Below, piece by piece: positions 1-64,000 of a stretch of 64,000 bases of DNA; positions within the stretch are counted from its first letter, which is position 1, and every line of letters begins with the position of its first letter. Under the pieces are notes generated by a model. It saw nothing but the letters and a program-made list of their open reading frames with translations. It was not told the DNA's origin and made no database searches. Where the stretch lies: positions 8,350,501 through 8,414,500 of the forward strand of contig NZ_CP041360.1 in assembly GCF_006965485.1 (NCBI RefSeq), written 5' to 3'. A program made the position numbers and the translations under genes. The stretch is from Spirosoma sp. KCTC 42546 (GTDB taxonomy: Bacteria; Bacteroidota; Bacteroidia; Cytophagales; Spirosomataceae).

Positions 1-1080
1 CCGGTGTGACGAGCGACTGGCAAAACCACCCGCATCATCGGATTTATATTGGAGGCTAAAATTGAGTACCGATAGCGGATTCCAACGGGTAATAAGCTCA
101 GCTTTGGCAGCCCGTTTCATTTCCTCCTGCTGCATGAGTCGGAACGGCTTTGGCATCCAATAGCGTAGTAATCGGGCTGAATTCAGCACCACTCCTCCCC
201 CATTCCCCTGCATATCAACAACAAGGTTCTGGATATTGTCTTGACGGAGTTGTTTAAAAGCCCGCTTCAAACGTCGGTTAAATGCCCACTGAAACGGGTC
301 TTTCTTTTTCAAGCCCATAAAAGACGACACGCGTAACACAGCCGTATGCGTAAGTGTATCTACAACCCGGACGGATAGGTTGGCCGGCTGATTCATCTCA
401 ACACCGTATCGACGTCGTATCGTTGTCCGAAAATTACTCAGATTCGGGCAGCGCAGGCGAGTTTGTCGAACCAGCGTATCGCCCGAAAGCCGGTACGTAA
501 TCGAAACTGAATCGGCAGAACCATACCAGGCTGCATAATAGTCAGCAAATTGCACCAGGCTCCACTGTCGGCGTCCGGTTAAATTATCACCATCGGAGCC
601 GGAGTGGTCGGAATTCATTAGTTCGGTATGCAAATCGCCTATGGTACGGCCATTTATGGTAAGCAGTTCCGTACCGCGCTGAAGGCTCGTATCGGCCGAA
701 ACATTATGACTGATAAAATACCTGGTATCGACGGGTCGAATATAAAATGGCAGGAAACGAGTCTGCTTCCCAATATAGTTTTTGCGGTGATTCAGGTTTG
801 TATGCCCGTCTTTCAGTGCCGTAACGTATGGACTGAGATGGTGAAAAAACGTAAGGTAATCCATCGGCGCAGTTAGCCGGTTATAGAGCGAATCGTAAAG
901 TTGCTCCATACGCGGTTGGGGTGTATAATAACCCATGCCCGGATGCAATAGATCCAGTTTACGCTTAAGGTAAGTAAAATCGGTACGAGTCTGGGCAGCG
1001 GTCAGCGTCTGGGCGGGTGCCGTCAGGCAAGCCATCCCGATCAGCAAGCCCATTAAGCATAGAGTTTGGCCAATCTTCAT
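1..1080 (-). CDS. S41 family peptidase, 3' end beyond window
   Basis: The reading frame is open from an ATG at 1080 to the window edge, giving 360 codons with no stop. Residues 1-24 form a signal peptide ending in APAQT, so the protein is exported. Around residues 285-294 is VVDMQGNGGG, the counterpart of the D-x-R-x-N-x-GG loop that precedes the catalytic region of C-terminal-processing peptidases (family S41). The serine and lysine of the active site would lie further on and are not in view. Upstream is a domain of the kind found in Bacteroidota S41 proteins annotated as tail-specific proteases. Substrate unknown. The family call rests mainly on the GNGGG loop. Confidence 0.8.
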   Translation of the reverse strand, partial: MKIGQTLCLMGLLIGMACLTAPAQTLTAAQTRTDFTYLKRKLDLLHPGMGYYTPQPRMEQLYDSLYNRLTAPMDYLTFFHHLSPYVTALKDGHTNLNHRKNYIGKQTRFLPFYIRPVDTRYFISHNVSADTSLQRGTELLTINGRTIGDLHTELMNSDHSGSDGDNLTGRRQWSLVQFADYYAAWYGSADSVSITYRLSGDTLVRQTRLRCPNLSNFRTTIRRRYGVEMNQPANLSVRVVDTLTHTAVLRVSSFMGLKKKDPFQWAFNRRLKRAFKQLRQDNIQNLVVDMQGNGGGVVLNSARLLRYWMPKPFRLMQQEEMKRAAKAELITRWNPLSVLNFSLQYKSDDAGGFASRSSHR

Positions 1081-1268
1081 CTTCACACGTTACGGTAGCA
1101 ATCCATCTTTTCTGATGGGGCACTATTTGTAGGGTGAAGATAAGATTTGGCCTAACTATAATCAAGCAAAAATGTTTAACTATTCATTAAAATTTTGCAC
1201 CTGCCTGAAAAAACAGGTCAATTCGTAACCTAACGGATCATTACTATTTAGTTAGTATAGCTCGTCTG

Positions 1269-1478
1269 CTAACTATCTTTACGGTGTGGAATCACCGTCC
1301 AGTGTTTTGCACCGGGTATGCGCTCAGCAACAATCGCGGCTGCTACGTCTTCCAGATTTTCTTCGTTTGTTGTGAAGAACAAGCTTTTAGACTGATCATC
1401 ATTCTGCGTTGTGCGCACCTCATAATATTCATTATGGTGTTCAATCGTATGTTTCTCAACAAGTTGGTATTGTGCCAT
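1269..1478 (-). CDS. small hypothetical protein, 69 aa
   Basis: A 69-residue soluble protein beginning MAQYQLVEKHTIEHHNEYYE. It has no signal peptide and no membrane segment. It is rich in charged and polar residues, with a central FFTTNEENLEDVAAAIVAE stretch that looks like a strand followed by a helix. I do not recognise the family. It stands alone between the S41 peptidase and the EamA transporter, all on the minus strand. The plus-strand frame over the same bases is cysteine-rich and unlikely to be coding, which favours this strand. Confidence 0.6.
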   Translation of the reverse strand: MAQYQLVEKHTIEHHNEYYEVRTTQNDDQSKSLFFTTNEENLEDVAAAIVAERIPGAKHWTVIPHRKDS

Positions 1479-1558
1479 AGTAGTAGAATAGTTAGATAAG
1501 AGTAACTCACAATCCAGACAGATAGTTATTCGGACAAATCACAGAATCCCAAGCTTAC

Positions 1559-2500
1559 TTACCCAAGTACTGTAATTAGTGCAGCCCCACCCACCATAAT
1601 GCCTGCCCCAATGAGTTTCCGCAGGATTCCTTGCTCACGAAAAAACTGGTATCCGAATAAAACACTGACTAAGGCTGATATCTGAAACAGGGCTAATACA
1701 TACCCAACCGGCATAGCCGCCAGCGCAATATTACTCGCCATCTGTGATATACCAATAGTGACACACAAAGCCAGGTAAGTTGTTTTCTGTGCAAGAAACA
1801 CCGTAATCTGCCCGCGCCAGGTGGTGCGCATGGTTCGTATAATCCAGATCAGGGTAAACCCAAAACCCAATAAGCACCAGTAAAAAAAAGCGATGGTCGG
1901 CGTTGAAAGGATAATGGCTTTCTTTAGAAATGCCCCATCAATGGCCGACAGTACGAGAGCCACTAACCGTAACTTCACCTCTGGTCGCTTAACTAGCCCG
2001 ATAACACCTAAAAAACCAGACTGCCTGACACGCTGTTCCTTATCATTTAACACAACATAGCTCCCCGCCACAATCAGCAATACACCCGCTACGCCCCACC
2101 AGCCAGGGATTTCATTCAGTAAAAAAATACTGAACAACATGCCCACAACGGCCTTATAGGCATTAATCGGCCCCAGTACCGACAAATCGCCGATGTGAAT
2201 GGCTCGCACCAGAAACACATTTCCAAACATAGCAAACAGGCTGCTCACCAGCATACTTTGCCAAAATTCAGTGGATAATCCTACTAAACGGAGTTGTGGC
2301 CAGAATACAAGACTAACTGCCATTAAAACCCCGTACGTTACCGACATAATGAAAAGAGGGTCTGCTGTCCGTTGTGCCAGTTGTTTTTGAAACACATTGG
2401 CTAATGGATTGACCAGAATACGTACCAGAATGGCAAAAGAAGTAAGTGTAAGTATGGTTAGGATCATAAAAAGCATTGCAAACAGCCAGTATTTAGCCAA
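1559..2500 (-). CDS. EamA/DMT-superfamily transporter
   Basis: 313 residues made almost entirely of about ten hydrophobic helices, arranged as two five-helix halves separated by a short charged loop near residues 152-165 (LNDKEQRVRQ). This is the layout of EamA/drug-metabolite exporters of the inner membrane. The loop at about residues 105-115 (DLSVLGPINAYKAVVG) resembles the conserved start of helix 4 in this superfamily. The substrate cannot be told from sequence; relatives export amino acids, sugars or metabolites. It begins with MAKYWLFAML and stands as a single gene. Confidence 0.8.
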   Translation of the reverse strand: MAKYWLFAMLFMILTILTLTSFAILVRILVNPLANVFQKQLAQRTADPLFIMSVTYGVLMAVSLVFWPQLRLVGLSTEFWQSMLVSSLFAMFGNVFLVRAIHIGDLSVLGPINAYKAVVGMLFSIFLLNEIPGWWGVAGVLLIVAGSYVVLNDKEQRVRQSGFLGVIGLVKRPEVKLRLVALVLSAIDGAFLKKAIILSTPTIAFFYWCLLGFGFTLIWIIRTMRTTWRGQITVFLAQKTTYLALCVTIGISQMASNIALAAMPVGYVLALFQISALVSVLFGYQFFREQGILRKLIGAGIMVGGAALITVLG

Positions 2501-2551
2501 ACTGGCTAGTGAGCAAATTTAATTTTAATGACAACATCAATGCTTCTCTCG

Positions 2552-2604
2552 CAGGATTAACTGGATTTCCGCTCAATAAAAACCCTATTGAGCCTGTAAT
2601 CCTG
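2552..2604. terminator. nested hairpin between divergent genes
   Basis: Outer arms CAGGATTA (2552-2559) and TAATCCTG (2597-2604) enclose a perfect 8-bp stem GCTCAATA/TATTGAGC (2571-2578/2586-2593) with a 7-base loop. It lies between the transporter start (minus) and the yceD start (plus), so it does not follow a gene. It may be structural or a relic repeat rather than a terminator. A run of A on the plus strand follows at 2607. Confidence 0.4.
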
Positions 2605-2665
2605 TCAAAAAAACTTGTCGTGAACCTTTTTTAACACATCACTTTCCTGATTAACAAACAATTCG

Positions 2666-2673
2666 TACCTTTG
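2666..2673 (+). promoter_or_regulatory. Bacteroidota -7 promoter element for yceD-rpmF
   Basis: TACCTTTG matches the Bacteroidota -7 consensus TAnnTTTG exactly. A start site some 7 bases downstream would fall near 2681. That makes the TTG at 2684 almost leaderless and favours the GTG at 2702. No clear TTG -33 box lies at the usual 19-base spacing; TTC is present at 2644. Confidence 0.55.
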
Positions 2674-2701
2674 CGGTCTTATTTTGGATCGACCAATCGA
2701 A

Positions 2702-3244
2702 GTGAACCCATTACGCGCATACGACATTCATATTGTCGGTCTTGACAACAAACGTTACGAGTACGATTTCACGTCGGACAACTCGTTTTTTGTCGCGCTG
2801 GAGCAGGAATTGATCAAGGCTGGTACTGTTAAGACACATTTGGTACTTGAGAAATCCGAAACGATGATTCGGCTTGATTTTCATATCGTAGGGGTAGTTG
2901 AACAAACCTGCGATCGGAGTCTGGACGAATACGATGAGCCTGTTGATACCCGTCAATCAATGTTGCTTAAGTTCGGCGACCACAACGAAGAGTTGAGCGA
3001 CGAAATCGAGCTTATCGAACGAAATACAACAACGATTAATGTAGCCCGCTACATTTTTGAGTTCATTAGCCTTTCACTTCCTATGAAACGACTTCACCCT
3101 CGTTTCCGGGACGAAGAAGAGGAGGAGGATGAAGAAAACGGTAAAGTTATTTATCGTTCCGGTGACGTAGAAAGTAACGATGCAGACGACCAGCAGACTA
3201 TTGACCCCCGCTGGGCCGCTTTGCGAAAACTGAGTGATAATTAA
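2702..3244 (+). CDS. yceD: YceD/DUF177 family protein
   Basis: About 180 residues, with no signal peptide. DUF177 (YceD) proteins are encoded directly before rpmF in many bacteria and have been linked to 23S rRNA accumulation. Visible hallmarks are the RAYDIHIVGL beginning, the central VVEQTCDRSLDEYDEPV segment with the family's conserved C-x-R-x-L, and a very acidic stretch DEEEEEDEEN near the end. The GTG at 2702 is preferred over the TTG at 2684 because the promoter element ends at 2673. It is followed by rpmF after 85 bases, the usual partner, so the two are likely co-transcribed. Confidence 0.82.
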   Translation: MNPLRAYDIHIVGLDNKRYEYDFTSDNSFFVALEQELIKAGTVKTHLVLEKSETMIRLDFHIVGVVEQTCDRSLDEYDEPVDTRQSMLLKFGDHNEELSDEIELIERNTTTINVARYIFEFISLSLPMKRLHPRFRDEEEEEDEENGKVIYRSGDVESNDADDQQTIDPRWAALRKLSDN

Positions 3245-3329
3245 TTCGTTTGACGTTCGTGGTTTGAAGTTGTTACTGCACCTTCAATAATGGACTACAA
3301 ACCGTAAACTATAAACTACAAACTTAACA

Positions 3330-3524
3330 ATGGCACACCCCAAACGACGCCACTCCAGCACCCGGCGCGATAAACGCAGAACACATTACAAAGCTACCCC
3401 AGTAGCTCTTTCAACCGACGCTCAAACAGGCGAAGTGCATCAGCGCCACCACGCCCACGTTTTTGAAGGAAATCTGTTCTACAAAGGGCAAATGGTTATT
3501 GAGAATTACGCCAAAACGGCCTAA
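3330..3524 (+). CDS. rpmF: 50S ribosomal protein L32
   Basis: 64 residues beginning [20 protein letters not shown], the unmistakable basic N-terminus of bacterial L32. The second half, from [17 protein letters not shown] on, has no cysteines where many L32 proteins carry a CxxC zinc site, so this is the zinc-independent form common in Bacteroidota. The spacing yceD-rpmF-plsX is the classic cluster linking the ribosome with lipid synthesis. A strong hairpin with a T tract follows at 3541-3590. Confidence 0.97.
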
Positions 3525-3540
3525 ATCTTACTGATTGCTG

Positions 3541-3590
3541 AAAAGTATTTCGTTGACGTCTTTCCGAAGATGAACGCGAAATACTTTTTT
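3541..3590 (+). terminator. intrinsic terminator after rpmF
   Basis: A 12-bp stem AAAAGTATTTCG (3541-3552) pairs with CGAAATACTTTT (3577-3588) and runs into a T tract to 3590. It lies 17 bases after the rpmF stop. It would at least attenuate read-through into plsX. Confidence 0.75.
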
Positions 3591-3670
3591 ATTGCCCGTC
3601 ACCTCCCTATTTTTACGCGTATTTAGTTTATAATCCAGCTTACCTGGGAGATATTGAACAAACCGAGTCA

Positions 3671-4612
3671 ATGAAAATTGCAGTGGACGCAATGGGTGGC
3701 GATTTCGCTCCCGAAGCAATTGTGGAAGGAGTTATACTGGCCGCTGCTGAATTGCCGGAACATGTAACTATTGTGCTGATTGGAAAGCAGTCTGTTGTTC
3801 AGGCGCTCATGCAAAAGCACAGTGCAGATGCAGTTGCCAACATTGAACTGGTCAACGCAGAGGACGTTATCGAAATGAGTGAGCATCCGACCAAGGCGCT
3901 CTCACAGAAGCCCAATTCCAGTATTGGAGTTGGGTTTAAGCTTTTGAAAGACGGCCAGGTCAACGCGTTTTGCAGTGCTGGTAATACGGGAGCAATGCAC
4001 GTAGGTGCTCTGTTCAGTATTAAAGCGATTGAAGGCATTTTGCGTCCATGTATTGCGGGTTTTGTTCCGCAATTAACTGGCGGCTATGCAGTTATGCTCG
4101 ATATTGGAGCCAATGCTGATTGCAAGCCCGAAATGCTGGCTCAATTTGGCGTGGTGGGCTCGATCTACGCCCAATATATTTTTGGCATTGACCAGCCTCG
4201 GGTTGCCTTGATGAATATTGGTTCGGAAGAGCAAAAGGGGTCACTCGTTGCACAGGCGGCACATCAACTCCTGAAAGAAAATCGTCGAATTAATTTTGTT
4301 GGAAATATTGAAGGGGGAGACTTCTTTGAAGGAAAAGCCGATGTAATTATAACGGATGGCTTTACGGGCAATACCATGTTTAAATTAGGGGAATCCTTTT
4401 ATAAGGTTGCCAGCCAACGTGGTATCAGCGATGAATTCCTGGATAAAACCAATTATGAATCTGTGGGTGGGAGCCCAATTTTGGGCGTTAATGGCAATGT
4501 GATTATCGCCCACGGAATCTCGTCGCCCTTAGCCATAAAAAACATGATTAACCTGGCCATCCGGCAGGTTGAGTCCAATGCATACACTAAAATTGCACAA
4601 GCACTGAGTTAG
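3671..4612 (+). CDS. plsX: phosphate acyltransferase PlsX
   Basis: 313 residues, normal length for PlsX, which converts acyl-ACP and phosphate to acyl-phosphate for the first acylation of glycerol-3-phosphate at the cytoplasmic membrane face. The N-terminus [20 protein letters not shown] and the internal [10 protein letters not shown] and [10 protein letters not shown] segments are characteristic of the family. It sits between rpmF and fabH as in many bacteria. The ATG at 3671 is the only good start, 80 bases after the rpmF terminator. Confidence 0.96.
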
Positions 4613-4615
4613 TTT

Positions 4616-4695
4616 GCTGTTTACAGTTTACAGTTGGCTATCGCATGATAGTATAGTAAGGATGCGTCAGCTAACGATAAACCGTAAACTGAAAA
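4616..4695. repeat. imperfect intergenic inverted repeat, plsX-fabH
   Basis: The gap holds CAGTTTAC close to its left side and GTAAACTG close to its right, with inner GTTGGCT/AGCTAAC and CGCAT/ATGCG pairings. The left side contains tandem TTTACAG units. Together they could fold into one long interrupted hairpin filling the gap. Confidence 0.5.
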
Positions 4696-4711
4696 CTTTC
4701 CAATATCACTT

Positions 4712-5695
4712 ATGAGTAAAGCTGCCATAACAGGAATCCACGGCTACGTTCCCGACTATGTGCTGACCAATGCCGAATTGGAGCGTATGGTGGATACAAA
4801 TGATGAATGGATTACAAGCCGCACCGGTATTAAAGAACGACATATTCTGAAAGGCGAAGGCATGGGTTCTTCGCACATGGGTGCAAAGGCTGTGGCAGGT
4901 TTGCTGGAAAAGCTTAACATTAAGCCGGAAGAAGTCGATTTACTCATCTGCGCTACTACCACCCCCGATTATGTGTTCCCCTGTACCGCCAATCTCATCT
5001 GCGATATGGTTGGTATCCGAAATGTCGGAAGCTTCGATATTCAGGCAGCTTGCTCGGGTTTCTTATATGCACTTACCGTTGGTTCCCAATTTATTGAAAC
5101 AGGTAAGTATAAAAAAGTAGTGGTTGTTGGAGCTGATAAGATGTCGGCTATTGTCGATTATACGGACCGGACTACCTGTGTCCTGTTTGGCGATGGAGCC
5201 GGTGCTGTCATGCTCGAACCGAATGCCGATGGCTTTGGCATCGTGGATTCTATTATCAAATCGGATGGAATTGGGCAAAACCATTTATTCCAGAAGGCCG
5301 GGGGTAGCCGTTACCCACCCACCCACGAAACGGTAGAAAAACGCTGGCACTACGTTTATCAGGATGGGCCTTCTGTCTTTAAGTTCGCCGTGAAAAACAT
5401 GGCAGACGTATCAGCAGAGATCATGGAGCGTAATCGCCTTTCAGGATCTGATGTCGCCTGGCTAGTGCCTCACCAGGCAAATAAACGTATCATTGATGCC
5501 ACTGCACACAGAATGGGAATCGAGTCGGAGCGGGTCATGATGAATATCCATAAGTATGGCAACACGACAGCAGCCACGATTCCACTGTGCTTATTCGATT
5601 ACGAGTCTCAGCTCAAAAAGGGCGACAATTTAGTGTTAGCCGCTTTTGGTGGAGGCTTTACCTGGGGAGCCGCTTATGTGAAGTGGGCCTATTAA
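4712..5695 (+). CDS. fabH: beta-ketoacyl-ACP synthase III (FabH)
   Basis: 327 residues. FabH condenses acetyl-CoA with malonyl-ACP to start fatty-acid synthesis in the cytoplasm. The catalytic triad is visible: Cys114 in [10 protein letters not shown], His254 in VPHQANKRI and Asn284 in YGNTTAATI. The C-terminus FGGGFTWGA is also typical. It lies between plsX and efp with palindrome-filled gaps on both sides. Some bacteria carry two FabH copies; only this one is in view. Confidence 0.96.
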
Positions 5696-5701
5696 CTCTT
5701 A

Positions 5702-5792
5702 AATGGATAATGAACAATGCATAATGGGCTTAACCAAACACGTTAGCTCAGTTTCTGTTTTATTATTCATTTTACATTAATCATTATTCATT
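5702..5792. repeat. degenerate inverted repeat, fabH-efp gap
   Basis: A 25-base arm starting AATGGATAATG (5702-5726) pairs with 5768-5792 at 20 of 25 positions. Both arms are made of AAT/ATG-like short repeats. It ends 8 bases before the efp start codon. Confidence 0.55.
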
Positions 5793-5800
5793 AATAAAAA

Positions 5801-6364
5801 ATGGCAACGACCGCAGATATCCGCAACGGACTGGTCTTAAATTACAACAACGACCTTTTTCAAATAACAGAATTTCAACACGTTAAGCCCGGCAAAGGTG
5901 CTGCGTTCGTACGTACCAAACTGAAAAGCCTGACAACGGGTCGCGTGATTGATAATACCTTCAACTCGGGAGCAACAATTTACCCTGTGCGTGTTGAACG
6001 CCGAAAATTCCAATATCTTTACAAAGATGAATCCGGGTATAACTTCATGGATCAGGAGTCATTTGATCAAATCAACCTCGACGAAAAACTTGTTGAAGGA
6101 GCTGATCTGATGAAAGAAGGCCAGGAGGTCGAAATTCTGATCAATGCCGATGCCGACACACCCCTTTCCTGTGAGTTACCACCGTTCGTTGAGCTGGAAG
6201 TAACCTATGCCGAACCAGGCATCAAAGGCGATACAGCCAACAGCCCCAAAAAGCGGGTTGAAGTAGAGTCGGGAGCTAAAATTATGGTGCCGCTATTTAT
6301 CGAATCTGGTCAAAAAATACGGGTTGATACCCGCACACGCGATTACGTAGAACGAGTGAAATAA
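5801..6364 (+). CDS. efp: elongation factor P
   Basis: 187 residues, the normal length of EF-P, which binds between the P and E sites and rescues ribosomes stalled on proline runs. The three-barrel family pattern is seen from MATTADIRNGLVL through to the C-terminal VDTRTRDYVERVK. The tip lysine is Lys32 in KPGKGAAF, the residue modified in other bacteria; no modification gene is visible here. It is placed before accB, an arrangement known from other bacteria. Confidence 0.97.
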   Translation: MATTADIRNGLVLNYNNDLFQITEFQHVKPGKGAAFVRTKLKSLTTGRVIDNTFNSGATIYPVRVERRKFQYLYKDESGYNFMDQESFDQINLDEKLVEGADLMKEGQEVEILINADADTPLSCELPPFVELEVTYAEPGIKGDTANSPKKRVEVESGAKIMVPLFIESGQKIRVDTRTRDYVERVK

Positions 6365-6372
6365 GTTTTTGA

Positions 6373-6428
6373 ATGATGAATTATAAATGATGAGTATACC
6401 AAGCTGATTGTCATTCATAATTCATCAT
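6373..6428. repeat. 18-bp inverted repeat, efp-accB gap
   Basis: ATGATGAATTATAAATGA (6373-6390) pairs with 6411-6428 with one mismatch around a 20-base loop. It sits 9 bases after the efp stop and 32 before accB. No T tract follows, so read-through into accB is likely. Confidence 0.6.
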
Positions 6429-6460
6429 CGCTCCGGCGACCCGGTCATCATCCAAAAGCT

Positions 6461-6940
6461 ATGAGTACACAAGATATTCAACAACTAATCGACTTTATCT
6501 CGCAATCGGGCCTGGATGAAGTCAATATCGAAACAACTGACCTGAAAATCAGCGTCAAACGGTATGGACAAGGCGCTCCTGTCGCTCCCGTTGCTGCACC
6601 AGCAGCTCCGGCTCCAGTTGCACAGGCGGCTCCGGTAGCTAGCATGCCAACAGCTGCGGCCACGCCAGTAGTATCGGCACCAAAAGCTGATACGTCGAAC
6701 TACATCACCATCAAATCGCCGATGATTGGCACCTTCTATCGGTCGGCGAATCCAGAATCGCCCATGTTTGTAGAGGTGGGTGATAGTGTCACCGAAGGCA
6801 AAGTTGTTTGCATCATCGAAGCCATGAAGCTCTTCAACGAAATCGAGTCGGAAGTATCGGGCCGCATCGTGAAGATTCTGGTAGAAAATGCCACTCCAGT
6901 CGAATACGACCAACCGCTGTTTTTGGTAGAACCCATTTAA
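6461..6940 (+). CDS. accB: acetyl-CoA carboxylase biotin carboxyl carrier protein
   Basis: 159 residues. The N-terminal domain (1-35) is followed by an Ala/Pro-rich hinge (about 38-75) and a biotinyl domain (about 80-159). The biotin attachment site is Lys123 in [14 protein letters not shown] carries the carboxyl group from biotin carboxylase (AccC, encoded next) to the carboxyltransferase that makes malonyl-CoA. FabH upstream uses the malonyl units after transfer to ACP. The carboxyltransferase genes are not in the window. Confidence 0.97.
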
Positions 6941-6943
6941 TTT

Positions 6944-7058
6944 AATGAGTGAATGAGCGAATGACCGGGCCGCCGGAGCGGTGATTGAGTGAATGTAGGC
7001 ATGCATCAGCTATTCATTCACTCAATCACTCATTCGCTCATTCGCTCATTCACTCATT
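6944..7058. repeat. compound palindrome of tetramer-like repeats, accB-accC gap
   Basis: A perfect 21-bp outer stem (6944-6964 with 7038-7058) encloses a perfect 15-bp inner stem, GTGATTGAGTGAATG (6981-6995) with 7015-7029. Both arms consist of GAATGA/GAGTGA-type repeats. The structure fills almost the whole gap inside the accBC operon and ends 10 bases before the accC start. Confidence 0.7.
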
Positions 7059-7068
7059 CACTTAGACC

Positions 7069-8412
7069 ATGTTCAAAAAAATATTAATCGCCAACCGGGG
7101 AGAAATCGCGTTGCGAATTATCCGCACTTGCCGCGAAATGGGCATTAAAACGGTGGCCGTTTACTCAACTGCCGACCGCGATAGTTTACATGTACGTTTT
7201 GCCGATGAAGCTGTTTGTATTGGTCCACCCACTAGTAAACAGTCTTACCTAAGCATTCCCAATATTATTTCGGCCGCCGAAGTAACCGGTGCCGATGCTA
7301 TTCACCCTGGTTACGGATTTCTATCTGAAAATGCTGAGTTCTCGCAAATCTGCGCGGATTATGGTATTAAGTTTATTGGCGCTACTGCCGAGCAGATCAA
7401 CGGCATGGGCGATAAAGCCACGGCAAAAGCAACTATGCGCGCTGCCGGTGTTCCGGTCATTCCGGGTTCCGACGGTCTGCTTGAATCGGTTGAGCAGGGC
7501 AAGAAATTATCGGCCGGGATGGGCTATCCCGTTATTGTGAAAGCAACAGCGGGCGGAGGTGGTCGTGGTATGCGTATTGTCCGGTCTGAAGCTGATTTTG
7601 AGAAAGCCTGGAATGATGCCCGTACAGAAGCTGGCGCTGCGTTTGGCAACGATGGTCTCTATCTGGAAAAATTCGTTGAGGAGCCTCGCCATATTGAAAT
7701 TCAGATCGTAGGGGATCAGTATGGCAAAGTTTGCCACTTGTCGGAGCGTGATTGCTCCATTCAGCGTCGACACCAGAAATTAGTGGAGGAAACACCCTCT
7801 CCCATTGTTTCCGACGATCTTCGGCAGCGTATGGGCGAAGCGGCTATCAAAGGGGCACAGGCCATTGGCTATGAAGGTGCCGGAACGGTAGAGTTTCTGG
7901 TTGATAAACACGGGGAGTTTTATTTCATGGAAATGAACACCCGGATTCAGGTAGAGCACCCAATAACCGAAGAAGTTACGGATTTCGACCTGATCAAAGA
8001 ACAAATTAAAGTGGCGGCTGGGGCTGAAATTTCAGGCCGAAATTATACCCCGAAACTCTTTGCCATGGAGTGTCGGATTAATGCCGAAGACCCGGCCAAC
8101 GGTTTCCGGCCCTCACCGGGCAAAATCACGAACCTGCATTTTCCGGGTGGTCATGGCGTTCGGATCGATAGCCACGTTTATAGCGGCTATACCATTCCGC
8201 CGAATTATGACTCCATGATTGCGAAATTAATTGTGTCGGGCCAGTCGCGAGATGAGGTTATTACGCGTATGAAACGTGCTTTGCAGGAATTCGTAATCGA
8301 AGGCATAAAAACCACGATTCCGTTTCATATTAAACTGATGGACGATCCTAAATTCCGCTCTGGACAGTTTACTACAGCCTTTTTAGAGACGTTTGATTTT
8401 AGTAAACTGTAA
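7069..8412 (+). CDS. accC: acetyl-CoA carboxylase biotin carboxylase subunit
   Basis: 447 residues, the standard length. AccC carboxylates BCCP-biotin using ATP and bicarbonate. It begins [20 protein letters not shown], carries the glycine-rich ATP-grasp loop GGGGRGMR near residue 165, and has the [17 protein letters not shown] catalytic segment near residue 290. It follows accB across a 128-base palindromic gap and is closed by a strong terminator at 8495-8540, so it is the last gene of the cluster. Confidence 0.97.
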
Positions 8413-8415
8413 GGA

Positions 8416-8489
8416 GTAACGTGGACATCTTGTCTGCAGAGAGAAAACGTATAGGCCATATTACTAGGCGGACATCTTGTCCGCGTTAC
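8416..8489. repeat. inverted repeat with inner GCGGACA hairpin
   Basis: GTAACGTGGACA (8416-8427) pairs with TGTCCGCGTTAC (8478-8489), with one G-U pair. Within the right half, GCGGACA (8468-8474) and TGTCCGC (8478-8484) form a separate 7-bp hairpin with a 3-base loop. The two foldings exclude each other. The phrase GGACATCTTGTC occurs on both sides as a direct copy. Confidence 0.55.
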
Positions 8490-8494
8490 ATTAG

Positions 8495-8540
8495 AAAAAC
8501 CTAGGTGACTTGCTTTAGTGACAAGTTACCTAGGTTTTTT
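8495..8540 (+). terminator. intrinsic terminator of the accBC cluster
   Basis: An 18-bp stem (8495-8512 with 8522-8539) has a single G-U pair, a 9-base loop, and an A tract on the left with a T tract on the right, so it works in both directions. It covers the GTG at 8518. That start is therefore unlikely for the next gene. Confidence 0.9.
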
Positions 8541-8556
8541 CATTTTACCCACCCGT

Positions 8557-10209
8557 ATGAATCATCTCGCTACAGCCGATTACATCGTTTTCTTAATCTA
8601 TTTTATCATCGTTGTTGGCTACGGCTATTGGATCTACCAGCGAAAACGCTCATCCCAAATGAGCACCACAGATTTCTTTCTCGCAGAGGGCTCCTTAACC
8701 TGGTGGGCTATTGGGGCTTCACTGATAGCCTCAAATATTTCGGCAGAGCATTTCATTGGTATGGCGGGCTCAGGCTTTGCGATGGGGCTAGCCATTTCAT
8801 CGTATGAGTGGTTCGCAGCGGCTGTGCTCATTATCGTAGCTGTATTTTTCATTCCAATCTACCTCCGAAACCACATTTACACTATGCCGCAGTTTCTGGC
8901 GCAGCGGTACAGCGATACGGTCAGTACGATTCTGGCAATATTCTGGCTGGTGGTTTATGTATTGGTCAACCTGGCCTCTATCTTGTATTTGGGTGCCATT
9001 GCGATTGAGTCATTGGTAGGCATTTCCTTTACAGTCTGCACGATTGGACTGGCCGTGTTCGCCATTTTTATTACATTAGGTGGGATGAAAGTTATTGGGT
9101 ATACCGATGTAATTCAGGTAGTTGTACTGATTTTTGGTGGACTAGTCATTACTTATTTAGCCTTACAGCTAGTCGCAAAAGATACGGGCGATACCGCCAT
9201 TGGGATGACCAGTGTCTGGAATGGGTTATTGTCTCTGCGGCAACGGGCTGATGGTCACTTTCATATGTTCTTTGCCAAAGGGCATCCGTATTACGATGTT
9301 CTACCAGGGATGGCGTTAGTTACAGGTGGCATGTGGCTTAACAACTTGTACTATTGGGGCTGTAATCAATACATTGTGCAACGGGCGCTAGGCGCCGATC
9401 TGAAGACTGCCCGAAGCGGGATTCTGTTTGCGGCATTTCTAAAATTAATGATCCCGCTTATTGTCGTTATTCCTGGCATTGCAGCCTTTGTATTATACCA
9501 AAGCGGGCCTTTCCGCGCAGCCATGACCGATGCATCGGGAACGGTGAAACCCGACCAGGCTTATCCTGTATTGATGAACTTATTACCTGTCGGAATGAAA
9601 GGCCTTGCCTTTGCAGCGCTTACCGCTGCGGTTGTTGCTTCGCTCGCTAGTAAATGCAATTCTATTTCGACCATTTTTACCCTCGATCTATATAAAAAGT
9701 ACATCGACAAAAACGCTTCGGATAAGAAACTGGTTAGGGTTGGGCGATGGGCTGTTATTGTATCGTTTGCCATAGCGATCTCAATTGCACCTATGTTGCG
9801 CTCGCTCGATCAGGTGTACCAGTACATTCAGGAATACACTAACTTTATTACACCCGGTATTTTTGCCATTTTCCTGCTTGGGTTCTTTTGGAAACGGGCT
9901 ACCAACCGAGCCGCGATGACGGTGGCTCTTCTGACCCTGCCACTATCACTTTTACTCAAATTCTGGCCAGAAGTGATGGATCTGGTTGGTGTTCAGGCCG
10001 ATTCGATCCCGTTTCTACACCGAACGACCTGGGTATTCTGCATAGACATCCTTTTAATGGTGCTTGTCTCCTTAACTGATCCAGCCAGTCATGTTCCTCA
10101 GAAAGGCATCATTGTTGATCGAAGTTTATTCCGGGTTACCCCTTCCTTTGTCATTGGGTCTGTTAGTATTTTCGGTATTTTGGCAGTCTTGTACACTGTC
10201 TTCTGGTAA
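8557..10209 (+). CDS. sodium:solute symporter (SSS), first copy
   Basis: 550 residues with about 14 hydrophobic helices, typical of SSS transporters that bring sugars or related solutes in with Na+. The N-terminal helix MNHLATADYIVFLIYFIIVV and the SNISAEHFIGMAGSG segment near residue 60 fit the SGLT-like branch. The ATG at 8557 is chosen because the upstream GTG at 8518 lies inside the accC terminator. Its stop is 5 bases before the serine hydrolase gene, so they are likely co-transcribed. Substrate unknown. Confidence 0.87.
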   Translation: MNHLATADYIVFLIYFIIVVGYGYWIYQRKRSSQMSTTDFFLAEGSLTWWAIGASLIASNISAEHFIGMAGSGFAMGLAISSYEWFAAAVLIIVAVFFIPIYLRNHIYTMPQFLAQRYSDTVSTILAIFWLVVYVLVNLASILYLGAIAIESLVGISFTVCTIGLAVFAIFITLGGMKVIGYTDVIQVVVLIFGGLVITYLALQLVAKDTGDTAIGMTSVWNGLLSLRQRADGHFHMFFAKGHPYYDVLPGMALVTGGMWLNNLYYWGCNQYIVQRALGADLKTARSGILFAAFLKLMIPLIVVIPGIAAFVLYQSGPFRAAMTDASGTVKPDQAYPVLMNLLPVGMKGLAFAALTAAVVASLASKCNSISTIFTLDLYKKYIDKNASDKKLVRVGRWAVIVSFAIAISIAPMLRSLDQVYQYIQEYTNFITPGIFAIFLLGFFWKRATNRAAMTVALLTLPLSLLLKFWPEVMDLVGVQADSIPFLHRTTWVFCIDILLMVLVSLTDPASHVPQKGIIVDRSLFRVTPSFVIGSVSIFGILAVLYTVFW

Positions 10210-10214
10210 GATCG

Positions 10215-11303
10215 ATGTTGAAATTTCTGCTGGCTGGGCTACTGCTTATGTCAACTCCTGTGCTGGCTCAACTACGTGAACGGCTTGACTCACTGATGCG
10301 GGCCACGACAAAACCCAATCAGCCGGGGTCTGCTTTGTTGGTTGAGATCGACGGTAAAATCGTTTATCAGAAAGGATACGGCCTGGCCAACGTTGAGAAG
10401 AAATCGCTGATTACATCCGAAACTAACTTCCGAATGGCGTCTGTTTCGAAGCAGTTTACGGCAATGGGGGTTCTGCTTTTGGAAAAAGAGCACAAATTAT
10501 CTCTCGATGATCCGCTGGTTAAATTCTGTCCCGAGTTTACCGGGCAAGTGGCCCGGAAGGTGCAGGTACGAAATTTGCTAACTCACTCATCGGGGATTCT
10601 GGATTATGAATCGGTTATGAATCCCAACCAGCGAGCACAATTGGTAGACGCCGATGTGCTCACGTTACTGAAAGATCGTGATTCACTTTATTTTGAGCCG
10701 GGGAGCCAGTTCCAATACAGTAACTCTGGTTATTGTTTGCTGGCATTGATCGTCGAACGAGTATCAGGGAAGTCATTTGCGTCGTTTATTCAAGAGCGAA
10801 TTTTTCAGCCTTTGACGATGAATCAGTCGGTTGTTTATGAAGCGGGGAAACCGATGGCTAATCGGGCTATGGGTTACAGGCAAAAAGGGAATACGTTTGT
10901 TTTCTCAGACCAGAGCGTAACCAGTGCGACCAAAGGCGATGGTGGCGTCTACACATCGCTTACCGATTATAAGAAATGGAGTAATGCGCTTCAAAATGGA
11001 ACGTTACTTGATCTTAAGGCGGCTATAACGCGCATGAAGCAAGCCATTCGGTCAAAGCCGGGTAGTTATTATGGGGCTGGCTGGTTTTTCCGTGAGCCAA
11101 CAGAGCCCGTTTTGTTTCATTCAGGTAGTACGTGTGGTTTTAACAATTATGTGGTAAGCATACCATCAAAGAAGTTTTTGATGGCCTATTTTTCGAATAA
11201 AGCCGATAACAAAGCCAATGCCGAAGCCGTTTTAAAAATCCTTACTGATTCGGGTCAGCATGAAGTGGCTAATATCCTGGTATTGGATGAATTAACCCGA
11301 TAG
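10215..11303 (+). CDS. secreted serine hydrolase, beta-lactamase/class C fold
   Basis: 362 residues. A signal peptide covers residues 1-19 (MLKFLLAGLLLMSTPVLAQ). The serine-hydrolase motifs are visible: Ser76-x-x-Lys79 in MASVSKQFT, Tyr168-Ser-Asn in FQYSNSGY, and HSG near residue 305 in LFHSGSTCG. This is the family of class C beta-lactamases, D,D-peptidases and esterases; the HSG box suits an esterase or peptidase better than a resistance enzyme. It follows the SSS gene after 5 bases. Confidence 0.88.
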   Translation: MLKFLLAGLLLMSTPVLAQLRERLDSLMRATTKPNQPGSALLVEIDGKIVYQKGYGLANVEKKSLITSETNFRMASVSKQFTAMGVLLLEKEHKLSLDDPLVKFCPEFTGQVARKVQVRNLLTHSSGILDYESVMNPNQRAQLVDADVLTLLKDRDSLYFEPGSQFQYSNSGYCLLALIVERVSGKSFASFIQERIFQPLTMNQSVVYEAGKPMANRAMGYRQKGNTFVFSDQSVTSATKGDGGVYTSLTDYKKWSNALQNGTLLDLKAAITRMKQAIRSKPGSYYGAGWFFREPTEPVLFHSGSTCGFNNYVVSIPSKKFLMAYFSNKADNKANAEAVLKILTDSGQHEVANILVLDELTR

Positions 11304-11348
11304 TAACTTTAGTCCATTTTGTGGCTCTATTGTACTGATTAACAGTAA

Positions 11349-11356
11349 TAAATTTG
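11349..11356 (+). promoter_or_regulatory. -7 promoter element before inositol oxygenase
   Basis: TAAATTTG fits TAnnTTTG, 29 bases before the ATG at 11386. A TTG lies at 11330-11332, 16 bases upstream, three less than the usual spacing. The T-rich surroundings make chance matches fairly likely. Confidence 0.4.
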
Positions 11357-11385
11357 TAGATTTACCGTCTAAATTTTAGTTCGTC

Positions 11386-12240
11386 ATGATCAGCGAAACC
11401 GCCCCCCTTACCAGTCTCGATCAGTGGGAAGACGACCTACTGAGTCGCTACCCAGAACCCGAGCATAAGTCGAAAGAAGACTATCGGAACTACGACACGC
11501 CAGAGCGTGATACGGTTCGTGAGTTCTATCGGCTCAATCACACGTACCAGACCTATGATTTCGTGCGGGAAAAGGAGCGCGAGTTTCTGAAATTCGATAA
11601 GAAAGAATTGCCGGTTTGGGGTGCTATGGAGTTTTTGAACACCCTTGTTGACGACTCCGACCCCGACACCGACCTCGATCAACTTCAACACCTGCTTCAA
11701 ACTGCTGAAGCCATCCGTGCCGACGGTCATCCAGACTGGTTCGTACTAACAGGCTTTTTGCACGACATGGGCAAAGTTCTTTGCCTGTTCGGCGAGGCTC
11801 AGTGGGCTGTGGTTGGCGATACGTTCCCAGTTGGCTGTAAGCATTCCGACAAGATTGTTTATCCCGAGTTCTTCGTTAACAACCCTGACAGCTACGACGA
11901 GCGGTATAACACCAAATACGGCGTTTACGAGCCGAACTGTGGCCTGCGCAACGTGCATATGTCCTGGGGGCATGATGAGTATTTGTACCAGATCATGAAA
12001 GATTACATGCCCGAACCGGCACTGTACATGATGCGCTATCACTCATTTTACTCGCAACACCGCGAGGAAGCGTATAATCACCTGATGGACGCGCACGATC
12101 ATGAGCTATTCAAGTGGGTGCGTAAGTTCAATCCGTATGATTTGTATTCAAAAAGCCCAAAACCACCCGTTGTAAGCGAGTTGAAGCCCTATTACGAAGA
12201 CTTGATTGCGAAGTATTTGCCCGCAACGCTAAAGTTGTAA
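11386..12240 (+). CDS. inositol oxygenase (MIOX)
   Basis: 284 residues, the full length of myo-inositol oxygenase, a cytoplasmic di-iron enzyme that opens myo-inositol to D-glucuronate with O2. The HD-type metal site is visible in LTGFLHDMGKVL near residue 122. The segments GDTFPVGC, KHSDKIVYPEFF and MSWGHDEYLYQIMKDY are hallmarks of the family. The next gene is an SSS symporter 115 bases on, which may import inositol. That pairing is an inference from neighbourhood. Confidence 0.95.
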   Translation: MISETAPLTSLDQWEDDLLSRYPEPEHKSKEDYRNYDTPERDTVREFYRLNHTYQTYDFVREKEREFLKFDKKELPVWGAMEFLNTLVDDSDPDTDLDQLQHLLQTAEAIRADGHPDWFVLTGFLHDMGKVLCLFGEAQWAVVGDTFPVGCKHSDKIVYPEFFVNNPDSYDERYNTKYGVYEPNCGLRNVHMSWGHDEYLYQIMKDYMPEPALYMMRYHSFYSQHREEAYNHLMDAHDHELFKWVRKFNPYDLYSKSPKPPVVSELKPYYEDLIAKYLPATLKL

Positions 12241-12248
12241 TTTTTTTA

Positions 12249-12343
12249 GTAAACACAGAGATAACGGAGATTGGCATGGAGTACACAGGGGATTGACAAC
12301 ACTCCGTGTACTCCATGCCAATCTCCGTTATCTCTGTGTTTAC
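12249..12343. repeat. perfect 38-bp inverted repeat before the SSS gene
   Basis: Arms 12249-12286 and 12306-12343 are perfectly complementary over 38 bases around a 19-base loop. The only T run lies before the left arm, so it is not a classical intrinsic terminator. It ends 11 bases before the ATG of the symporter, so the RNA hairpin would sit in or next to its leader. Confidence 0.85.
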
Positions 12344-12354
12344 CATTCTTTCCC

Positions 12355-13737
12355 ATGCTCCTCTTTTTTATAAGTCTTTATCTACTTTCCAATGTTGCTG
12401 TCGGTGCATGGGCAGCCCGGCGCGTTACGACGTCGCAGGATTTTGTACTAGCCGGGCGTGGATTGCCATTATTTTTGGCAGCATCGGTAACCTTCGCCAC
12501 CTGGTTCGGCTCAGAAACCATTATGGGGGCGCCCGCCATGTTCGTGGAGGGTGGGTTTCTGGCCGTGATAGAAGAACCCTTTGGGTCGGCATTGTGTCTG
12601 TTTCTGGTCGGGGCTTTCTTCGCTCGCCCTTTGTATCGGCTCAACATCACCACTTTCTCCGATTATTTCCGAATCCGGTTCGGCCGGTCGGCGGAGTTGT
12701 TGTCGGCATTGATCGTAATACCCTCCTATTTTAGCTGGATTGCGGCCCAGCTGGTGGCCATTGGTATTGTGCTAAGCGTTGTGACAGATGTTCCTCGTGA
12801 GTATTGCATCATTGCCAGCGCGGCCATTGTTATGATTTACACCTTGCTGGGGGGCATGTGGTCCATTTCTGTCACGGACTTTTTTCACAACCTCATAATC
12901 ATTCTGGCACTCGCCGTTCTGGGTATCATGCTTTGGCAGGAAGTTGGTGGTTGGGAAACCATTCAGAAACGGACACCCGTTGGCTTTTTCCGCTTTTTAC
13001 CCAACTCGACTGATAAAGACTGGCTGGCTTATATCGCGGCCTGGATAACCATTGGCTTAGGTTCCATTCCACAGCAAGACGTTTTTCAGCGTGTTATGGC
13101 TGCCAAAACAGAAAAGATTGCTGTTCGGGCATCTTATTTAGCTTCTGGCATGTACCTGACGATAGCGATGCTGCCGCTATTTATTGCACTCAGTGCTAAA
13201 CTCCTCCACCCCGATTTACCCAAAGACAATCAGCTTATCATTCCAAACATGGTTATGCGGCATGGAAGTTTACCCTTGCAGGTATTGTTCTTTGGGGCTG
13301 TAACTTCGGCTATTCTCAGCGTATCGAGTGGGGCCATTCTGGCTCCGGCAACGGTCTTCGGCGAAAACGTTATGAAGTTTTTTCAGCCCGATATCAGTGA
13401 TCAGGCACTACTGAAAACGATCCGCTGGGCAGTCGTAGTTATCTCGGTTGCTTGTGTCCTGATGAGTACCACCCGCGATACCAACATTTTTGACCTAGTT
13501 GGCGAATCATCGGCCTTTAGTCTTGTCTCGCTGTTTGTGCCCCTAGCAGCCGGTATTTACTGGAAGCGGGCTAACCTGCTTGGATGCCTATGTTCAATGG
13601 TGATTGGCCTTGCCGTGTGGCTCATCTGTATCTGGCAAACGACCGACATCTCCCCGATGCTATGGGGTTTGGTTGCCAGTGCAGTAGCTATGGTGGTTGG
13701 GAGTTTAATCCCGTGGGGGAGCGTAGCTAAAAACTAA
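12355..13737 (+). CDS. sodium:solute symporter (SSS), second copy
   Basis: 460 residues from the ATG at 12355, with about 13 membrane helices. The helix MLLFFISLYLLSNVAVGAWA starts the protein and GSIPQQDVFQRVMAAK near residue 240 matches the SSS core. An upstream ATG at 12271 would translate straight through the 38-bp palindrome, giving a Pro/Cys-rich tail, so it is rejected. Neighbourhood suggests inositol or another polyol as cargo. The last 33 bases overlap the GNAT gene on the opposite strand. Confidence 0.87.
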   Translation: MLLFFISLYLLSNVAVGAWAARRVTTSQDFVLAGRGLPLFLAASVTFATWFGSETIMGAPAMFVEGGFLAVIEEPFGSALCLFLVGAFFARPLYRLNITTFSDYFRIRFGRSAELLSALIVIPSYFSWIAAQLVAIGIVLSVVTDVPREYCIIASAAIVMIYTLLGGMWSISVTDFFHNLIIILALAVLGIMLWQEVGGWETIQKRTPVGFFRFLPNSTDKDWLAYIAAWITIGLGSIPQQDVFQRVMAAKTEKIAVRASYLASGMYLTIAMLPLFIALSAKLLHPDLPKDNQLIIPNMVMRHGSLPLQVLFFGAVTSAILSVSSGAILAPATVFGENVMKFFQPDISDQALLKTIRWAVVVISVACVLMSTTRDTNIFDLVGESSAFSLVSLFVPLAAGIYWKRANLLGCLCSMVIGLAVWLICIWQTTDISPMLWGLVASAVAMVVGSLIPWGSVAKN

Positions 13738-14241
13738 GGTGGTCCGCATCGTCCCTTTTTGCAAAAAATCATTTTCGATTACCTTTTCCAGCACAAAGCC
13801 ACTCTTTTCCAGCACTCGAATGGAGCCTTTATTACGTTCATCGCAAGTGGCCTTGATGGTTTTTGCGTTGAAGGTATGAATAGCCAGTTCGACTAGCTTA
13901 CGAGTCACTTCTGTAGCATAGCCCTGGTTCCAGTAGTCGGGGTGAAGTATATAGCCCAACATAGCTTCCACAGGCTCTTGTTCACTAATAGCCAATTCGC
14001 AACCGCCTATGTGGCGACCATCCTTTTTTAATTCAACAGCAAATTCATAGGCTAATCGTGGCTTTTCGTTCTTCCTTTCCTGTACTTCTTCCAGAAATTC
14101 CTCCGTATCCGCCAGTGTATTGGGCCCCCAGGGCGCATATTGAACGACCATTGGTTGGCTAACATAGGCTTGTATCGACTCCAGATCCGTAGGTCGGTAA
14201 TCCCGAAGAATCAACCTTTCTGTTTCAAATTGCTCGTCCAT
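13705..14241 (-). CDS. GNAT family N-acetyltransferase
   Basis: 178 residues from the ATG at 14241. It opens MDEQFETERLILRDYRPTDL, as in RimJ-type GNAT enzymes that use acetyl-CoA. The acetyl-CoA-binding A motif is seen in HPDYWNQGYATEVTRKLVE, and the EKSGFVLE close is typical. An ATG 13 codons upstream is possible but gives an unusual MRFFAGIQTYNGR tail. It overlaps the symporter 3' end by 33 bases in convergent orientation. The substrate is unknown. Confidence 0.87.
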   Translation of the reverse strand: MDEQFETERLILRDYRPTDLESIQAYVSQPMVVQYAPWGPNTLADTEEFLEEVQERKNEKPRLAYEFAVELKKDGRHIGGCELAISEQEPVEAMLGYILHPDYWNQGYATEVTRKLVELAIHTFNAKTIKATCDERNKGSIRVLEKSGFVLEKVIENDFLQKGTMRTTLVFSYAPPRD

Positions 14242-14280
14242 ACGTCCATTGTATGTCTGAATTCCAGCAAAAAAACGCAC

Positions 14281-14727
14281 TTATACATCCAGTAATCGCC
14301 GGTGGTAATTGATCTGACCAAGGTGATACGTCAGATGCGTTGTCAAATGAACCAGCAAATAGCCTGTCGACGTCTTTTTGTCGAAAACTAACTGGGGATA
14401 TTCATCATTAAGCTGCTCATCCGTTACCCTATCGAGTGCTTGATCAACAACGTTGATGGTTTCATCGATCTTTGTTAACAGTTCCAACTTCGGAATAGCC
14501 TTCAGCGAAAATTCAAGCTCCCGATGCCGGATATAACCCGTTTTCCCAAGTTCAGCACCGATGTAGGTGTTCAGATTGCCAATCAAATGCAGACACAGAT
14601 TACCCGCCGAATTGGCGATTCCTTTATCGATATACCACAATGTAGACTCGTCGGTATAGGCGTCTATTTCGTCCCTTAGTCGCTCAAGGTCTCGGCGGAA
14701 TAGGGTTTTTAAAACCTGAATAAGCAT
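14281..14727 (-). CDS. DinB family protein (DUF1572-like)
   Basis: 148 residues forming a predicted four-helix bundle. The metal-binding histidines of the DinB/YfiT fold can be proposed at NLCLHLIGNLNTYIG (near residue 50) and at HLTTHLTYHLGQINYHRRLL near the C-terminus. Such proteins often act as thiol-dependent metalloenzymes, but this one has no assigned reaction. It lies just upstream of the GNAT gene in the transcription direction, 39 bases before its start. Confidence 0.8.
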   Translation of the reverse strand: MLIQVLKTLFRRDLERLRDEIDAYTDESTLWYIDKGIANSAGNLCLHLIGNLNTYIGAELGKTGYIRHRELEFSLKAIPKLELLTKIDETINVVDQALDRVTDEQLNDEYPQLVFDKKTSTGYLLVHLTTHLTYHLGQINYHRRLLDV

Positions 14728-14780
14728 ACTATGATCAATTTCTTAGGCTCTTGAATAAAAAGCTGTAGTCTATTTGCGCC

Positions 14781-15233
14781 TTAGCCAAAATACTGTTGCT
14801 CAATACGCCCGATATAGCCTAAATAGGTAGCACTACTAAACCAGGGCAGAATTTTCGCGCCGATGTTCGGGTACATATTCAGGCTGGCTAAATCGGTTAT
14901 AGGCTTCCAGACTAATTCAAGGGCCGTGGTTTCGGCCGGATTCAGGATTGGTTCACCGTTGATATTTCGGGCGGCAAACACAACGTGTAAGACGTCGTCG
15001 TTGCGTTGGGTCAGTAGCATTTCGCCCGCCAGAATCATTTCACCAACATCTACCGAAACCCCTAATTCTTCCCGGATTTCGCGTACGATGGTTTCGGGCA
15101 AAATTTCGCCCCGGTCGGGGTTGCCCCCCGGTAAGGCGAACACATCCTGACCGCCGTAGCAGTAACGCATCAGTAAAACTTCGGTTTGGTTGGCGTTTTG
15201 CCGCCAAATGAGCGCAGATGGGCGAACTTTCAT
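14781..15233 (-). CDS. Nudix hydrolase
   Basis: 150 residues with a complete Nudix box at about residues 36-59: GGNPDRGEILPE, then REIREELGV. It has the glycine and the REx2EE metal ligands of enzymes that cleave nucleoside diphosphates linked to another group. The N-terminus MKVRPSALIWRQ is a normal start strand. It is the first gene of a minus-strand trio with DinB and GNAT. Substrate unknown. A bidirectional hairpin at 15249-15300 lies right upstream. Confidence 0.9.
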   Translation of the reverse strand: MKVRPSALIWRQNANQTEVLLMRYCYGGQDVFALPGGNPDRGEILPETIVREIREELGVSVDVGEMILAGEMLLTQRNDDVLHVVFAARNINGEPILNPAETTALELVWKPITDLASLNMYPNIGAKILPWFSSATYLGYIGRIEQQYFG

Positions 15234-15248
15234 ACAGGCAACTTATAC

Positions 15249-15300
15249 AAGAGCGGTCGTCTTTCCCAATTTATCATCGGAAAAGACGACCGCTCTTTTT
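15249..15300. terminator. 16-bp hairpin with T tract
   Basis: AAGAGCGGTCGTCTTT (15249-15264) pairs perfectly with 15282-15297, followed by TTT on the plus strand. It lies upstream of the Nudix gene and downstream of dps, so on the minus strand it can end dps transcripts. Confidence 0.65.
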
Positions 15301-15382
15301 GTCATGCTGACGAAGGAAGCATCTTAAGATATCCAAACAACTAGGTTGGGACGATTTAAGATGCTTCCTTCGTCAGCATGAC
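15301..15382. repeat. REP-like palindrome, family GTCAT-n-C/T-GACGAAGGA, copy 1
   Basis: Perfect 27-bp arms (15301-15327 and 15356-15382). The core GACGAAGGA plus GTCAT edges recur at 53239-53318, so this is a dispersed palindromic repeat. Here it abuts the dps 3' end and may end its mRNA. Confidence 0.75.
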
Positions 15383-15388
15383 AAACAA

Positions 15389-15889
15389 CTAATCCCGTGT
15401 TGTTTCGAACAGAAACCAGGTGCGTCGTTCGGTTTCGTCTATATAAACCTCCAGCAAGCTGGCAGTGGCTACATCTTCGGCATCGTCGGCAATTTTATGA
15501 GCCTCGCGCATGTGCTTGGCCATCTTCCGATTCTCGGCTTCCAGGTCCTTCAGCATATCATGCGCCGATACGAAATCCTCGTCATTATCTTTTACATGCT
15601 GTAACTGAGCGATATGCGCGATCGATCGGATGGTGTTTCCACCAATTTTCCGAACGCGTTCGGCTAATGGATCAATCGTTGCAAAAATTTGCTCAGCCTG
15701 TTCGTCTAATAGCAAATGATAGTCGCGGAAGTGTTTTCCTGACATATGCCAGTGAAAATTTTTCGTTTTGACATAGAGCGCAAAGGCGTCGGCAACGAGC
15801 CGATTCACTGATTCAGCGACCTTCTCGCGACCTTTTTCCTTCAAATCTGAAGGTGTATCTAGTTCATCAATTTGATTGATAGCTTTCAT
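15389..15889 (-). CDS. dps: Dps-family ferritin-like DNA-binding protein
   Basis: 166 residues. Dps forms a 12-subunit shell that oxidises iron with hydrogen peroxide and covers DNA in starvation. The ferroxidase ligands appear in KTKNFHWHMSGKHFRDYHLLLDEQAEQI (residues about 41-68): the His pair, then Asp/Glu further on. A Lys/Arg-containing N-terminus before residue 25 could contact DNA. It is a single gene ending against a palindromic repeat and lies next to lhgO in the same orientation. Confidence 0.92.
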   Translation of the reverse strand: MKAINQIDELDTPSDLKEKGREKVAESVNRLVADAFALYVKTKNFHWHMSGKHFRDYHLLLDEQAEQIFATIDPLAERVRKIGGNTIRSIAHIAQLQHVKDNDEDFVSAHDMLKDLEAENRKMAKHMREAHKIADDAEDVATASLLEVYIDETERRTWFLFETTRD

Positions 15890-15984
15890 GAGTCAATCTG
15901 TTTTAAGGCACGAAGCCTGTTGCACAGAAAGAACTCTATGGGCATCGTATTGTTTGTTAAAACACGATTAACTCAATCGGTTTC

Positions 15985-17181
15985 TTAAAACCGAGCCATC
16001 ACTTTCTCCGAGACCGTTTTCCCAATCGACAACGACGATGTAGCAGCGGGCGACGGGGCATTCACAACATTGATCGCTTTATCAGTTTCCAGAATGGCAA
16101 AATCATCGAGCAACCCGCCTGTCCGATCGCAGGCCTGGGCGCGAACGCCCGCTCCACCGGGCTCTAGATCCGACTCCTGAATTTCCGGAATCAGAGCCTG
16201 TAGGGCTTTGGTAAAGGCAGCTTTCGAGAAGGAACGGTACATTTCGCCCAAACCGGTTTCCCAGTATTTAGCGGCCACTTTCTGAAATCCCGGCCAGGTA
16301 AGCGTTTCGAAGAGTTCTTTTAGGTTAATATCTGATTTCTTGTAACCCTCCCGCTGGAACGCCAGTACGGCATTAGGGCCAGCTTCTACGCCCCCGTGAA
16401 CCATGCGCGTAAAGTGAACGCCCAGAAACGGAAAATTCGGGTCAGGAACGGGGTAAATCAGGTTTTTAACCAGATATTCTTTCTGAGGCTTAATCTTGAA
16501 ATACTCGCCCCGGAACGGTACAATGCGTACATCAACCCCACCTGGCTGCGTTAATTGGGCCATTTTATCGGAATATAGCCCGGCGCAGTTCACGACTAGT
16601 TTGGTTTCGTAACGGCCTTTATTGGTCACAACAATACTCAGGCTCGTACCCGGAGTTATCTGTTCAACCCGCTCATTCAGGTGGATTTCGCCACCCAGTG
16701 CCTGAAACTTCTCGGCGTACTTATCGGATACCTGCTTGTAGTCGATAATACCTGTTTGCGGAACGAACATACCCGCTACGCCCGTAACGTGAGGTTCTAG
16801 TTCACGCATTTCGGCGAGCGTGAGTTTTTTTAAGCCGCCCAACCCATTTAGTTGACCACGCTGATAGAGCGTTTCCAACTGCGGTAATTCTTCCTGTTTG
16901 GTCGCTACCACAATCTTGCCACACAGATCATACGGAATACCTTCTGCATCGCAAAAATTAATGAGCATCTTATAGCCCTGGATGCAGTTGGTGGCTTTCA
17001 GGCTTCCCGGTTTGTAATACAACCCGGAGTGAATGACGCCACTATTATGGCCGGTCTGATGGCGGGCTACGGCCGCTTCTTTCTCAATCAGAACGACCTT
17101 AAGACCCGGTCGTTGTTGTTTTAGCTGCAAAGCGGTAGCCAATCCTACAATACCACCGCCAATAATGAGTACGTCTGTCAT
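15985..17181 (-). CDS. lhgO: L-2-hydroxyglutarate oxidase
   Basis: 398 residues of the DAO/FAD superfamily. The Rossmann start is MTDVLIIGGGIVGLATALQL. The phrases HNSGVIHSGLYYKPGSLKA and PVPDPNFPFLGVHFTRM are characteristic of LhgO/YgaF, which oxidises L-2-hydroxyglutarate to 2-oxoglutarate and passes electrons to quinone or O2. It is soluble, perhaps associated with the membrane. The promoter element at 17205-17212 lies 24 bases upstream. Confidence 0.93.
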   Translation of the reverse strand: MTDVLIIGGGIVGLATALQLKQQRPGLKVVLIEKEAAVARHQTGHNSGVIHSGLYYKPGSLKATNCIQGYKMLINFCDAEGIPYDLCGKIVVATKQEELPQLETLYQRGQLNGLGGLKKLTLAEMRELEPHVTGVAGMFVPQTGIIDYKQVSDKYAEKFQALGGEIHLNERVEQITPGTSLSIVVTNKGRYETKLVVNCAGLYSDKMAQLTQPGGVDVRIVPFRGEYFKIKPQKEYLVKNLIYPVPDPNFPFLGVHFTRMVHGGVEAGPNAVLAFQREGYKKSDINLKELFETLTWPGFQKVAAKYWETGLGEMYRSFSKAAFTKALQALIPEIQESDLEPGGAGVRAQACDRTGGLLDDFAILETDKAINVVNAPSPAATSSLSIGKTVSEKVMARF

Positions 17182-17204
17182 CTTTGGTTAATAACCTTCA
17201 ACAG

Positions 17205-17212
17205 CAAAGGTA
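17205..17212 (-). promoter_or_regulatory. -7 promoter element for lhgO
   Basis: On the minus strand the sequence reads TACCTTTG, an exact TAnnTTTG match, placing transcription start near 17198, about 17 bases before the ATG. No TTG box at 19-base spacing was found; TTG lies at 12 bases. Confidence 0.55.
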
Positions 17213-17372
17213 CAGCGCAATGGTCAAAAAAAACGGATACGGTAAAACCTCACGACTTATGCTATCTAAGCGATTATTTTTATTGAAATTGTTCCTGGCT
17301 CTAGAATTAGATTAGTAGGAGCCTATCCTCAATCGCTTATTTCGCTTTAAAGGCAATTGACCTGAGTTTTTT

Positions 17373-18758
17373 ATGACTATTCGACTGGTACTTCCAATAC
17401 TAGGGATAGGGCTGCTGTTTAATAGCTTTGGCCCGTCAATACCACTAACTAAGCAGAAACAAACGAATCGGCCGCCCAACATTATTCTGATTCTGATCGA
17501 CGATATGGGTTCGGCCGATGTGGGTTGCTATCGCCCCAGCAATTCAGTCAATCAGGTGCCACCCACGCCCAACATCGACCGGCTGGCAGCCGAGGGTATT
17601 AAATTTACCAACTACTACAGCGCGGCCCCGATCTGTTCGCCCTCGCGAGTAGGCCTTCTTACGGGAAATGTACCCGGCAAATGGCGGATCACCTCATTTT
17701 TGGCCGAGCGAAAACACAACCGCACCTGCGAACAAGCCGATTTTCTGGACGCTTCGGCCCCCTCTGTAGCACGTGAACTTAAAACGGTGGGATATTCTAC
17801 GGCCCATTTTGGCAAATGGCACATGGGAGGTGGACGTGATGTTAATAATGCGCCCGGTATCCGACAATACGGTTTTGATGAATATGCCAGTACCTGGGAA
17901 AGCCCCGACCCTGACCCACTACTCACGTCGACCAACTGGATTTGGGCTAAATCAGATAGTGTGAAACGCTGGAACAGAACGGCCTACTTCGTTGATAAAA
18001 CTCTCGATTTTCTGAAGCGAAACCCAGGTAAACCCTGCTACATCAACCTTTGGCCCGACGATGTTCACACGCCTTGGGTACCTGACGAAACAACCCTCAA
18101 CGAGTTTCCAAAGGGAACCGAAAACCCACGTGAATTCAACGCCGTGCTGGCCGAACTCGACCTACAAATTGGTCGCCTGATGGCGGGCTTGAAAACATTG
18201 GGCATCGATGACAATACGCTCGTTATGTTTACCAGCGACAACGGCGCTTTGCCTACTTTCCAGGGAAAACGGTCGGGCACATTCCGAGGTAGCAAGCTTT
18301 CGCTTTACGAAGGTGGCATTCGGATGCCTTTCATCGTGCGCTATCCGGCTCGAACACCCAAAGGCAGCCTTGATAATCAGTCCATAGTGAGTGCAATTGA
18401 CTTACTGCCCACGTTGGTAAGTCTGGCGGGTAAAAAGGAGAACCGGGCTCGATCTGATGGTGAGAATATGGCACCGGTGCTGCTGGGTAAACCTGCTGTT
18501 CGAAAGAAACCCCTTTTCTGGGAATATGGTCGTAATAATGAATCGTTTCGCTACCCGGCAGGCCGCGACAAGAGCCCGAATCTGGCGATGCGGGAAGGAA
18601 ACTGGAAGCTGCTGGTGAATACCGATGGTTCTGGCGCGGAACTCTATAATCTTCTCACCGACCCTTCCGAGCAAACGGATGTAGCCAATCAGCACGCCAA
18701 GTTGGTGGGCGATATGCGAACTAAGTTACTAACCTGGCGGGCGGGTTTAGCAAAATGA
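17373..18758 (+). CDS. secreted sulfatase
   Basis: 461 residues. A hydrophobic N-terminal segment (1-20) suggests export. Asp43-Asp44 in ILIDDMGSADVG are metal ligands. The formylglycine site is Cys88 in APICSPSRVGLLTG, the C-x-P-S-R signature of type I sulfatases. FGKWHMGGG and FTSDNGALPTF complete the active site. It would cleave a sulfate ester from a glycan or small molecule. No formylglycine-generating enzyme is in the window. It is convergent with the TrpD-like gene, 13 bases away. Confidence 0.93.
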   Translation: MTIRLVLPILGIGLLFNSFGPSIPLTKQKQTNRPPNIILILIDDMGSADVGCYRPSNSVNQVPPTPNIDRLAAEGIKFTNYYSAAPICSPSRVGLLTGNVPGKWRITSFLAERKHNRTCEQADFLDASAPSVARELKTVGYSTAHFGKWHMGGGRDVNNAPGIRQYGFDEYASTWESPDPDPLLTSTNWIWAKSDSVKRWNRTAYFVDKTLDFLKRNPGKPCYINLWPDDVHTPWVPDETTLNEFPKGTENPREFNAVLAELDLQIGRLMAGLKTLGIDDNTLVMFTSDNGALPTFQGKRSGTFRGSKLSLYEGGIRMPFIVRYPARTPKGSLDNQSIVSAIDLLPTLVSLAGKKENRARSDGENMAPVLLGKPAVRKKPLFWEYGRNNESFRYPAGRDKSPNLAMREGNWKLLVNTDGSGAELYNLLTDPSEQTDVANQHAKLVGDMRTKLLTWRAGLAK

Positions 18759-18771
18759 CAATAGTAAAATC

Positions 18772-20031
18772 TTATCGCAACTGCCCTTCAATCCAATCGA
18801 GGCCTCGACCGTAGAGCGCGTGGGCAAATCGAACCCGGTTATCAAAATCGGCATTCGCCGTTTTCCCCTCAACCATAAATTGACGAACAAGTCGGGCATT
18901 ATCGAGTGCCTGAGGCTGCTCGTATTCTGTTTCGGTTTCGGTCCGAAAGGTGGAGAAAGCGCCTGAATCGCCCTCAAAATGCTGGAAAAACAAATGCCCT
19001 CGTGGCGTTCGAACGGCGCACAATACCCCACACGCCCGGCTGGTTGATGGAGCCAGGCTCCCTTCCAGGCCCCGTTTCAGGACAATAACGCCATCGAAGC
19101 CAGCCAACATCGCCAGTTCTGCCATTTTCATCTGGTAGGTAATATGAAATACTGACGTAACCAGAATTTGAGCATGACAGGGATTCAATACTTTTTCGAG
19201 CGTCGCCAGAAAAGGGCGTTTAATAATAACATGGCGACGATCTACCCAGCGATTCAGCGCGGGCGATAACGCTTTCTGATCAAGTACCCAGCCGTAGGAT
19301 GCCAAAGGCGTATCGAGTTCGTGGTTGCTTTGCAGAAACTGGCAACCCAGATTCATGTATAAATCAAGCGCGTTGAGCGTAAACTTGGGGCCTCCCGATC
19401 GGCCAACTAATGAGATGGCCCCGTAACCCCGTTTCTGAACTAGTTGCGCCAGCAGGGGCGTAATCAGGTAACTGTTCTCGACCCCATCAAACGGTTCGGC
19501 CAGTTGAACAAGTGGCCGGTCGGCACAACTCATTGAGCCAAAGCCGGGAGTGAATGTCCGTTCGGCGGCCCGCATCAGGCCCTGGTATTCTTCATTGGTC
19601 TCGTGCCGAACCCGCATGATACTAGCGGCAAGGCCCCGGAACGTTTCGCACCGACCATCGCTAAACAGGTAATCGCCCAGTTGCTCGGCTTCAGAGACTT
19701 GCAGGTTGGCCCCCCGAACCAGTTTAGTAGCAATGGGTAGTAAACCTTCCGGTAAATCGGGGCAAAGTTTGTTAATAAAAAAGGTTGGATGCGAGAAGGC
19801 TCCCTTTCCGATTACATCTTCCAATGTCCGCTCTTCGGCGGTTGGTCCTTTGGCCAATAAGGCTCCCAGAAAGGCTCCCCGTTGCAACGGATGGGCGGTT
19901 GGGTCAATTAATGCAGCTCTGCATTCCGTTAATAGTTCAGGGGTGAGCGGCTTACTACCGTACTTACCGATACCAATGTGTTTGATACCACGCCCAAGCG
20001 GGGTACTAGCAGCAGGTGCGTCCAGAACCAT
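18772..20031 (-). CDS. TrpD-like (anthranilate phosphoribosyltransferase family) protein
   Basis: 419 residues of the nucleoside phosphorylase/phosphoribosyltransferase type III fold. The N-terminal helical domain covers about 1-95. The phosphate loop is GFGSMSCADRP in place of the usual glycine-rich substrate loop, and SLVGRSGGPKFTLNALDL follows in the middle. This is like YbiB/TrpD2, relatives reported to bind nucleic acid rather than make tryptophan. No trp neighbours are present. Cytoplasmic. The start at 20031 is the first ATG. Confidence 0.75.
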   Translation of the reverse strand: MVLDAPAASTPLGRGIKHIGIGKYGSKPLTPELLTECRAALIDPTAHPLQRGAFLGALLAKGPTAEERTLEDVIGKGAFSHPTFFINKLCPDLPEGLLPIATKLVRGANLQVSEAEQLGDYLFSDGRCETFRGLAASIMRVRHETNEEYQGLMRAAERTFTPGFGSMSCADRPLVQLAEPFDGVENSYLITPLLAQLVQKRGYGAISLVGRSGGPKFTLNALDLYMNLGCQFLQSNHELDTPLASYGWVLDQKALSPALNRWVDRRHVIIKRPFLATLEKVLNPCHAQILVTSVFHITYQMKMAELAMLAGFDGVIVLKRGLEGSLAPSTSRACGVLCAVRTPRGHLFFQHFEGDSGAFSTFRTETETEYEQPQALDNARLVRQFMVEGKTANADFDNRVRFAHALYGRGLDWIEGQLR

Positions 20032-20272
20032 ATGACTAACTGGTTTAACTGAGAGATAGGGAGTAAGTAAATGTAAGTAAAAAAGATTGGCTTTTTAACC
20101 GCCAACTTGGCGAAAATGACCCTTTTACGTGATTTAGCGATCCGTTTATCATTAAAATCCTTTCTACTAAAGTCGTTGTCCAATTATGAAACAAGTATAA
20201 AGATTTAGTTTTGGCCTGTCGTAGCTAAAATGTTCTTCGTCAGCCAGTAACGTTCTATTATTTACCACGTCC

Positions 20273-21283
20273 ATGCTTCCAGTTCGCAACTTTATCTCAT
20301 CCCGAATACTGGCGTTCTTACTGCTAACAATCTTGCTGATTGGGGTAGAAGTGATGGTTACGCAAACAGTTGTTTTTGGCAAGAACCCACTATTGCTATC
20401 CGTAGGTGTATTAGTCGATTTGGTTTTCGTAACAACGGGCCTGTTTTACTGGATCGTGTCCAAACCGCTTCGGTTAGCTTCCAACCGACTTCTGCTGATA
20501 GCCTTACTCATGCTACGAGTAGCGCTTTTTATTTTACCATCGAACGCTCAGCTACCCAACCAGTTTTGGCCTTTTCTGTTGATTTTCAGTGAGGTAATGG
20601 TGCTGATCATTGCAGGATTACGTATCCGAACCATCGTCCAAACGTATCGACAGCTACGCCCAGCGACTGATCCAGAAACTGCTCTCCGACTGAGTATGGC
20701 AACCGTTTTCGGCGAACAGGCTTCAGCGTTTATGCTTGGCGAAGGGGTTATTCTGTATTATGTGCTGTTCGGCTGGCGGCTTCAGGCCGATGTTCCAACT
20801 AGTACTAAACCGCTGACAACTCACCGCCAATCGGGGCAACTAGCCTTGACTGTCGGGTTGCTGGTTGTAGGTTTAATCGAAGAAGTGGCCGTTCACCTGC
20901 TCGTAGCCCGCTGGAACCCAACTGCGGCAGTCTGGATAACCATCATTAGCGCTTATGGGATGCTGTTTTTTGTTGCCGATGCAATAGCAACCGCTAAACG
21001 ACCGTCGTACCTGTCGGACACTCACTTGCAGCTTCGTTTAGGCGTACGCTGGCGAGCTACCATTCTCCGATCGCAAATTGCCCATGTCTCGTTTATCAAT
21101 GAAAAACCGGCTAAACAATCTGGACTTCTTAATGGAGCATTCCTGACCAGTCCGAATCTTTTATTCGTTTTTACTGAACCGATTACCTTCATCGGGCCTT
21201 ATGGTATTCAGAAGAAGGTTAGTCGATTTACGATTTTTGTGGATGACCGAACGGCTTTCAACCAATACTTGTGCCGCGAGTAA
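20273..21283 (+). CDS. hypothetical multi-pass membrane protein
   Basis: 336 residues with about seven hydrophobic segments between residues 10 and 245, then a soluble C-terminal region (about 250-336) with a beta-rich pattern, PSYLSDTHLQLRLGVRW and so on. The C-terminal part resembles a small PH-like domain after membrane helices; this is an impression. It diverges from the TrpD-like gene. I cannot assign a function. Confidence 0.65.
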   Translation: MLPVRNFISSRILAFLLLTILLIGVEVMVTQTVVFGKNPLLLSVGVLVDLVFVTTGLFYWIVSKPLRLASNRLLLIALLMLRVALFILPSNAQLPNQFWPFLLIFSEVMVLIIAGLRIRTIVQTYRQLRPATDPETALRLSMATVFGEQASAFMLGEGVILYYVLFGWRLQADVPTSTKPLTTHRQSGQLALTVGLLVVGLIEEVAVHLLVARWNPTAAVWITIISAYGMLFFVADAIATAKRPSYLSDTHLQLRLGVRWRATILRSQIAHVSFINEKPAKQSGLLNGAFLTSPNLLFVFTEPITFIGPYGIQKKVSRFTIFVDDRTAFNQYLCRE

Positions 21284-21341
21284 ACCCGTTATAGAATTGT
21301 TGATCCTCTATTATTGTACTCGGATTAAGAGTTTGTGACAT

Positions 21342-24300
21342 ATGGCAGAACGCATCACCTACGGCAAAACATGGTGGGGCCAGCAGTGGCTAAACGCCCT
21401 GACAAGCATCGACATGGCGAACCGCATTCCACGCGGAAAAACCTATGCCAATCAGGGTGCCGTAATGGGATTACTGATTTCCAATAATCAGATTAGTGCC
21501 TCTATTAAAGGATCGGCTCCACGGCCGTATAAAACCAAGCTATCGGTACCCCTTTTTACGGATCAGGAAAAAGACTGGCTTCTGACCGAAATTCGGGAAA
21601 ATCCGGCCATACTGGCGCAACTGTTGAACCGCCAGCTCCCGCAGGAATTGACCGAATTTGCCAATCGGCGGGGCATCAAGCTATTTCCGAAGTCCTTTCA
21701 GGATTTGACGATGGGTTGCTCCTGCCCTGACTTCGCCGTGCCGTGCAAGCACCTGGCGGCCGTTATTTATATCATTGCCAACGAAATTGACAGAAATCCT
21801 TTCCTGGTTTTCCAGCTAAAAGGCCTGGATATTCTGGAAGAACTCCAGAAAGATCAGGCCAACACGATCGGTGGGAACATGGGGGCCGTTTTTTCGTTCA
21901 AAGAAATCTGTACCGACGAGTTCCCGGATGATGAAGATTGGGTACCTGACGAAAAAGCGCGGGCCAGCCTGGATTTTGCTGCCATTCCATCCTTATCGGA
22001 CCAACTACTGGGTCTGCTTTCGCCCGATGTAACGTTTACCAAAGGTGACTTCCATAAATCGCTGGCCAAAGCGTACAAGTTATTCAGTAAGCCTATATCC
22101 GATATAAAACCGTTCTCGCAGGAAGAGCGGCCCAACTTCAGCGACAGCATCGAGCTACAACTCGATGAAGTTATGTCGGTGAAGAAAATCAGTATGTTTA
22201 GTGAGCATGGCGAACAACGATCGCTCAGCGGCTTCACCTTAAGCGACCTGATTAGCTGGCTCGATACGCTCACCGAAGCCGACTGGCCTGAAATGAGCGA
22301 TTCGGTTCGATCGTTGTACCTGACTCATCAGTTCTCAGCGGCTCTGCTTCGCCGGGGAGCAATCGTACCCCAATTGCTGCGGGTCGGGCCAGCCGAAGAA
22401 CACTACCGGGTACGGTGGATTCCGGCGACACTGAACGAAGCCGTTAAACAGGTAACCGACCGACTGAACACGCAAATTCCGCCAACACTGCTGACGGTTC
22501 GCTGGCAGAAAGAATGGCTGGCGCTACCCGGCGAGCAACTGACTCTGACACTCTGCTCGCTGTTTTTGCGTAAGGTTATCAAACCAACAACCATTGAACT
22601 TTGGGAACGATGGCCCCTCGAAGACGCCGATCGATTGTTTTTTGGTATCGAAACCTTACGATTTGAAGGGTTTGGTCGGAAAGAGATGCCATTGGCGATG
22701 CAGCTATGGCTAAACGATTTTTTCCTAACCCACAAGCGATTCGTACCAATTCTGGCCGTTGAGGAAAATGAATACGGCGATGAGTTTCGGATGAGTCTGC
22801 TTATTCGCGACCGCGACGCCACTGATACGGGAGGAACGCCCGCAGCCCCCATACCTTTACCAGACTTATTAGCCAAAAAGAAACACGCACCCATTCGGAT
22901 GGCGGTTTTGCAGGATTTGCTGGTGCTATCCCGGCACTTTCCTGATTTAGCCAAGTTGACCCGGTTGGGTGGGGGCGCTTACCTCGCCTACTCCCCTTCT
23001 GAATTTGTCCAGGTTTTGCTCGATACGCTGCCGCGCATGCAGTTGCTGGGCATTGCGCTCTGGCTACCGAAGTCACTTCAACACTGGGTTCGTCCGCAGG
23101 TAGGAGCACGATTGAAAGCGAAAGTCACAGCCGATGACGCCTTCATGCGCCTGGACGATATGCTGACCTTCGATTGGCAGGTTGCCCTTGGTGATGAGAT
23201 GGTAAGCGTGAGTGAATTTCAGAAATTAGTCGGTCGCACAACGGGCTTGGTCAAGATCAAAGATCAGTACGTATTGATTGACCCAAATGAGCTAACCAAA
23301 CTTTATAAACAACTCGAAAACCCGCCCGAACTTACAGGTTCAGACTTGCTCAAAGCGGCTTTATCGGAAGAATACAGAGGTGGGCGCCTGGGCATTTCGC
23401 CCGAGGTTCGGAAACTGGTCAAACAGTTTACCGAAAGTGCTGCCCAGCCCCTGCCCGATGCGTTACATGCCACCCTACGGCCCTATCAGCATCGGGGTTA
23501 TGATTGGCTTGTCAAGAATACAGCCCTCGGTATGGGAAGCCTGTTGGCTGATGATATGGGACTAGGTAAAACCCTGCAAATCATCGCTCTACTTCTAAAG
23601 TTTAAACAGGAAGGCCGATTTAAGAAACAAAAGGGGCTGGTTGTTTTACCAACTACATTGCTGACGAACTGGCAAAAAGAAATAGCCCGGTTTGCCCCCG
23701 ACTTACAGGCTCAGGTTTATCATGGTTCGAGTCGTAAACTCCCAACCGCCGACGATACGTATGATTTACTTCTGACGACTTACGGCGTGATTCGGAGCGA
23801 TCTCGATAAGCTCAAGAAAACGACCTGGGCAGTAGTCGTTATCGACGAAGCTCAGAACATTAAAAACTCCGATACCGAGCAGACAAAAGCCGTTAAAGCA
23901 TTAAAAGCACCAATTCGGATTGCGCTCAGCGGTACGCCTGTTGAGAACCGATTGTCGGAGTTCTGGAGTATTATGGACTTCGTAAACAAGGGGTATCTGG
24001 GCGGTTTGAGCAAATTCAACGAGGAGTTTGGCAAGCCCATTCAGCAGGAGCGCGACCACCAGAAACTCGATCAATTCCGGCGAATCACGAGTCCGTTTTT
24101 ACTCCGGCGCGTTAAAACTGACCGAAGCATCATCAGCGACCTCCCCGATAAAATCGAGAACAATCAATTCTGTGCCCTCACTACAGAACAAGCTGCTCTA
24201 TACCAAAGTGTTGTTCAGGAAAGCTTACGAGCCATTGAGGAAAAAGACGGCATCGCTCGTCGGGGTCTGGTTCTGAAACTAATGACTGCACTCAAGCAGA

Positions 24301-24890
24301 TCGGCAACCACCCGCAACAATATCTGAAGAAGAGCAACAGCAAAGATGGCGGTCCTTCACCTGCTCTTTCCGGCAAGGCCACCTTGCTACTCAGTCTGCT
24401 CGAAACGATTTATGCCAACCACGAGAAAGTGCTGATTTTCACGCAATACCGTGAAATGGGTGAATTACTATCCCAATTTATCCAGCAGACATTCGGTCAG
24501 CAACCGCTGTTTCTGCATGGTGGCACCTCCCGCCCTGACCGCGACCAGATGGTTGAACAGTTTCAGAAGAATCGCAGCGACCACACGTTTATTCTGTCGC
24601 TTAAAGCCGGTGGTACTGGCCTGAACCTAACCCAGGCCAACCACGTCATTCACTATGATTTATGGTGGAATCCGGCTGTCGAATCGCAAGCCACCGACCG
24701 GGCCTTCCGCATCGGTCAAACGAAGAACGTATGGGTGTATCGGCTTATGAACCAGGGTACACTCGAAGAAAAAATCGACGCCATGATCCGCTCCAAACGC
24801 GAACTAGCCGACCTCAGCGTCAAAACCGGCGAAACCTGGCTGGGCGATTTGAGTGATACGGAGTTGAAAGAGCTGGTGAGTTTGGGGTAA
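21342..24890 (+). CDS. SNF2-family helicase with SWIM zinc finger
   Basis: 1182 residues. A SWIM zinc finger C-x-C-x7-C-x-H is seen near residues 127-139 (CSCPDFAVPCKH). The C-terminal half carries the SNF2 ATPase: GSLLADDMGLGKTLQII (motif I), VVIDEAQNIKN (motif II, DEAQ), ALSGTPVENRL (III), LSLKAGGTGLNLT (V) and DRAFRIGQTKNVWV (VI). Such proteins move along DNA and remodel bound proteins. The last 25 codons are duplicated 1.8 kb downstream (26737-26815). The gene ends just before a 62-bp perfect palindrome. Confidence 0.93.
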   Translation: MAERITYGKTWWGQQWLNALTSIDMANRIPRGKTYANQGAVMGLLISNNQISASIKGSAPRPYKTKLSVPLFTDQEKDWLLTEIRENPAILAQLLNRQLPQELTEFANRRGIKLFPKSFQDLTMGCSCPDFAVPCKHLAAVIYIIANEIDRNPFLVFQLKGLDILEELQKDQANTIGGNMGAVFSFKEICTDEFPDDEDWVPDEKARASLDFAAIPSLSDQLLGLLSPDVTFTKGDFHKSLAKAYKLFSKPISDIKPFSQEERPNFSDSIELQLDEVMSVKKISMFSEHGEQRSLSGFTLSDLISWLDTLTEADWPEMSDSVRSLYLTHQFSAALLRRGAIVPQLLRVGPAEEHYRVRWIPATLNEAVKQVTDRLNTQIPPTLLTVRWQKEWLALPGEQLTLTLCSLFLRKVIKPTTIELWERWPLEDADRLFFGIETLRFEGFGRKEMPLAMQLWLNDFFLTHKRFVPILAVEENEYGDEFRMSLLIRDRDATDTGGTPAAPIPLPDLLAKKKHAPIRMAVLQDLLVLSRHFPDLAKLTRLGGGAYLAYSPSEFVQVLLDTLPRMQLLGIALWLPKSLQHWVRPQVGARLKAKVTADDAFMRLDDMLTFDWQVALGDEMVSVSEFQKLVGRTTGLVKIKDQYVLIDPNELTKLYKQLENPPELTGSDLLKAALSEEYRGGRLGISPEVRKLVKQFTESAAQPLPDALHATLRPYQHRGYDWLVKNTALGMGSLLADDMGLGKTLQIIALLLKFKQEGRFKKQKGLVVLPTTLLTNWQKEIARFAPDLQAQVYHGSSRKLPTADDTYDLLLTTYGVIRSDLDKLKKTTWAVVVIDEAQNIKNSDTEQTKAVKALKAPIRIALSGTPVENRLSEFWSIMDFVNKGYLGGLSKFNEEFGKPIQQERDHQKLDQFRRITSPFLLRRVKTDRSIISDLPDKIENNQFCALTTEQAALYQSVVQESLRAIEEKDGIARRGLVLKLMTALKQIGNHPQQYLKKSNSKDGGPSPALSGKATLLLSLLETIYANHEKVLIFTQYREMGELLSQFIQQTFGQQPLFLHGGTSRPDRDQMVEQFQKNRSDHTFILSLKAGGTGLNLTQANHVIHYDLWWNPAVESQATDRAFRIGQTKNVWVYRLMNQGTLEEKIDAMIRSKRELADLSVKTGETWLGDLSDTELKELVSLG

Positions 24891-24970
24891 TTTTCAGCAA
24901 AAAGTGTTAATTGGATGAGTTTATTCAGTGAATTAACGTTAATTCACTGAATAAACTCATCCAATTAATG
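24811..24970. repeat. 160-bp direct repeat, copy A (helicase 3' end plus palindrome)
   Basis: The helicase's last 25 codons, stop and palindrome recur at 26736-26895, with 11 mismatches in 160 bases by my count (about 93% identity). The two copies flank 1,765 bases carrying the AAA ATPase and two small frames. Copy A is the complete helicase end. Confidence 0.9.
24907..24968. repeat. 62-bp perfect palindrome
   Basis: 30-bp arms meet at a central CG, so the whole 62 bases read the same on both strands. The ATG of the AAA ATPase begins at the last base of the right arm (24968). Unlike the related copy at 26825-26900 there is no T tract after it, so it is a poor terminator. Confidence 0.9.
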
Positions 24971-26104
24971 AAATCGCGGATTCCACGTAGTATTCAACCG
25001 ACTATCGCGTCGCAGCTTCGATCAAATAAAGTGATTTTGTTAGTTGGCGCAAGACGGGTTGGTAAGACCGTGCTGATGAATCAACTGGCGGATTCATTTG
25101 ATGGCACGAAACTGCTTCTTAATGGTGATGACCTCAGCACCGCTGACTTGCTAAATGATCGGCGTGTTGCCAGCTACAAACGCTGGCTGGGCGACACACA
25201 ACTACTGCTTATTGACGAAGCCCAGGTAATTCCAGAGGTTGGCCGGTCGTTGAAACTGCTGATCGATTCGTTCCCGGATCTGACCATATTCGCCACAGGA
25301 TCGTCGGCTTTTGACCTGGCAAATCGGGCGGGGGAACCGTTGGTAGGCCGTCAGCTTACCCATACGCTCTATCCATTAGCTCAACTCGAACTATCAGCAA
25401 CGGAAACCTATTTTCAAACGCGTGACCAGTTGACTGACCGGCTCATTTTCGGTAGTTATCCAGATGTGGTACAGATGGAAAATACCAATGACCGCATTGA
25501 CTACCTAAAAGGCATGGTATCGTCGTATTTGCTAAAAGACATCCTCTTATTCGAACAGGTAAGAAACGCCCACAAAATGCTTCAGCTACTCCAACTAGTT
25601 GCCTATCAGGCAGGTAGTGAGGTATCGACGGATGAACTGAGCAGACAACTACAGATTGATCGAAATACGGTGGTCAGGTATCTTGATCTGTTTACAAAGG
25701 TATTCATACTCTTCCGATTAGGCGGCTATAGCAACAACCTACGCAAGGAAGTGACGAAATCATCGAAATGGTATTTCTTTGACAACGGGATTCGTAATGC
25801 ACTGATTAACAACTTTAGTCTGCCTGATCAACGCAACGATATGGGTGCTTTATGGGAAAACTACCTGGTTTCGGAACGTATCAAGCGCAACGCTTATCTA
25901 CGAAGTCAGGCAATACCTTACTTCTGGCGAACGTATGATCAACAGGAGCTTGATTGGCTAGAAGAAACCAATGGCCAGTTGAGCGCTTTTGAAATGAAGT
26001 GGAATACAAACCGCGTTCGTTTTCCCAAAGCCTTCCAAACAGCTTATCCAGAGGCTTCTTTATCCGTTGTGAATCCTGATAATTATTTGGAGTTTGTTAC
26101 ATGA
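24968..26104 (+). CDS. AAA-family ATPase with DUF4143-like C-terminus
   Basis: 378 residues. The N-terminal AAA module has a Walker A loop VGARRVGKTVL near residues 26-36 and a Walker B LLLIDEAQVIP near residue 80. Sensor TGSSAFDLANR follows, then REPLVGRQ-like GEPLVGRQLTHTLYP. The C-terminal part, with ELDWLEETNGQLSAFEMKW, is the nuclease-like fold of DUF4143 proteins. The family is common and has no settled role. The start codon sits in the right arm of the palindrome, which could hide it from ribosomes. It is the main gene of the inserted cassette. Confidence 0.88.
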   Translation: MKSRIPRSIQPTIASQLRSNKVILLVGARRVGKTVLMNQLADSFDGTKLLLNGDDLSTADLLNDRRVASYKRWLGDTQLLLIDEAQVIPEVGRSLKLLIDSFPDLTIFATGSSAFDLANRAGEPLVGRQLTHTLYPLAQLELSATETYFQTRDQLTDRLIFGSYPDVVQMENTNDRIDYLKGMVSSYLLKDILLFEQVRNAHKMLQLLQLVAYQAGSEVSTDELSRQLQIDRNTVVRYLDLFTKVFILFRLGGYSNNLRKEVTKSSKWYFFDNGIRNALINNFSLPDQRNDMGALWENYLVSERIKRNAYLRSQAIPYFWRTYDQQELDWLEETNGQLSAFEMKWNTNRVRFPKAFQTAYPEASLSVVNPDNYLEFVT

Positions 26105-26143
26105 CATAATTAACTTGAATGTTTTGACTCTCTAACTAAAGAC

Positions 26144-26485
26144 ATGGTATATAATTCAGACACAATGCCACTGATTCCAACTCGTTCTGCCCAAGAAATC
26201 ACATTTGCAGACTTCATACTCGTTCATCACCTGCCCCCTGGTATGGGTCAAGGATATGTGCATGCATCTCACCCAGCCGATTCGTGTTCGGTTGCTCAGG
26301 TACTCAATATTGCCAGATACAGCAATTCAACAATATTGCAAACTGATATAGGCCAAATTAACCTCAGTGCTATGGATGAAGGTGATGCCTACAAAATTGA
26401 TATGTGTCGTCATCTGCTTAGTCCCGCAACTACGCTTGCTATAGCCAAAAGGCTTGCAAAAAATAAAACTAAAGTTTCTCCCTAA
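26144..26485 (+). CDS. hypothetical protein, probably 5' part of a frameshifted gene
   Basis: 113 residues, no recognised family. Two starts are possible, ATG at 26144 and ATG at 26165. The frame ends after KRLAKNKTKVSP. Just before, an A6 run at 26458-26463 lies where removal of one A would continue the reading into the next frame (26454-26729), producing a protein of about 190 residues. This suggests a one-base change or programmed slippage, not two genes. It lies 39 bases after the ATPase stop, inside the cassette. Confidence 0.5.
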   Translation: MVYNSDTMPLIPTRSAQEITFADFILVHHLPPGMGQGYVHASHPADSCSVAQVLNIARYSNSTILQTDIGQINLSAMDEGDAYKIDMCRHLLSPATTLAIAKRLAKNKTKVSP

Positions 26486-26729
26486 AGGTGTTTTTTTAGC
26501 CCATTCTCAAAAAGTTAAGTTAATTCACAATGCTGATTTTAGCGCTGATACTATCGACAGCTATCAACCAACTGAAAAGATAAGGCACTTTTTATGTCAT
26601 TATACCTTGGCGAAGGGAAGTGATGGTCCTAGCAAACATCCCCGTTTTCTATTTCTCAAATCAGAATACGATAGACTTATCAAGAAAGATCAATTCATTG
26701 AGCTAACGCTTACTTATGATTTTGATTAG
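26454..26729 (+). CDS. hypothetical protein, probably 3' part of a frameshifted gene
   Basis: The frame opens at TTG 26454 with MQKIKLKFLPKGVF. It overlaps the previous frame by 32 bases and has no proper ATG, which fits a continuation after a frameshift at the A6 run. The C-terminal part FLFLKSEYDRLIKKDQFIEL looks like well-folded coding sequence. It ends 7 bases before copy B of the direct repeat. Family unknown. Confidence 0.45.
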   Translation: MQKIKLKFLPKGVFLAHSQKVKLIHNADFSADTIDSYQPTEKIRHFLCHYTLAKGSDGPSKHPRFLFLKSEYDRLIKKDQFIELTLTYDFD

Positions 26730-26735
26730 TCCTTA

Positions 26736-26895
26736 ACCTCAGCGTCAAAACCGGCGAAACCTGGCTGGGAGATTTAAGTGATACGGAGCTGAAGGAACCG
26801 GTGAGTTTGGGGTAATTTTCAGCAAAAAGCATCAATTGGATGAGTTTATTCAGTGAATTAACATTAATTCACTGAATAAACTCATCCAATTGATG
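26736..26895. repeat. 160-bp direct repeat, copy B
   Basis: This is the partner of 24811-24970. It contains the helicase tail remnant and most of an extended palindrome. It lies directly before the 3' end of the convergent Gfo/Idh gene. Confidence 0.9.
26737..26815 (+). pseudogene. remnant of the helicase 3' end, copy B
   Basis: It encodes LSVKTGETWLGDLSDTELKEPVSLG and a stop, identical to the helicase C-terminus except Pro for Leu. Six base differences occur in the coding part. No start codon or upstream helicase sequence is present. It belongs to the 160-bp repeat copy B (26736-26895). Confidence 0.9.
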
Positions 26896-26900
26896 CTTTT
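26825..26900. terminator. 37-bp perfect hairpin, bidirectional terminator
   Basis: Arms 26825-26861 and 26864-26900 pair over 37 bases with a two-base loop, left edge AAAAGC and right edge GCTTTT, so it ends transcripts from both sides. It serves the cassette and the convergent Gfo/Idh gene (ends 26918). Compared with copy A, one stem pair changed from T-A to C-G on both sides. Confidence 0.88.
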
Positions 26901-26917
26901 ATCCTTATATCGGTCTC

Positions 26918-28294
26918 TTACACCTTTTTCGGATCTGGGTGTGTATACGGGCTTCGATACTCTCTGGCGAGCATTTTGGTAGCTTCTTTGTCGCCAACTA
27001 CTTCCCGTTTCACAGGATCATAGACCATGGGGCGACCTGTTTCCATCGACATATTGGCCAGAATGCAACTAGCCGTTGAAATATGCCCTTGCTCAATATC
27101 AGCAACGGGGCGGCTGCTTTTTTCAATGGCGTCCAGGAAGTTAAGCATGTGCAGGCGGGTAGCAGGGGCTGCGTTCAGCTCAATTTTTGGATTGGTGTCT
27201 TCCGTAACGTCTTCTGGATATTTCTCTTTTTCATAGACGACATCCATATGTATTTTCTCGCCTTTTCCATCCGGAATGAAGTCGCACTGCATCGTACTAC
27301 CCCATAAAGTTCCTTTTTCGCCGTAGAGCGTAAACGACCAGGGATAATCGGGATTGTTGGCCGTTCCCCAGGTTTTGTGATGCCACACACAGTTCAGTTC
27401 ATCATACTCAAACAGCGCCGATTGCGTGTCGGAAATGTTCGATTTGCCCTCTTTCTGAACGTAAATGCCACCGTGTGAGCTAATCCGCTTTGGCCAGCCG
27501 AGGTTCAGCATCCAGCGAACGGTATCGAACATGTGTACGCACATATCGCCCGTAATGCCATTGCCGTACTCCTTGAATGTCCGCCACCAGCGCACATGGG
27601 GTAAGCCATCGTAAGGACGAAGCGGAGCGGGACCCGTCCACATGTTGTAATCCAGAAAATCAGGGACGGCTTGCACCGGGGGATTACCATTGGCCCGCAT
27701 ATGCAGGTCACAGGACATCTCTACGTGCGATATTTTACCCAGCAGACCCGCATCAACGATCTCTTTCTTAGCTCTGATCAGGTGAGGGGTGCTTTTGCGT
27801 TGCGTACCCACTTGCACAACCTTATTGTATTTCCGGGCAGCGGCTACCATCGCTTCGCCTTCCATGACGTCGACGCTGATCGGTTTTTGCACATACACGT
27901 GAGCGCCCGCTTTCACACAGTCGATCATTTGCAGCGCATGCCAATGGTCGGGGGTACCGATGAGGACAATATCCAGCTGATTTTCGGCCAGCATTTTTTT
28001 GTAATCGCCATACAGCTTTGGAGTCTGACCCGATTTCTGCCGCTGGCTCACCAACTTTGCCGCACCCGCCAGCATATTTTTATCAACATCGCACAGCGCG
28101 ACAACATCTACAGGAGCAACCTGAATCAGGCGGAGTAAATCACTTTTGCCATACCAGCCCGTACCAATCAGGGCAACACGATACGCCTTTGGTGGATGCA
28201 TCAGGTCCAAACCCCTGGCCCCAAAGGCGGTAAGCGCGAGTGAAGCCGTGGTGCCTTGTATAAACCGACGACGGTTAATATTGAATAGTTCCAT
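26918..28294 (-). CDS. Gfo/Idh/MocA family oxidoreductase, Tat-exported
   Basis: 458 residues. NRRRFIQGTTASLALTAFGA (about 7-26) is a twin-arginine signal, so the folded, cofactor-loaded enzyme is exported. The nucleotide-binding loop is ALIGTGWYGKSDLL. QKPISVDVMEGEAM replaces the usual EKP motif, and GDMCVHMFDTVRWML gives the catalytic His region. Such enzymes oxidise sugars or polyols with NAD(P), or transfer hydride within a bound cofactor in the periplasm. It is the last gene of the minus arm of the sugar locus, 40 bases after the esterase. Confidence 0.92.
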   Translation of the reverse strand: MELFNINRRRFIQGTTASLALTAFGARGLDLMHPPKAYRVALIGTGWYGKSDLLRLIQVAPVDVVALCDVDKNMLAGAAKLVSQRQKSGQTPKLYGDYKKMLAENQLDIVLIGTPDHWHALQMIDCVKAGAHVYVQKPISVDVMEGEAMVAAARKYNKVVQVGTQRKSTPHLIRAKKEIVDAGLLGKISHVEMSCDLHMRANGNPPVQAVPDFLDYNMWTGPAPLRPYDGLPHVRWWRTFKEYGNGITGDMCVHMFDTVRWMLNLGWPKRISSHGGIYVQKEGKSNISDTQSALFEYDELNCVWHHKTWGTANNPDYPWSFTLYGEKGTLWGSTMQCDFIPDGKGEKIHMDVVYEKEKYPEDVTEDTNPKIELNAAPATRLHMLNFLDAIEKSSRPVADIEQGHISTASCILANMSMETGRPMVYDPVKREVVGDKEATKMLAREYRSPYTHPDPKKV

Positions 28295-28334
28295 GTGAAT
28301 TGATAGTTCAGGCAGTAGCCAGGGTTTAAGTGAA

Positions 28335-29507
28335 TTATTGTTTTAATAGCGCCATTACCGCATCATCGCCCACAACGGCACGGGCCGGGCGTGGGTGTTC
28401 GGCAGTAAAAACTTGTAAATCGGTAGCAGGTAATACGGTATTCGGCGTTTCGTCGATTTGACCATCTTTCAGAACACGGTTCAAATCCAGCTTCAGGTAT
28501 TTCGCCAGGAAGTGGTAGGCGGCTGCCCGTTTGTTAGGCCCATAATCATGACCTTCCGTTGGCAAATGCACATTCTCGACCTTGTCTTTCGCGCCGTAAT
28601 AGCTGTAAATGTTCTGGATATACGGATACTCCACATTCGGCGTATTCTTGGTCCAGTCTTTCCCGTCCGACACCAGTAGCATCGGCCGGGGGGCAGCAAG
28701 CGCGGCAATTTCGACGTTGCTGGTCTGATGCGTAGGACGCTTATGAATCGGCATGCCGCTTTCGCAAACGCAGCCCCCGAAAAAGTGGGCCGACACCATC
28801 ACAACAGGTACCGAAACTTTTATGCGTGGATCGAGTGCAGTAAGCAGAAAGGTCTGCGTTCCCCCACCCGATTCGCCCGACATAGCAATCCGGTCTTTAT
28901 CAACATCGGGAAGGCTGGTCAGGAAATCCAGTGCCCGCATCCCGTTCAACGTTTGTAGTTTTAGGGCTTCCGGAAGTTTATGCTCCGATTGCTTCGAATC
29001 TCCGTAGCCGATCATGTCATACGAAAACACGACAGCGCCCATGCGCGCTAGTGTCGCACACCGCTGTTGGGTGTATTCCATCAAGCGATTGTCCTGATTA
29101 GCGCCATGACCGTGTGAGCAAAGAATGCCAGGCACTTTTCCCGTTGCATTTAACGGTCGGTACAGGTTTCCCGTCACGAAAAATCCAGGCAAGCTCTCAA
29201 AGGCGACGTTCTCGACTGTATAACCATTTAATTTCCGAAGACTATGCCGGATGGGTTGAAGCGGAGCAAACTTGGGTTTCTCGGGCAGATTCATGCCCTC
29301 CCGAATACCTTTCCGAATCAGCGCTGCCCGAGAAACCCAACTGGCTTTGTCATGATAGGTGCTGGCAAATGTCTTCAACGCTTTTGCCCCCTCCTCTTCG
29401 GTGAAATAAGCGCCCTGGCATAAATCTGGGCGAGCCGGGTTAGGCTGCGCAATGACTCCTGTTAAGCTAATGACGTAACACAAAAGGAAGGAAATTCGGG
29501 CTGTCAT
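28335..29507 (-). CDS. secreted acetylxylan esterase-like alpha/beta hydrolase
   Basis: 390 residues with a signal peptide at 1-20 (MTARISFLLCYVISLTGVIA). The nucleophile elbow is GESGGGTQTF near residue 215, the oxyanion region GILCSHGHGANQDN near residue 135, and the catalytic His is likely in PTEGHDYGPNKR near residue 325. These fit the AXE1-like/dienelactone-hydrolase-like serine esterases of Bacteroidota. It would take ester groups off a glycan before uptake. It lies between lacI and the Gfo/Idh gene. Confidence 0.87.
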   Translation of the reverse strand: MTARISFLLCYVISLTGVIAQPNPARPDLCQGAYFTEEEGAKALKTFASTYHDKASWVSRAALIRKGIREGMNLPEKPKFAPLQPIRHSLRKLNGYTVENVAFESLPGFFVTGNLYRPLNATGKVPGILCSHGHGANQDNRLMEYTQQRCATLARMGAVVFSYDMIGYGDSKQSEHKLPEALKLQTLNGMRALDFLTSLPDVDKDRIAMSGESGGGTQTFLLTALDPRIKVSVPVVMVSAHFFGGCVCESGMPIHKRPTHQTSNVEIAALAAPRPMLLVSDGKDWTKNTPNVEYPYIQNIYSYYGAKDKVENVHLPTEGHDYGPNKRAAAYHFLAKYLKLDLNRVLKDGQIDETPNTVLPATDLQVFTAEHPRPARAVVGDDAVMALLKQ

Positions 29508-29611
29508 AGATTTTAGTTCGTTTCACTAAACACGGAAACTAAAAGCGTCCTTTCATAAACTCTTACTCCCTGTGTGTCTGGTAATAGACCGCTGATTTTT
29601 AAGATTCATAC

Positions 29612-29646
29612 GATCAATATGATTTAAGGCGAAAATCATATTGATC
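29612..29646. terminator. 14-bp hairpin after lacI
   Basis: GATCAATATGATTT (29612-29625) and AAATCATATTGATC (29633-29646) pair perfectly over a 7-base loop. On the minus strand this follows the lacI stop by 43 bases. It could separate the regulator from the esterase gene. Confidence 0.7.
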
Positions 29647-29688
29647 ATAAGCATCTGCCGGCCCGCCGACGGTTGGTTCTATCCTAGC

Positions 29689-30708
29689 TCACTTCACTGT
29701 CGATCCCCGAATGATCAGATTGGTCGGCAACACGACTCGTTCAGGCTGAAACTCGTCTTCTTTAGTCAGCAACTGCCGGACTAAAACCTGAGCGGCCTGC
29801 TGGCCGAGTTCAGTAACGGGTTGAGAAATGGTTGTCAGGCCCGGTTCAATCAGGGCCGAAATGGGGTCGTCGCTAAACCCGACGAGCGCCAGATCATCGG
29901 GCACACGAATGCCCCGACGTTTGGCAACACTTAAGGCTTCGAGCGCAGTGGGGTCATTGATGGCAAACAACGCATCGGGTGGATTGGGCAGATTCAGCAG
30001 ATGATTTACGTAGATGTTTGCCTTGTCCAGATTCAAATCATAGGAAATGATCAGTTCAGTATCAACAGGAATTCCGTACTTGGTTAAGGCATCACGGTAG
30101 CCGTTAAGCCGATTGCGGCTATTGGTGAGCGTGTCGGGTCCAGCCAGGTGCGCAATACGCCGTCGGCCGGTTTGAATCAGGTGCTCGACGGCCAGAAAAG
30201 CACCGTTATAATCATCCACCGTTACATTCGACACGTTCATCTCTTCACAAACGCGGTTGAAAAACACGACCGGAATACCCTTGCGCTGAAAAATCTTGAA
30301 GTGGTCGAAGTTGCGGGTTTCCTTCGTATGCGACACGATCAGGCCATCGACCCGGCTCGCCAACAGAGCTTTTGCGTTCGACACTTCCGTTTCGTAGGAT
30401 TCATTCGAGTGACAGATAACCACATTGTAGCCCGACCTGGCCAGTTCTTCCTGCGCGCCAATAATCACTTTGGGGAAGAAAAAACTGATAAACTCCGGCA
30501 CTATAATCCCTACCGTGCCCGTCCGATTGGTCAGTAACGAAATGGCCAACTGGTTTCGCTGGTAATCCACCTGGGCCGCCATATCGAGGATACGCTGGCG
30601 CGTCTTCCCGTTCACATTCGGGTGGCCTGTCAACGCCCGAGACACTGTTGATTTAGAAATCCCTAAGGCTCGGGCAATATCAATGATTGTGGTCTGATGT
30701 GTTGCCAT
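29689..30708 (-). CDS. LacI-family transcriptional regulator
   Basis: 339 residues from the ATG at 30708, chosen because the HTH follows at once: TTIIDIARALGISKSTVSRALTGHPNVNGKTRQRI. The periplasmic-binding-protein-like domain (about 60-335) has the usual VDGLIVSHTKETR and ALFAINDPTALEAL segments. The 18-codon upstream extension to 30762 is unsupported. It probably represses the divergent susCD arm until a sugar binds. Twin palindromes at 30845-30882 are the likely operators. Confidence 0.93.
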   Translation of the reverse strand: MATHQTTIIDIARALGISKSTVSRALTGHPNVNGKTRQRILDMAAQVDYQRNQLAISLLTNRTGTVGIIVPEFISFFFPKVIIGAQEELARSGYNVVICHSNESYETEVSNAKALLASRVDGLIVSHTKETRNFDHFKIFQRKGIPVVFFNRVCEEMNVSNVTVDDYNGAFLAVEHLIQTGRRRIAHLAGPDTLTNSRNRLNGYRDALTKYGIPVDTELIISYDLNLDKANIYVNHLLNLPNPPDALFAINDPTALEALSVAKRRGIRVPDDLALVGFSDDPISALIEPGLTTISQPVTELGQQAAQVLVRQLLTKEDEFQPERVVLPTNLIIRGSTVK

Positions 30709-30844
30709 AAACGTAAAGTTACTGGCGCGAGTATTCACTCGTGCCAGCATGGACACTACCAAGACATAAAATATAACAAATCTAATTTTATCTCTCTTCG
30801 TCCACTCTCCTATAAGCCTAAGCCGACTTTATTCTACTGAAAAT

Positions 30845-30882
30845 ATTGGGAACATTCCCAAAATATTGGGAATGTTCCCAAT
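30845..30882. promoter_or_regulatory. twin LacI-type operators in the lacI-susC gap
   Basis: TTGGGAACATTCCCAA (30846-30861) and TTGGGAATGTTCCCAA (30866-30881) are each a palindrome apart from the central two bases. They are exact reverse complements, with centres 20 bp apart, about two helix turns. Each has the size of a LacI-family site. They sit about 137 bases upstream of the lacI start and 216 upstream of susC. The remaining gap (30709-31097, 389 bases) is AT-rich; I found no clean TAnnTTTG there. Confidence 0.75.
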
Positions 30883-31097
30883 AAAAAAAGTCAATAAATT
30901 CTTTGCAGAATCACTATATGGGGTTAACATCGAATAAGTATTCAAAAAAGTCATCTATTCATGCTATTAACAGAGCAAGCAGTAAGAGATTATCTTTTTT
31001 GACACAAACAGAGCTTATCTAGTACCACCTTAGAACATTTTGTACTTTTTCAATTTTAACCATTCCTAAATCGAACGGGCAGTATGCTGCTTTACTT

Positions 31098-34000
31098 ATG
31101 AAATCTATTCTACTACTACGAAGCGTGATCGGGCTGGTTTGTCTACTGCTAATCACGCTGGTGAGTCAGGCACAATCGACTCGCACCCTGACGGGCCGCA
31201 TCACCGATGCCACAACCAACGGAGGGCTTCCCGGTGTTAACGTCCTTGTCAAAGGCACGCAACAAGGCACAACCACCAATGCAGATGGCCAATACACGCT
31301 CAATGTGCCAGCCAGTGCGGCTACCTTAACTTTTTCTTTTATTGGCTATGTATCTCAGGATGTGGATATCGCCAATCGAAGTACCATCGATGTTACACTA
31401 AAAGCCGACGACCGTTCGCTGAACGAAGTAGTGGTGGTTGGTTACGGAACCCAACGTAAGATTGAAACCACAGGCTCAATTGCGTCGGTAAAAGCAGCGG
31501 ATCTGGTGCAAACGCCAGTTTCCAACGTTGCGCAGGGTCTGCAATCGCGGGTGGCCGGGGTTCAGGTGAGCCAGAATACGGGCGCTCCTGGTGGTAATAT
31601 CAGCGTCCGGATTCGCGGAACAAACTCGATCAACGGAAGCTCTGAGCCACTGTATGTTGTGGACGGTATTCAGATTTCGAACAGTGGTGGTATCAATGAC
31701 GTCAGTCCACTATCGACCATTAACCCGAACGATATTGAGTCAGTCGAAATCCTGAAAGATGCCTCGGCATCCGCTATTTACGGATCGCGGGCGGCCAATG
31801 GCGTTGTCCTGATCACGACCAAACGGGGTAAAACGGGTGCTACCCGCGTGACGTTCGATAGCTATTACGGCGTTCAGAAAGTAAACAAAACCTTGCCAGT
31901 TTTGAATGCGTCTCAATTTGCGCAGTTAGAAAATGAGGTGTTTAAAAACAATTTCTACCCCGACCCTGCATCCTTAGGTGAAGGCACGAACTGGCAAAGT
32001 CTCATTTTCCGTCAGGCGGCTATCCAAAACCACCAGTTGTCGATCAATGGTGGCAACGAAAAAACCCAGGTAGCTCTTTCGGCGAACTACTTCAACCAGG
32101 ACGGCATTATCATCAATTCTGCCTTCAAACGGTATTCATACCGGCTGAATGTTGACCACCGGGTAAGCAAACTCCTGAAAGTAGGTACCAGTCTATTAGG
32201 CAGTTACGCGATTAACTCGGGGGTTACAACGGGATCTGAAACGATTGGTGATGCGGGCGTTGTCACGGCTTCCATCCTCGGCGCAGCCATTGGCGCACCG
32301 CCAACGTTGGTTCCTTACCGGGCCGATGGTACGCTCTTTCCATTTGGCGAACAAGCCGGTGGCCAATATCGGGAAGTTACGAACCCGCTGAACTTCGCCA
32401 GCGTCCTGAACCGGAACGCCATCAAACGGACGCTTGTCAACTTGTACGCTGATTTCAGCATTTTGAAAGGGTTAACCTACCGGGCATCGTTCAACGTAGA
32501 TCTGCAAAGTAGCCTGCGCGACGGATACTCGCCCCGTTCGATTGTCAATAAAGCGGATTTGAATGACAACTCGGGGTCGGGTTTTAAGCTGAATGCCAAT
32601 GGCTTGGCTTTACTGCATGAAAGTATTCTGACTTACAGCACGCTATTCGCCCAGAAGCACTCATTTAAAGCAACGGCGGTAGTGGCCTCCCAATCGGAGG
32701 ACAACAATTCAAATCAGATCAACGCCACCGGCTTCCCGAACGATGCCACCCAAAACGAAGCCCTGCAACTGGCGTTAACCCGTACGGTTACCAGCAGCCG
32801 AAGTCGTACTCGTTTGGATTCGTACCTGGCCCGTATCAATTACGGCTATAAAGACAAGTATTTTCTGGATTTGACCGCCCGGGTCGATGGGTCGAGTAAA
32901 TTCGGAGCCAATCACAAGTACGGTTTATTTCCGGCTGTTTCTGCCGCCTGGCGGATTATTGAAGAGCCATTTGCCAAGAACATTTCCTGGCTTTCGGATT
33001 TGAAACTGCGTGCCAGCTACGGTATTACCGGAAATGCCGGTGGCCTTAACCCGTACCAATCATTGGCAACGGTTTCGGCACCTAACCCTGGCAGTGATTA
33101 CAACATTAATCACACGTACATGATTGGCATTAATCCATCAGGCATCGCCAATCCCGATTTGCGTTGGGAAAAATCTGCCCAAGCTGACATTGGTCTTGAC
33201 ATTAGCTTACTCAACAACCGCATCAGCGTCATTGTCGATGCGTACCAGAAAACTACCAAAGACTTATTGTATGTAAAAGGCCTGCCGTTAAGCTCTGGAT
33301 ATGGCACCATTACCGGCAACTTTGCCTCGCTGGAGAACAAAGGACTAGAATTCGCCGTAAACGCCCGGATTCTGGATGGTCCTCTGAAATGGAATGTGTC
33401 TGGTAACATGACCATGAACCGGAATAAGGTGCTGGATCTGGATGGTGGCACTACGCAGGAACGGTTTATTACCGCTTATTCAATCTTGAAAGTTGGTCAG
33501 CCACTTGGTGTTTTCAAAACCTACGTATTCGATGGGATCAACCAAACCGGCGATGCTATTCTTCCCGGTTACGACGGCCGTTTGGGTGGGCTGAAAGTGA
33601 AGGACATTAACGGCGACGGCACCATTTCGGCTGCCGATCAGGTGATCACCGGCAATCCGAACCCAAAGTTCATTTACGGTTTCTCCACGAATTTGTCGTT
33701 CAAAGGATTTGACCTGAGCATGTTCCTGTCGGGTTCGCAGGGGAACGACATTTACAATGCCGCCCGCCTATCGTTTGAAATGCCATTGGGACAACGGAAC
33801 CAGTTGGCAGGGCTTGCCAATCGCTGGTCGCCTACCAATCCGAGCAATCAATACGTGAGCGGTTTTCAAGCCGGTCGCCTACCCGTGACGAGTCAGGTGG
33901 TTGAAGATGGTTCGTACCTGCGCTGCAAGAATCTGACGCTGGGCTATACGCTGCCACGCATTAAAGGGGTTCAGCAAATTCGGGTATATGTGAGCACCAA

Positions 34001-34142
34001 CAACCTGTTCACGATCACGAAATACAGCGGTTTCGATCCGGAAGTGAATACCTATGCGGGATCAAATACCGCCATCGGTATCGACAATCTGGTATATCCA
34101 CAAGCCAAATCATTCCTGGGCGGTCTTCAGGTCACGTTTTAA
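31098..34142 (+). CDS. SusC/RagA-type TonB-dependent outer-membrane transporter
   Basis: 1014 residues with a signal peptide (about 1-25, ending SQAQ). A carboxypeptidase-regulatory-like domain follows (TLTGRITDATTNGGLPGVNVL), then a TonB box region (NEVVVVGYGTQRK) and the plug with SVRIRGTNSINGSSEPLYVVDG. The rest is a 22-strand barrel ending in FLGGLQVTF with a terminal Phe. SusC imports glycan fragments delivered by SusD, encoded next. The substrate is unknown; the locus suggests a decorated glycoside. Confidence 0.97.
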   Translation: MKSILLLRSVIGLVCLLLITLVSQAQSTRTLTGRITDATTNGGLPGVNVLVKGTQQGTTTNADGQYTLNVPASAATLTFSFIGYVSQDVDIANRSTIDVTLKADDRSLNEVVVVGYGTQRKIETTGSIASVKAADLVQTPVSNVAQGLQSRVAGVQVSQNTGAPGGNISVRIRGTNSINGSSEPLYVVDGIQISNSGGINDVSPLSTINPNDIESVEILKDASASAIYGSRAANGVVLITTKRGKTGATRVTFDSYYGVQKVNKTLPVLNASQFAQLENEVFKNNFYPDPASLGEGTNWQSLIFRQAAIQNHQLSINGGNEKTQVALSANYFNQDGIIINSAFKRYSYRLNVDHRVSKLLKVGTSLLGSYAINSGVTTGSETIGDAGVVTASILGAAIGAPPTLVPYRADGTLFPFGEQAGGQYREVTNPLNFASVLNRNAIKRTLVNLYADFSILKGLTYRASFNVDLQSSLRDGYSPRSIVNKADLNDNSGSGFKLNANGLALLHESILTYSTLFAQKHSFKATAVVASQSEDNNSNQINATGFPNDATQNEALQLALTRTVTSSRSRTRLDSYLARINYGYKDKYFLDLTARVDGSSKFGANHKYGLFPAVSAAWRIIEEPFAKNISWLSDLKLRASYGITGNAGGLNPYQSLATVSAPNPGSDYNINHTYMIGINPSGIANPDLRWEKSAQADIGLDISLLNNRISVIVDAYQKTTKDLLYVKGLPLSSGYGTITGNFASLENKGLEFAVNARILDGPLKWNVSGNMTMNRNKVLDLDGGTTQERFITAYSILKVGQPLGVFKTYVFDGINQTGDAILPGYDGRLGGLKVKDINGDGTISAADQVITGNPNPKFIYGFSTNLSFKGFDLSMFLSGSQGNDIYNAARLSFEMPLGQRNQLAGLANRWSPTNPSNQYVSGFQAGRLPVTSQVVEDGSYLRCKNLTLGYTLPRIKGVQQIRVYVSTNNLFTITKYSGFDPEVNTYAGSNTAIGIDNLVYPQAKSFLGGLQVTF

Positions 34143-34251
34143 ACCAGGATTTATATGATTCAACTGACTGACTATGACTTGGATTGATTAAAGTGTTTCG
34201 TAGAAACTAAAAAAATCAAGGTCGGTCAATAAAATCAAAAAAATCCCGGTT
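34142..34251. repeat. long imperfect hairpin between susC and susD
   Basis: Arms 34142-34172 and 34221-34251 pair at 24 of 31 positions and fill most of the gap. No strong T tract follows, so it may attenuate or protect mRNA rather than end it. Confidence 0.6.
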
Positions 34252-34268
34252 CAGACAATCTCAAACAC

Positions 34269-35744
34269 ATGAAAAAGATACTTATTCCTATACTCGTTGC
34301 CTTCGGCCTGACCTCCTGTGAGCTGGATGAAACCATTTATTCGTCCATTTACACCGAAGCCTTTTACAAAACTGCCGCCGATGCGGAGAAAGGACTCATT
34401 GCAGCTTACGATCCGTTTGCGGATATGTACAGCGGCCCGGCCGGAACCCTGATCGCTGACTTTAGCGATGATCAGACCTATCCGCGTGGCGTGGTGGGCC
34501 GTAATACGTTGACGCTCTTTACCTACGACATCAACTACACGACTCAGAAAAGTAACTCCCGACTCAACGAGGCCCCCCAGCAAATCTGGACATCGGGCTA
34601 TGATGGCATCGAAAAAGCCAACTGGATTATCGCCAAAGTTCCGGCGGCTGTGATGGACGAAACCCGCAAAAAGCAGATCATCGGCGAAGCCTATTACCTG
34701 CGGGCGTTCTACCTCTGGATGCTCACCAAAAATTTCGGTGATGTAGTGATCAAGACCACGCCCAGCTATTCGCAAGCAGATGCCATTCTTGGCAAAAGCC
34801 CAAAAGCCGATGTGTATAAGCAGATTTATGCCGATTTAGACCTGGCCTTCGCAGCGGGTTTACCATCCTATCCGGCGGTTGATAAAGGCCGTCCCTCTAA
34901 AGAAGTAGTCAATGCGCTGTATGCGAAAGCGGCTTTGTATAACGAAGAGTGGCAGAAAGCGCTCGAAAAAGCCCAGGCGGTAATCACATCGGGGAAATAC
35001 TCCCTGATGCCGGATGTACGCAACGTGTATAAATACGATCAGGAAGATGCCGCTCGTATCGAGAATATGTGGGCGTATGAAGTTGATCCGATTTCACCGG
35101 GTCGGTCGCACCAGTTAACGGGCCTGTGCGGGCCTCCTGCCAGCGCCGGACCGGAATACGGCAAAACGACCTTCGGATCGATGTTCGCGTATCAGTCATT
35201 CTACAATTCATTCAACCCTGCGGATAAGCGCCGACTACTGCTCGACACGACCTACGTGGATAAAAATGGCAAAACCATTCCACAAAGGAGCATTACGCCC
35301 ATTACAACCGACGGCGTATTGATCAAGAAATACCAGGACCCAGTTTCGACCCTGAATTTGATCCCAAATATTCCAATTTTCCGCCTGGCCGATATGTACC
35401 TGATTGCCGCCGAAGCCGAAGCCCGTCTAAACGGCGCGACGCCCCTGGCGTATGGCTACATCAACACCATTCGGAAGCGGGCAGGTTTGCCTGATTTACA
35501 AACCGGTCTAAGTAAAGACGCCTTCGTTGATGCCGTTCTCCAGGAGCGAGCCTGGGAGTTTTTTGCCGAAGGCGACCGCTGGTACGACCTCACCCGTACC
35601 GGCAAATTCCTGACGGTTATTCCCAAGGCCGTCAACGCCGTTTATCCGGTTCGGAACGTAACGGCGAAGAATAAATATTTCCCGATTCCGCAGGATGAAC
35701 TGAACGCCAATCCGAAACTGGAGCAGAATCCGGATTGGAAGTAA
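34269..35744 (+). CDS. SusD/RagB-type outer-membrane glycan-binding lipoprotein
   Basis: 491 residues. The lipobox ends at Cys17 (VAFGLTSCELD), so it is a surface lipoprotein. SusD family features are the early EAFYKTAADAEKGLIAAYD helix, the TPR-like YYLRAFYLWMLTKNFGDVV segment and the C-terminal RAWEFFAEGDRWYDLTRTGK, conserved in RagB/SusD. It caps SusC and holds the glycan. It is followed by two palindromes before the next gene, so expression of the rest may differ. Confidence 0.97.
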   Translation: MKKILIPILVAFGLTSCELDETIYSSIYTEAFYKTAADAEKGLIAAYDPFADMYSGPAGTLIADFSDDQTYPRGVVGRNTLTLFTYDINYTTQKSNSRLNEAPQQIWTSGYDGIEKANWIIAKVPAAVMDETRKKQIIGEAYYLRAFYLWMLTKNFGDVVIKTTPSYSQADAILGKSPKADVYKQIYADLDLAFAAGLPSYPAVDKGRPSKEVVNALYAKAALYNEEWQKALEKAQAVITSGKYSLMPDVRNVYKYDQEDAARIENMWAYEVDPISPGRSHQLTGLCGPPASAGPEYGKTTFGSMFAYQSFYNSFNPADKRRLLLDTTYVDKNGKTIPQRSITPITTDGVLIKKYQDPVSTLNLIPNIPIFRLADMYLIAAEAEARLNGATPLAYGYINTIRKRAGLPDLQTGLSKDAFVDAVLQERAWEFFAEGDRWYDLTRTGKFLTVIPKAVNAVYPVRNVTAKNKYFPIPQDELNANPKLEQNPDWK

Positions 35745-35748
35745 GAGT

Positions 35749-35820
35749 ACCCCTAAATCCCCTAAAGGGGACTTGGCTCATGCTTAGAAAAAGTCCTCTC
35801 TAGGGGATTTAGGGGTTTTT
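35749..35820. terminator. hairpin with CCCCTAAATCCCC arms after susD
   Basis: ACCCCTAAATCCCCT at 35749-35763 continues in a 26-base arm that pairs with 35791-35816, followed by a T tract. The sequence type occurs again in a different form at 39057-39133. It is a good terminator for susCD. Confidence 0.8.
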
Positions 35821-35824
35821 AAAA

Positions 35825-35951
35825 CGTATCCTCGGTCTGTGTCCTCACCACAGCCAGTCAAACTCCTAACCTGACGGCTATGGTGTCCTCACAGAACGCT
35901 TTAATGACGGCTAGTCACAGACGTTCTGTGAGGACACAGACCGAGGATGCG
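35825..35951. repeat. three-arm, mutually exclusive hairpins
   Basis: Left arm 35825-35848 pairs with 35928-35951 over 24 bp (one G-U). A middle arm 35883-35898, starting GTGTCCTCAC, can instead pair with 35922-35937 over 16 bp. A small hairpin (about 35845-35858 with 35870-35883) joins the second fold. The right arm can serve only one partner. The element lies 34 bases before the next gene. Confidence 0.65.
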
Positions 35952-35985
35952 GATGCAAAAGCAAAATTAAAGACCTTATTTAGAA

Positions 35986-37107
35986 ATGATACGCTCAACG
36001 ACTTTTTTACTAATCCTTCTCACTCTTTCCGGTTTTTCGGAACGGCCGGAAGGGTATGTCAGGAAGTCGGAGAAAATACGGGAGTTTACCATTACGGAGA
36101 ACGATACGACGTCATACACCCTAAAACTGGCTTTTAATGAGCTGGATCAGCCGTCGTATTTCTTTCGGAATGTGTTTACGCCCGTCTGCCTGACGGGTGA
36201 GTGCAAGCCAGTATATATCAATTTCTATTGGGATCTTTTGGGCAACTACACTCGCTACGATTTACCGCCGGGAGAAGTACTCACCAAAATGGATCACCGG
36301 GAGTTCAAACAGGAAGACTACGATAAGTTACGGGACATTCTGGACAATACGAACTCGCTGCTGAAAGACGTAGCGATGGAGGATCTGGTCGGGAAAGGCA
36401 CCGAAAATCTGGCCGACTCGGTAGATGCCAAAGCGGGCGCGACCTTGAAAACCGTTAAAAATGAAGTGATCGATGGCGCGGTGTATACCTGTTACACGCT
36501 TTGGCACATCGCTCATGGAAAGGTGGCCGATGAAATGCAAAAGATAACCGAATCGTACCGGACAGACGACCTGCTGCACCGCTTTCTGACTAGCAGTAAC
36601 TATCATTACCAATACTGGGCAATGGAGAAAGTGGTCGATAAGGCAGGGAATGTAGTGGAGGCATTTACGACCGATATGCTGCAGATCATCCGGGGGAAAA
36701 ACGTTTTTACGGCCCGATCGGCCTTGCAAAAAATTAGTAACCCGTTTTTTGCTAGTAATGCTCGTCAGGTCTGGCTTTGGGAAACCTACCAATCAGCGGG
36801 CTACCCAATGCAAATCGCTATTCTGAAAAAGCTGGCTAAAATCCCGTTCCAGAATTCGCTGGCCGAAGCAACTGCTAAAGCGATGGTTAATGCCAATCGG
36901 GAGCAGTTTACGCTGATGCTCAAGTTGCTGGAAACTCAGCCCAAATTGTCCGAGAAAGCCCTGCAAACGATGGCCAGTGAGTTAGATACACCCAATCAGG
37001 ACTATGCAACGGAGATCAACCGAGTCCTAACCAATTTCCATCCGAAGAACCGCGCTGTTGTGGCAAAGATGAACGCCTTTAAACATAAAGCTACGCAAAC
37101 CAGATAG
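35986..37107 (+). CDS. secreted protein with FMN-binding-like AGAT motif
   Basis: 373 residues with a probable signal peptide (MIRSTTFLLILLTLSGFSE). Residues 147-157 read VDAKAGATLKT, close to the D-x-x-S-G-A-T-x-x-S site where ApbE attaches FMN to a threonine; Thr153 would be that residue. The first Ser is Ala here, which weakens the case. VFTPVCLTGECKPVYINFYWD (62-82) precedes it. The second half is helical and HEAT-like. ApbE is encoded two genes later and a FAD oxidoreductase in between, so it may be a flavinylated electron carrier. Confidence 0.55.
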   Translation: MIRSTTFLLILLTLSGFSERPEGYVRKSEKIREFTITENDTTSYTLKLAFNELDQPSYFFRNVFTPVCLTGECKPVYINFYWDLLGNYTRYDLPPGEVLTKMDHREFKQEDYDKLRDILDNTNSLLKDVAMEDLVGKGTENLADSVDAKAGATLKTVKNEVIDGAVYTCYTLWHIAHGKVADEMQKITESYRTDDLLHRFLTSSNYHYQYWAMEKVVDKAGNVVEAFTTDMLQIIRGKNVFTARSALQKISNPFFASNARQVWLWETYQSAGYPMQIAILKKLAKIPFQNSLAEATAKAMVNANREQFTLMLKLLETQPKLSEKALQTMASELDTPNQDYATEINRVLTNFHPKNRAVVAKMNAFKHKATQTR

Positions 37108-37232
37108 AACGCTGATTATCATGATTATTAAGATTTCTCTATGATATTTTCAGCAAAACAGAATATCCATTTCAGCTCAAGAAATTATAGATCATAACCA
37201 ATAATAAGCATCATAAAAATCAGCGTTCTATC
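37103..37232. repeat. inverted repeat flanking a 100-base AT-rich spacer
   Basis: GATAGAACGCTGATT (37103-37117) pairs perfectly with 37218-37232. The left arm covers the stop codon of the preceding gene. The spacer holds several weaker ATCAT/ATGAT pairings. The next gene starts 21 bases after. Confidence 0.65.
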
Positions 37233-37252
37233 AATCCAAATCGAAAAATGAG

Positions 37253-39058
37253 ATGAAATCAATTTATCAATTTCTGTTCTTCCTGCTGCTTTCTCTGCCT
37301 CTGGTGGCGCAGGATCAGGTTTTTGTCGAGACGGAATCGTTTCAGAATAAAGGCGGCTGGGTAATCGACCAGCAATCCTTTGTCGTTATCGGTTCCTCCT
37401 ACATGATGGCCCACGGGATGGGACGTCCGGTAAAGGACGCGACAACAACAGTAAGCTTCCCCAAAAAGGGCAAATACCAACTCTGGGTACGCACCAAAGA
37501 CTGGGCCCCTTTTCCGAAAGGTCCAGGGAAATTTCAGGTGGTCGTTGATAATCAGCCCGTAAAAATGGTCTTCGGCGAAAGCGGTTCGGACGAATGGAAA
37601 TGGTATAACGGTGGAGAAGTTGATATTAAAAGCGATCAGGTCAATCTGGCCCTACATGATTTAACTGGTTTCAACGGTCGCTGCGACGCGATTCTGTTTA
37701 CGAACGCGCCTAAATTCACACCACCTGATAAGCTGGAGGCATTAACTGCCTTTCGGAATAAACTACTCAATCTGACCGGCACTACGGCCAATGCGGGGCA
37801 GTTCGATCTGGTTGTTGTTGGAGGAGGTATTGCCGGAACCTGTGCCGCACTTTCAGCCGCTCGCATGGGTTTAAAAGTGGCCCTGATTCAGGATCGCCCG
37901 TTGTTAGGCGGAAATAATAGTTCGGAGGTTCGGGTGCATCTCCGGGGCGAAACCGATCAGAATCACTATCCTAAACTCGGCCGTATCGTTCGGGAAATGG
38001 ACAATGGCGATCCGGGCAATGGCAATCCGAACGGCAACGAATATGGCGATGCCCGGAAAATTGCCATCGTGAAAGCCGAACGGAACATTAAGCTGTTCCT
38101 GAATACCCACGTGTACAAAGCCGAAAAAGATAAGGATAAAGTAACCGCGGTTGTGGGCAGAGATATAGCTACCAACAAGGAAACTCGCTTCGAAGGAACC
38201 TACTTTGCCGACTGTACCGGCGATGGTACGCTCGGGGCTCTGATTGGTGCCGACTACCGGTTTGGTCGCGAGAGCAAGGCCGAAACGGGGGAATCACTTG
38301 CCGCTGAAAAATCGGATAACTTTACGCTGGGTACATCCAATCTATGGGCCTCGCTGGAGCGAGATACCGCTTCGTCATTCCCCGAGGTGCCCTGGGCGCT
38401 GCCCTTTTCGGATGAGTATCACATCGATGAAGCTCGCTCCGACTGGCAGTGGGAAACGGGTTTCGGGAATTATAACACCATCACCGATGCCGAGAAAATA
38501 CGCGACCATAATCTGCGGGCGATCTACGGCAACTGGTCATATCTGAAAAAGAATAAGTCCGAAAAATACGCGAAGCGTGAACTCGCCTGGGTGGCTTACA
38601 TTGGTGGCAAGCGCGAATCTCGTCGGCTCCTCGGCGACCATATTCTTACCCAAATGGACATTCAGGAAGGCAAACAATATCCGGATGGCACCGTAACCGC
38701 TACCTGGACTATTGACTTACACTTTCCTGACCCCAAGAACAGCAAATACTTTGAGGGACAGGAGTTTTTTGCCGGAACGAAACACATCAAAGTGGCTCCG
38801 TATACCATTCCATACCGCTGTTTGTATTCGAAGAATATTTCCAACCTATTTATGGCGGGTCGTAACATCAGTACAACACATGTGGCTTTTGGCAGTACGC
38901 GCGTTATGCGTACCTGCGGTATGATGGGCGAAGTTGTTGGCTTTGCCGCCTACATGGCTAAAAAATACAATACGGCTCCACGGGGCGTTTATCAGGAACA
39001 CTTGCCGGAATTTATGGCAATCATTAAAGATGAACCCACAGCAAGCAGCAAGCCTTAG
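37253..39058 (+). CDS. secreted FAD-dependent oxidoreductase with N-terminal beta-sandwich
   Basis: 601 residues. A signal peptide covers 1-19 (MKSIYQFLFFLLLSLPLVAQ). Residues about 22-160 form a carbohydrate-binding-like sandwich (YQLWVRTKDWAPF). The FAD Rossmann motif DLVVVGGGIAGTCAALSAARMG lies near 185-206, with LLGGNNSSEVRVH next, as in the FAD_oxidored family. The C-terminal NISNLFMAGRNISTTHVAFGSTRVM is typical. It likely oxidises or reduces a sugar-linked substrate in the periplasm. It follows the FMN-motif protein and precedes apbE. Reaction unknown. Confidence 0.88.
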   Translation: MKSIYQFLFFLLLSLPLVAQDQVFVETESFQNKGGWVIDQQSFVVIGSSYMMAHGMGRPVKDATTTVSFPKKGKYQLWVRTKDWAPFPKGPGKFQVVVDNQPVKMVFGESGSDEWKWYNGGEVDIKSDQVNLALHDLTGFNGRCDAILFTNAPKFTPPDKLEALTAFRNKLLNLTGTTANAGQFDLVVVGGGIAGTCAALSAARMGLKVALIQDRPLLGGNNSSEVRVHLRGETDQNHYPKLGRIVREMDNGDPGNGNPNGNEYGDARKIAIVKAERNIKLFLNTHVYKAEKDKDKVTAVVGRDIATNKETRFEGTYFADCTGDGTLGALIGADYRFGRESKAETGESLAAEKSDNFTLGTSNLWASLERDTASSFPEVPWALPFSDEYHIDEARSDWQWETGFGNYNTITDAEKIRDHNLRAIYGNWSYLKKNKSEKYAKRELAWVAYIGGKRESRRLLGDHILTQMDIQEGKQYPDGTVTATWTIDLHFPDPKNSKYFEGQEFFAGTKHIKVAPYTIPYRCLYSKNISNLFMAGRNISTTHVAFGSTRVMRTCGMMGEVVGFAAYMAKKYNTAPRGVYQEHLPEFMAIIKDEPTASSKP

Positions 39059-40088
39059 AAGAACCCCCAACCCCCTAAAGGGGGCTAAAACCTCCGGGAG
39101 AAAAGCCCCCTTTAGGGGGTTGGGGGTTCTTCTATTTCTCTTCACTACCTCTTTCTCAGCGGCCACGGAGCTGCCAATGGTCAATCTGGAAGGGGAAGCG
39201 CAGGGAACAACGTATCATATCAAGTACCGGGACGAGCAGCAGCGTAATCTCAAAAAAGAAATTGATTCGGTCCTGATCACGATTGACAAATGCCTGTCGA
39301 CCTATCGGGCAGACTCCGAGATTTCGCGGTTCAATCGGTCGGAGAGGCACCAGTTTGAGTCGCCCTATTTTTATCCGGTTTTGAAAAAATCGGAAGAAGT
39401 ATTCCGGGCAACCAACGGGGCTTTTGATCCAACCGTCATGCCGTTAGTCGAAGCCTACGGGTTTGGTCCTAAAAAAATACGATTACCTGAGCCAGTTAAC
39501 ATTGATTCATTAGTACAACTAGTTGGTTTTCAAAAGGTCTCATTCGACGCTGTGTCGATCCGGAAGCTAACCAAAAATATACGGCTGGATTTCAATGGGA
39601 TTGCCCAGGGTTACTCGGTCGATGTTGTTTCGGAGTTTCTGGAAAGTAGAGGCATTGATCGGTACATGGTAGAAATTGGCGGGGAGATTCGTACTAAAGG
39701 GAAGAAAGGCGAAGACCAGGTCTGGACAATCGGGATTGAAAACCCACTTCAGCCCGGAAAAATGCTGACGACTCTGAAACTGGTAAACCGGGCGATGACA
39801 ACCGCTGGAAATTACCGCAACCACTACGAATCGAATGGCCAGACGTTTAGCCACATCATCAATCCCAAAACGGGGATGATGGAACAAAGTTCGGTGTTGA
39901 GCGTAACAGTTTTTGCACCGGATGCGATCACTGCCGATGGGTACGATACGGCCTTTTTCGTGATGGGTCTGGACGCCACGAAGCGGTTTCTGTCGACCCG
40001 GAAAGACCTGGACGTATACATTGTTTACACCGGGGAGGACGGCCAACCAAAGACATTCGTTACCGAAGGATTGAAAAAAGAGCAGTAG
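39030..40088 (+). CDS. apbE: FAD:protein FMN transferase ApbE
   Basis: About 350 residues. ApbE moves FMN from FAD onto a Thr of an extracytoplasmic protein, with Mg2+. The core EAQGTTYHIKYRD, LDFNGIAQGYSVD, GGEIRTKGKKG, HIINPKTGMM and ADGYDTAFFVMG are present. The start is uncertain. The ATG at 39030 gives an N-terminus translated from the palindrome (RRTPNPLKGA). A TTG at 39120 gives a short signal peptide, GVLLFLFTTSFSAATEL, and seems plausible too. Either way the catalytic domain is exported. The first 29 bases overlap the FAD gene if 39030 is used. Confidence 0.9.
   Translation: MNPQQAASLRRTPNPLKGAKTSGRKAPFRGLGVLLFLFTTSFSAATELPMVNLEGEAQGTTYHIKYRDEQQRNLKKEIDSVLITIDKCLSTYRADSEISRFNRSERHQFESPYFYPVLKKSEEVFRATNGAFDPTVMPLVEAYGFGPKKIRLPEPVNIDSLVQLVGFQKVSFDAVSIRKLTKNIRLDFNGIAQGYSVDVVSEFLESRGIDRYMVEIGGEIRTKGKKGEDQVWTIGIENPLQPGKMLTTLKLVNRAMTTAGNYRNHYESNGQTFSHIINPKTGMMEQSSVLSVTVFAPDAITADGYDTAFFVMGLDATKRFLSTRKDLDVYIVYTGEDGQPKTFVTEGLKKEQ
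39057..39133. repeat. perfect 30-bp palindrome at the apbE start
   Basis: Arms 39057-39086 and 39104-39133 pair perfectly around a 17-base loop. The arm carries the C-rich unit CCCCCAACCCCCTAAAGGGGG typical of Bacteroidota intergenic repeats (family knowledge). It begins in the stop codon of the FAD oxidoreductase and runs through the presumed N-terminal codons of apbE. Confidence 0.85.
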
Positions 40089-40168
40089 CCAATAAATGGA
40101 TAATGTAAAATGAATAATGGATAACTGGTGACTCCAATTATCTATTGTCCATTAGTTTAAAACCTGAT

Positions 40169-42757
40169 ATGAAAAATAAACTAATAGCCACTGTCTATTT
40201 GCTGACGCTAAGCGCCTTTGCAAGTTTTAGCTCAACCAATGGACAGACCATTTCACCGCAATTGGCCAACGATCGAATTCGTTTGGTCTGGGCGAAAACG
40301 GCCCGTGGCTTTGAAGGAAAGCAGATTCAAGTGAAGAAAGGCGACCGCTGGCTAACCGTTGGGACACCATCCGGCGAAAACACCTTGCTCTATACGGCCG
40401 AGAAACCGTCCGATAAGCCGGATACAACATTTAAAGACCTTACTGGTGCTGTTTTCCCAAGCGAAAAATACCATTATCAGCAAGTGCAATGGGCGGAAAG
40501 CACCAATCCGGTTTCACTGAACAAAGCCGGTCAGGCCATTCACTTTTTCCCGCAAAAAGCAGAACAGACAAGTAAAAACAACCTGGTCTTTCGGCAGGAA
40601 ACCGACGTTGCTACGATTGTTACGGAATGGACGTTAGACCCGAAGTTCGCGTCAGATATTATTGTCAAACAGACGATTACACCCAAGAAAGCGGGTTATT
40701 TTTCCCTCGCCACTCCAACACTCGCTACAGTTACTGAACAGAATCTGGCCTGGGCAACGGTACCGGGCTATTTTCAGGGGAACAAGCTTCAGCCAAATTT
40801 TGCACTGGCGTATGCCTACGGACACGGCATTCCAACCCTGCCCGTTATCTATCGCGAACGGTGCGCCAGTACACTTAGCCCGATGATTACCACCAAAAAT
40901 GGGGTTACGCTCGCCGTTATTCCCGAACCGGGTCTGGCACGCGATCCCTGGGCAAACGACAAAATCACGCAAATAGACTGGAACATTGGGCTGTCGCACA
41001 TGAACCGCAAAGCCCAACTGTCTCCAACGCTATATTATCCCGTTTTGGGCGAGCCAAAATCGGCGTTAAAATCGGGCGAGTCGATTAGTTATACCTTCCG
41101 ATACAGCCTCACCGATGGTGACTGGTTCAAGGCACTGAATCATGCAGTCTACGACATTTATCAGTTCAAACAATCATTGGCACTGCGGCAAAGCAAACAA
41201 TCGTTGATCGATCGCATCGAAAAAATGCACCATTACCTGACCGACCCGAAAACATCGTTATGGAACATTGAGGAATTTGAGGGCAAGAAAATCGGGGCGC
41301 AATCGTATCTGGGTGGCGTAGTTGGTTCTAACAAAGACGCCATGAAAAACTCCGATTATGGTGCGATGTGGATGCTGGCCAATGCAACGAAAGATCCGCT
41401 GCTCACCCAAAACGTGTTGCCCTACGCCGAGAATTTCAAACTCGCCCAGCAGGAAACGGGGAATAGCTTTTTCAAGGGCGCACCCGAGGGCCAGTATTAT
41501 CTGGCAAAATCCAAAAAGTTTGTGGAGGAGTGGGGCGAGGTTGTCGAGCCTATTGGCCTCACCTATTACACCATGCTCGACATTGGCAATATGCTGTTGT
41601 TCGAGACTGCCAATACCGAACTGAAAGAACGACTGCGCTTCGGTGCCGACCGGCTGTTAACCTGGCAAAAACCGGATGGTAGTTGGGCAGTGGCCTATGA
41701 CCGTCATACGGAAAAGGAAATTTTCAAAGACATTCTGGATGTCAGACCCACATTCTACGGATTAATTGTGGCCTACCGCATCCTGCAAGAGCCTAAGTAT
41801 CTCGCAGCAGCCCGAAAAGGGGCCGACTGGTTTCTCAAAAACGCCATTGCAACGGGAAGCTACCTCGGTGTATGTGGCGATGCACGCTACGCACCCGATT
41901 TCGCGACGGGCCAGTCGGCACAGGCGCTCTTGGATCTGTATGATTTAACCAAGGACGCCCGCTACAAAGCGGCTGCTATTATCGCTGCTAAGGTGTATAC
42001 CACGTCGATTTACACCCACCCAATTGCCAGCCATAAAGCAAAAACCGTAAACGGAACCCCGCGCGAAGACTGGGAGATTAGCCAATCGGGGTTGAGCTTT
42101 GAACATGGTGGCATTTTCGGTTCAGCGACCCGGAACGGGCCTATTCAACTCTGCAGTCATGCGGGCCTGTTCATTCGGATGTATGGCTTAACCAAGGAGC
42201 CCATTTTTGCCGATATGGCCCGTGCAGGTGCCATCGGACGGGATGCGTTTGTCGATCCCAAAACCAGCGTTGCGTCCTATTATTGGCAAACCATGAACCG
42301 AGGTGCCGGTCCTTACCCGCACCATGCCTGGTGGCAAATTGGCTGGCTAACCGATTACCTGATGGCCGAAGCCGAATTGCGGTCAGCCGGTAAAGTGACC
42401 TTTCCGCGCGGGTTTGTAACGCCAAAAGTTGGTCCGCATCAGACCTACGGTTTCAAAGCCGGTACGATTTACGGCCAACCGGCCACACTCTTGATTCAGG
42501 AAGGATTAGTACAACCCGACAGCCCCGTTATCGACTACATGCTGGCCCAATCTGCCGATCAGAAAAAGCTATACGTCGTTTTGCAGAACAATCGGGCACA
42601 ACCAACGAAATCTAAATTAGTCCTCAATCCGACAGTATTAAAAAAGAGCATTGCAGGTGCCAAGTGGCTTCCCACGAATCAGACGGTTTCTGCCGATGCC
42701 CTCTCGATTGAGTTGCCGGGCTTTGGGCAGAGTGTACTAGAAATTGATTTACAGTAA
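40169..42757 (+). CDS. secreted alpha/alpha-toroid protein, possible glycan-active enzyme
   Basis: About 862 residues from the ATG at 40169 (an upstream TTG at 40145 is less likely). A signal peptide covers about 1-28, ending SSTNGQT. The N-terminal half (30-330) is beta-rich. From about residue 370 come helical repeats with LLTWQKPDGSWAVAYD, GADWFLKNAIATGSYLGVC and YKAAAIIAAKVY, the pattern of an (alpha/alpha) toroid as in glycoside hydrolases and lyases. Similar proteins in the phylum are often annotated loosely. No catalytic residue can be named. It likely acts on the glycan of this locus. Confidence 0.65.
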   Translation: MKNKLIATVYLLTLSAFASFSSTNGQTISPQLANDRIRLVWAKTARGFEGKQIQVKKGDRWLTVGTPSGENTLLYTAEKPSDKPDTTFKDLTGAVFPSEKYHYQQVQWAESTNPVSLNKAGQAIHFFPQKAEQTSKNNLVFRQETDVATIVTEWTLDPKFASDIIVKQTITPKKAGYFSLATPTLATVTEQNLAWATVPGYFQGNKLQPNFALAYAYGHGIPTLPVIYRERCASTLSPMITTKNGVTLAVIPEPGLARDPWANDKITQIDWNIGLSHMNRKAQLSPTLYYPVLGEPKSALKSGESISYTFRYSLTDGDWFKALNHAVYDIYQFKQSLALRQSKQSLIDRIEKMHHYLTDPKTSLWNIEEFEGKKIGAQSYLGGVVGSNKDAMKNSDYGAMWMLANATKDPLLTQNVLPYAENFKLAQQETGNSFFKGAPEGQYYLAKSKKFVEEWGEVVEPIGLTYYTMLDIGNMLLFETANTELKERLRFGADRLLTWQKPDGSWAVAYDRHTEKEIFKDILDVRPTFYGLIVAYRILQEPKYLAAARKGADWFLKNAIATGSYLGVCGDARYAPDFATGQSAQALLDLYDLTKDARYKAAAIIAAKVYTTSIYTHPIASHKAKTVNGTPREDWEISQSGLSFEHGGIFGSATRNGPIQLCSHAGLFIRMYGLTKEPIFADMARAGAIGRDAFVDPKTSVASYYWQTMNRGAGPYPHHAWWQIGWLTDYLMAEAELRSAGKVTFPRGFVTPKVGPHQTYGFKAGTIYGQPATLLIQEGLVQPDSPVIDYMLAQSADQKKLYVVLQNNRAQPTKSKLVLNPTVLKKSIAGAKWLPTNQTVSADALSIELPGFGQSVLEIDLQ

Positions 42758-42828
42758 GGTTGGAGTTAAACGTAGTTCTCGTTGGGCGTAGTCTCTGACT
42801 GCGCTCAACATAAAAACGTAGCCATAAG

Positions 42829-42911
42829 ATGAATACAACCATGGATACAGCAGTCATTGTCATTTCCCTGGCTTTTTTACTGAGAATCGGGTTGTTGTTT
42901 GCCCGAACGGG
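42829..42911 (+). pseudogene. remnant of an SSS symporter 5' end
   Basis: It encodes MNTTMDTAVIVISLAFLLRI and eight more residues. 22 of 28 match the start of the intact symporter at 43583, and 64 of 82 bases match by my count (78%). It breaks off into unrelated sequence at 42912. The differences are mainly conservative, so the copy came from a functional relative. Confidence 0.82.
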
Positions 42912-42917
42912 GGATTA

Positions 42918-43076
42918 TTACTTTTTTTTAAGTTGCTCAGGAAGCCCCGCACGTTCAAGAACCTTGTTTGCCCTCTCCAATTTTTCGGCGAAGGGTTCCC
43001 GTCCGTCTTTTCCTTTCAACACTTTCGTCGGAACAATGACAGACGCAGTTAAGTGGGCATCTTTAGGAGATTTCAT
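42918..43076 (-). CDS. small hypothetical protein, 52 aa, partner of DUF6934-like gene
   Basis: 52 residues from ATG at 43076 to stop at 42918: MKSPKDAHLTASVIVPTKVL at the start, a charged helix EKLERANKVLERAG and a Lys-rich end. It lies 29 bases after the DUF6934-like gene in the same direction, so they look like a two-gene operon. The pairing of a mid-size protein with a short charged one resembles toxin-antitoxin modules, but this is inference. It is short and could be chance; the charged helix makes chance less likely. Confidence 0.5.
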   Translation of the reverse strand: MKSPKDAHLTASVIVPTKVLKGKDGREPFAEKLERANKVLERAGLPEQLKKK

Positions 43077-43105
43077 GTTGCTGCTTGTTTCTATGAATGT
43101 AGAAT

Positions 43106-43546
43106 TTATTTCTTTTCAATCAAATACAACTCGTATTGCTGGCTTATATCGAATGATTCCCAAGCATCGTTTCGAAAGCCAAACAACGAATAGAGGGGAG
43201 CAAGTTCAGAAAGGCCCCGGTTAATTGCCATACGATAAAGACGGTTACGAGCGGGTGTATTTCCGCTAAAAATAATAAGTCGATCTGGATACTTGGTTAG
43301 AAATTCGTTGATGACCCAAAAGGTAGTGGCCATGATTTTACCTGTGTCGCCATTATCGCTAACAACAGAATCGTCAAGCTCTCCAGATAGTTGGTTATAG
43401 TCGCCCAGGGCCAGGTTGTATACGCTGGAATTGATAGTTGGAGCCAGAATGATCGCTTTTAAAATCAATCCGTTACGGCCAATACTTTCAAAGAAAAACT
43501 GTGTAGCGTCGGCATTTGATTGGTAGGAATAACTAGGATGTTGCAC
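43106..43546 (-). CDS. DUF6934-like protein
   Basis: 146 residues starting with GTG at 43546. The features FFESIGRNGLILKAIILAP, YNLALGDYN, DSVVSDNGDTGKIMATTFWVINEF and LIIFSGNTPARNRLYRMAINR match what I recall for the Bacteroidota family DUF6934, small proteins found in variable regions. Function unknown. The start codon lies about 37 bases before the symporter start, on the opposite strand, right at the junction of the inserted block. Confidence 0.65.
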   Translation of the reverse strand: MQHPSYSYQSNADATQFFFESIGRNGLILKAIILAPTINSSVYNLALGDYNQLSGELDDSVVSDNGDTGKIMATTFWVINEFLTKYPDRLIIFSGNTPARNRLYRMAINRGLSELAPLYSLFGFRNDAWESFDISQQYELYLIEKK

Positions 43547-43582
43547 AAATCACGGATTAATTTTCGTCAAAACTAAACAATC

Positions 43583-45310
43583 TTGAATACAACCATAGAT
43601 ACTGCCGTCATCGTCATTTTCTCAGCCTTTGTGCTGGGTATAGGCATGCTTTTTGCCCGAACGGGCCGGAATTTAAAGTCCTTCTTTGCGGGTGGCGAGG
43701 CCGTACCCTGGTTCATTGGCGGCTTGTCGCTGTTCATGAGCTTCTTCTCGGCGGGTACGTTCGTGGCATGGGGTTCTATTGCGTACAAACACGGCTGGGT
43801 GGCCATCACCATTCAGTGGACCATGTGCATTGGGGCACTGGTAACGGGAATTTACCTGGCACCCCGCTGGAAACAGACCGGAGCACTGACGGCCGCCGAG
43901 TTCATCCGTGCTCGCCTGGGAACGAATGTTCAAAAAGTCTACATCTTCATTTTTACGCTGGTTTCGCTGTTCATCAAAGGCTCGGTTCTCTATCCGGTGG
44001 CCAAGTTGGTTAGCTCATCACTGAATTTACCACTCGTTCCCTGCACCATTGGCCTAGGCTTTTTTATGATTGCCTACACGGCGGTTGGCGGATTATGGGC
44101 CGTAATGGTTACCGATATTTTGCAGTTCGTGGTACTATCGGCAGCGGTGTTTATCCTGCTGCCTTTGTCCCTCGACCGAGTTGGCGGATTGGATGGATTC
44201 GTGAAAGCAGTGCCCGACGATTTCTTCAACCTTATCAATGGCGAGTACACCATCGGATTTATAGCTGCCTTCGTGATTTATCACATCTGTTACATCGGCG
44301 GAAACTGGACGTTTGTGCAACGCTACACCAGCGTCGACAGTCCGAAGTCGGCGCGCAAAGTGGCGTTTCTATTTGCGGGATTGTATCTCATCAGCCCGGT
44401 CATCTGGATGATGCCGCCCATGATCTACAAGGCGATCAATCCATCGCTAACGGGTTTGGACACCGAAAATGCGTATCTCATGATCTGCAAACTCGTGTTA
44501 CCACCGGGCCTGCTGGGGCTTATGCTAACAGGTATGTACTTCTCGACATCGGCGAGTGCAAACACCGCGCTGAACGTAGTATCGGCTGTTTTTACCAATG
44601 ACATTTACAAAGGTTTGATCAATCCGAAAGCGTCTGACAAAAAGCTGATTCGGGTAGCCCGAGGCTCTTCCTGGGTGTTTGGCTTAGGGATGATTGGCAT
44701 TGCCTTGATGGTGCCCGCAGCGGGTGGCATTGTTGAAGTGGTGCTGAGCATTTCGTCCATTTCGGGCGGGCCACTGCTTGCTCCTCCCCTTTGGGCAATG
44801 TTCTCTAAACGCCTGACCAGCCGGGCAACGCTTTGGGTAACGGGTATCGGGCTAACCGTCAATCTGTTCTTCAAAATACTGGCTCCTCTACTGTTAGACT
44901 TTAAGCTTACCCGAGGGGCCGAAACCATTATTGGGGTAGGGCTTCCCCTATTGCTTTTACTTGGCTATGAGCTATGGGCACGCTCGAAAGACGTGACAGC
45001 CAATGAATACTATCAATACCTGATTGCCCGCCAGCAAAAGCGGGATGATGCCCAGGCCGAATCACCCGAAGAAGCCCTGGCGATACGGAAACAGAATCGG
45101 TTTGGGTTACAGGTAATTGCTGGCTCCTTAGTATTCACTGCGCTCATGCTGGGTGGTTTAAGCACATTTGCCGAAGTGGGCGGGGGTATTACGGCCTGTC
45201 TTGGTGGCGTCATTCTGCTGGCAGCATTGATTCCCTATCGTGCTTCCCAGCGGGTTCAGTTGGGGTCAGAACCGCAGCAAATCGAGAAACTCATCAATAC
45301 GGATAACTGA
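43583..45310 (+). CDS. sodium:solute symporter (SSS) of the sugar locus
   Basis: 575 residues, about 13-14 helices. AFVLGIGMLFARTG, AGTFVAWGSIAYKHGW, DILQFVVLSAAVFILL and TSASANTALNVVSAVFTNDIYK fit SGLT-like symporters. The start is TTG at 43583, whereas the related remnant upstream has ATG, so the native start may have been lost at the junction (43583/43584). An internal ATG at 43645 would shorten the first helix. The stop overlaps the PIN gene by 45 bases on the other strand. It probably imports the sugar released by locus enzymes. Confidence 0.88.
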   Translation: MNTTIDTAVIVIFSAFVLGIGMLFARTGRNLKSFFAGGEAVPWFIGGLSLFMSFFSAGTFVAWGSIAYKHGWVAITIQWTMCIGALVTGIYLAPRWKQTGALTAAEFIRARLGTNVQKVYIFIFTLVSLFIKGSVLYPVAKLVSSSLNLPLVPCTIGLGFFMIAYTAVGGLWAVMVTDILQFVVLSAAVFILLPLSLDRVGGLDGFVKAVPDDFFNLINGEYTIGFIAAFVIYHICYIGGNWTFVQRYTSVDSPKSARKVAFLFAGLYLISPVIWMMPPMIYKAINPSLTGLDTENAYLMICKLVLPPGLLGLMLTGMYFSTSASANTALNVVSAVFTNDIYKGLINPKASDKKLIRVARGSSWVFGLGMIGIALMVPAAGGIVEVVLSISSISGGPLLAPPLWAMFSKRLTSRATLWVTGIGLTVNLFFKILAPLLLDFKLTRGAETIIGVGLPLLLLLGYELWARSKDVTANEYYQYLIARQQKRDDAQAESPEEALAIRKQNRFGLQVIAGSLVFTALMLGGLSTFAEVGGGITACLGGVILLAALIPYRASQRVQLGSEPQQIEKLINTDN

Positions 45311-45673
45311 TAAGCGGGGAAATTCGATGTCACGAAGAATAGAAAAATGTCGGTCCTCGGAGACTAAATGGTCAGCGTTTGCCACTAAAGCGCAGTCCAC
45401 ATATTTGTTGTCGTCAGGATCATTATGCATTAAGCCCCATTCAAAATATATGGGCTGTAATGAGCAGTTTTCTAACGAAAGCAAAAGTTTAATGACGTTA
45501 TCGGCAATTGCTGGGGAGGTTTTCTCCGCTAGTTTTTCGTGGTATTCCAGCAAAATATCTGTGCTCAGAACCAAGTCAAACTTACCAGCTTTTAAGGCGT
45601 CAAAAATTAGTCGGTATGGCGACGCCACGGGAAGGGAAATCAATAACACATTAATATCCAGTACAATTCTCAT
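45266..45673 (-). CDS. PIN-domain toxin of a toxin-antitoxin pair
   Basis: 135 residues. PIN-like RNases cut RNA with Mg2+ held by acidic residues: Asp6 in MRIVLDINVLL, Glu in LLEYHEKLAE, and DPDDNKYVDCALVANADHLVSEDRHF carries the last ones. The start ATG overlaps the antitoxin stop (TAATG), the usual coupling. The last 45 bases run antisense to the symporter 3' end. RNA target unknown. Confidence 0.85.
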   Translation of the reverse strand: MRIVLDINVLLISLPVASPYRLIFDALKAGKFDLVLSTDILLEYHEKLAEKTSPAIADNVIKLLLSLENCSLQPIYFEWGLMHNDPDDNKYVDCALVANADHLVSEDRHFSILRDIEFPRLSVIRIDEFLDLLRF

Positions 45674-45906
45674 TAAGCAGTACGGCTACGCATGTGCTCA
45701 TTTTTCCAGCCCTCAATGGTTTGCTCATTCCAGCCTTTTTCCTGCCATAACTGGTTCATCTCACTATCAATTTTTTTGGCAAAGTAATCAGCCAGCAAAA
45801 GCCGAATCTCCGTCAATTCTGTGTCGGAAACGGCATATGGATACAACTTCAGCAGTTCCATCTGAAGGTTGCTCAGTTTCGAGGGTATTGGTTGCGAAGT
45901 TGCCAT
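45673..45906 (-). CDS. antitoxin of the PIN toxin pair
   Basis: 77 residues from ATG at 45906. It is helical and charged: MATSQPIPSKLSNLQMELLK, then LLLADYFAKKIDSEMNQLWQEKGW. It overlaps the toxin start by one base and comes first in the operon, as for antitoxins. No DNA-binding fold is evident in this short sequence. The upstream ATG at 45924 is unlikely since the promoter element at 45924-45931 covers it. It probably binds and blocks the PIN toxin. Confidence 0.75.
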   Translation of the reverse strand: MATSQPIPSKLSNLQMELLKLYPYAVSDTELTEIRLLLADYFAKKIDSEMNQLWQEKGWNEQTIEGWKNEHMRSRTA

Positions 45907-45923
45907 ACTGTACTTCTTTTTCA

Positions 45924-45931
45924 CAAATATA
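45924..45931 (-). promoter_or_regulatory. -7 promoter element for the PIN module
   Basis: On the minus strand TATATTTG matches TAnnTTTG, 17 bases before the ATG at 45906. It sets the antitoxin start at 45906 rather than 45924. Confidence 0.5.
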
Positions 45932-45974
45932 AAATAAAGCTTAGCGAATTTATGAGCGAGCCATTCTTAACCAC

Positions 45975-48041
45975 ATGACATATACAAGAAACAGTTTACT
46001 AGTTCTTTTGATTTTGGGACTACTCACAACGAGTTTCGCCCAATACACTATTCGCGACCCCAAAGCCATCCCGCTTCATGGTCAATGGTCATTTGCGATG
46101 GACCCACAGGAAGTTGGCGAAAAGGCTAGCTGGTATCGGGAAGGAGCGCCATTGGGCCGCTGGGATAACGTAACGGTTCCACACTGTTTTTCGGTCGATC
46201 CCCGGTATCAGTTTTATACCGGAACGGTCTGGTATCGCCGGACTTTCCCCTGGCAACCAAGCGCTGGGAAACGTGTACTACTTCATCTCGACGCTTCGTA
46301 TTACAAGACAACAGTCTGGATCAATAACCAGAAAGTGGGTACACACGAAGGCGGTTATACCCCCTTTCAATTCGATATAACCAGCTATTTAAAGACGAAA
46401 CAGGCCGACGGTTCCGATAATACAATCGCCATTTCGGTCAATAATAATACCTGGGGAGTGGGCACGGTTCCGGGCGGAAAAGATAACAACGAGCCCAATG
46501 ATCCGTTTCCGGGCTGGCTAAATTATGGTGGTCTTATCCGCCCCATCTACCTGACTGTTGAACCAGATGTCTTTGTCGAAAATGTAAAAACCGAAGCGAT
46601 GCCAGATTTGGTAAAAGGCACAGCAACCCTAAAAATTAAAACCCGGATTCGGAATGCGAGCGGGCAGGCCGTTACGCCAAAACTGGCGTTTCGGGTGGAG
46701 CAAAATGGCAAACCCATTACGCTAATCTGGAAACAGCAACCGGGTAATATAGGCACGAACCAAACCGCCGTACTCGAAGCGGAGAGCGTTTTAAAAACGA
46801 CCGACGTAAAACTGTGGAGCATCGACCAACCGACCTTGTACGACTTACAGGTAGTAGTCGCCACAGATACAGTCCGAACCCATTTCGGGATTCGTAAAGT
46901 GGAGGTTCGCGACACACAGATACTGCTAAATGGGCAACCCATTAAAGTAGCGGGTGGCAATCGCGTGGTCGATCATCCCGGCTTGGGATCACTGGAGCCC
47001 GATTGGCTGGTGGAGAAAGATATGCGGCTAATGAAAGAAGCCGGTATGGAGCTTCACCGATTAACGCACTATACGCCGTCTGAAGCCATTTACGATTGGG
47101 CCGACCGCAACGGCATGCTGATTATCAGCGAAGCCGGCAACTGGCAACTGACACCAAGACAAATGGACAACGATACCATCCGCACAAAATTCCGTCATCA
47201 GTTTCGGGAGATGGCCGAGCGTGACTGGAATCACCCCTGCGTGATTGCGTACAGCGTGGGCAATGAATACCTCTCCGAACAACCAGCCGGGCAACGCTGG
47301 ACCAAAGACATGATTGCCTACGCCCGCGAACTCGACCCAACACGTCTGTACACCTTTGCGTCGATGCGGCTCAATTCATTACCGAAAAAGCCTGAAGATG
47401 AGGCCAGTCAATACTGCGATTTCATTTCGACCAATACGTACGGCAATCACCTCAATATCCTGAAACATATCCATTCACTTTACCCCGACAAGCCTATTTT
47501 CATCAGCGAATATGGCACACGTGCCGATGGTAAAGATGGCGAAGCGGGTCAGGTTACACACCTTGAGAAGTTCCTCTCCGATATTCGGCAACTGCCTTAT
47601 GTGGTTGGGGCCTCGTGGTGGTCGTTTAACGATTATTTGAGTCGGCATAATGGTACGAATGCCGATGGCACTCGCCCGTGGGGGCTGGTCCGGTGGGATC
47701 GGTCGAAGCGGCCACTCTACCAAACGCATCAGGCCGGCATGGCCCCCGTTACGGTTGAGAAAATCAGTTGGGAAACGGGTAGCGAGGGTGTGCATGCCTT
47801 AAAGCTGCGCGTCACAGCCCGCAAGGATTTTCCGGCGTATGCCCTCAAAAACTACTCCTTAAAAACAAATACCAGAACTATTCCTATTCCTGACCTTCAA
47901 CCTGGCCAACAGGCCGATTTAAGCATTCCCGTGCGTGGTTTCGACAAAACACTATCTGTGGAAGTCATGAAGCCAACCGGATTTTCTATTCTCATCCAAA
48001 CGATTGATTTAACGAATGATACGCGAACAAGCAGCCGATAA
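45975..48041 (+). CDS. glycoside hydrolase family 2, secreted
   Basis: 688 residues with a signal peptide at 1-22 (MTYTRNSLLVLLILGLLTTSFA). The jelly-roll sugar-binding domain (25-200) has LHLDASYYKTTVWINNQKVG. The TIM barrel follows with the acid/base Glu in YSVGNEYLSEQ (near 430) and the nucleophile Glu in FISEYGTRADG (near 513). The family includes beta-galactosidases, beta-glucuronidases and beta-mannosidases; which one cannot be decided. Its 3' end overlaps the next FAD gene by 26 bases, so the two are translationally coupled. Confidence 0.92.
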   Translation: MTYTRNSLLVLLILGLLTTSFAQYTIRDPKAIPLHGQWSFAMDPQEVGEKASWYREGAPLGRWDNVTVPHCFSVDPRYQFYTGTVWYRRTFPWQPSAGKRVLLHLDASYYKTTVWINNQKVGTHEGGYTPFQFDITSYLKTKQADGSDNTIAISVNNNTWGVGTVPGGKDNNEPNDPFPGWLNYGGLIRPIYLTVEPDVFVENVKTEAMPDLVKGTATLKIKTRIRNASGQAVTPKLAFRVEQNGKPITLIWKQQPGNIGTNQTAVLEAESVLKTTDVKLWSIDQPTLYDLQVVVATDTVRTHFGIRKVEVRDTQILLNGQPIKVAGGNRVVDHPGLGSLEPDWLVEKDMRLMKEAGMELHRLTHYTPSEAIYDWADRNGMLIISEAGNWQLTPRQMDNDTIRTKFRHQFREMAERDWNHPCVIAYSVGNEYLSEQPAGQRWTKDMIAYARELDPTRLYTFASMRLNSLPKKPEDEASQYCDFISTNTYGNHLNILKHIHSLYPDKPIFISEYGTRADGKDGEAGQVTHLEKFLSDIRQLPYVVGASWWSFNDYLSRHNGTNADGTRPWGLVRWDRSKRPLYQTHQAGMAPVTVEKISWETGSEGVHALKLRVTARKDFPAYALKNYSLKTNTRTIPIPDLQPGQQADLSIPVRGFDKTLSVEVMKPTGFSILIQTIDLTNDTRTSSR

Positions 48042-50298
48042 ACGAACGCTGAAAACCATTCGCCATGATGCCGACCTGATTGTTGTTGGCGGAGGCCTGT
48101 CGGGCGTTTGCTGCGCCATTACGGCTGCCCGGGCGGGTATCCGGGTAGTGCTGGTACAGGACCGACCCGTACTGGGCGGCAACTCATCATCCGAAGTTCG
48201 ACTATGGGTATTGGGGGCCACTTCTCACATGGGGAATAACAACCGCTGGGCACGCGAAGGCGGGGTCATTGACGAATTATTGCTCGAAAACCTGTACCGC
48301 AACCCGGAAGGTAACCCACTGATTTTCGACACCATATTGCTGGAGAAAGTAGTACTGGAACCCAACATCACGCTGCTGTTGAATACCGTAGTGTATGAAG
48401 TGGAGAAATCGAACGCCGAGACGATTAGCGGCCTCAGAGCCTTCTGTAGTCAGAACAGTACGGCCTACGATCTGGTAGCGCCACTTTTCTGCGATGCCTC
48501 GGGCGATGGCATCGTTGGGTTTCAGGCGGGTGCTGCCTTCCGAATGGGGGCCGAACGGCATGAGGAGTTCGGAGAAAAGTTTGCCCCGACGGAAGAATAT
48601 GGCGAATTACTCGGGCACTCTCTTTACTTCTACACCAAAGATACCGGTCGACCGGTTCGTTTTGTTCCACCCGCCTATGCGCTGGATGATATCACCAAAA
48701 TACCGCGTTATAAACGCTTCAACGCGCAGGAGTACGGTTGTCAACTCTGGTGGATTGAGTATGGTGGTCGACTAGACACGGTTCACGATACCGAAACCAT
48801 TAAGTGGGAGCTTTGGAAAGTCGTGTACGGTGTCTGGAATTACATCAAGAATTCGGGGCAATTTCCCGAAGCCGAAACCATGACACTCGAATGGATTGGG
48901 CAGATTCCCGGCAAGCGCGAGAGTCGCCGGTTCGAAGGTGATTACATGCTAACCCAACAGGACGTCGTTGAGCAACGAACGCATCCCGATGCCGTAGCCT
49001 TCGGTGGCTGGTCGATTGATTTACACCCCGCCGATGGTATTTTCTCGGAGAAACCGGGTTGTAATCAGTGGCACAGCAAGGGTATTTACCAGATTCCTTT
49101 CCGCTCGCTGTACAGCCATAACATAACCAATCTTTTCCTGGCCGGACGCATTATCAGTGCTTCACACGTAGCGTTTGGGTCGTCCCGAGTAATGGCTACG
49201 GGTGCTCACGTTGCACAGGCTGTAGGTATGGCGGCTGCGGTTGCCACGCGCAATCACCTATTACCCCGCGACCTGACGGAGCCTACGCACATCCGTGTGT
49301 TACAGCAGGAGTTACTGAAAGCGGGTCAGCATATTCCAGGTATTGAACTTAAGGATGATGAGGATCTCGTTCAGCAGGCAAAATTATCGGCTTCCAGCGA
49401 ATTTGTCCTGAGTGATCTACCGCCCGATGGCCCTCTACTCCCACTGACCTCTTCAGCGGCTCAGATGTTGCCGCTGCCGATTGGTCCTGTTCCGCAAATG
49501 ACCGCTTTCGTGACCGCCGATCAGGATACAACGCTAACGGTTGAGCTACGACGAAGCAGCAAGCCGTTTAACCATACGCCCGATGTAACGCTGGAAACGT
49601 TGAGCATCCCGGTACGCAAGGGCAAGCAGGAACTGAACCTGCCGTTTACAAGCCAGCTTTCGGAGTCGCAATATGGGTTTGTCATGTTCATGAAAAACGA
49701 ACACATTCACCTGCAATACAGCCAATTGCGTGTTACGGGCGTGTTATCAGTCTTCAACAAGATCAACCCGGCGGTTTCGAACTATGGCAAACAGGAGCCA
49801 ACCGAGGATATTGGTGTGGATACGTTTGAGTTCTGGTGTCCTGAACGTCGGCCTGCCGGTCATAATATTGCCCTTCGGATTCAACCAGGCATTCGGTTGT
49901 TTAGTCCAGCAAACGTTCGAAATGGGATTCAGCGGCCTACGAATCAGCCCAATGCCTGGGTAGCTGACGTTCGCGACGCGAATCCCACGCTAACGCTGAA
50001 CTGGCCTACCCGACAAAAAATCAGCCGTGTGGAACTCCGCTTCGACACCGACTTCGACCACCCACTGGAAACGGTCATCATGATTCACCCTGAAACCATC
50101 GGCCCTTTCTGCGTGCAGGAATATGTTGTGTGTAATGATCAGCAGGAGCGTATTTTCCATCAGGCACATAATCATCAGACCAACAACACCATCCGGTTCG
50201 AGCAGCCGATTGAAACAAGTAGCTTGACGATTCATTTAAAGAAAAAGGATGGGTTAGCTCCGGCTTCGCTGATGGAAATTCGGTGCTATGCGGAGTAG
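48016..50298 (+). CDS. FAD-dependent oxidoreductase, second copy, cytoplasmic
   Basis: 760 residues without a signal peptide. The Rossmann motif DLIVVGGGLSGVCCAITAARAG is at residues about 20-41, followed by VLGGNSSSEVRLWVLGAT. The NITNLFLAGRIISASHVAFGSSRVM segment near 368-395 also matches the secreted relative at 37253. The C-terminal third (about 480-760) is beta-rich and may be a sugar-binding sandwich. The two enzymes share the catalytic core but differ in location and domain order. The start overlaps the GH2 end by 26 bases. Confidence 0.87.
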   Translation: MIREQAADKRTLKTIRHDADLIVVGGGLSGVCCAITAARAGIRVVLVQDRPVLGGNSSSEVRLWVLGATSHMGNNNRWAREGGVIDELLLENLYRNPEGNPLIFDTILLEKVVLEPNITLLLNTVVYEVEKSNAETISGLRAFCSQNSTAYDLVAPLFCDASGDGIVGFQAGAAFRMGAERHEEFGEKFAPTEEYGELLGHSLYFYTKDTGRPVRFVPPAYALDDITKIPRYKRFNAQEYGCQLWWIEYGGRLDTVHDTETIKWELWKVVYGVWNYIKNSGQFPEAETMTLEWIGQIPGKRESRRFEGDYMLTQQDVVEQRTHPDAVAFGGWSIDLHPADGIFSEKPGCNQWHSKGIYQIPFRSLYSHNITNLFLAGRIISASHVAFGSSRVMATGAHVAQAVGMAAAVATRNHLLPRDLTEPTHIRVLQQELLKAGQHIPGIELKDDEDLVQQAKLSASSEFVLSDLPPDGPLLPLTSSAAQMLPLPIGPVPQMTAFVTADQDTTLTVELRRSSKPFNHTPDVTLETLSIPVRKGKQELNLPFTSQLSESQYGFVMFMKNEHIHLQYSQLRVTGVLSVFNKINPAVSNYGKQEPTEDIGVDTFEFWCPERRPAGHNIALRIQPGIRLFSPANVRNGIQRPTNQPNAWVADVRDANPTLTLNWPTRQKISRVELRFDTDFDHPLETVIMIHPETIGPFCVQEYVVCNDQQERIFHQAHNHQTNNTIRFEQPIETSSLTIHLKKKDGLAPASLMEIRCYAE

Positions 50299-50322
50299 TT
50301 GATTATTCAGCTCCGCAGGAGC

Positions 50323-50448
50323 GACCTGTTAATAGCAAAAACGACTTCCTCTGCTCTTAAAGCGCCGTAGGTGCGACCTCATAACAACATATGGGTCGCA
50401 CCTACGGCGCTTTTTATAAGAATAAAACCAACCTACTATTAACAGGTC
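50323..50448. terminator. nested 13-bp and 20-bp hairpins between convergent genes
   Basis: Outer arms GACCTGTTAATAG (50323-50335) and 50436-50448 are perfect. Inner arms 50359-50378 and 50394-50413 are perfect over 20 bp, with TTTTT to the right. It ends both the FAD gene (50298) and the GMC gene (50477). Confidence 0.85.
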
Positions 50449-50476
50449 ACCTCTACGAGGCTTTTATACCATCCAA

Positions 50477-52216
50477 TCAATGTTTCAAATCCCCCCGTTT
50501 CAACGCCTTTACCGCGTAGTCTGCCGCTCGGGCCGATAAGGCCATGTAAGTTAATGACGGATTCTGGCAGGGCGATGACGTCATAGCCGCTCCGTCGGTG
50601 CAGAACACATTTTTAACTATATGGTGCTGGTTAAATTTATTGAAGACCGAATTCTTCGGGCTGGTTCCCATACGGGCTGTACCCATTTCGTGGATACTTA
50701 GGCCCGGATGCGCCTGTGCATCAAACCCTTTTATATTCGAAAATCCCGACTTCTCCAGCATTTGCACAGCCTGATCGTGGGCATCTTTCCGCATAAGGGT
50801 TTCGTTTTCCCGGTAGTGAACGTCCATTTTCAGGACGGGCTGTCCCCATTTGTCCTTGATTTCATCGGTCAAATAAACCCGGTTGTCTTCGTAGGGCATG
50901 CACTCGCCAAAAGCATCGAGGGTAATTTTCCAGGTACCAAACTGTGTGGCTTTCTCCTTGAAGTCGGCGCCGAAGCCTTCTTCATGGTAGGCATGATCCC
51001 AGTTTTCGCGGTTGGTGTACACCTCAAAGCCGTAGCCCCGCCTGAAAGCCTGTTTCTCCTGATTCGGTAGGTTTCGGAAGCGTGGGATGTATAATCCTGC
51101 CGGATGTCGTCCGTAGTAGTATTTATCTAAATCGTGATCATAATCAGCGGTGGCACCTACATGGAAATGGTGATCCATCAAATTGCGGCCCAACTGGCCA
51201 CTATCGTCCATGCCGTTCGGAAACCGCTTCGATTTGGAATTCATCAGAATGTACGTCGAGCCCAACGCCGACGCATTCAGGAAAATGATGCTGGCCTGAA
51301 ACTCATGCCATTGGTGCGTTTGCTCGTCAATCACCCGAACACCCGTTGCCCGGCCTGTCTTTTCATCATAAATAATAGAATTGACGATAGAATGCGGACG
51401 AACCGTAAGCCGTTTAGTCCGGCGGGCAGCGGGTAAAGTGGCGGACTGTGTGCTGAAATAAGCGCCATACGGACAGCCACGCATACAGAGGTTCCGATAC
51501 TGACACTTCGCCCGGCCCAGGTTCATTTGCTCCTGCGTCGGTGCTGTTAAATGAGCGGCCCGTGCTGAAATAACTTTCCGATCGGGGAAACCTTTATTCA
51601 CCGTCTGGCGAAAATGCGCTTCTACGCAGTTGTCAGGCATGGCAGGTTGAAACTGACCATCAGGCAGATGCGGCAACCCGTCGCGGGTTCCAGCAATTCC
51701 AGCAAATTTCTCCACATAATCGTACCAGGGCGCAATGTCTTTATACCGAATGGGCCAGTCGGTGGCGATACCCTCTTTGTCATTCGCTTCAAAATCAAGA
51801 TCCGAAAAGCGAAACGAATAGCGCCCCCACATCAATGACTTCCCGCCTACCTGATAGCCCCGAATCCAGTCGAACGGTTTTTCTTCGACGTACGGATTTT
51901 CCAGGTCGTTCACGAAATATTGGTGAGTCGCTTCGGTGATGGAGAACCCCGTCCGATTCTGCACTGGATACTGTTTCAGCAACACCAAGGGCATAGCCTG
52001 ATTATGGTGCGGGAAATCCCACGGATTCATGGTGGCCGTGTGGTAATCAGTTATGTGCTCAACCATTCGCCCTCGTTCAAGAAGCAGAACGTTGAGTCCT
52101 TTTTCGCAAAGCTCTTTTGCCGACCAGCCACCGCTAATACCAGAACCAACGACAATGGCATCAAATTTTTTGCCGGATGGAATGGGAGGTTGTGCGGAAG
52201 TTTTAGAATGGCTCAT
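50477..52216 (-). CDS. GMC-family oxidoreductase
   Basis: 579 residues from ATG at 52216; an upstream frame to 52324 overlaps the neighbour and lacks support. FAD motif FDAIVVGSGISGGWSAKELCEKG lies near 17-39. The C-terminal active-site region has LSIHEMGTARMG and CQNPSLTYMALSARAADYAVKAL, with the His and Asn expected of glucose-methanol-choline enzymes. They oxidise an alcohol group, often a sugar C1 or C3. No signal peptide is evident, nor the small Tat subunit that many Bacteroidota GMC sugar dehydrogenases carry. Confidence 0.9.
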   Translation of the reverse strand: MSHSKTSAQPPIPSGKKFDAIVVGSGISGGWSAKELCEKGLNVLLLERGRMVEHITDYHTATMNPWDFPHHNQAMPLVLLKQYPVQNRTGFSITEATHQYFVNDLENPYVEEKPFDWIRGYQVGGKSLMWGRYSFRFSDLDFEANDKEGIATDWPIRYKDIAPWYDYVEKFAGIAGTRDGLPHLPDGQFQPAMPDNCVEAHFRQTVNKGFPDRKVISARAAHLTAPTQEQMNLGRAKCQYRNLCMRGCPYGAYFSTQSATLPAARRTKRLTVRPHSIVNSIIYDEKTGRATGVRVIDEQTHQWHEFQASIIFLNASALGSTYILMNSKSKRFPNGMDDSGQLGRNLMDHHFHVGATADYDHDLDKYYYGRHPAGLYIPRFRNLPNQEKQAFRRGYGFEVYTNRENWDHAYHEEGFGADFKEKATQFGTWKITLDAFGECMPYEDNRVYLTDEIKDKWGQPVLKMDVHYRENETLMRKDAHDQAVQMLEKSGFSNIKGFDAQAHPGLSIHEMGTARMGTSPKNSVFNKFNQHHIVKNVFCTDGAAMTSSPCQNPSLTYMALSARAADYAVKALKRGDLKH

Positions 52217-52274
52217 GCTATTTAAACGCAAAGGGCGCCAAGGTAAGCGCAAAGAACGCAGAGTTTTTTTACAC

Positions 52275-53210
52275 TTACCGGTTAGCTCCCTGCAAAAAGG
52301 CGGCAATTTCCATGCCCCAGGCAATGCCGATGTGAATAAGCAATCCGCCCCAGATGCTTCGGGTGCTTAGTGCTAACACACCGAGTAAATAGCCGCCGAA
52401 TATGGATGAGATGGCTTCTCCCAATGGCCGTCCAAAGTGAATGGAGCAATACCAGACAACCATTGGCAATACCGCTCCGTGTCCGAGCACGCGGCTCATG
52501 CCAATCACGAGAAAGCCCCGAAACAGTAGCTCCGTTGGCACAAAATCCCAGCCGTAACAGAGTTCATATACGAGCGCAGTTACCCACTCAGGCACGCCGA
52601 AAAACTCATTGGCGTTTGTATCGTGATAGGTTGGGTACGATTGCAGAAAATCTGGCTGAAACGATGCCAACGTGATAAGTGGAATCATCAGTGCCAGCAT
52701 GATTGCATAAAGTACGAGACCCTTACGCTTTGGGGCCATGCCATAGAAACTACTTGGGTAGGGATCGGCAAATTTGTAGAACAGATATAATGGCAATACA
52801 ATTGTGAGCACGGATTGCAGATTGTGCAGACAGTAATAGGCAAACACATAAATCTGCCCATCAAACAGCTGCCGACTCCACTCGCTGTGGCCGTAAAATC
52901 CAGCATAAATTGAATAGGAAATCAGCGCAACTCCACTCCGAAGCCAGAAATCCCGACTTCGCCAGACATCGGCCCGCTTATGGAAGTGCGTCCAGAGCCA
53001 GACACTGACGTAGTAGGCCGTTGCGTATAAACAGAAGTACAGAACCGGCCAGATTGGCTTCCCTTGAAACGAGTCGATATACGAATCTTCGAGATCAAGG
53101 TAAAAATTGACGGTGAGCAGCAACGCGGCCCAGGCAGCGGTTGCCAGATAAAGATCAAGCCGAAAATCAATGCGGAGATGATTGCGCAGGTCGTGCCAGA
53201 GAGCTTTCAC
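52275..53210 (-). CDS. CPBP-type intramembrane protein
   Basis: 311 residues with about eight membrane segments. The CPBP/Abi motifs are partly kept: TELLFRGFL near 215 (usual EExxxR, here first Glu is Thr), WYCSIHFGRP near 250 (FxxxH-like) and GGLLIHIGIAWGME near 290. Such proteins are glutamic intramembrane endopeptidases or processing partners. Loss of one Glu may abolish activity. It precedes the GMC gene by 58 bases on the same strand. Confidence 0.75.
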   Translation of the reverse strand: MKALWHDLRNHLRIDFRLDLYLATAAWAALLLTVNFYLDLEDSYIDSFQGKPIWPVLYFCLYATAYYVSVWLWTHFHKRADVWRSRDFWLRSGVALISYSIYAGFYGHSEWSRQLFDGQIYVFAYYCLHNLQSVLTIVLPLYLFYKFADPYPSSFYGMAPKRKGLVLYAIMLALMIPLITLASFQPDFLQSYPTYHDTNANEFFGVPEWVTALVYELCYGWDFVPTELLFRGFLVIGMSRVLGHGAVLPMVVWYCSIHFGRPLGEAISSIFGGYLLGVLALSTRSIWGGLLIHIGIAWGMEIAAFLQGANR

Positions 53211-53238
53211 GTAGACTTTATAGCGGTGGGGGATCGTT

Positions 53239-53318
53239 TTTTGTCATTCCGACGAAGGAGGAGTCTCAAGTTTCGCAATAGTCAAGCTTAAGATTCCTCC
53301 TTCGTCGGAATGACAAAA
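53239..53318. repeat. REP-like palindrome, copy 2
   Basis: Arms 53239-53266 and 53291-53318 pair over 28 bases with one G-U. The core GTCATTCCGACGAAGGAGGA matches the element at 15301-15382 (GTCATGCTGACGAAGGA). It lies between the CPBP start and the small antitoxin-like gene. Confidence 0.75.
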
Positions 53319-53354
53319 CGCCATTTATAGGAAAGTTACACGGTCATCTCAATC

Positions 53355-53582
53355 TTATAACTCATCTAACAACTCTCTAGCCGATTTCAATTTAATTTTC
53401 CCCTGTTGGTGAAGCTCCACCTCCTCCAGAGACTCTTTTAAGTCATTAATCCATTCCTGTTGCTCAGGCGTGAATGATTTGGCTTTAGATTTTACACGTG
53501 GTTCAGCCTTAAACTTTAGGTTCTGCACTAACTCCATGAAGAATTCAACCTTGTTATCTGGCACTTTCACTAAAATGTCCAT
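53355..53582 (-). CDS. small antitoxin-like protein, orphan
   Basis: 75 residues from ATG at 53582 (MDILVKVPDNKVEFFMELVQ). The ATG at 53606 is possible but MLRQTEHA adds nothing. The pattern strand, helix, then charged helices ending KIKLKSARELLDEL is common among Bacteroidota antitoxins of RelE/YoeB-type pairs. No toxin lies next to it. The next gene on the same strand starts after a palindrome, so it is an orphan or solitary regulator. Confidence 0.55.
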   Translation of the reverse strand: MDILVKVPDNKVEFFMELVQNLKFKAEPRVKSKAKSFTPEQQEWINDLKESLEEVELHQQGKIKLKSARELLDEL

Positions 53583-53617
53583 AGCATGTTCCGTTTGTCG
53601 TAACAAATAAACAGAAA

Positions 53618-56600
53618 TCAGAATCCTTCTTTCTCCGCTTCCTTGTCTTTTTTCTTTTCGTCTTTCTTTTTCTCCTCTTTCACGACCTTCTGCCCCGGCT
53701 GGATCTTTGGTTTTGGAGCAGGTTTGGCTTTGGTTTTATATTGATCGAGGTAGCGATCTACGAAGAGCGTTTTTTCATCAACTGTAGCGGGTACCACTTC
53801 CAGTGTCGCTTTGGCGGAGTTTTTAGAACCGGCGATCAGCCGATCGTTGATATCCTGCTCCGAGGTAACAATGGCCAATTGGCCTAAAGCGGTTGGTGAG
53901 TTCCCTGGCTTATAGTCGTAAAATACCCACACATCGGGCGAGGCTTCGAGGTAAATACTGGCTTCATCCCCGTTACCAGTCTTTCTGATTTCGACAAAAC
54001 CATCCATCTGGGCATTAATATCCGTTGCCATAATATTTGATACACCCAGCCGGCCAGTGCTGTAGAACGCATTGTACTTCGTAGACCAGCGTAGATTAGC
54101 ATTCGCCAACACGAGCATCGCATTCAATTTAGGCGATGCCAGATTAAGCGCCACATGCTGGTTCTGCGCTTTCACCCGGTATGTCTCCACAGCTTGCAAG
54201 CCAATTAGAGGCAATAGCTTATCAGACAGACGATTCAGGTCATCGTCAGCCGCTTCGTCGTTCTTCTCTTCCTGATTTGCTTTAACGAGTTTATCTGAGA
54301 TAAGACCGTTAATTGGATCAGGTACGGGAAAGGCGAAAGTCAACAACGTGTTGAATCGATATTGGCTACTGTCAATATTAATCCGCGCCGATCCAGCCGA
54401 AAGCAGGTACTCATGCGGGGCCGAATTCATCAGGTTCATCTTGCCTTTGAAGGTCATCACTCCGCGTGCGTCATTGAACGTGAATGCATTTTCTACTTCA
54501 TCTTCTACGGCAGCAACTGCAGCTGTGCTATCAGGCTTAGCGCTGTCGGTTTTCGTGCTATCTGTTGTAGGAGCGGCAACATCCGGCTGGCTAGCCGATG
54601 GCTCACTTCCTTTTGACGCTATCCGATATACTTTATCTTTCTCATCGTAGCGCATAATTCCCGTTGCCGAAAAAAGATCATCGTCTTTCGAATCTTCTTT
54701 AGGCGACAGGAATGTTGGATACAGCCCTGCACCGCCCAACCGGAAATGAATCCCGGCAACTAGTGGTTGCGCTCCCTCGTTCTTTAGATTTTTATCTACC
54801 TTAATTTCAAGCCGCTCAGCAACTTTCTCTTTAAATGGAATCCAGCCCCCAACCAGATCCTGCCGTTTTTTCAAGGCCGGTTTAATAAAGCCGTCCATAG
54901 CCAGATCGCGGGAAGGCGCCTGCATGGCAATAGTCCCTTTAAACAGCATTTTTGGAGCCAGTTGCAGGTTATCATCTTCGTCAACCTCGGCTCGGGCAAC
55001 GGTGAAATAGGTTGTTACGGGCTTAGCTGTATTATTCCTTTTGCTGCGTGCGGCAGCACGACCTGTTTTCTTAGCATCAGCGGTCAATGAAGGCGCTTCG
55101 GGCTTGGTAGAGGCAACAATGGGCGCTTCTTTCAACTCAAAACTACCCATTTTGATGCTGGCTGTATCGCCTTTGGCAGTGGCAAACTGATAAGTAGCAT
55201 CGCCTGCAAAACGCGTTCGGGAAAGCACTTGAATATTCCCATTTTTGAGTCGGTGAAACAGGTTGATTGTGTCCAGTTCCAGTTTGGCATTTTTGAGTGG
55301 CATCATCTCGCCATTGCGTCGGATGGATACCAGACCTTTGTCGGGATAAATCCGGGCATCGGCCGACGTTATATAGGGTACGCCACTGATGCTCAGGGTT
55401 CGCTTTTCGGAGTCGTACAAAGCTGCCGAACCGTTGAACGTTAGCCCTTCCTGTTCCTCAGCGGTGGCCGTAAAGGTTGATGTTTTCACATCGCCCTTCA
55501 TAGCAATGGTTTTAGCGTTCACATTCCACTGAGCCCGGTTAATACTTGTTTTATAGGCTGCAAATGGAAACTCTATGCTAGCCTGCATGGTATCGCCGAT
55601 ACTTTCTTTTTTGTTGATCGCTAAGCCGACAATGCCTTTTACCTGGTTAAAGTCTACATCGACATCATTACCCAGCAGAACTGGTTTGCCGGCTGGTGTT
55701 CCAGGAGTTTCTATAGCCGAAACAATCTTAAACTGAGCACTACTGGCAAGGAACCCCTCTTTATTGAATTTAATATTATTGGAGGCCGTTTCAGAATCTC
55801 TCCGGCGGAGGGTTCCATTCCCGAACAATCCAGACGAGCGGAGCACGATACTACCCTCGAGATTAGTTGTTGCGTTGTAGAAATTGAAGTTATTCTTCTG
55901 CGTCGTAATAACCATGCTATCCACCTTAGGCCACCATTTCAGACTGAAATTATTCACCTGCACCTGGGGGAAATAGCCTTTCCCAACAAGGCCTTCCTTG
56001 ATCTCCCCTTTTTCGCCCGAAGCCAGCAGCGAATCGGTCATGAACAAAATACCCTTAGTATTCAGGCTGGCTGTCATATGGTTTAACACACCTTCGGCCC
56101 GAAGCCCACTCTTGTCCATGGTTAACTCACCCGTAAACTTCACTGTCGAAGGGGCTGTGCCTTTCTTACCCGCATAAACGGGGTAGCCGGTTATCGGCGC
56201 TTTATGCGTGAATCCTAACGTGTTGTCTGGCATCGTGACAAGCTGGGCTTTGAAGGGCGGAAAAATACCATCGGAGTAGAATGTACCTACGAAGGCAATG
56301 TCGCCCTTACCAAGGCTGTCGTTGTCAATAGCCGGAATTTTAAAATAGACCTTCTGATTATAAGTAATATCGCCCCGAACTGGCTGGTTAAAATACACCG
56401 TCATGCCTTCGGGCATCACTAAGCGCTGGGTGGTTTTCTTACCCGCTACCTGACCCGATTTGTTGTCGGAGCTGGCTAAATAAACCGTTCCTGGATTCTC
56501 GTATTTAATATCACCCCCAATTTCGCCCTCTTTACCCTGAGCCGCCAGTTTCTGCGACGAGAAGGTAATGGAATCAATCTTGTTAAGATTCATCGAGAAC

Positions 56601-58693
56601 TTGTCGTAATTAAACTTCAAGTCGCGACCAGCGTAACGCAATGTGCCCGCTTTAAGCTGGCCATTGAGCGTAAAATCGCGTCCTTTGCCTACGCGGAGTA
56701 TTTTGTCGGATGGATAGCCGAATACTTTGAGCGAGTCAGACAGAGTAAACCGGTTAACCCCCCGGATGGTCAGAATTTTGTCGTCGAGATTGATACTTGC
56801 ATTCTTGATGCTATCATTGGAGGCAAAGACCGACTGCACCTGGAAGTTATCATAGTCACTTTTCTTTGCATAGGCCAGCACATACAAGAGCCCTTTCTGG
56901 CTTAACCGCATCTCTTGCGTTGTTGGATTGCGAGTGATATACCCTTCCAGCACCATCCGATTCAGCGAACCCCGAAGGGATACAGGATTGACATTTTTGG
57001 CAAACTGGGTTATATCGTCGTCGTAGAAGGTGCGTTGCTTTTTGGTTGATACGAAATTAGCCACGATTTGCAGGGGGTGAAATCCGTAATCAACTGTTAA
57101 GTCAGCGTACCGTTGGGGCTGAAAATAATCGAACGACTCGAAGCGCACGGGTACTTCCCGTTTGGCACCAACCTGATAGAAATCGACCTTTCGGCGGGGT
57201 AAATCCCAACGCACGATTTCGGGCAGAATGTAAAACTTGTGGTACGAATCAGCGTAGGGAACGCGCGCGTAATCGGTTCGTTGTTCGCGGTCGAGCCAGG
57301 CAATCCGCTGTTTTTTATCGTACCGAAATAGTACGGATGGGTGGGTGATGGAATCGGCATCGACATAGCCAATAAAGGAAGCTGAGGTCGCCGAAATTGT
57401 TGGACGTATGCCCTTCGCGGCCACAGTCGACTTTACAGGTTCGATTGTATTAAACCCCGACTGCGCTAAGCCTGCCTGCGTTGAGTCAGATACAACACCG
57501 TTTGCCGATGTTGTATCACTCATGTTGAAATCGAACCGGCGGCTAGTGGCTTTAAAGGCAGGTTTGCCGTTGTATTTAACGGTTAGTTGAGCGGGTTGCC
57601 CACTTGCCGATGCCCCAACTATTTGTGTTCCCGATAGTGCTAACCCACCCCGATAGTCAATATCTGGTCCAAGATCAGGCAGTTTAACGTCGTTTTGCCA
57701 CGACATAAAGCGTGGATAGGTGGTCGGTCCTCCTTTTTTCTTGCTGACGTATTCAAATACTCCTTTAATGGGCTTGGCAGGTCCGTAGGTCAACGTAACG
57801 TCGTCGGCCTGTAGGCGAGGGTTCATTGTTGTGAGCGCATATTCGCTCAGAGTCACGAAAATATCAGGTCGCCCGGCGGTTGCCCAAGTGAACTTGCCGC
57901 CCTGGCCAACCAGGATGCCGTCTTTGAGCATCAAATCCCCACTGGTATTTGCTAAAACCGCCGAATCGCCATTCGCAACAATCGCCAGTGTTACGTCTTT
58001 TAGAGTAATAAGCGCTCCTGAAATCGTTGGAATGAATCGACGCTGCGGAATGTACTGAGGGCCTAACTGGCGCGGTTGTGTTGAGTCAGCAGAGGCTGGT
58101 GTATCCCAACCATCGAAGCGAGACCGATCGGCGGCCGCTTTAGCCGCTGCTATGGAGTCGGCAGGGGTTTGAACAGCGCCGGGCTCAACAGGTTTCAAGG
58201 GCTCAACGTAGCGTAGCTGAAACGTACCGCCAACTGCATGGAGTTTGTTGTAGTTACTAGCATAGAGTTCGTGCCGTTCCATAAATCGCCGAACCGTTTC
58301 TAGACTACGCGCAAACGCTTTCGGATCGTTCGCATCGAATAGTTTCTCGGCAATGGTGAGCAAGCCATCTACATTAGTAGCAGGCTGTTGCTGGGCTGTC
58401 AGGTAGAGCGATTCATAAAACGGCGTAAAGTGCGTAGCCGCTGGAAGCCGTTTTTGATTCATTTTCCGACTCAGTACCATTACCCGCTCCTGCTGTTGTG
58501 CTGACAGACGATTCTCGGACCAGAGTGCCTGTAGGTTCGTTCCGGCCCGAACGGCCACTGGCCCACCCGTTGCCATCAGTTTCTGCACATCGGCCATAAA
58601 CTGCTCCGGCTTATCAGAAAGTCGAACCGCCTGACCGAACGAAACGGTCGTGGTTATCAGCGTTATTATCAGGCTATAATAAATACGATTCAT
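53618..58693 (-). CDS. very large secreted beta-rich protein, 1691 aa
   Basis: About 1691 residues from ATG at 58693, with a signal peptide MNRIYYSLIITLITTTVSFGQ. Helical region 30-160, then repeated beta stretches with LKDGILVGQGG, LRYAGRDLKFNYDKFSM, VYLASSDNKSGQ and SLRGSLNRMVLEGY. The C-terminus is lysine- and glutamate-rich (KKDEKKKDKEAEKEGF). The many strands with phrases such as FAGDATYQFATAKGD suggest a scaffold in the periplasm or outer membrane, AsmA/TamB- or OstA-like in shape, but this is only an impression. Family unknown to me. Confidence 0.75.
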   Translation of the reverse strand: MNRIYYSLIITLITTTVSFGQAVRLSDKPEQFMADVQKLMATGGPVAVRAGTNLQALWSENRLSAQQQERVMVLSRKMNQKRLPAATHFTPFYESLYLTAQQQPATNVDGLLTIAEKLFDANDPKAFARSLETVRRFMERHELYASNYNKLHAVGGTFQLRYVEPLKPVEPGAVQTPADSIAAAKAAADRSRFDGWDTPASADSTQPRQLGPQYIPQRRFIPTISGALITLKDVTLAIVANGDSAVLANTSGDLMLKDGILVGQGGKFTWATAGRPDIFVTLSEYALTTMNPRLQADDVTLTYGPAKPIKGVFEYVSKKKGGPTTYPRFMSWQNDVKLPDLGPDIDYRGGLALSGTQIVGASASGQPAQLTVKYNGKPAFKATSRRFDFNMSDTTSANGVVSDSTQAGLAQSGFNTIEPVKSTVAAKGIRPTISATSASFIGYVDADSITHPSVLFRYDKKQRIAWLDREQRTDYARVPYADSYHKFYILPEIVRWDLPRRKVDFYQVGAKREVPVRFESFDYFQPQRYADLTVDYGFHPLQIVANFVSTKKQRTFYDDDITQFAKNVNPVSLRGSLNRMVLEGYITRNPTTQEMRLSQKGLLYVLAYAKKSDYDNFQVQSVFASNDSIKNASINLDDKILTIRGVNRFTLSDSLKVFGYPSDKILRVGKGRDFTLNGQLKAGTLRYAGRDLKFNYDKFSMNLNKIDSITFSSQKLAAQGKEGEIGGDIKYENPGTVYLASSDNKSGQVAGKKTTQRLVMPEGMTVYFNQPVRGDITYNQKVYFKIPAIDNDSLGKGDIAFVGTFYSDGIFPPFKAQLVTMPDNTLGFTHKAPITGYPVYAGKKGTAPSTVKFTGELTMDKSGLRAEGVLNHMTASLNTKGILFMTDSLLASGEKGEIKEGLVGKGYFPQVQVNNFSLKWWPKVDSMVITTQKNNFNFYNATTNLEGSIVLRSSGLFGNGTLRRRDSETASNNIKFNKEGFLASSAQFKIVSAIETPGTPAGKPVLLGNDVDVDFNQVKGIVGLAINKKESIGDTMQASIEFPFAAYKTSINRAQWNVNAKTIAMKGDVKTSTFTATAEEQEGLTFNGSAALYDSEKRTLSISGVPYITSADARIYPDKGLVSIRRNGEMMPLKNAKLELDTINLFHRLKNGNIQVLSRTRFAGDATYQFATAKGDTASIKMGSFELKEAPIVASTKPEAPSLTADAKKTGRAAARSKRNNTAKPVTTYFTVARAEVDEDDNLQLAPKMLFKGTIAMQAPSRDLAMDGFIKPALKKRQDLVGGWIPFKEKVAERLEIKVDKNLKNEGAQPLVAGIHFRLGGAGLYPTFLSPKEDSKDDDLFSATGIMRYDEKDKVYRIASKGSEPSASQPDVAAPTTDSTKTDSAKPDSTAAVAAVEDEVENAFTFNDARGVMTFKGKMNLMNSAPHEYLLSAGSARINIDSSQYRFNTLLTFAFPVPDPINGLISDKLVKANQEEKNDEAADDDLNRLSDKLLPLIGLQAVETYRVKAQNQHVALNLASPKLNAMLVLANANLRWSTKYNAFYSTGRLGVSNIMATDINAQMDGFVEIRKTGNGDEASIYLEASPDVWVFYDYKPGNSPTALGQLAIVTSEQDINDRLIAGSKNSAKATLEVVPATVDEKTLFVDRYLDQYKTKAKPAPKPKIQPGQKVVKEEKKKDEKKKDKEAEKEGF

Positions 58694-58732
58694 ATCCAGC
58701 AACTGACTTGAGGAAGACTGTTGGGCCTCAAA

Positions 58733-59563
58733 TCAGGATTTATAAAATGACAAAGAAGTCCATTGATTCGTAGTTGCCCGCTTGAGTAAGTTCAATCCGG
58801 CTTCTACAGCTTTCTGTTCAATATCTGGCGCGTCGTTTTCGTAAAAACCACTTACAACAAGATACCCATTATTCGTCAATAAATTTGTGTAGGAGGGAAT
58901 TTCAGCCAGCAATATATTCCGGTTGATGTTGGCGAGTACAATATCATATTGGGTCGTCGGGTCAACATCAGCAATCGTCCCCTGAAACACCGTAGTCTTC
59001 GGACAGTTGTTTAGCTCAGCGTTCTCGCGGGCATTTTCAACGGCCCACTCTTCAATATCGAAAGCCAGTACCGTTTGGGCTCCCATTTTCTCGGCCAGAA
59101 TCGCCAGAATTCCGGTACCACTTCCTACGTCAAGCACTGTTTTCCCTACAAAATCAAGACCAAGCTGTTGTTCCAGCATCATGGCGGTGGTTTCATGGTG
59201 ACCCGTACCGAACGACATTTTCGGATTGATGACAATGTCGTAACGAAACCGGGCATCCGACTCGTGGAAGGATGCCCGGACCCGGACTTGGTTCGCCACC
59301 TCTATCGGCTCATAATCACGTTCCCACTCGGCGTTCCAGTTTCGTTTCTCTAACGAACTAACTTCATAGGCTATTGCGGTCTGACCAGCGTATTTAGCAA
59401 TCAATTCCTGTATAGCCTCTTCATTGAAGTTCGGTTCAGTTATATACGCATTCAGGCCTTCATCTGTTTCAACGAAGGACTCATAACCAAGTTCGGCCAG
59501 TTCGGCAGTCAGAATATCCGTATAATCGGGCGACAAGCGCAGTTGGAGTTCACTATAATTCAT
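58733..59563 (-). CDS. prmA: ribosomal protein L11 methyltransferase PrmA
   Basis: 276 residues. PrmA trimethylates ribosomal protein L11 with S-adenosylmethionine. The N-terminal recognition domain covers about 1-90. MSFGTGHHETTAMMLEQQL at about 118-136 is the family signature. Motif I is LDVGSGTGILAILAEKMGA near 143. NINRNILLAEI near 215 holds motif IV. It begins just upstream of the large secreted protein gene on the same strand, 40 bases apart. A weak promoter-like TTACTTTG lies at 59568-59575. Confidence 0.95.
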   Translation of the reverse strand: MNYSELQLRLSPDYTDILTAELAELGYESFVETDEGLNAYITEPNFNEEAIQELIAKYAGQTAIAYEVSSLEKRNWNAEWERDYEPIEVANQVRVRASFHESDARFRYDIVINPKMSFGTGHHETTAMMLEQQLGLDFVGKTVLDVGSGTGILAILAEKMGAQTVLAFDIEEWAVENARENAELNNCPKTTVFQGTIADVDPTTQYDIVLANINRNILLAEIPSYTNLLTNNGYLVVSGFYENDAPDIEQKAVEAGLNLLKRATTNQWTSLSFYKS

Positions 59564-59696
59564 ACCTCAAAGTAACGAAAAAGAGGTAAGTTGTTCGATG
59601 CGAACCCAATTAGCAATCATGAATAAATTTATTTCCCTTGGGTTCCAACCTTTCACTACGCTCACTGCACTTTAGGTCGAAGCAATTATAAAATTA

Positions 59697-60257
59697 ATGT
59701 TCCGTTTGGCAACTCCAACCAATTTATATGAACATGACCCGGTTGAGAGAGACCTTGTCGAGCGTTGTCTGATGGTAAATCAGCCAGCAACCCGCCAGGC
59801 AGCCCAGCGGCAACTGTTCGAGCGGTACAAACGGGCCATGTTTTCGACAGCCTATCGCATCCTTACTGATTATGACCACGCTAATGATGCATTACAGGAT
59901 GCTTTTGTCGAAGTATTTCGGGGCCTCAATCAGTTTGCCTTTCGGTCAACGCTGGGTGCCTGGATTAAAACCATTGTTGTTCGCCAGGCGATACGAAAGC
60001 AACAGTTTGAAGCTCGTTTTTTAACAATCGATGAAACGTTGCACGACCAGCCTATGCCTTTTAGAGACTCTCTTACAGGAGCAGAACTGGATGCCGCTAT
60101 TCGAACATTGCCCGACGGAGCGCGAACGGTTTTTCTGTTGATCGAAGTAGAAGGTTACTCCCACAAAGAAGTAGCCGAGATGCTAAGTATATCAGAAGGC
60201 ACGTCGAAATCGCAGACGAGCTATGCTAAAAAACTATTGAGACAGCGACTATCATGA
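59697..60257 (+). CDS. ECF-type RNA polymerase sigma factor
   Basis: 186 residues. Region 2 is seen in MFSTAYRILTDYDHANDALQDAFVEVFRGLNQF (about 45-77), region 4 in LISEGTSKSQ-like ISEGTSKSQTSYAKKLLRQ at the C-terminus. A two-domain sigma-70 relative of the ECF class, guiding RNA polymerase to a small regulon. Its stop overlaps the next gene by four bases, and the next genes are membrane and outer-membrane proteins, so it likely answers an envelope signal. Confidence 0.9.
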   Translation: MFRLATPTNLYEHDPVERDLVERCLMVNQPATRQAAQRQLFERYKRAMFSTAYRILTDYDHANDALQDAFVEVFRGLNQFAFRSTLGAWIKTIVVRQAIRKQQFEARFLTIDETLHDQPMPFRDSLTGAELDAAIRTLPDGARTVFLLIEVEGYSHKEVAEMLSISEGTSKSQTSYAKKLLRQRLS

Positions 60258-60874
60258 ATGAGTCAATGCCACAACTGCCTGAATACGAGCCACACCCAGC
60301 TCTCTGGGCGCGGATTGAGGCTGATTTACTAGCTGATGAGCAATTGGACCGTATGGTATCTGACTTACCAACGCACGAACCAAAAGCAATGCTATGGGAG
60401 GCCATTGAGCAAGACCTGAACATCCAGGAATCGGCAACTATCCGATCACGCTGGAATCTGGTTCACAGCCAACAATTCTGGACAAGAACAGCGGCTGCCG
60501 CCGTCATCATGTTGGTTGGAGTTTGGCTCTTTCTACGTCCTGAGGCAACTGAAGCTGTTCGAATTGAATACTCAATCGAACAGACCAATACGCAACCAGA
60601 TAAAGCCTCAACGGGATTGGCCAATGAGTCATCAGCAGATGAGCGGGCCGAACAGTTCATTGCTCGTCAATGCGCCGAACAGCAACAGGCTTGCCAGCGT
60701 CCTGAGGTGCATGAGCTTCGTAATCAGCTGACAGACCTCATTGCTGAAGAGAAGCGCATCGAGCGCGAACAAGCTGTTTTTGGGGACGACCCAGCCCTGA
60801 TTCGAGCACAAGTTAAAATCGAAAACCAACGGGCCGAAATCACAAAAGAGCTCATTACCCTTCTTCGCTCATGA
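60254..60874 (+). CDS. membrane protein, probable anti-sigma factor
   Basis: 206 residues. The start overlaps the sigma gene stop by four bases, which gives translational coupling. The N-terminal cytosolic part holds two similar units, YEPHPALWARIEADLLADEQ (residues 8-27) and HEPKAMLWEAIEQDLN (residues 37-52), then one membrane helix near 76-92 (TAAAAVIMLVGVWLFL) and a coiled-coil C-terminus. That is the layout of Bacteroidota anti-sigma proteins. It presumably holds the sigma factor at the membrane. No zinc motif HxxxCxxC is present. Confidence 0.7.
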   Translation: MNESMPQLPEYEPHPALWARIEADLLADEQLDRMVSDLPTHEPKAMLWEAIEQDLNIQESATIRSRWNLVHSQQFWTRTAAAAVIMLVGVWLFLRPEATEAVRIEYSIEQTNTQPDKASTGLANESSADERAEQFIARQCAEQQQACQRPEVHELRNQLTDLIAEEKRIEREQAVFGDDPALIRAQVKIENQRAEITKELITLLRS

Positions 60875-61833
60875 AAACATTGTCTATACGGTCACGATCT
60901 GTGGAGCAGTCAACTCGGCCAAAAATTCCTCGAAGGAGACTGATGGTTTTAATCCACTTCGTATTCCTCGCAACGCTCAGCTTCGCCCAGACACCCGTAC
61001 AGGTAGTTACGAAGGTGATCGAAAAAGAACTTACTTATCAGGAAGGTCAACCGATACACCTGAACGCCCAAAAAGCTGATCTGATCCTGAAAGGCTGGAA
61101 TCGGCCAACGGTTTCGGTTAGGTTACGGCTAATAGCCAAACACCCAGACCGAGCCATCGCTGAGCGAGAACTAGACTATCACCAATATACACTACAGGCA
61201 GAGAACGGTCAACTAGACTTGTCGAACCGTTTTGTTATCCCCAAACAATCGGGCAAACTACAAAGTCAGCTTAAGGCCGTTTATGAAATTAGCTTACCAA
61301 GCAAGGCGTTTGTGGTAGTCAGTAACTCGTTCGGAGACATACGATTAAGTGATCTTGCTGGCGACGTTTCCGTGAAATTCGAATTTGGAAAGCTAACGCT
61401 CGATGATATTGCGGGTAAGCTCTCTGTTACATCAGACTATGGCGATGTTGATGGACGTAATCTCAGCGCTGCCCTGACGGTAAAAGCCCAAAAAGCCGAT
61501 ATCACTTTGCGAGATATAGGCGGAACTGTTAGTCTTCAAAGCCGTTATGGCAAGCTGGCAGTCTTTCCTTCCACAACACTAACTGTGCTGAAAATAGAGG
61601 CTGCCCGTACCGAAATACTCGTATCAACAAAACGAATCTCCGACTTCAGGTTCGATGTTATTTCAAGCTTCGCCGACATCCGTGTGCCTGAAGGATTAAC
61701 CGAACAGCTCAGCAAATACAACGATAAGCAGGTATTCAGCTATCAGCCAGCTAGTCGCAAACCTGAAATTGCGATCCAGAACAGTTACAGCCCCATCAGT
61801 ATACAAGGAGAAAAACCGCTGGTCAACCGATAA
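60871..61833 (+). CDS. DUF4097-like exported protein
   Basis: 320 residues. A hydrophobic segment near 26-41 (LMVLIHFVFLATLSFAQ) suggests a signal peptide, so the real start could be the ATG near residue 25. The second half has strand repeats VSVKFEFGKLTLDDIAGKLSVTSDYGDV and ITLRDIGGTVSLQSRYGKL of the DUF4097/adhesin-like beta-helix kind. It is coupled to the anti-sigma gene by four overlapping bases. It may be a sensor or regulated product of the sigma operon. Confidence 0.75.
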   Translation: MKTLSIRSRSVEQSTRPKIPRRRLMVLIHFVFLATLSFAQTPVQVVTKVIEKELTYQEGQPIHLNAQKADLILKGWNRPTVSVRLRLIAKHPDRAIAERELDYHQYTLQAENGQLDLSNRFVIPKQSGKLQSQLKAVYEISLPSKAFVVVSNSFGDIRLSDLAGDVSVKFEFGKLTLDDIAGKLSVTSDYGDVDGRNLSAALTVKAQKADITLRDIGGTVSLQSRYGKLAVFPSTTLTVLKIEAARTEILVSTKRISDFRFDVISSFADIRVPEGLTEQLSKYNDKQVFSYQPASRKPEIAIQNSYSPISIQGEKPLVNR

Positions 61834-61844
61834 ACGTCACCGTC

Positions 61845-63155
61845 ATGAAAACACAGTTAATGAAGTCAGCAATCTGGATTCTAATTATAAGCTCGACCCT
61901 AGGAACGGCCTGGGCGCAGGAATGGTCATTTGGCCCGAAGGCATATCTGGGCCTGGCCCAGCGCCGTAGCATAGGCGATCAGGTACGAATAGGTTCTACC
62001 CTGCTATCATCCGTAAATTATGGCGATGCAGTTGGAGGCTCAATCGGTGTTTTTGCTCGCTATGATCGCACAATGTGGTACATGCAGGCCGAAGCAACCC
62101 AGGGAAAATATTCATTGGCAAACACAAACATAAGTGGGACCACAGGCAGCTTTCCGACCTATCCAAGCGCAATACGAACGGATATCCGCCTGATTGCAGG
62201 CGTTAAACCATTACCCTGGCTTCGGTTAAGTGCTGGCTTAACGGGCGTTTTCAATCGGTGGAAGCAATCGGACTATGCCAGTAGCATTCAGACCTATCAG
62301 CAATACAGTCAGCAGTACCCAGCAGACAAGGAGAGGTATTTAGGCTTTGTTGAGCAGTATCAAACCGCTAGTGATCTTCAGAAAAGTTACAAGAAGACAA
62401 ATATAGAAGGTCAACTAGGCATTGGTACTGACATAGGTGGCCTAACCCTCGATCTGACGTATGCTCACAATATTACTCCTGTTGTTAATGGCATTACCAC
62501 CCAGAACCAGACGTATTCGTTTCGACAGCAATATGGGTATTGGGCACTGGGAATAGGCTACAAACTTTTTCCATTAAAACAGCACTTACTAGCTCCTCGC
62601 AAAAACAAGGCCTTTGAACGCCTGCAAAAGGATATACCTTTCTATAGGAATGAATTTCATGTGTCAGTTGGCCTCCTGGGTGAAGATATTGGCAGTCGAC
62701 TTATTTACGAGAATCGCTATACGCGTTACCTGACACGACGAGTTGGCCTAACCGGCGGATTGACGTTCTCAACTAGTTTTCCAGGCAATGCTGATCGTTC
62801 CAATTATACGCCGTTGACAAATCAGTATATGTTACTGGCCGGAGTTCGGCTACTGCCCCTCTATAGTCGTCGGCATACGATAGGCCTGACAACGGGTCCG
62901 CTCCTCATGTACACGAATGAGCTACGGGCTGGAACTAGTACCACTCAATCAGCAAACGGTCAGGTCATTCGTTATCTGGACCTTAATCAGCATGCTGCCA
63001 TCAATCAATTGTCAATGGGTTGGCATAGCAGTTTTGATTATCACCTTGCGCTTACGGATCGCCTGATTGCTGGCCCCTGGCTTCGGATGATTGGAGACTC
63101 ATTCCTCGTTCCAGATTACGTCAATTTTGGTATTCAAGCCGGTTATCGCTTCTAA
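61845..63155 (+). CDS. outer-membrane beta-barrel protein, 436 aa
   Basis: 436 residues. The signal peptide is probably LMKSAIWILIISSTLGTAWAQ near 4-24. Alternating strands run throughout, with YWALGIGYKLFPL near 240 and a C-terminus NFGIQAGYRF with a terminal aromatic residue typical of barrels. It may consist of two barrel-like halves (25-245 and 265-436), as the strand motif ends twice. It follows the DUF4097-like gene by 11 bases. Role unknown. Confidence 0.75.
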   Translation: MKTQLMKSAIWILIISSTLGTAWAQEWSFGPKAYLGLAQRRSIGDQVRIGSTLLSSVNYGDAVGGSIGVFARYDRTMWYMQAEATQGKYSLANTNISGTTGSFPTYPSAIRTDIRLIAGVKPLPWLRLSAGLTGVFNRWKQSDYASSIQTYQQYSQQYPADKERYLGFVEQYQTASDLQKSYKKTNIEGQLGIGTDIGGLTLDLTYAHNITPVVNGITTQNQTYSFRQQYGYWALGIGYKLFPLKQHLLAPRKNKAFERLQKDIPFYRNEFHVSVGLLGEDIGSRLIYENRYTRYLTRRVGLTGGLTFSTSFPGNADRSNYTPLTNQYMLLAGVRLLPLYSRRHTIGLTTGPLLMYTNELRAGTSTTQSANGQVIRYLDLNQHAAINQLSMGWHSSFDYHLALTDRLIAGPWLRMIGDSFLVPDYVNFGIQAGYRF

Positions 63156-63161
63156 AACATC

Positions 63162-64000
63162 ATGAAAAATATATTGATTTTCTGTTTACTCATCAGTAGT
63201 AGGGCAATAGCCCAACTCCCTAACCACCAACGCTTTGAGGCAGAAATGGGCGTTTCGGCACTAAACTTACCTACGCCTTATCGTTCCGGCTGGCATCTTC
63301 GGCAACAGGTAACCACCTATTTCCGGCCACGTCTAGGCCTCGCACTGGGAGTAGGCTGGGGTACATCCGCCAACAATGATCCACTTAACAGCACCGATCC
63401 AGCTTCTGCTGGCTCCTCCCAACCCGACCCAGCTCAGCTACCAACATTTTACAGACGGCAGGATCGTATGACTGACTTTTCGGTAGTTGCGTTACCCATT
63501 CTAACAAATCACCATCAGGTAAAAATACATCTTGGTTTATCGGTTTATCGCTCTCGTGAAGTAGGCGTTGATCGCCTTATCCAGGAAGATCCCCGTTCTC
63601 CATTGTACCGGGTTGTTGGAAAATTTACCGACACCCGCCGAGTGGTACCAATGGCTGCGCTGAGTTATGACTATCGGCTTTCGTCACGCTGGGGACTTGG
63701 CATTAATAGTACAGCTTATTTTACCGGCGACGGACAACCTACAACTACACTAGGCTTACGGGGCACTTACCGTTTTGGACTGCTGGCAGACTCACTTGGT
63801 ATGAAACCTATTCCCTGGGGCGATCTGCGGGCAGGTATTCGACTTGGTACCAGCGTAGTCAGCCAAAATAAAATGGGGCCAGGTGGACGCTATAGGACGC
63901 GTTTTATTGGTGGACTTTGGGCAGAGTTACCCTTATCACTAACCTGGGCAGTTCGTGGTGAGCTGAATTATGCACAGCGCGGCTATAAGTCTGTTGAGGT
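63162..64000 (+). CDS. outer-membrane protein, 3' end beyond window
   Basis: At least 279 residues with an ATG at 63162 and no stop to the window edge. A signal peptide covers about 1-18 (MKNILIFCLLISSRAIAQ). The mature part is strand-rich with Gly/Tyr/Arg turns, as RLGLALGVGWGTS and YDYRLSSRWGLGIN, typical of outer-membrane barrels. It follows the previous barrel gene by 6 bases, so it belongs to the sigma operon. No closer family recognised. Confidence 0.75.
   Translation, partial: MKNILIFCLLISSRAIAQLPNHQRFEAEMGVSALNLPTPYRSGWHLRQQVTTYFRPRLGLALGVGWGTSANNDPLNSTDPASAGSSQPDPAQLPTFYRRQDRMTDFSVVALPILTNHHQVKIHLGLSVYRSREVGVDRLIQEDPRSPLYRVVGKFTDTRRVVPMAALSYDYRLSSRWGLGINSTAYFTGDGQPTTTLGLRGTYRFGLLADSLGMKPIPWGDLRAGIRLGTSVVSQNKMGPGGRYRTRFIGGLWAELPLSLTWAVRGELNYAQRGYKSVE

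Follow-up and report, generated by a model that had tools for sequence, protein, structure and literature searches.

A protein of 373 residues, named FMNB here and encoded beside a FAD oxidoreductase and ApbE in a glycan locus of Spirosoma sp. KCTC 42546, is proposed to be a periplasmic protein with an NqrC/RnfG-type fold that ApbE modifies, carrying FMN on Thr153 and serving as the electron partner of the adjacent PF12831 enzyme, with a probability that we put at about 0.8. The window, to which positions refer unless another locus is named, is the whole stretch of 64,000 nucleotides that was analysed. Four directly computed features carry this proposal, namely the resemblance of the modelled N-terminal domain to the FMN-binding fold, an invariant candidate acceptor site, a constant pairing with the FAD gene and the glycan-locus context.

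Gene cluster, ApbE supply and glycan context

The initial annotation had described a 373-residue frame with VDAKAGATLKT at Thr153, a FAD oxidoreductase and ApbE standing in a row, 145 bases or less apart, and this arrangement was recovered. The FMNB gene occupies positions 35986..37107 (+) and is followed after 145 bases by that of FADox1 (37253..39058, +), whose best family was PF12831 (E-value of 3.1e-75 and 254.5 bits, with the FAD domain at residues 185-584), while PF00890 reached 28.3 bits over 36 residues. The N-termini of both proteins read as signal peptides, that of FMNB forming a hydrophobic helix at residues 5-14 in the model, and FMNB would thus be secreted or extracytosolic. The third protein, the FAD:protein FMN transferase ApbE (39030..40088, +; PF02424, E-value of 3.4e-80), has an ambiguous start, as its frame opens at 38934 and either the ATG at 39030 or the TTG at 39120 may be used, and depending on this choice its gene overlaps that of FADox1 or lies about 60 bases from it. 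The start is also blurred by a palindromic CCCCCTAAAGGGGGCT element, present there as two exact inverted copies (39071-39119), and a third copy with two mismatches precedes the FMNB gene (35758-35773). Three copies were found against 0.03 expected, and such an intergenic repeat could be either mobile or regulatory.

Within the fetched flanks (up to 8 kb) of 22 close loci, an apbE gene like that of the window was found in 14, and not in those of L003, L004, L005, L007, L011, L018, L019 and L021. Among the 65 loci described below it appeared in one, their flanks of about 1.5 kb being such as would not reach an apbE gene beyond the FAD gene. The expectation that relatives of FMNB always sit beside apbE was therefore not borne out. 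On the scale of genomes, ApbE was encoded in 16 of 16 tested genomes having the FMNB family and in 148 of the 150 genomes of the window's family, and because of the latter count its genomic presence is uninformative. PF04205, the FMN-bind family, was found in 21 of those 150 genomes. The genome of the window itself encodes four ApbE proteins, and neither PF04205 nor NqrB/RnfD was found in it; one of these ApbE genes adjoins DUF3570, and another is fused to DUF2271. The latter fusion (G000:C1:7674043-7674867, L031) may flavinylate itself.

Upstream of FMNB lie SusD (34269..35744, +; PF07980) and a SusC-like TonB-dependent importer named by reading its sequence (31098..34142, +), a gene of the latter kind being found upstream in close loci too. 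Downstream were found a GH127-like protein (40145..42757, +), which is a weak call below the Pfam cut-off and has counterparts in 22/22 close loci, a sodium:solute symporter (43583..45310, +; PF00474) and, by profile searches, a GH2 glycosidase (45975..48041, +), a second PF12831 FAD oxidoreductase identified with Pfam (FADox2; 48016..50298, +) and a GMC enzyme (50477..52324, opposite strand). Thus, the second FAD oxidoreductase and the GMC enzyme previously assigned to this locus are both present, but the GMC gene, being on the opposite strand, need not share an operon with FMNB, FADox1 and ApbE. Moreover, by raw count, each of eight wider regions picked from distant clades included one or more genes for a sulfatase, a SusC/SusD-like protein or a GH2 enzyme, genes that are common in the phylum.

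Other observations were made around these genes. An upstream copy of the symporter gene's 5′ end was found (42829-43224 aligned with 43583-45310), with an unrelated opposite-strand open reading frame in between, which looks like the remnant of an insertion or of a tandem duplication. A Gfo/Idh/MocA protein (26918-28294), which also gave a weak TAT match, had as its best NCBIfam match the glycoside 3-dehydrogenase family BT_2158, at 148 of 750 bits and far below the cut-off, and could be another sugar-redox enzyme close to the locus. Furthermore, a CstA-like carbon starvation protein adjoins FMNB in three distant loci, called by PF02554 in L185 and only by a similar N-terminus and length in L187 and L190.

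Pairing with PF12831 oxidoreductases and distribution of the family

A PF12831 homologue was located downstream of FMNB in 22/22 close loci, with spacings of about 990 bases in L011 and 640 bases in L017. For a wider sample, loci were gathered from three genome searches (10 matches, one of them already included, together with 26 others and the 30 best-scoring of a longer match list), giving 65 loci, or 61 after removal of duplicates; the close loci overlap with these in species, and the two sets were not summed. By a home-made profile, a PF12831-like gene adjoined FMNB in 59 of the 61 distinct loci, the exceptions being L039 and L090, and in L039 it is apbE that adjoins FMNB, the FAD gene lying one gene further (L188). 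All 61 pairs were co-stranded; the FAD gene precedes FMNB in 26 and follows it in 35. Since the pairing is kept although the two genes change order from clade to clade, function is favoured over inherited order alone. The flavin domains had been expected on separate proteins, which agrees with this adjacency of FMN-type and FAD-type genes, although the split as such has already been published for PF00890 enzymes. In the genome of the window, 10 full-length PF12831 genes were found in 8.66 Mb, and both FMNB copies adjoin one of them. A tree of the FAD partners placed them in several separate lineages, its filter having excluded six of these 10 proteins, so that the tree offers no contrast of partnered with unpartnered enzymes.

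The search with the FMNB protein gave 314 homologues at an E-value of 1e-3, and wider profile searches gave 179 and 35. Among the matches listed (the best 120 of the 314, and 120 of the 179), the relatives given by name included Spirosoma, Larkinella, Runella and Dyadobacter and, more distantly, Zobellia, Maribacter, Formosa, Flavobacterium and Catalinimonas, and all those given by name belong to Bacteroidota. Across whole genomes the family is patchy. A narrow profile detected it in at least 8 of 395 Bacteroidota genomes, and it was present in 22 of 199 genomes of one distant Bacteroidota family; in the window's own family 51 of 150 genomes matched, a single genome giving as many as six matches.

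The pairing also bears on a different role, in which FMNB would be flavinylated but act as a general periplasmic electron carrier, for instance to a membrane cytochrome, the neighbouring FAD enzyme being one of several users. A single FMNB gene lies between two FAD genes in L086, L087 and L191, and no FMNB was found in the flank of FADox2 of the window, both of which would suit a shared carrier; FADox2-like enzymes do pair with FMNB in other loci. Nevertheless, 43 of the 61 pairs overlap or stand within 8 bases of each other (gaps that depend on the first start codon), and a Dyadobacter locus (L020:7953-14643) has the order FMNB-FAD-ApbE-FMNB-FAD, both of which fit dedicated partners. Moreover, no membrane electron carrier or cytochrome was found among the operon proteins that were profile-searched. 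This general role is accordingly considered unlikely. A MauG-type protein and a DUF7133/cytochrome c protein were each seen in a single distant locus, which is too little to support a conclusion. With its single apbE flanked by two FMNB-FAD pairs, L020 offers a natural test of partner specificity.

Fold and predicted flavinylation site

FMNB appears to be a two-domain protein, with an N-terminal NqrC/RnfG-like domain (residues 30-194; 36073..36567, +) and C-terminal HEAT/ARM-like helical repeats (about residues 190-373; 36553..37104, +), both assigned by structural comparison of models. Membership of the FMN-bind family could not be established from sequence alone. Pfam and NCBIfam profiles gave sub-threshold matches only, DUF2271 and DUF3570 were not matched in the Pfam profile searches of the family, and the sole FMN-domain match in a PDB sequence search, 8p2b, was also sub-threshold (E-values of 1.3 and 0.61). 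In the suggested comparison with FMN-binding profiles, PF04205 matched none of 23 family members at E-values up to 10, and a local profile-profile alignment with PF04205 paired the two GAT motifs but was confined to them. Structural comparison of the whole-length model returned helical-repeat matches to the C-terminal half and barely probed the N-terminal half, which was therefore modelled separately. The top 15 structural matches of the isolated N-terminal domain were all RnfG or NqrC, and the modelled domain does resemble their FMN-binding fold. The best explanation is that FMNB is too diverged for the present FMN-bind profile models.

The predicted ApbE flavinylation motif, D147-A-K-A-G-A-T153-L-K-T (36424..36453, +), was assigned from conservation and a published motif rule, as given in the available part of PMC12052999, and its reading makes Thr153 (codon 36442-36444, +) the putative FMN acceptor. 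Conservation was examined in 292 distinct cores covering FMNB residues 60-180. D147 and T153 were invariant (292/292), as were both residues of the Cys68-x4-Cys73 pair (36187..36204, +), while G151 and A152 were kept in 288 and 290 cores, respectively. The initial annotation had tied its proposal to a structural match with the FMN-binding fold and to conservation of Thr153, and both were found.

Its remaining worry was the alanine at position 4 of the motif (DAKAGAT in the window), where the minimal ApbE motif of PMC12052999, in the portion available, reads D-x-x-[S/T]-G-A-[S/T]. That review reports that flavinylation is lost when Thr is changed to Ala, and the portion available makes no mention of alanine at position 4. 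The concern over alanine was eased by the relatives, as position 150 was S in 114 cores, A in 105, T in 71 and V in two. S/T-GAT was present in 180 of the 292 cores and A-GAT in 104, and after clustering at 70% identity these forms accounted for 28 and 5 of 37 clusters, respectively. AGAT is accordingly among the three common states of the motif, with SGAT and TGAT, and by clusters it is in the minority. Alanine at this position was also found in 4 of 23 PF04205 proteins of the same phylum (DAIAGATIT or DALAGATIT), these being the motif-bearing ones that a motif and length filter kept out of 30 loci. In addition, D-x-x-[STA]-G-A-T occurred 24 times in 152,240 residues of the window and 22 related loci (six-frame, stop-to-stop frames of 200 residues or more), and all 24 frames also had the C-x4-C and Trp signature of the family upstream, so that the motif occurs in this family beyond chance.

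These data also bear on the idea that FMNB, with an FMN-bind-like fold, a structural Thr and no FMN, assists the maturation or docking of the PF12831 enzyme. Its HEAT/ARM-like half would suit a chaperone or scaffold, and the gene it constantly pairs with is that of the FAD enzyme, not apbE, but without flavinylation there would be no clear reason for keeping Asp and Thr in all 292 cores or for having almost only A, S or T before GAT, and 14 of the 22 close loci have apbE in the cluster, which makes such a role rather improbable. The reading in which the motif arose by chance in a secreted protein of an unrelated kind, the ApbE of the locus serving another target, would fit the lack of any profile match, but is largely refuted by the conservation, given the invariant residues in 292 cores and S/T forms in most clusters, and by the RnfG/NqrC resemblance, leaving it hardly credible. 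A flavinylated FMNB, with FMN probably bound covalently to Thr153, is thus preferred.

Mechanism, known systems and implications

According to the proposed mechanism, ApbE, here from the neighbouring gene, would attach FMN to Thr153, and FMNB would exchange electrons with the FAD of the adjacent PF12831 oxidoreductase, FAD being on one chain and FMN on the other, with the HEAT/ARM-like repeats as a plausible docking surface. In ApbE substrates, the bond between FMN and the Thr or Ser is a phosphoester, and the same bond would be expected at Thr153. The PF12831 enzyme may, as a guess, oxidize or reduce a glycan-derived sugar, with electrons passing to or from the respiratory chain. According to the available text of PMC8238504, fumarate- and urocanate-reductase-like enzymes receive electrons at their active site from the membrane. 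If the flow were the same here, the PF12831 enzymes would be reductases, while for a sugar dehydrogenase it would run in the reverse direction. The latter is the more natural guess in the glycan locus of an aerobe. The complete scheme, a periplasmic redox reaction of PF12831 enzymes on glycan sugars through the ApbE-installed FMN of a HEAT-tethered partner, perhaps with the Cys pair, coupled to the respiratory chain, is tentative and somewhat doubtful as a whole.

FMNB shares with the PF04205 proteins NqrC and RnfG the resemblance of its N-terminal domain, a D-x-x-x-G-A-T near the domain end and, by the reading of its N-terminus only, the extracytosolic location. Unlike them, it is not recognized by PF04205, has the invariant Cys-x4-Cys and a HEAT/ARM-like C-terminal half, and its host genome lacks both PF04205 and NqrB/RnfD. 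Extracytosolic FAD enzymes working with an ApbE-type FMN domain, fused or in separate genes, are known from PF00890 fumarate/urocanate reductase-like systems, and the part of PMC8238504 at hand counts 189 clusters in 171 genomes with the FMN-binding domain in a separate gene; here, in contrast, the FAD enzyme is of PF12831, the FMN-type domain belongs to an unrecognized family and the context is glycan utilization. The DUF2271 and DUF3570 substrates in the same excerpts also lack the canonical FMN-bind profile and were found from orphan apbE genes, but FMNB has no Pfam match to either and an NqrC/RnfG-like fold, and its flavinylation is predicted whereas theirs was demonstrated. Likewise, Flavodoxin_4 and FMN_red proteins are recent ApbE substrate classes found from gene context, motif and models, but of other families, mostly from Firmicutes, and with flavinylation assayed in vitro (PMC11334425, available sections). 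Both split FMN/FAD genes and new substrate classes found via gene context are therefore already in print. Of the original interpretation, the resemblance in fold, the conserved Thr153 and the adjacency of FMN-type and FAD-type proteins stand, but a constant apbE neighbour and the novelty of the split do not, and the GMC gene lies on the opposite strand.

In the open-licence literature, neither a link of PF12831 with flavinylation or of ApbE with glycan loci, nor a role for the PF12831 oxidoreductases of these loci, was found, PMC9045290 being the one paper there in which PF12831 is named. For Maribacter, one paper mentions that a FAD-dependent oxidoreductase next to a SusC/D pair is expressed (PMC11345257, in the part available). 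FMNB is probably a flavin-carrying electron shuttle missed by standard domain searches, and its place beside one kind of FAD enzyme hints at an unstudied redox step in the use of complex sugars. If the partner is a covalent flavoprotein, the PF12831 enzymes are probably coupled to an electron carrier rather than acting as free oxidases, and this would guide how they should be assayed. Furthermore, FMNB would represent a new class of ApbE substrates escaping profile searches, relevant to the orphan apbE genes left unexplained in 4% of genomes (PMC8238504, available portion), and profile-based counts of flavinylated Bacteroidota proteins would be too low. If the tentative scheme given above also holds as a whole, polysaccharide breakdown itself would feed or use electron transport outside the cytoplasm.
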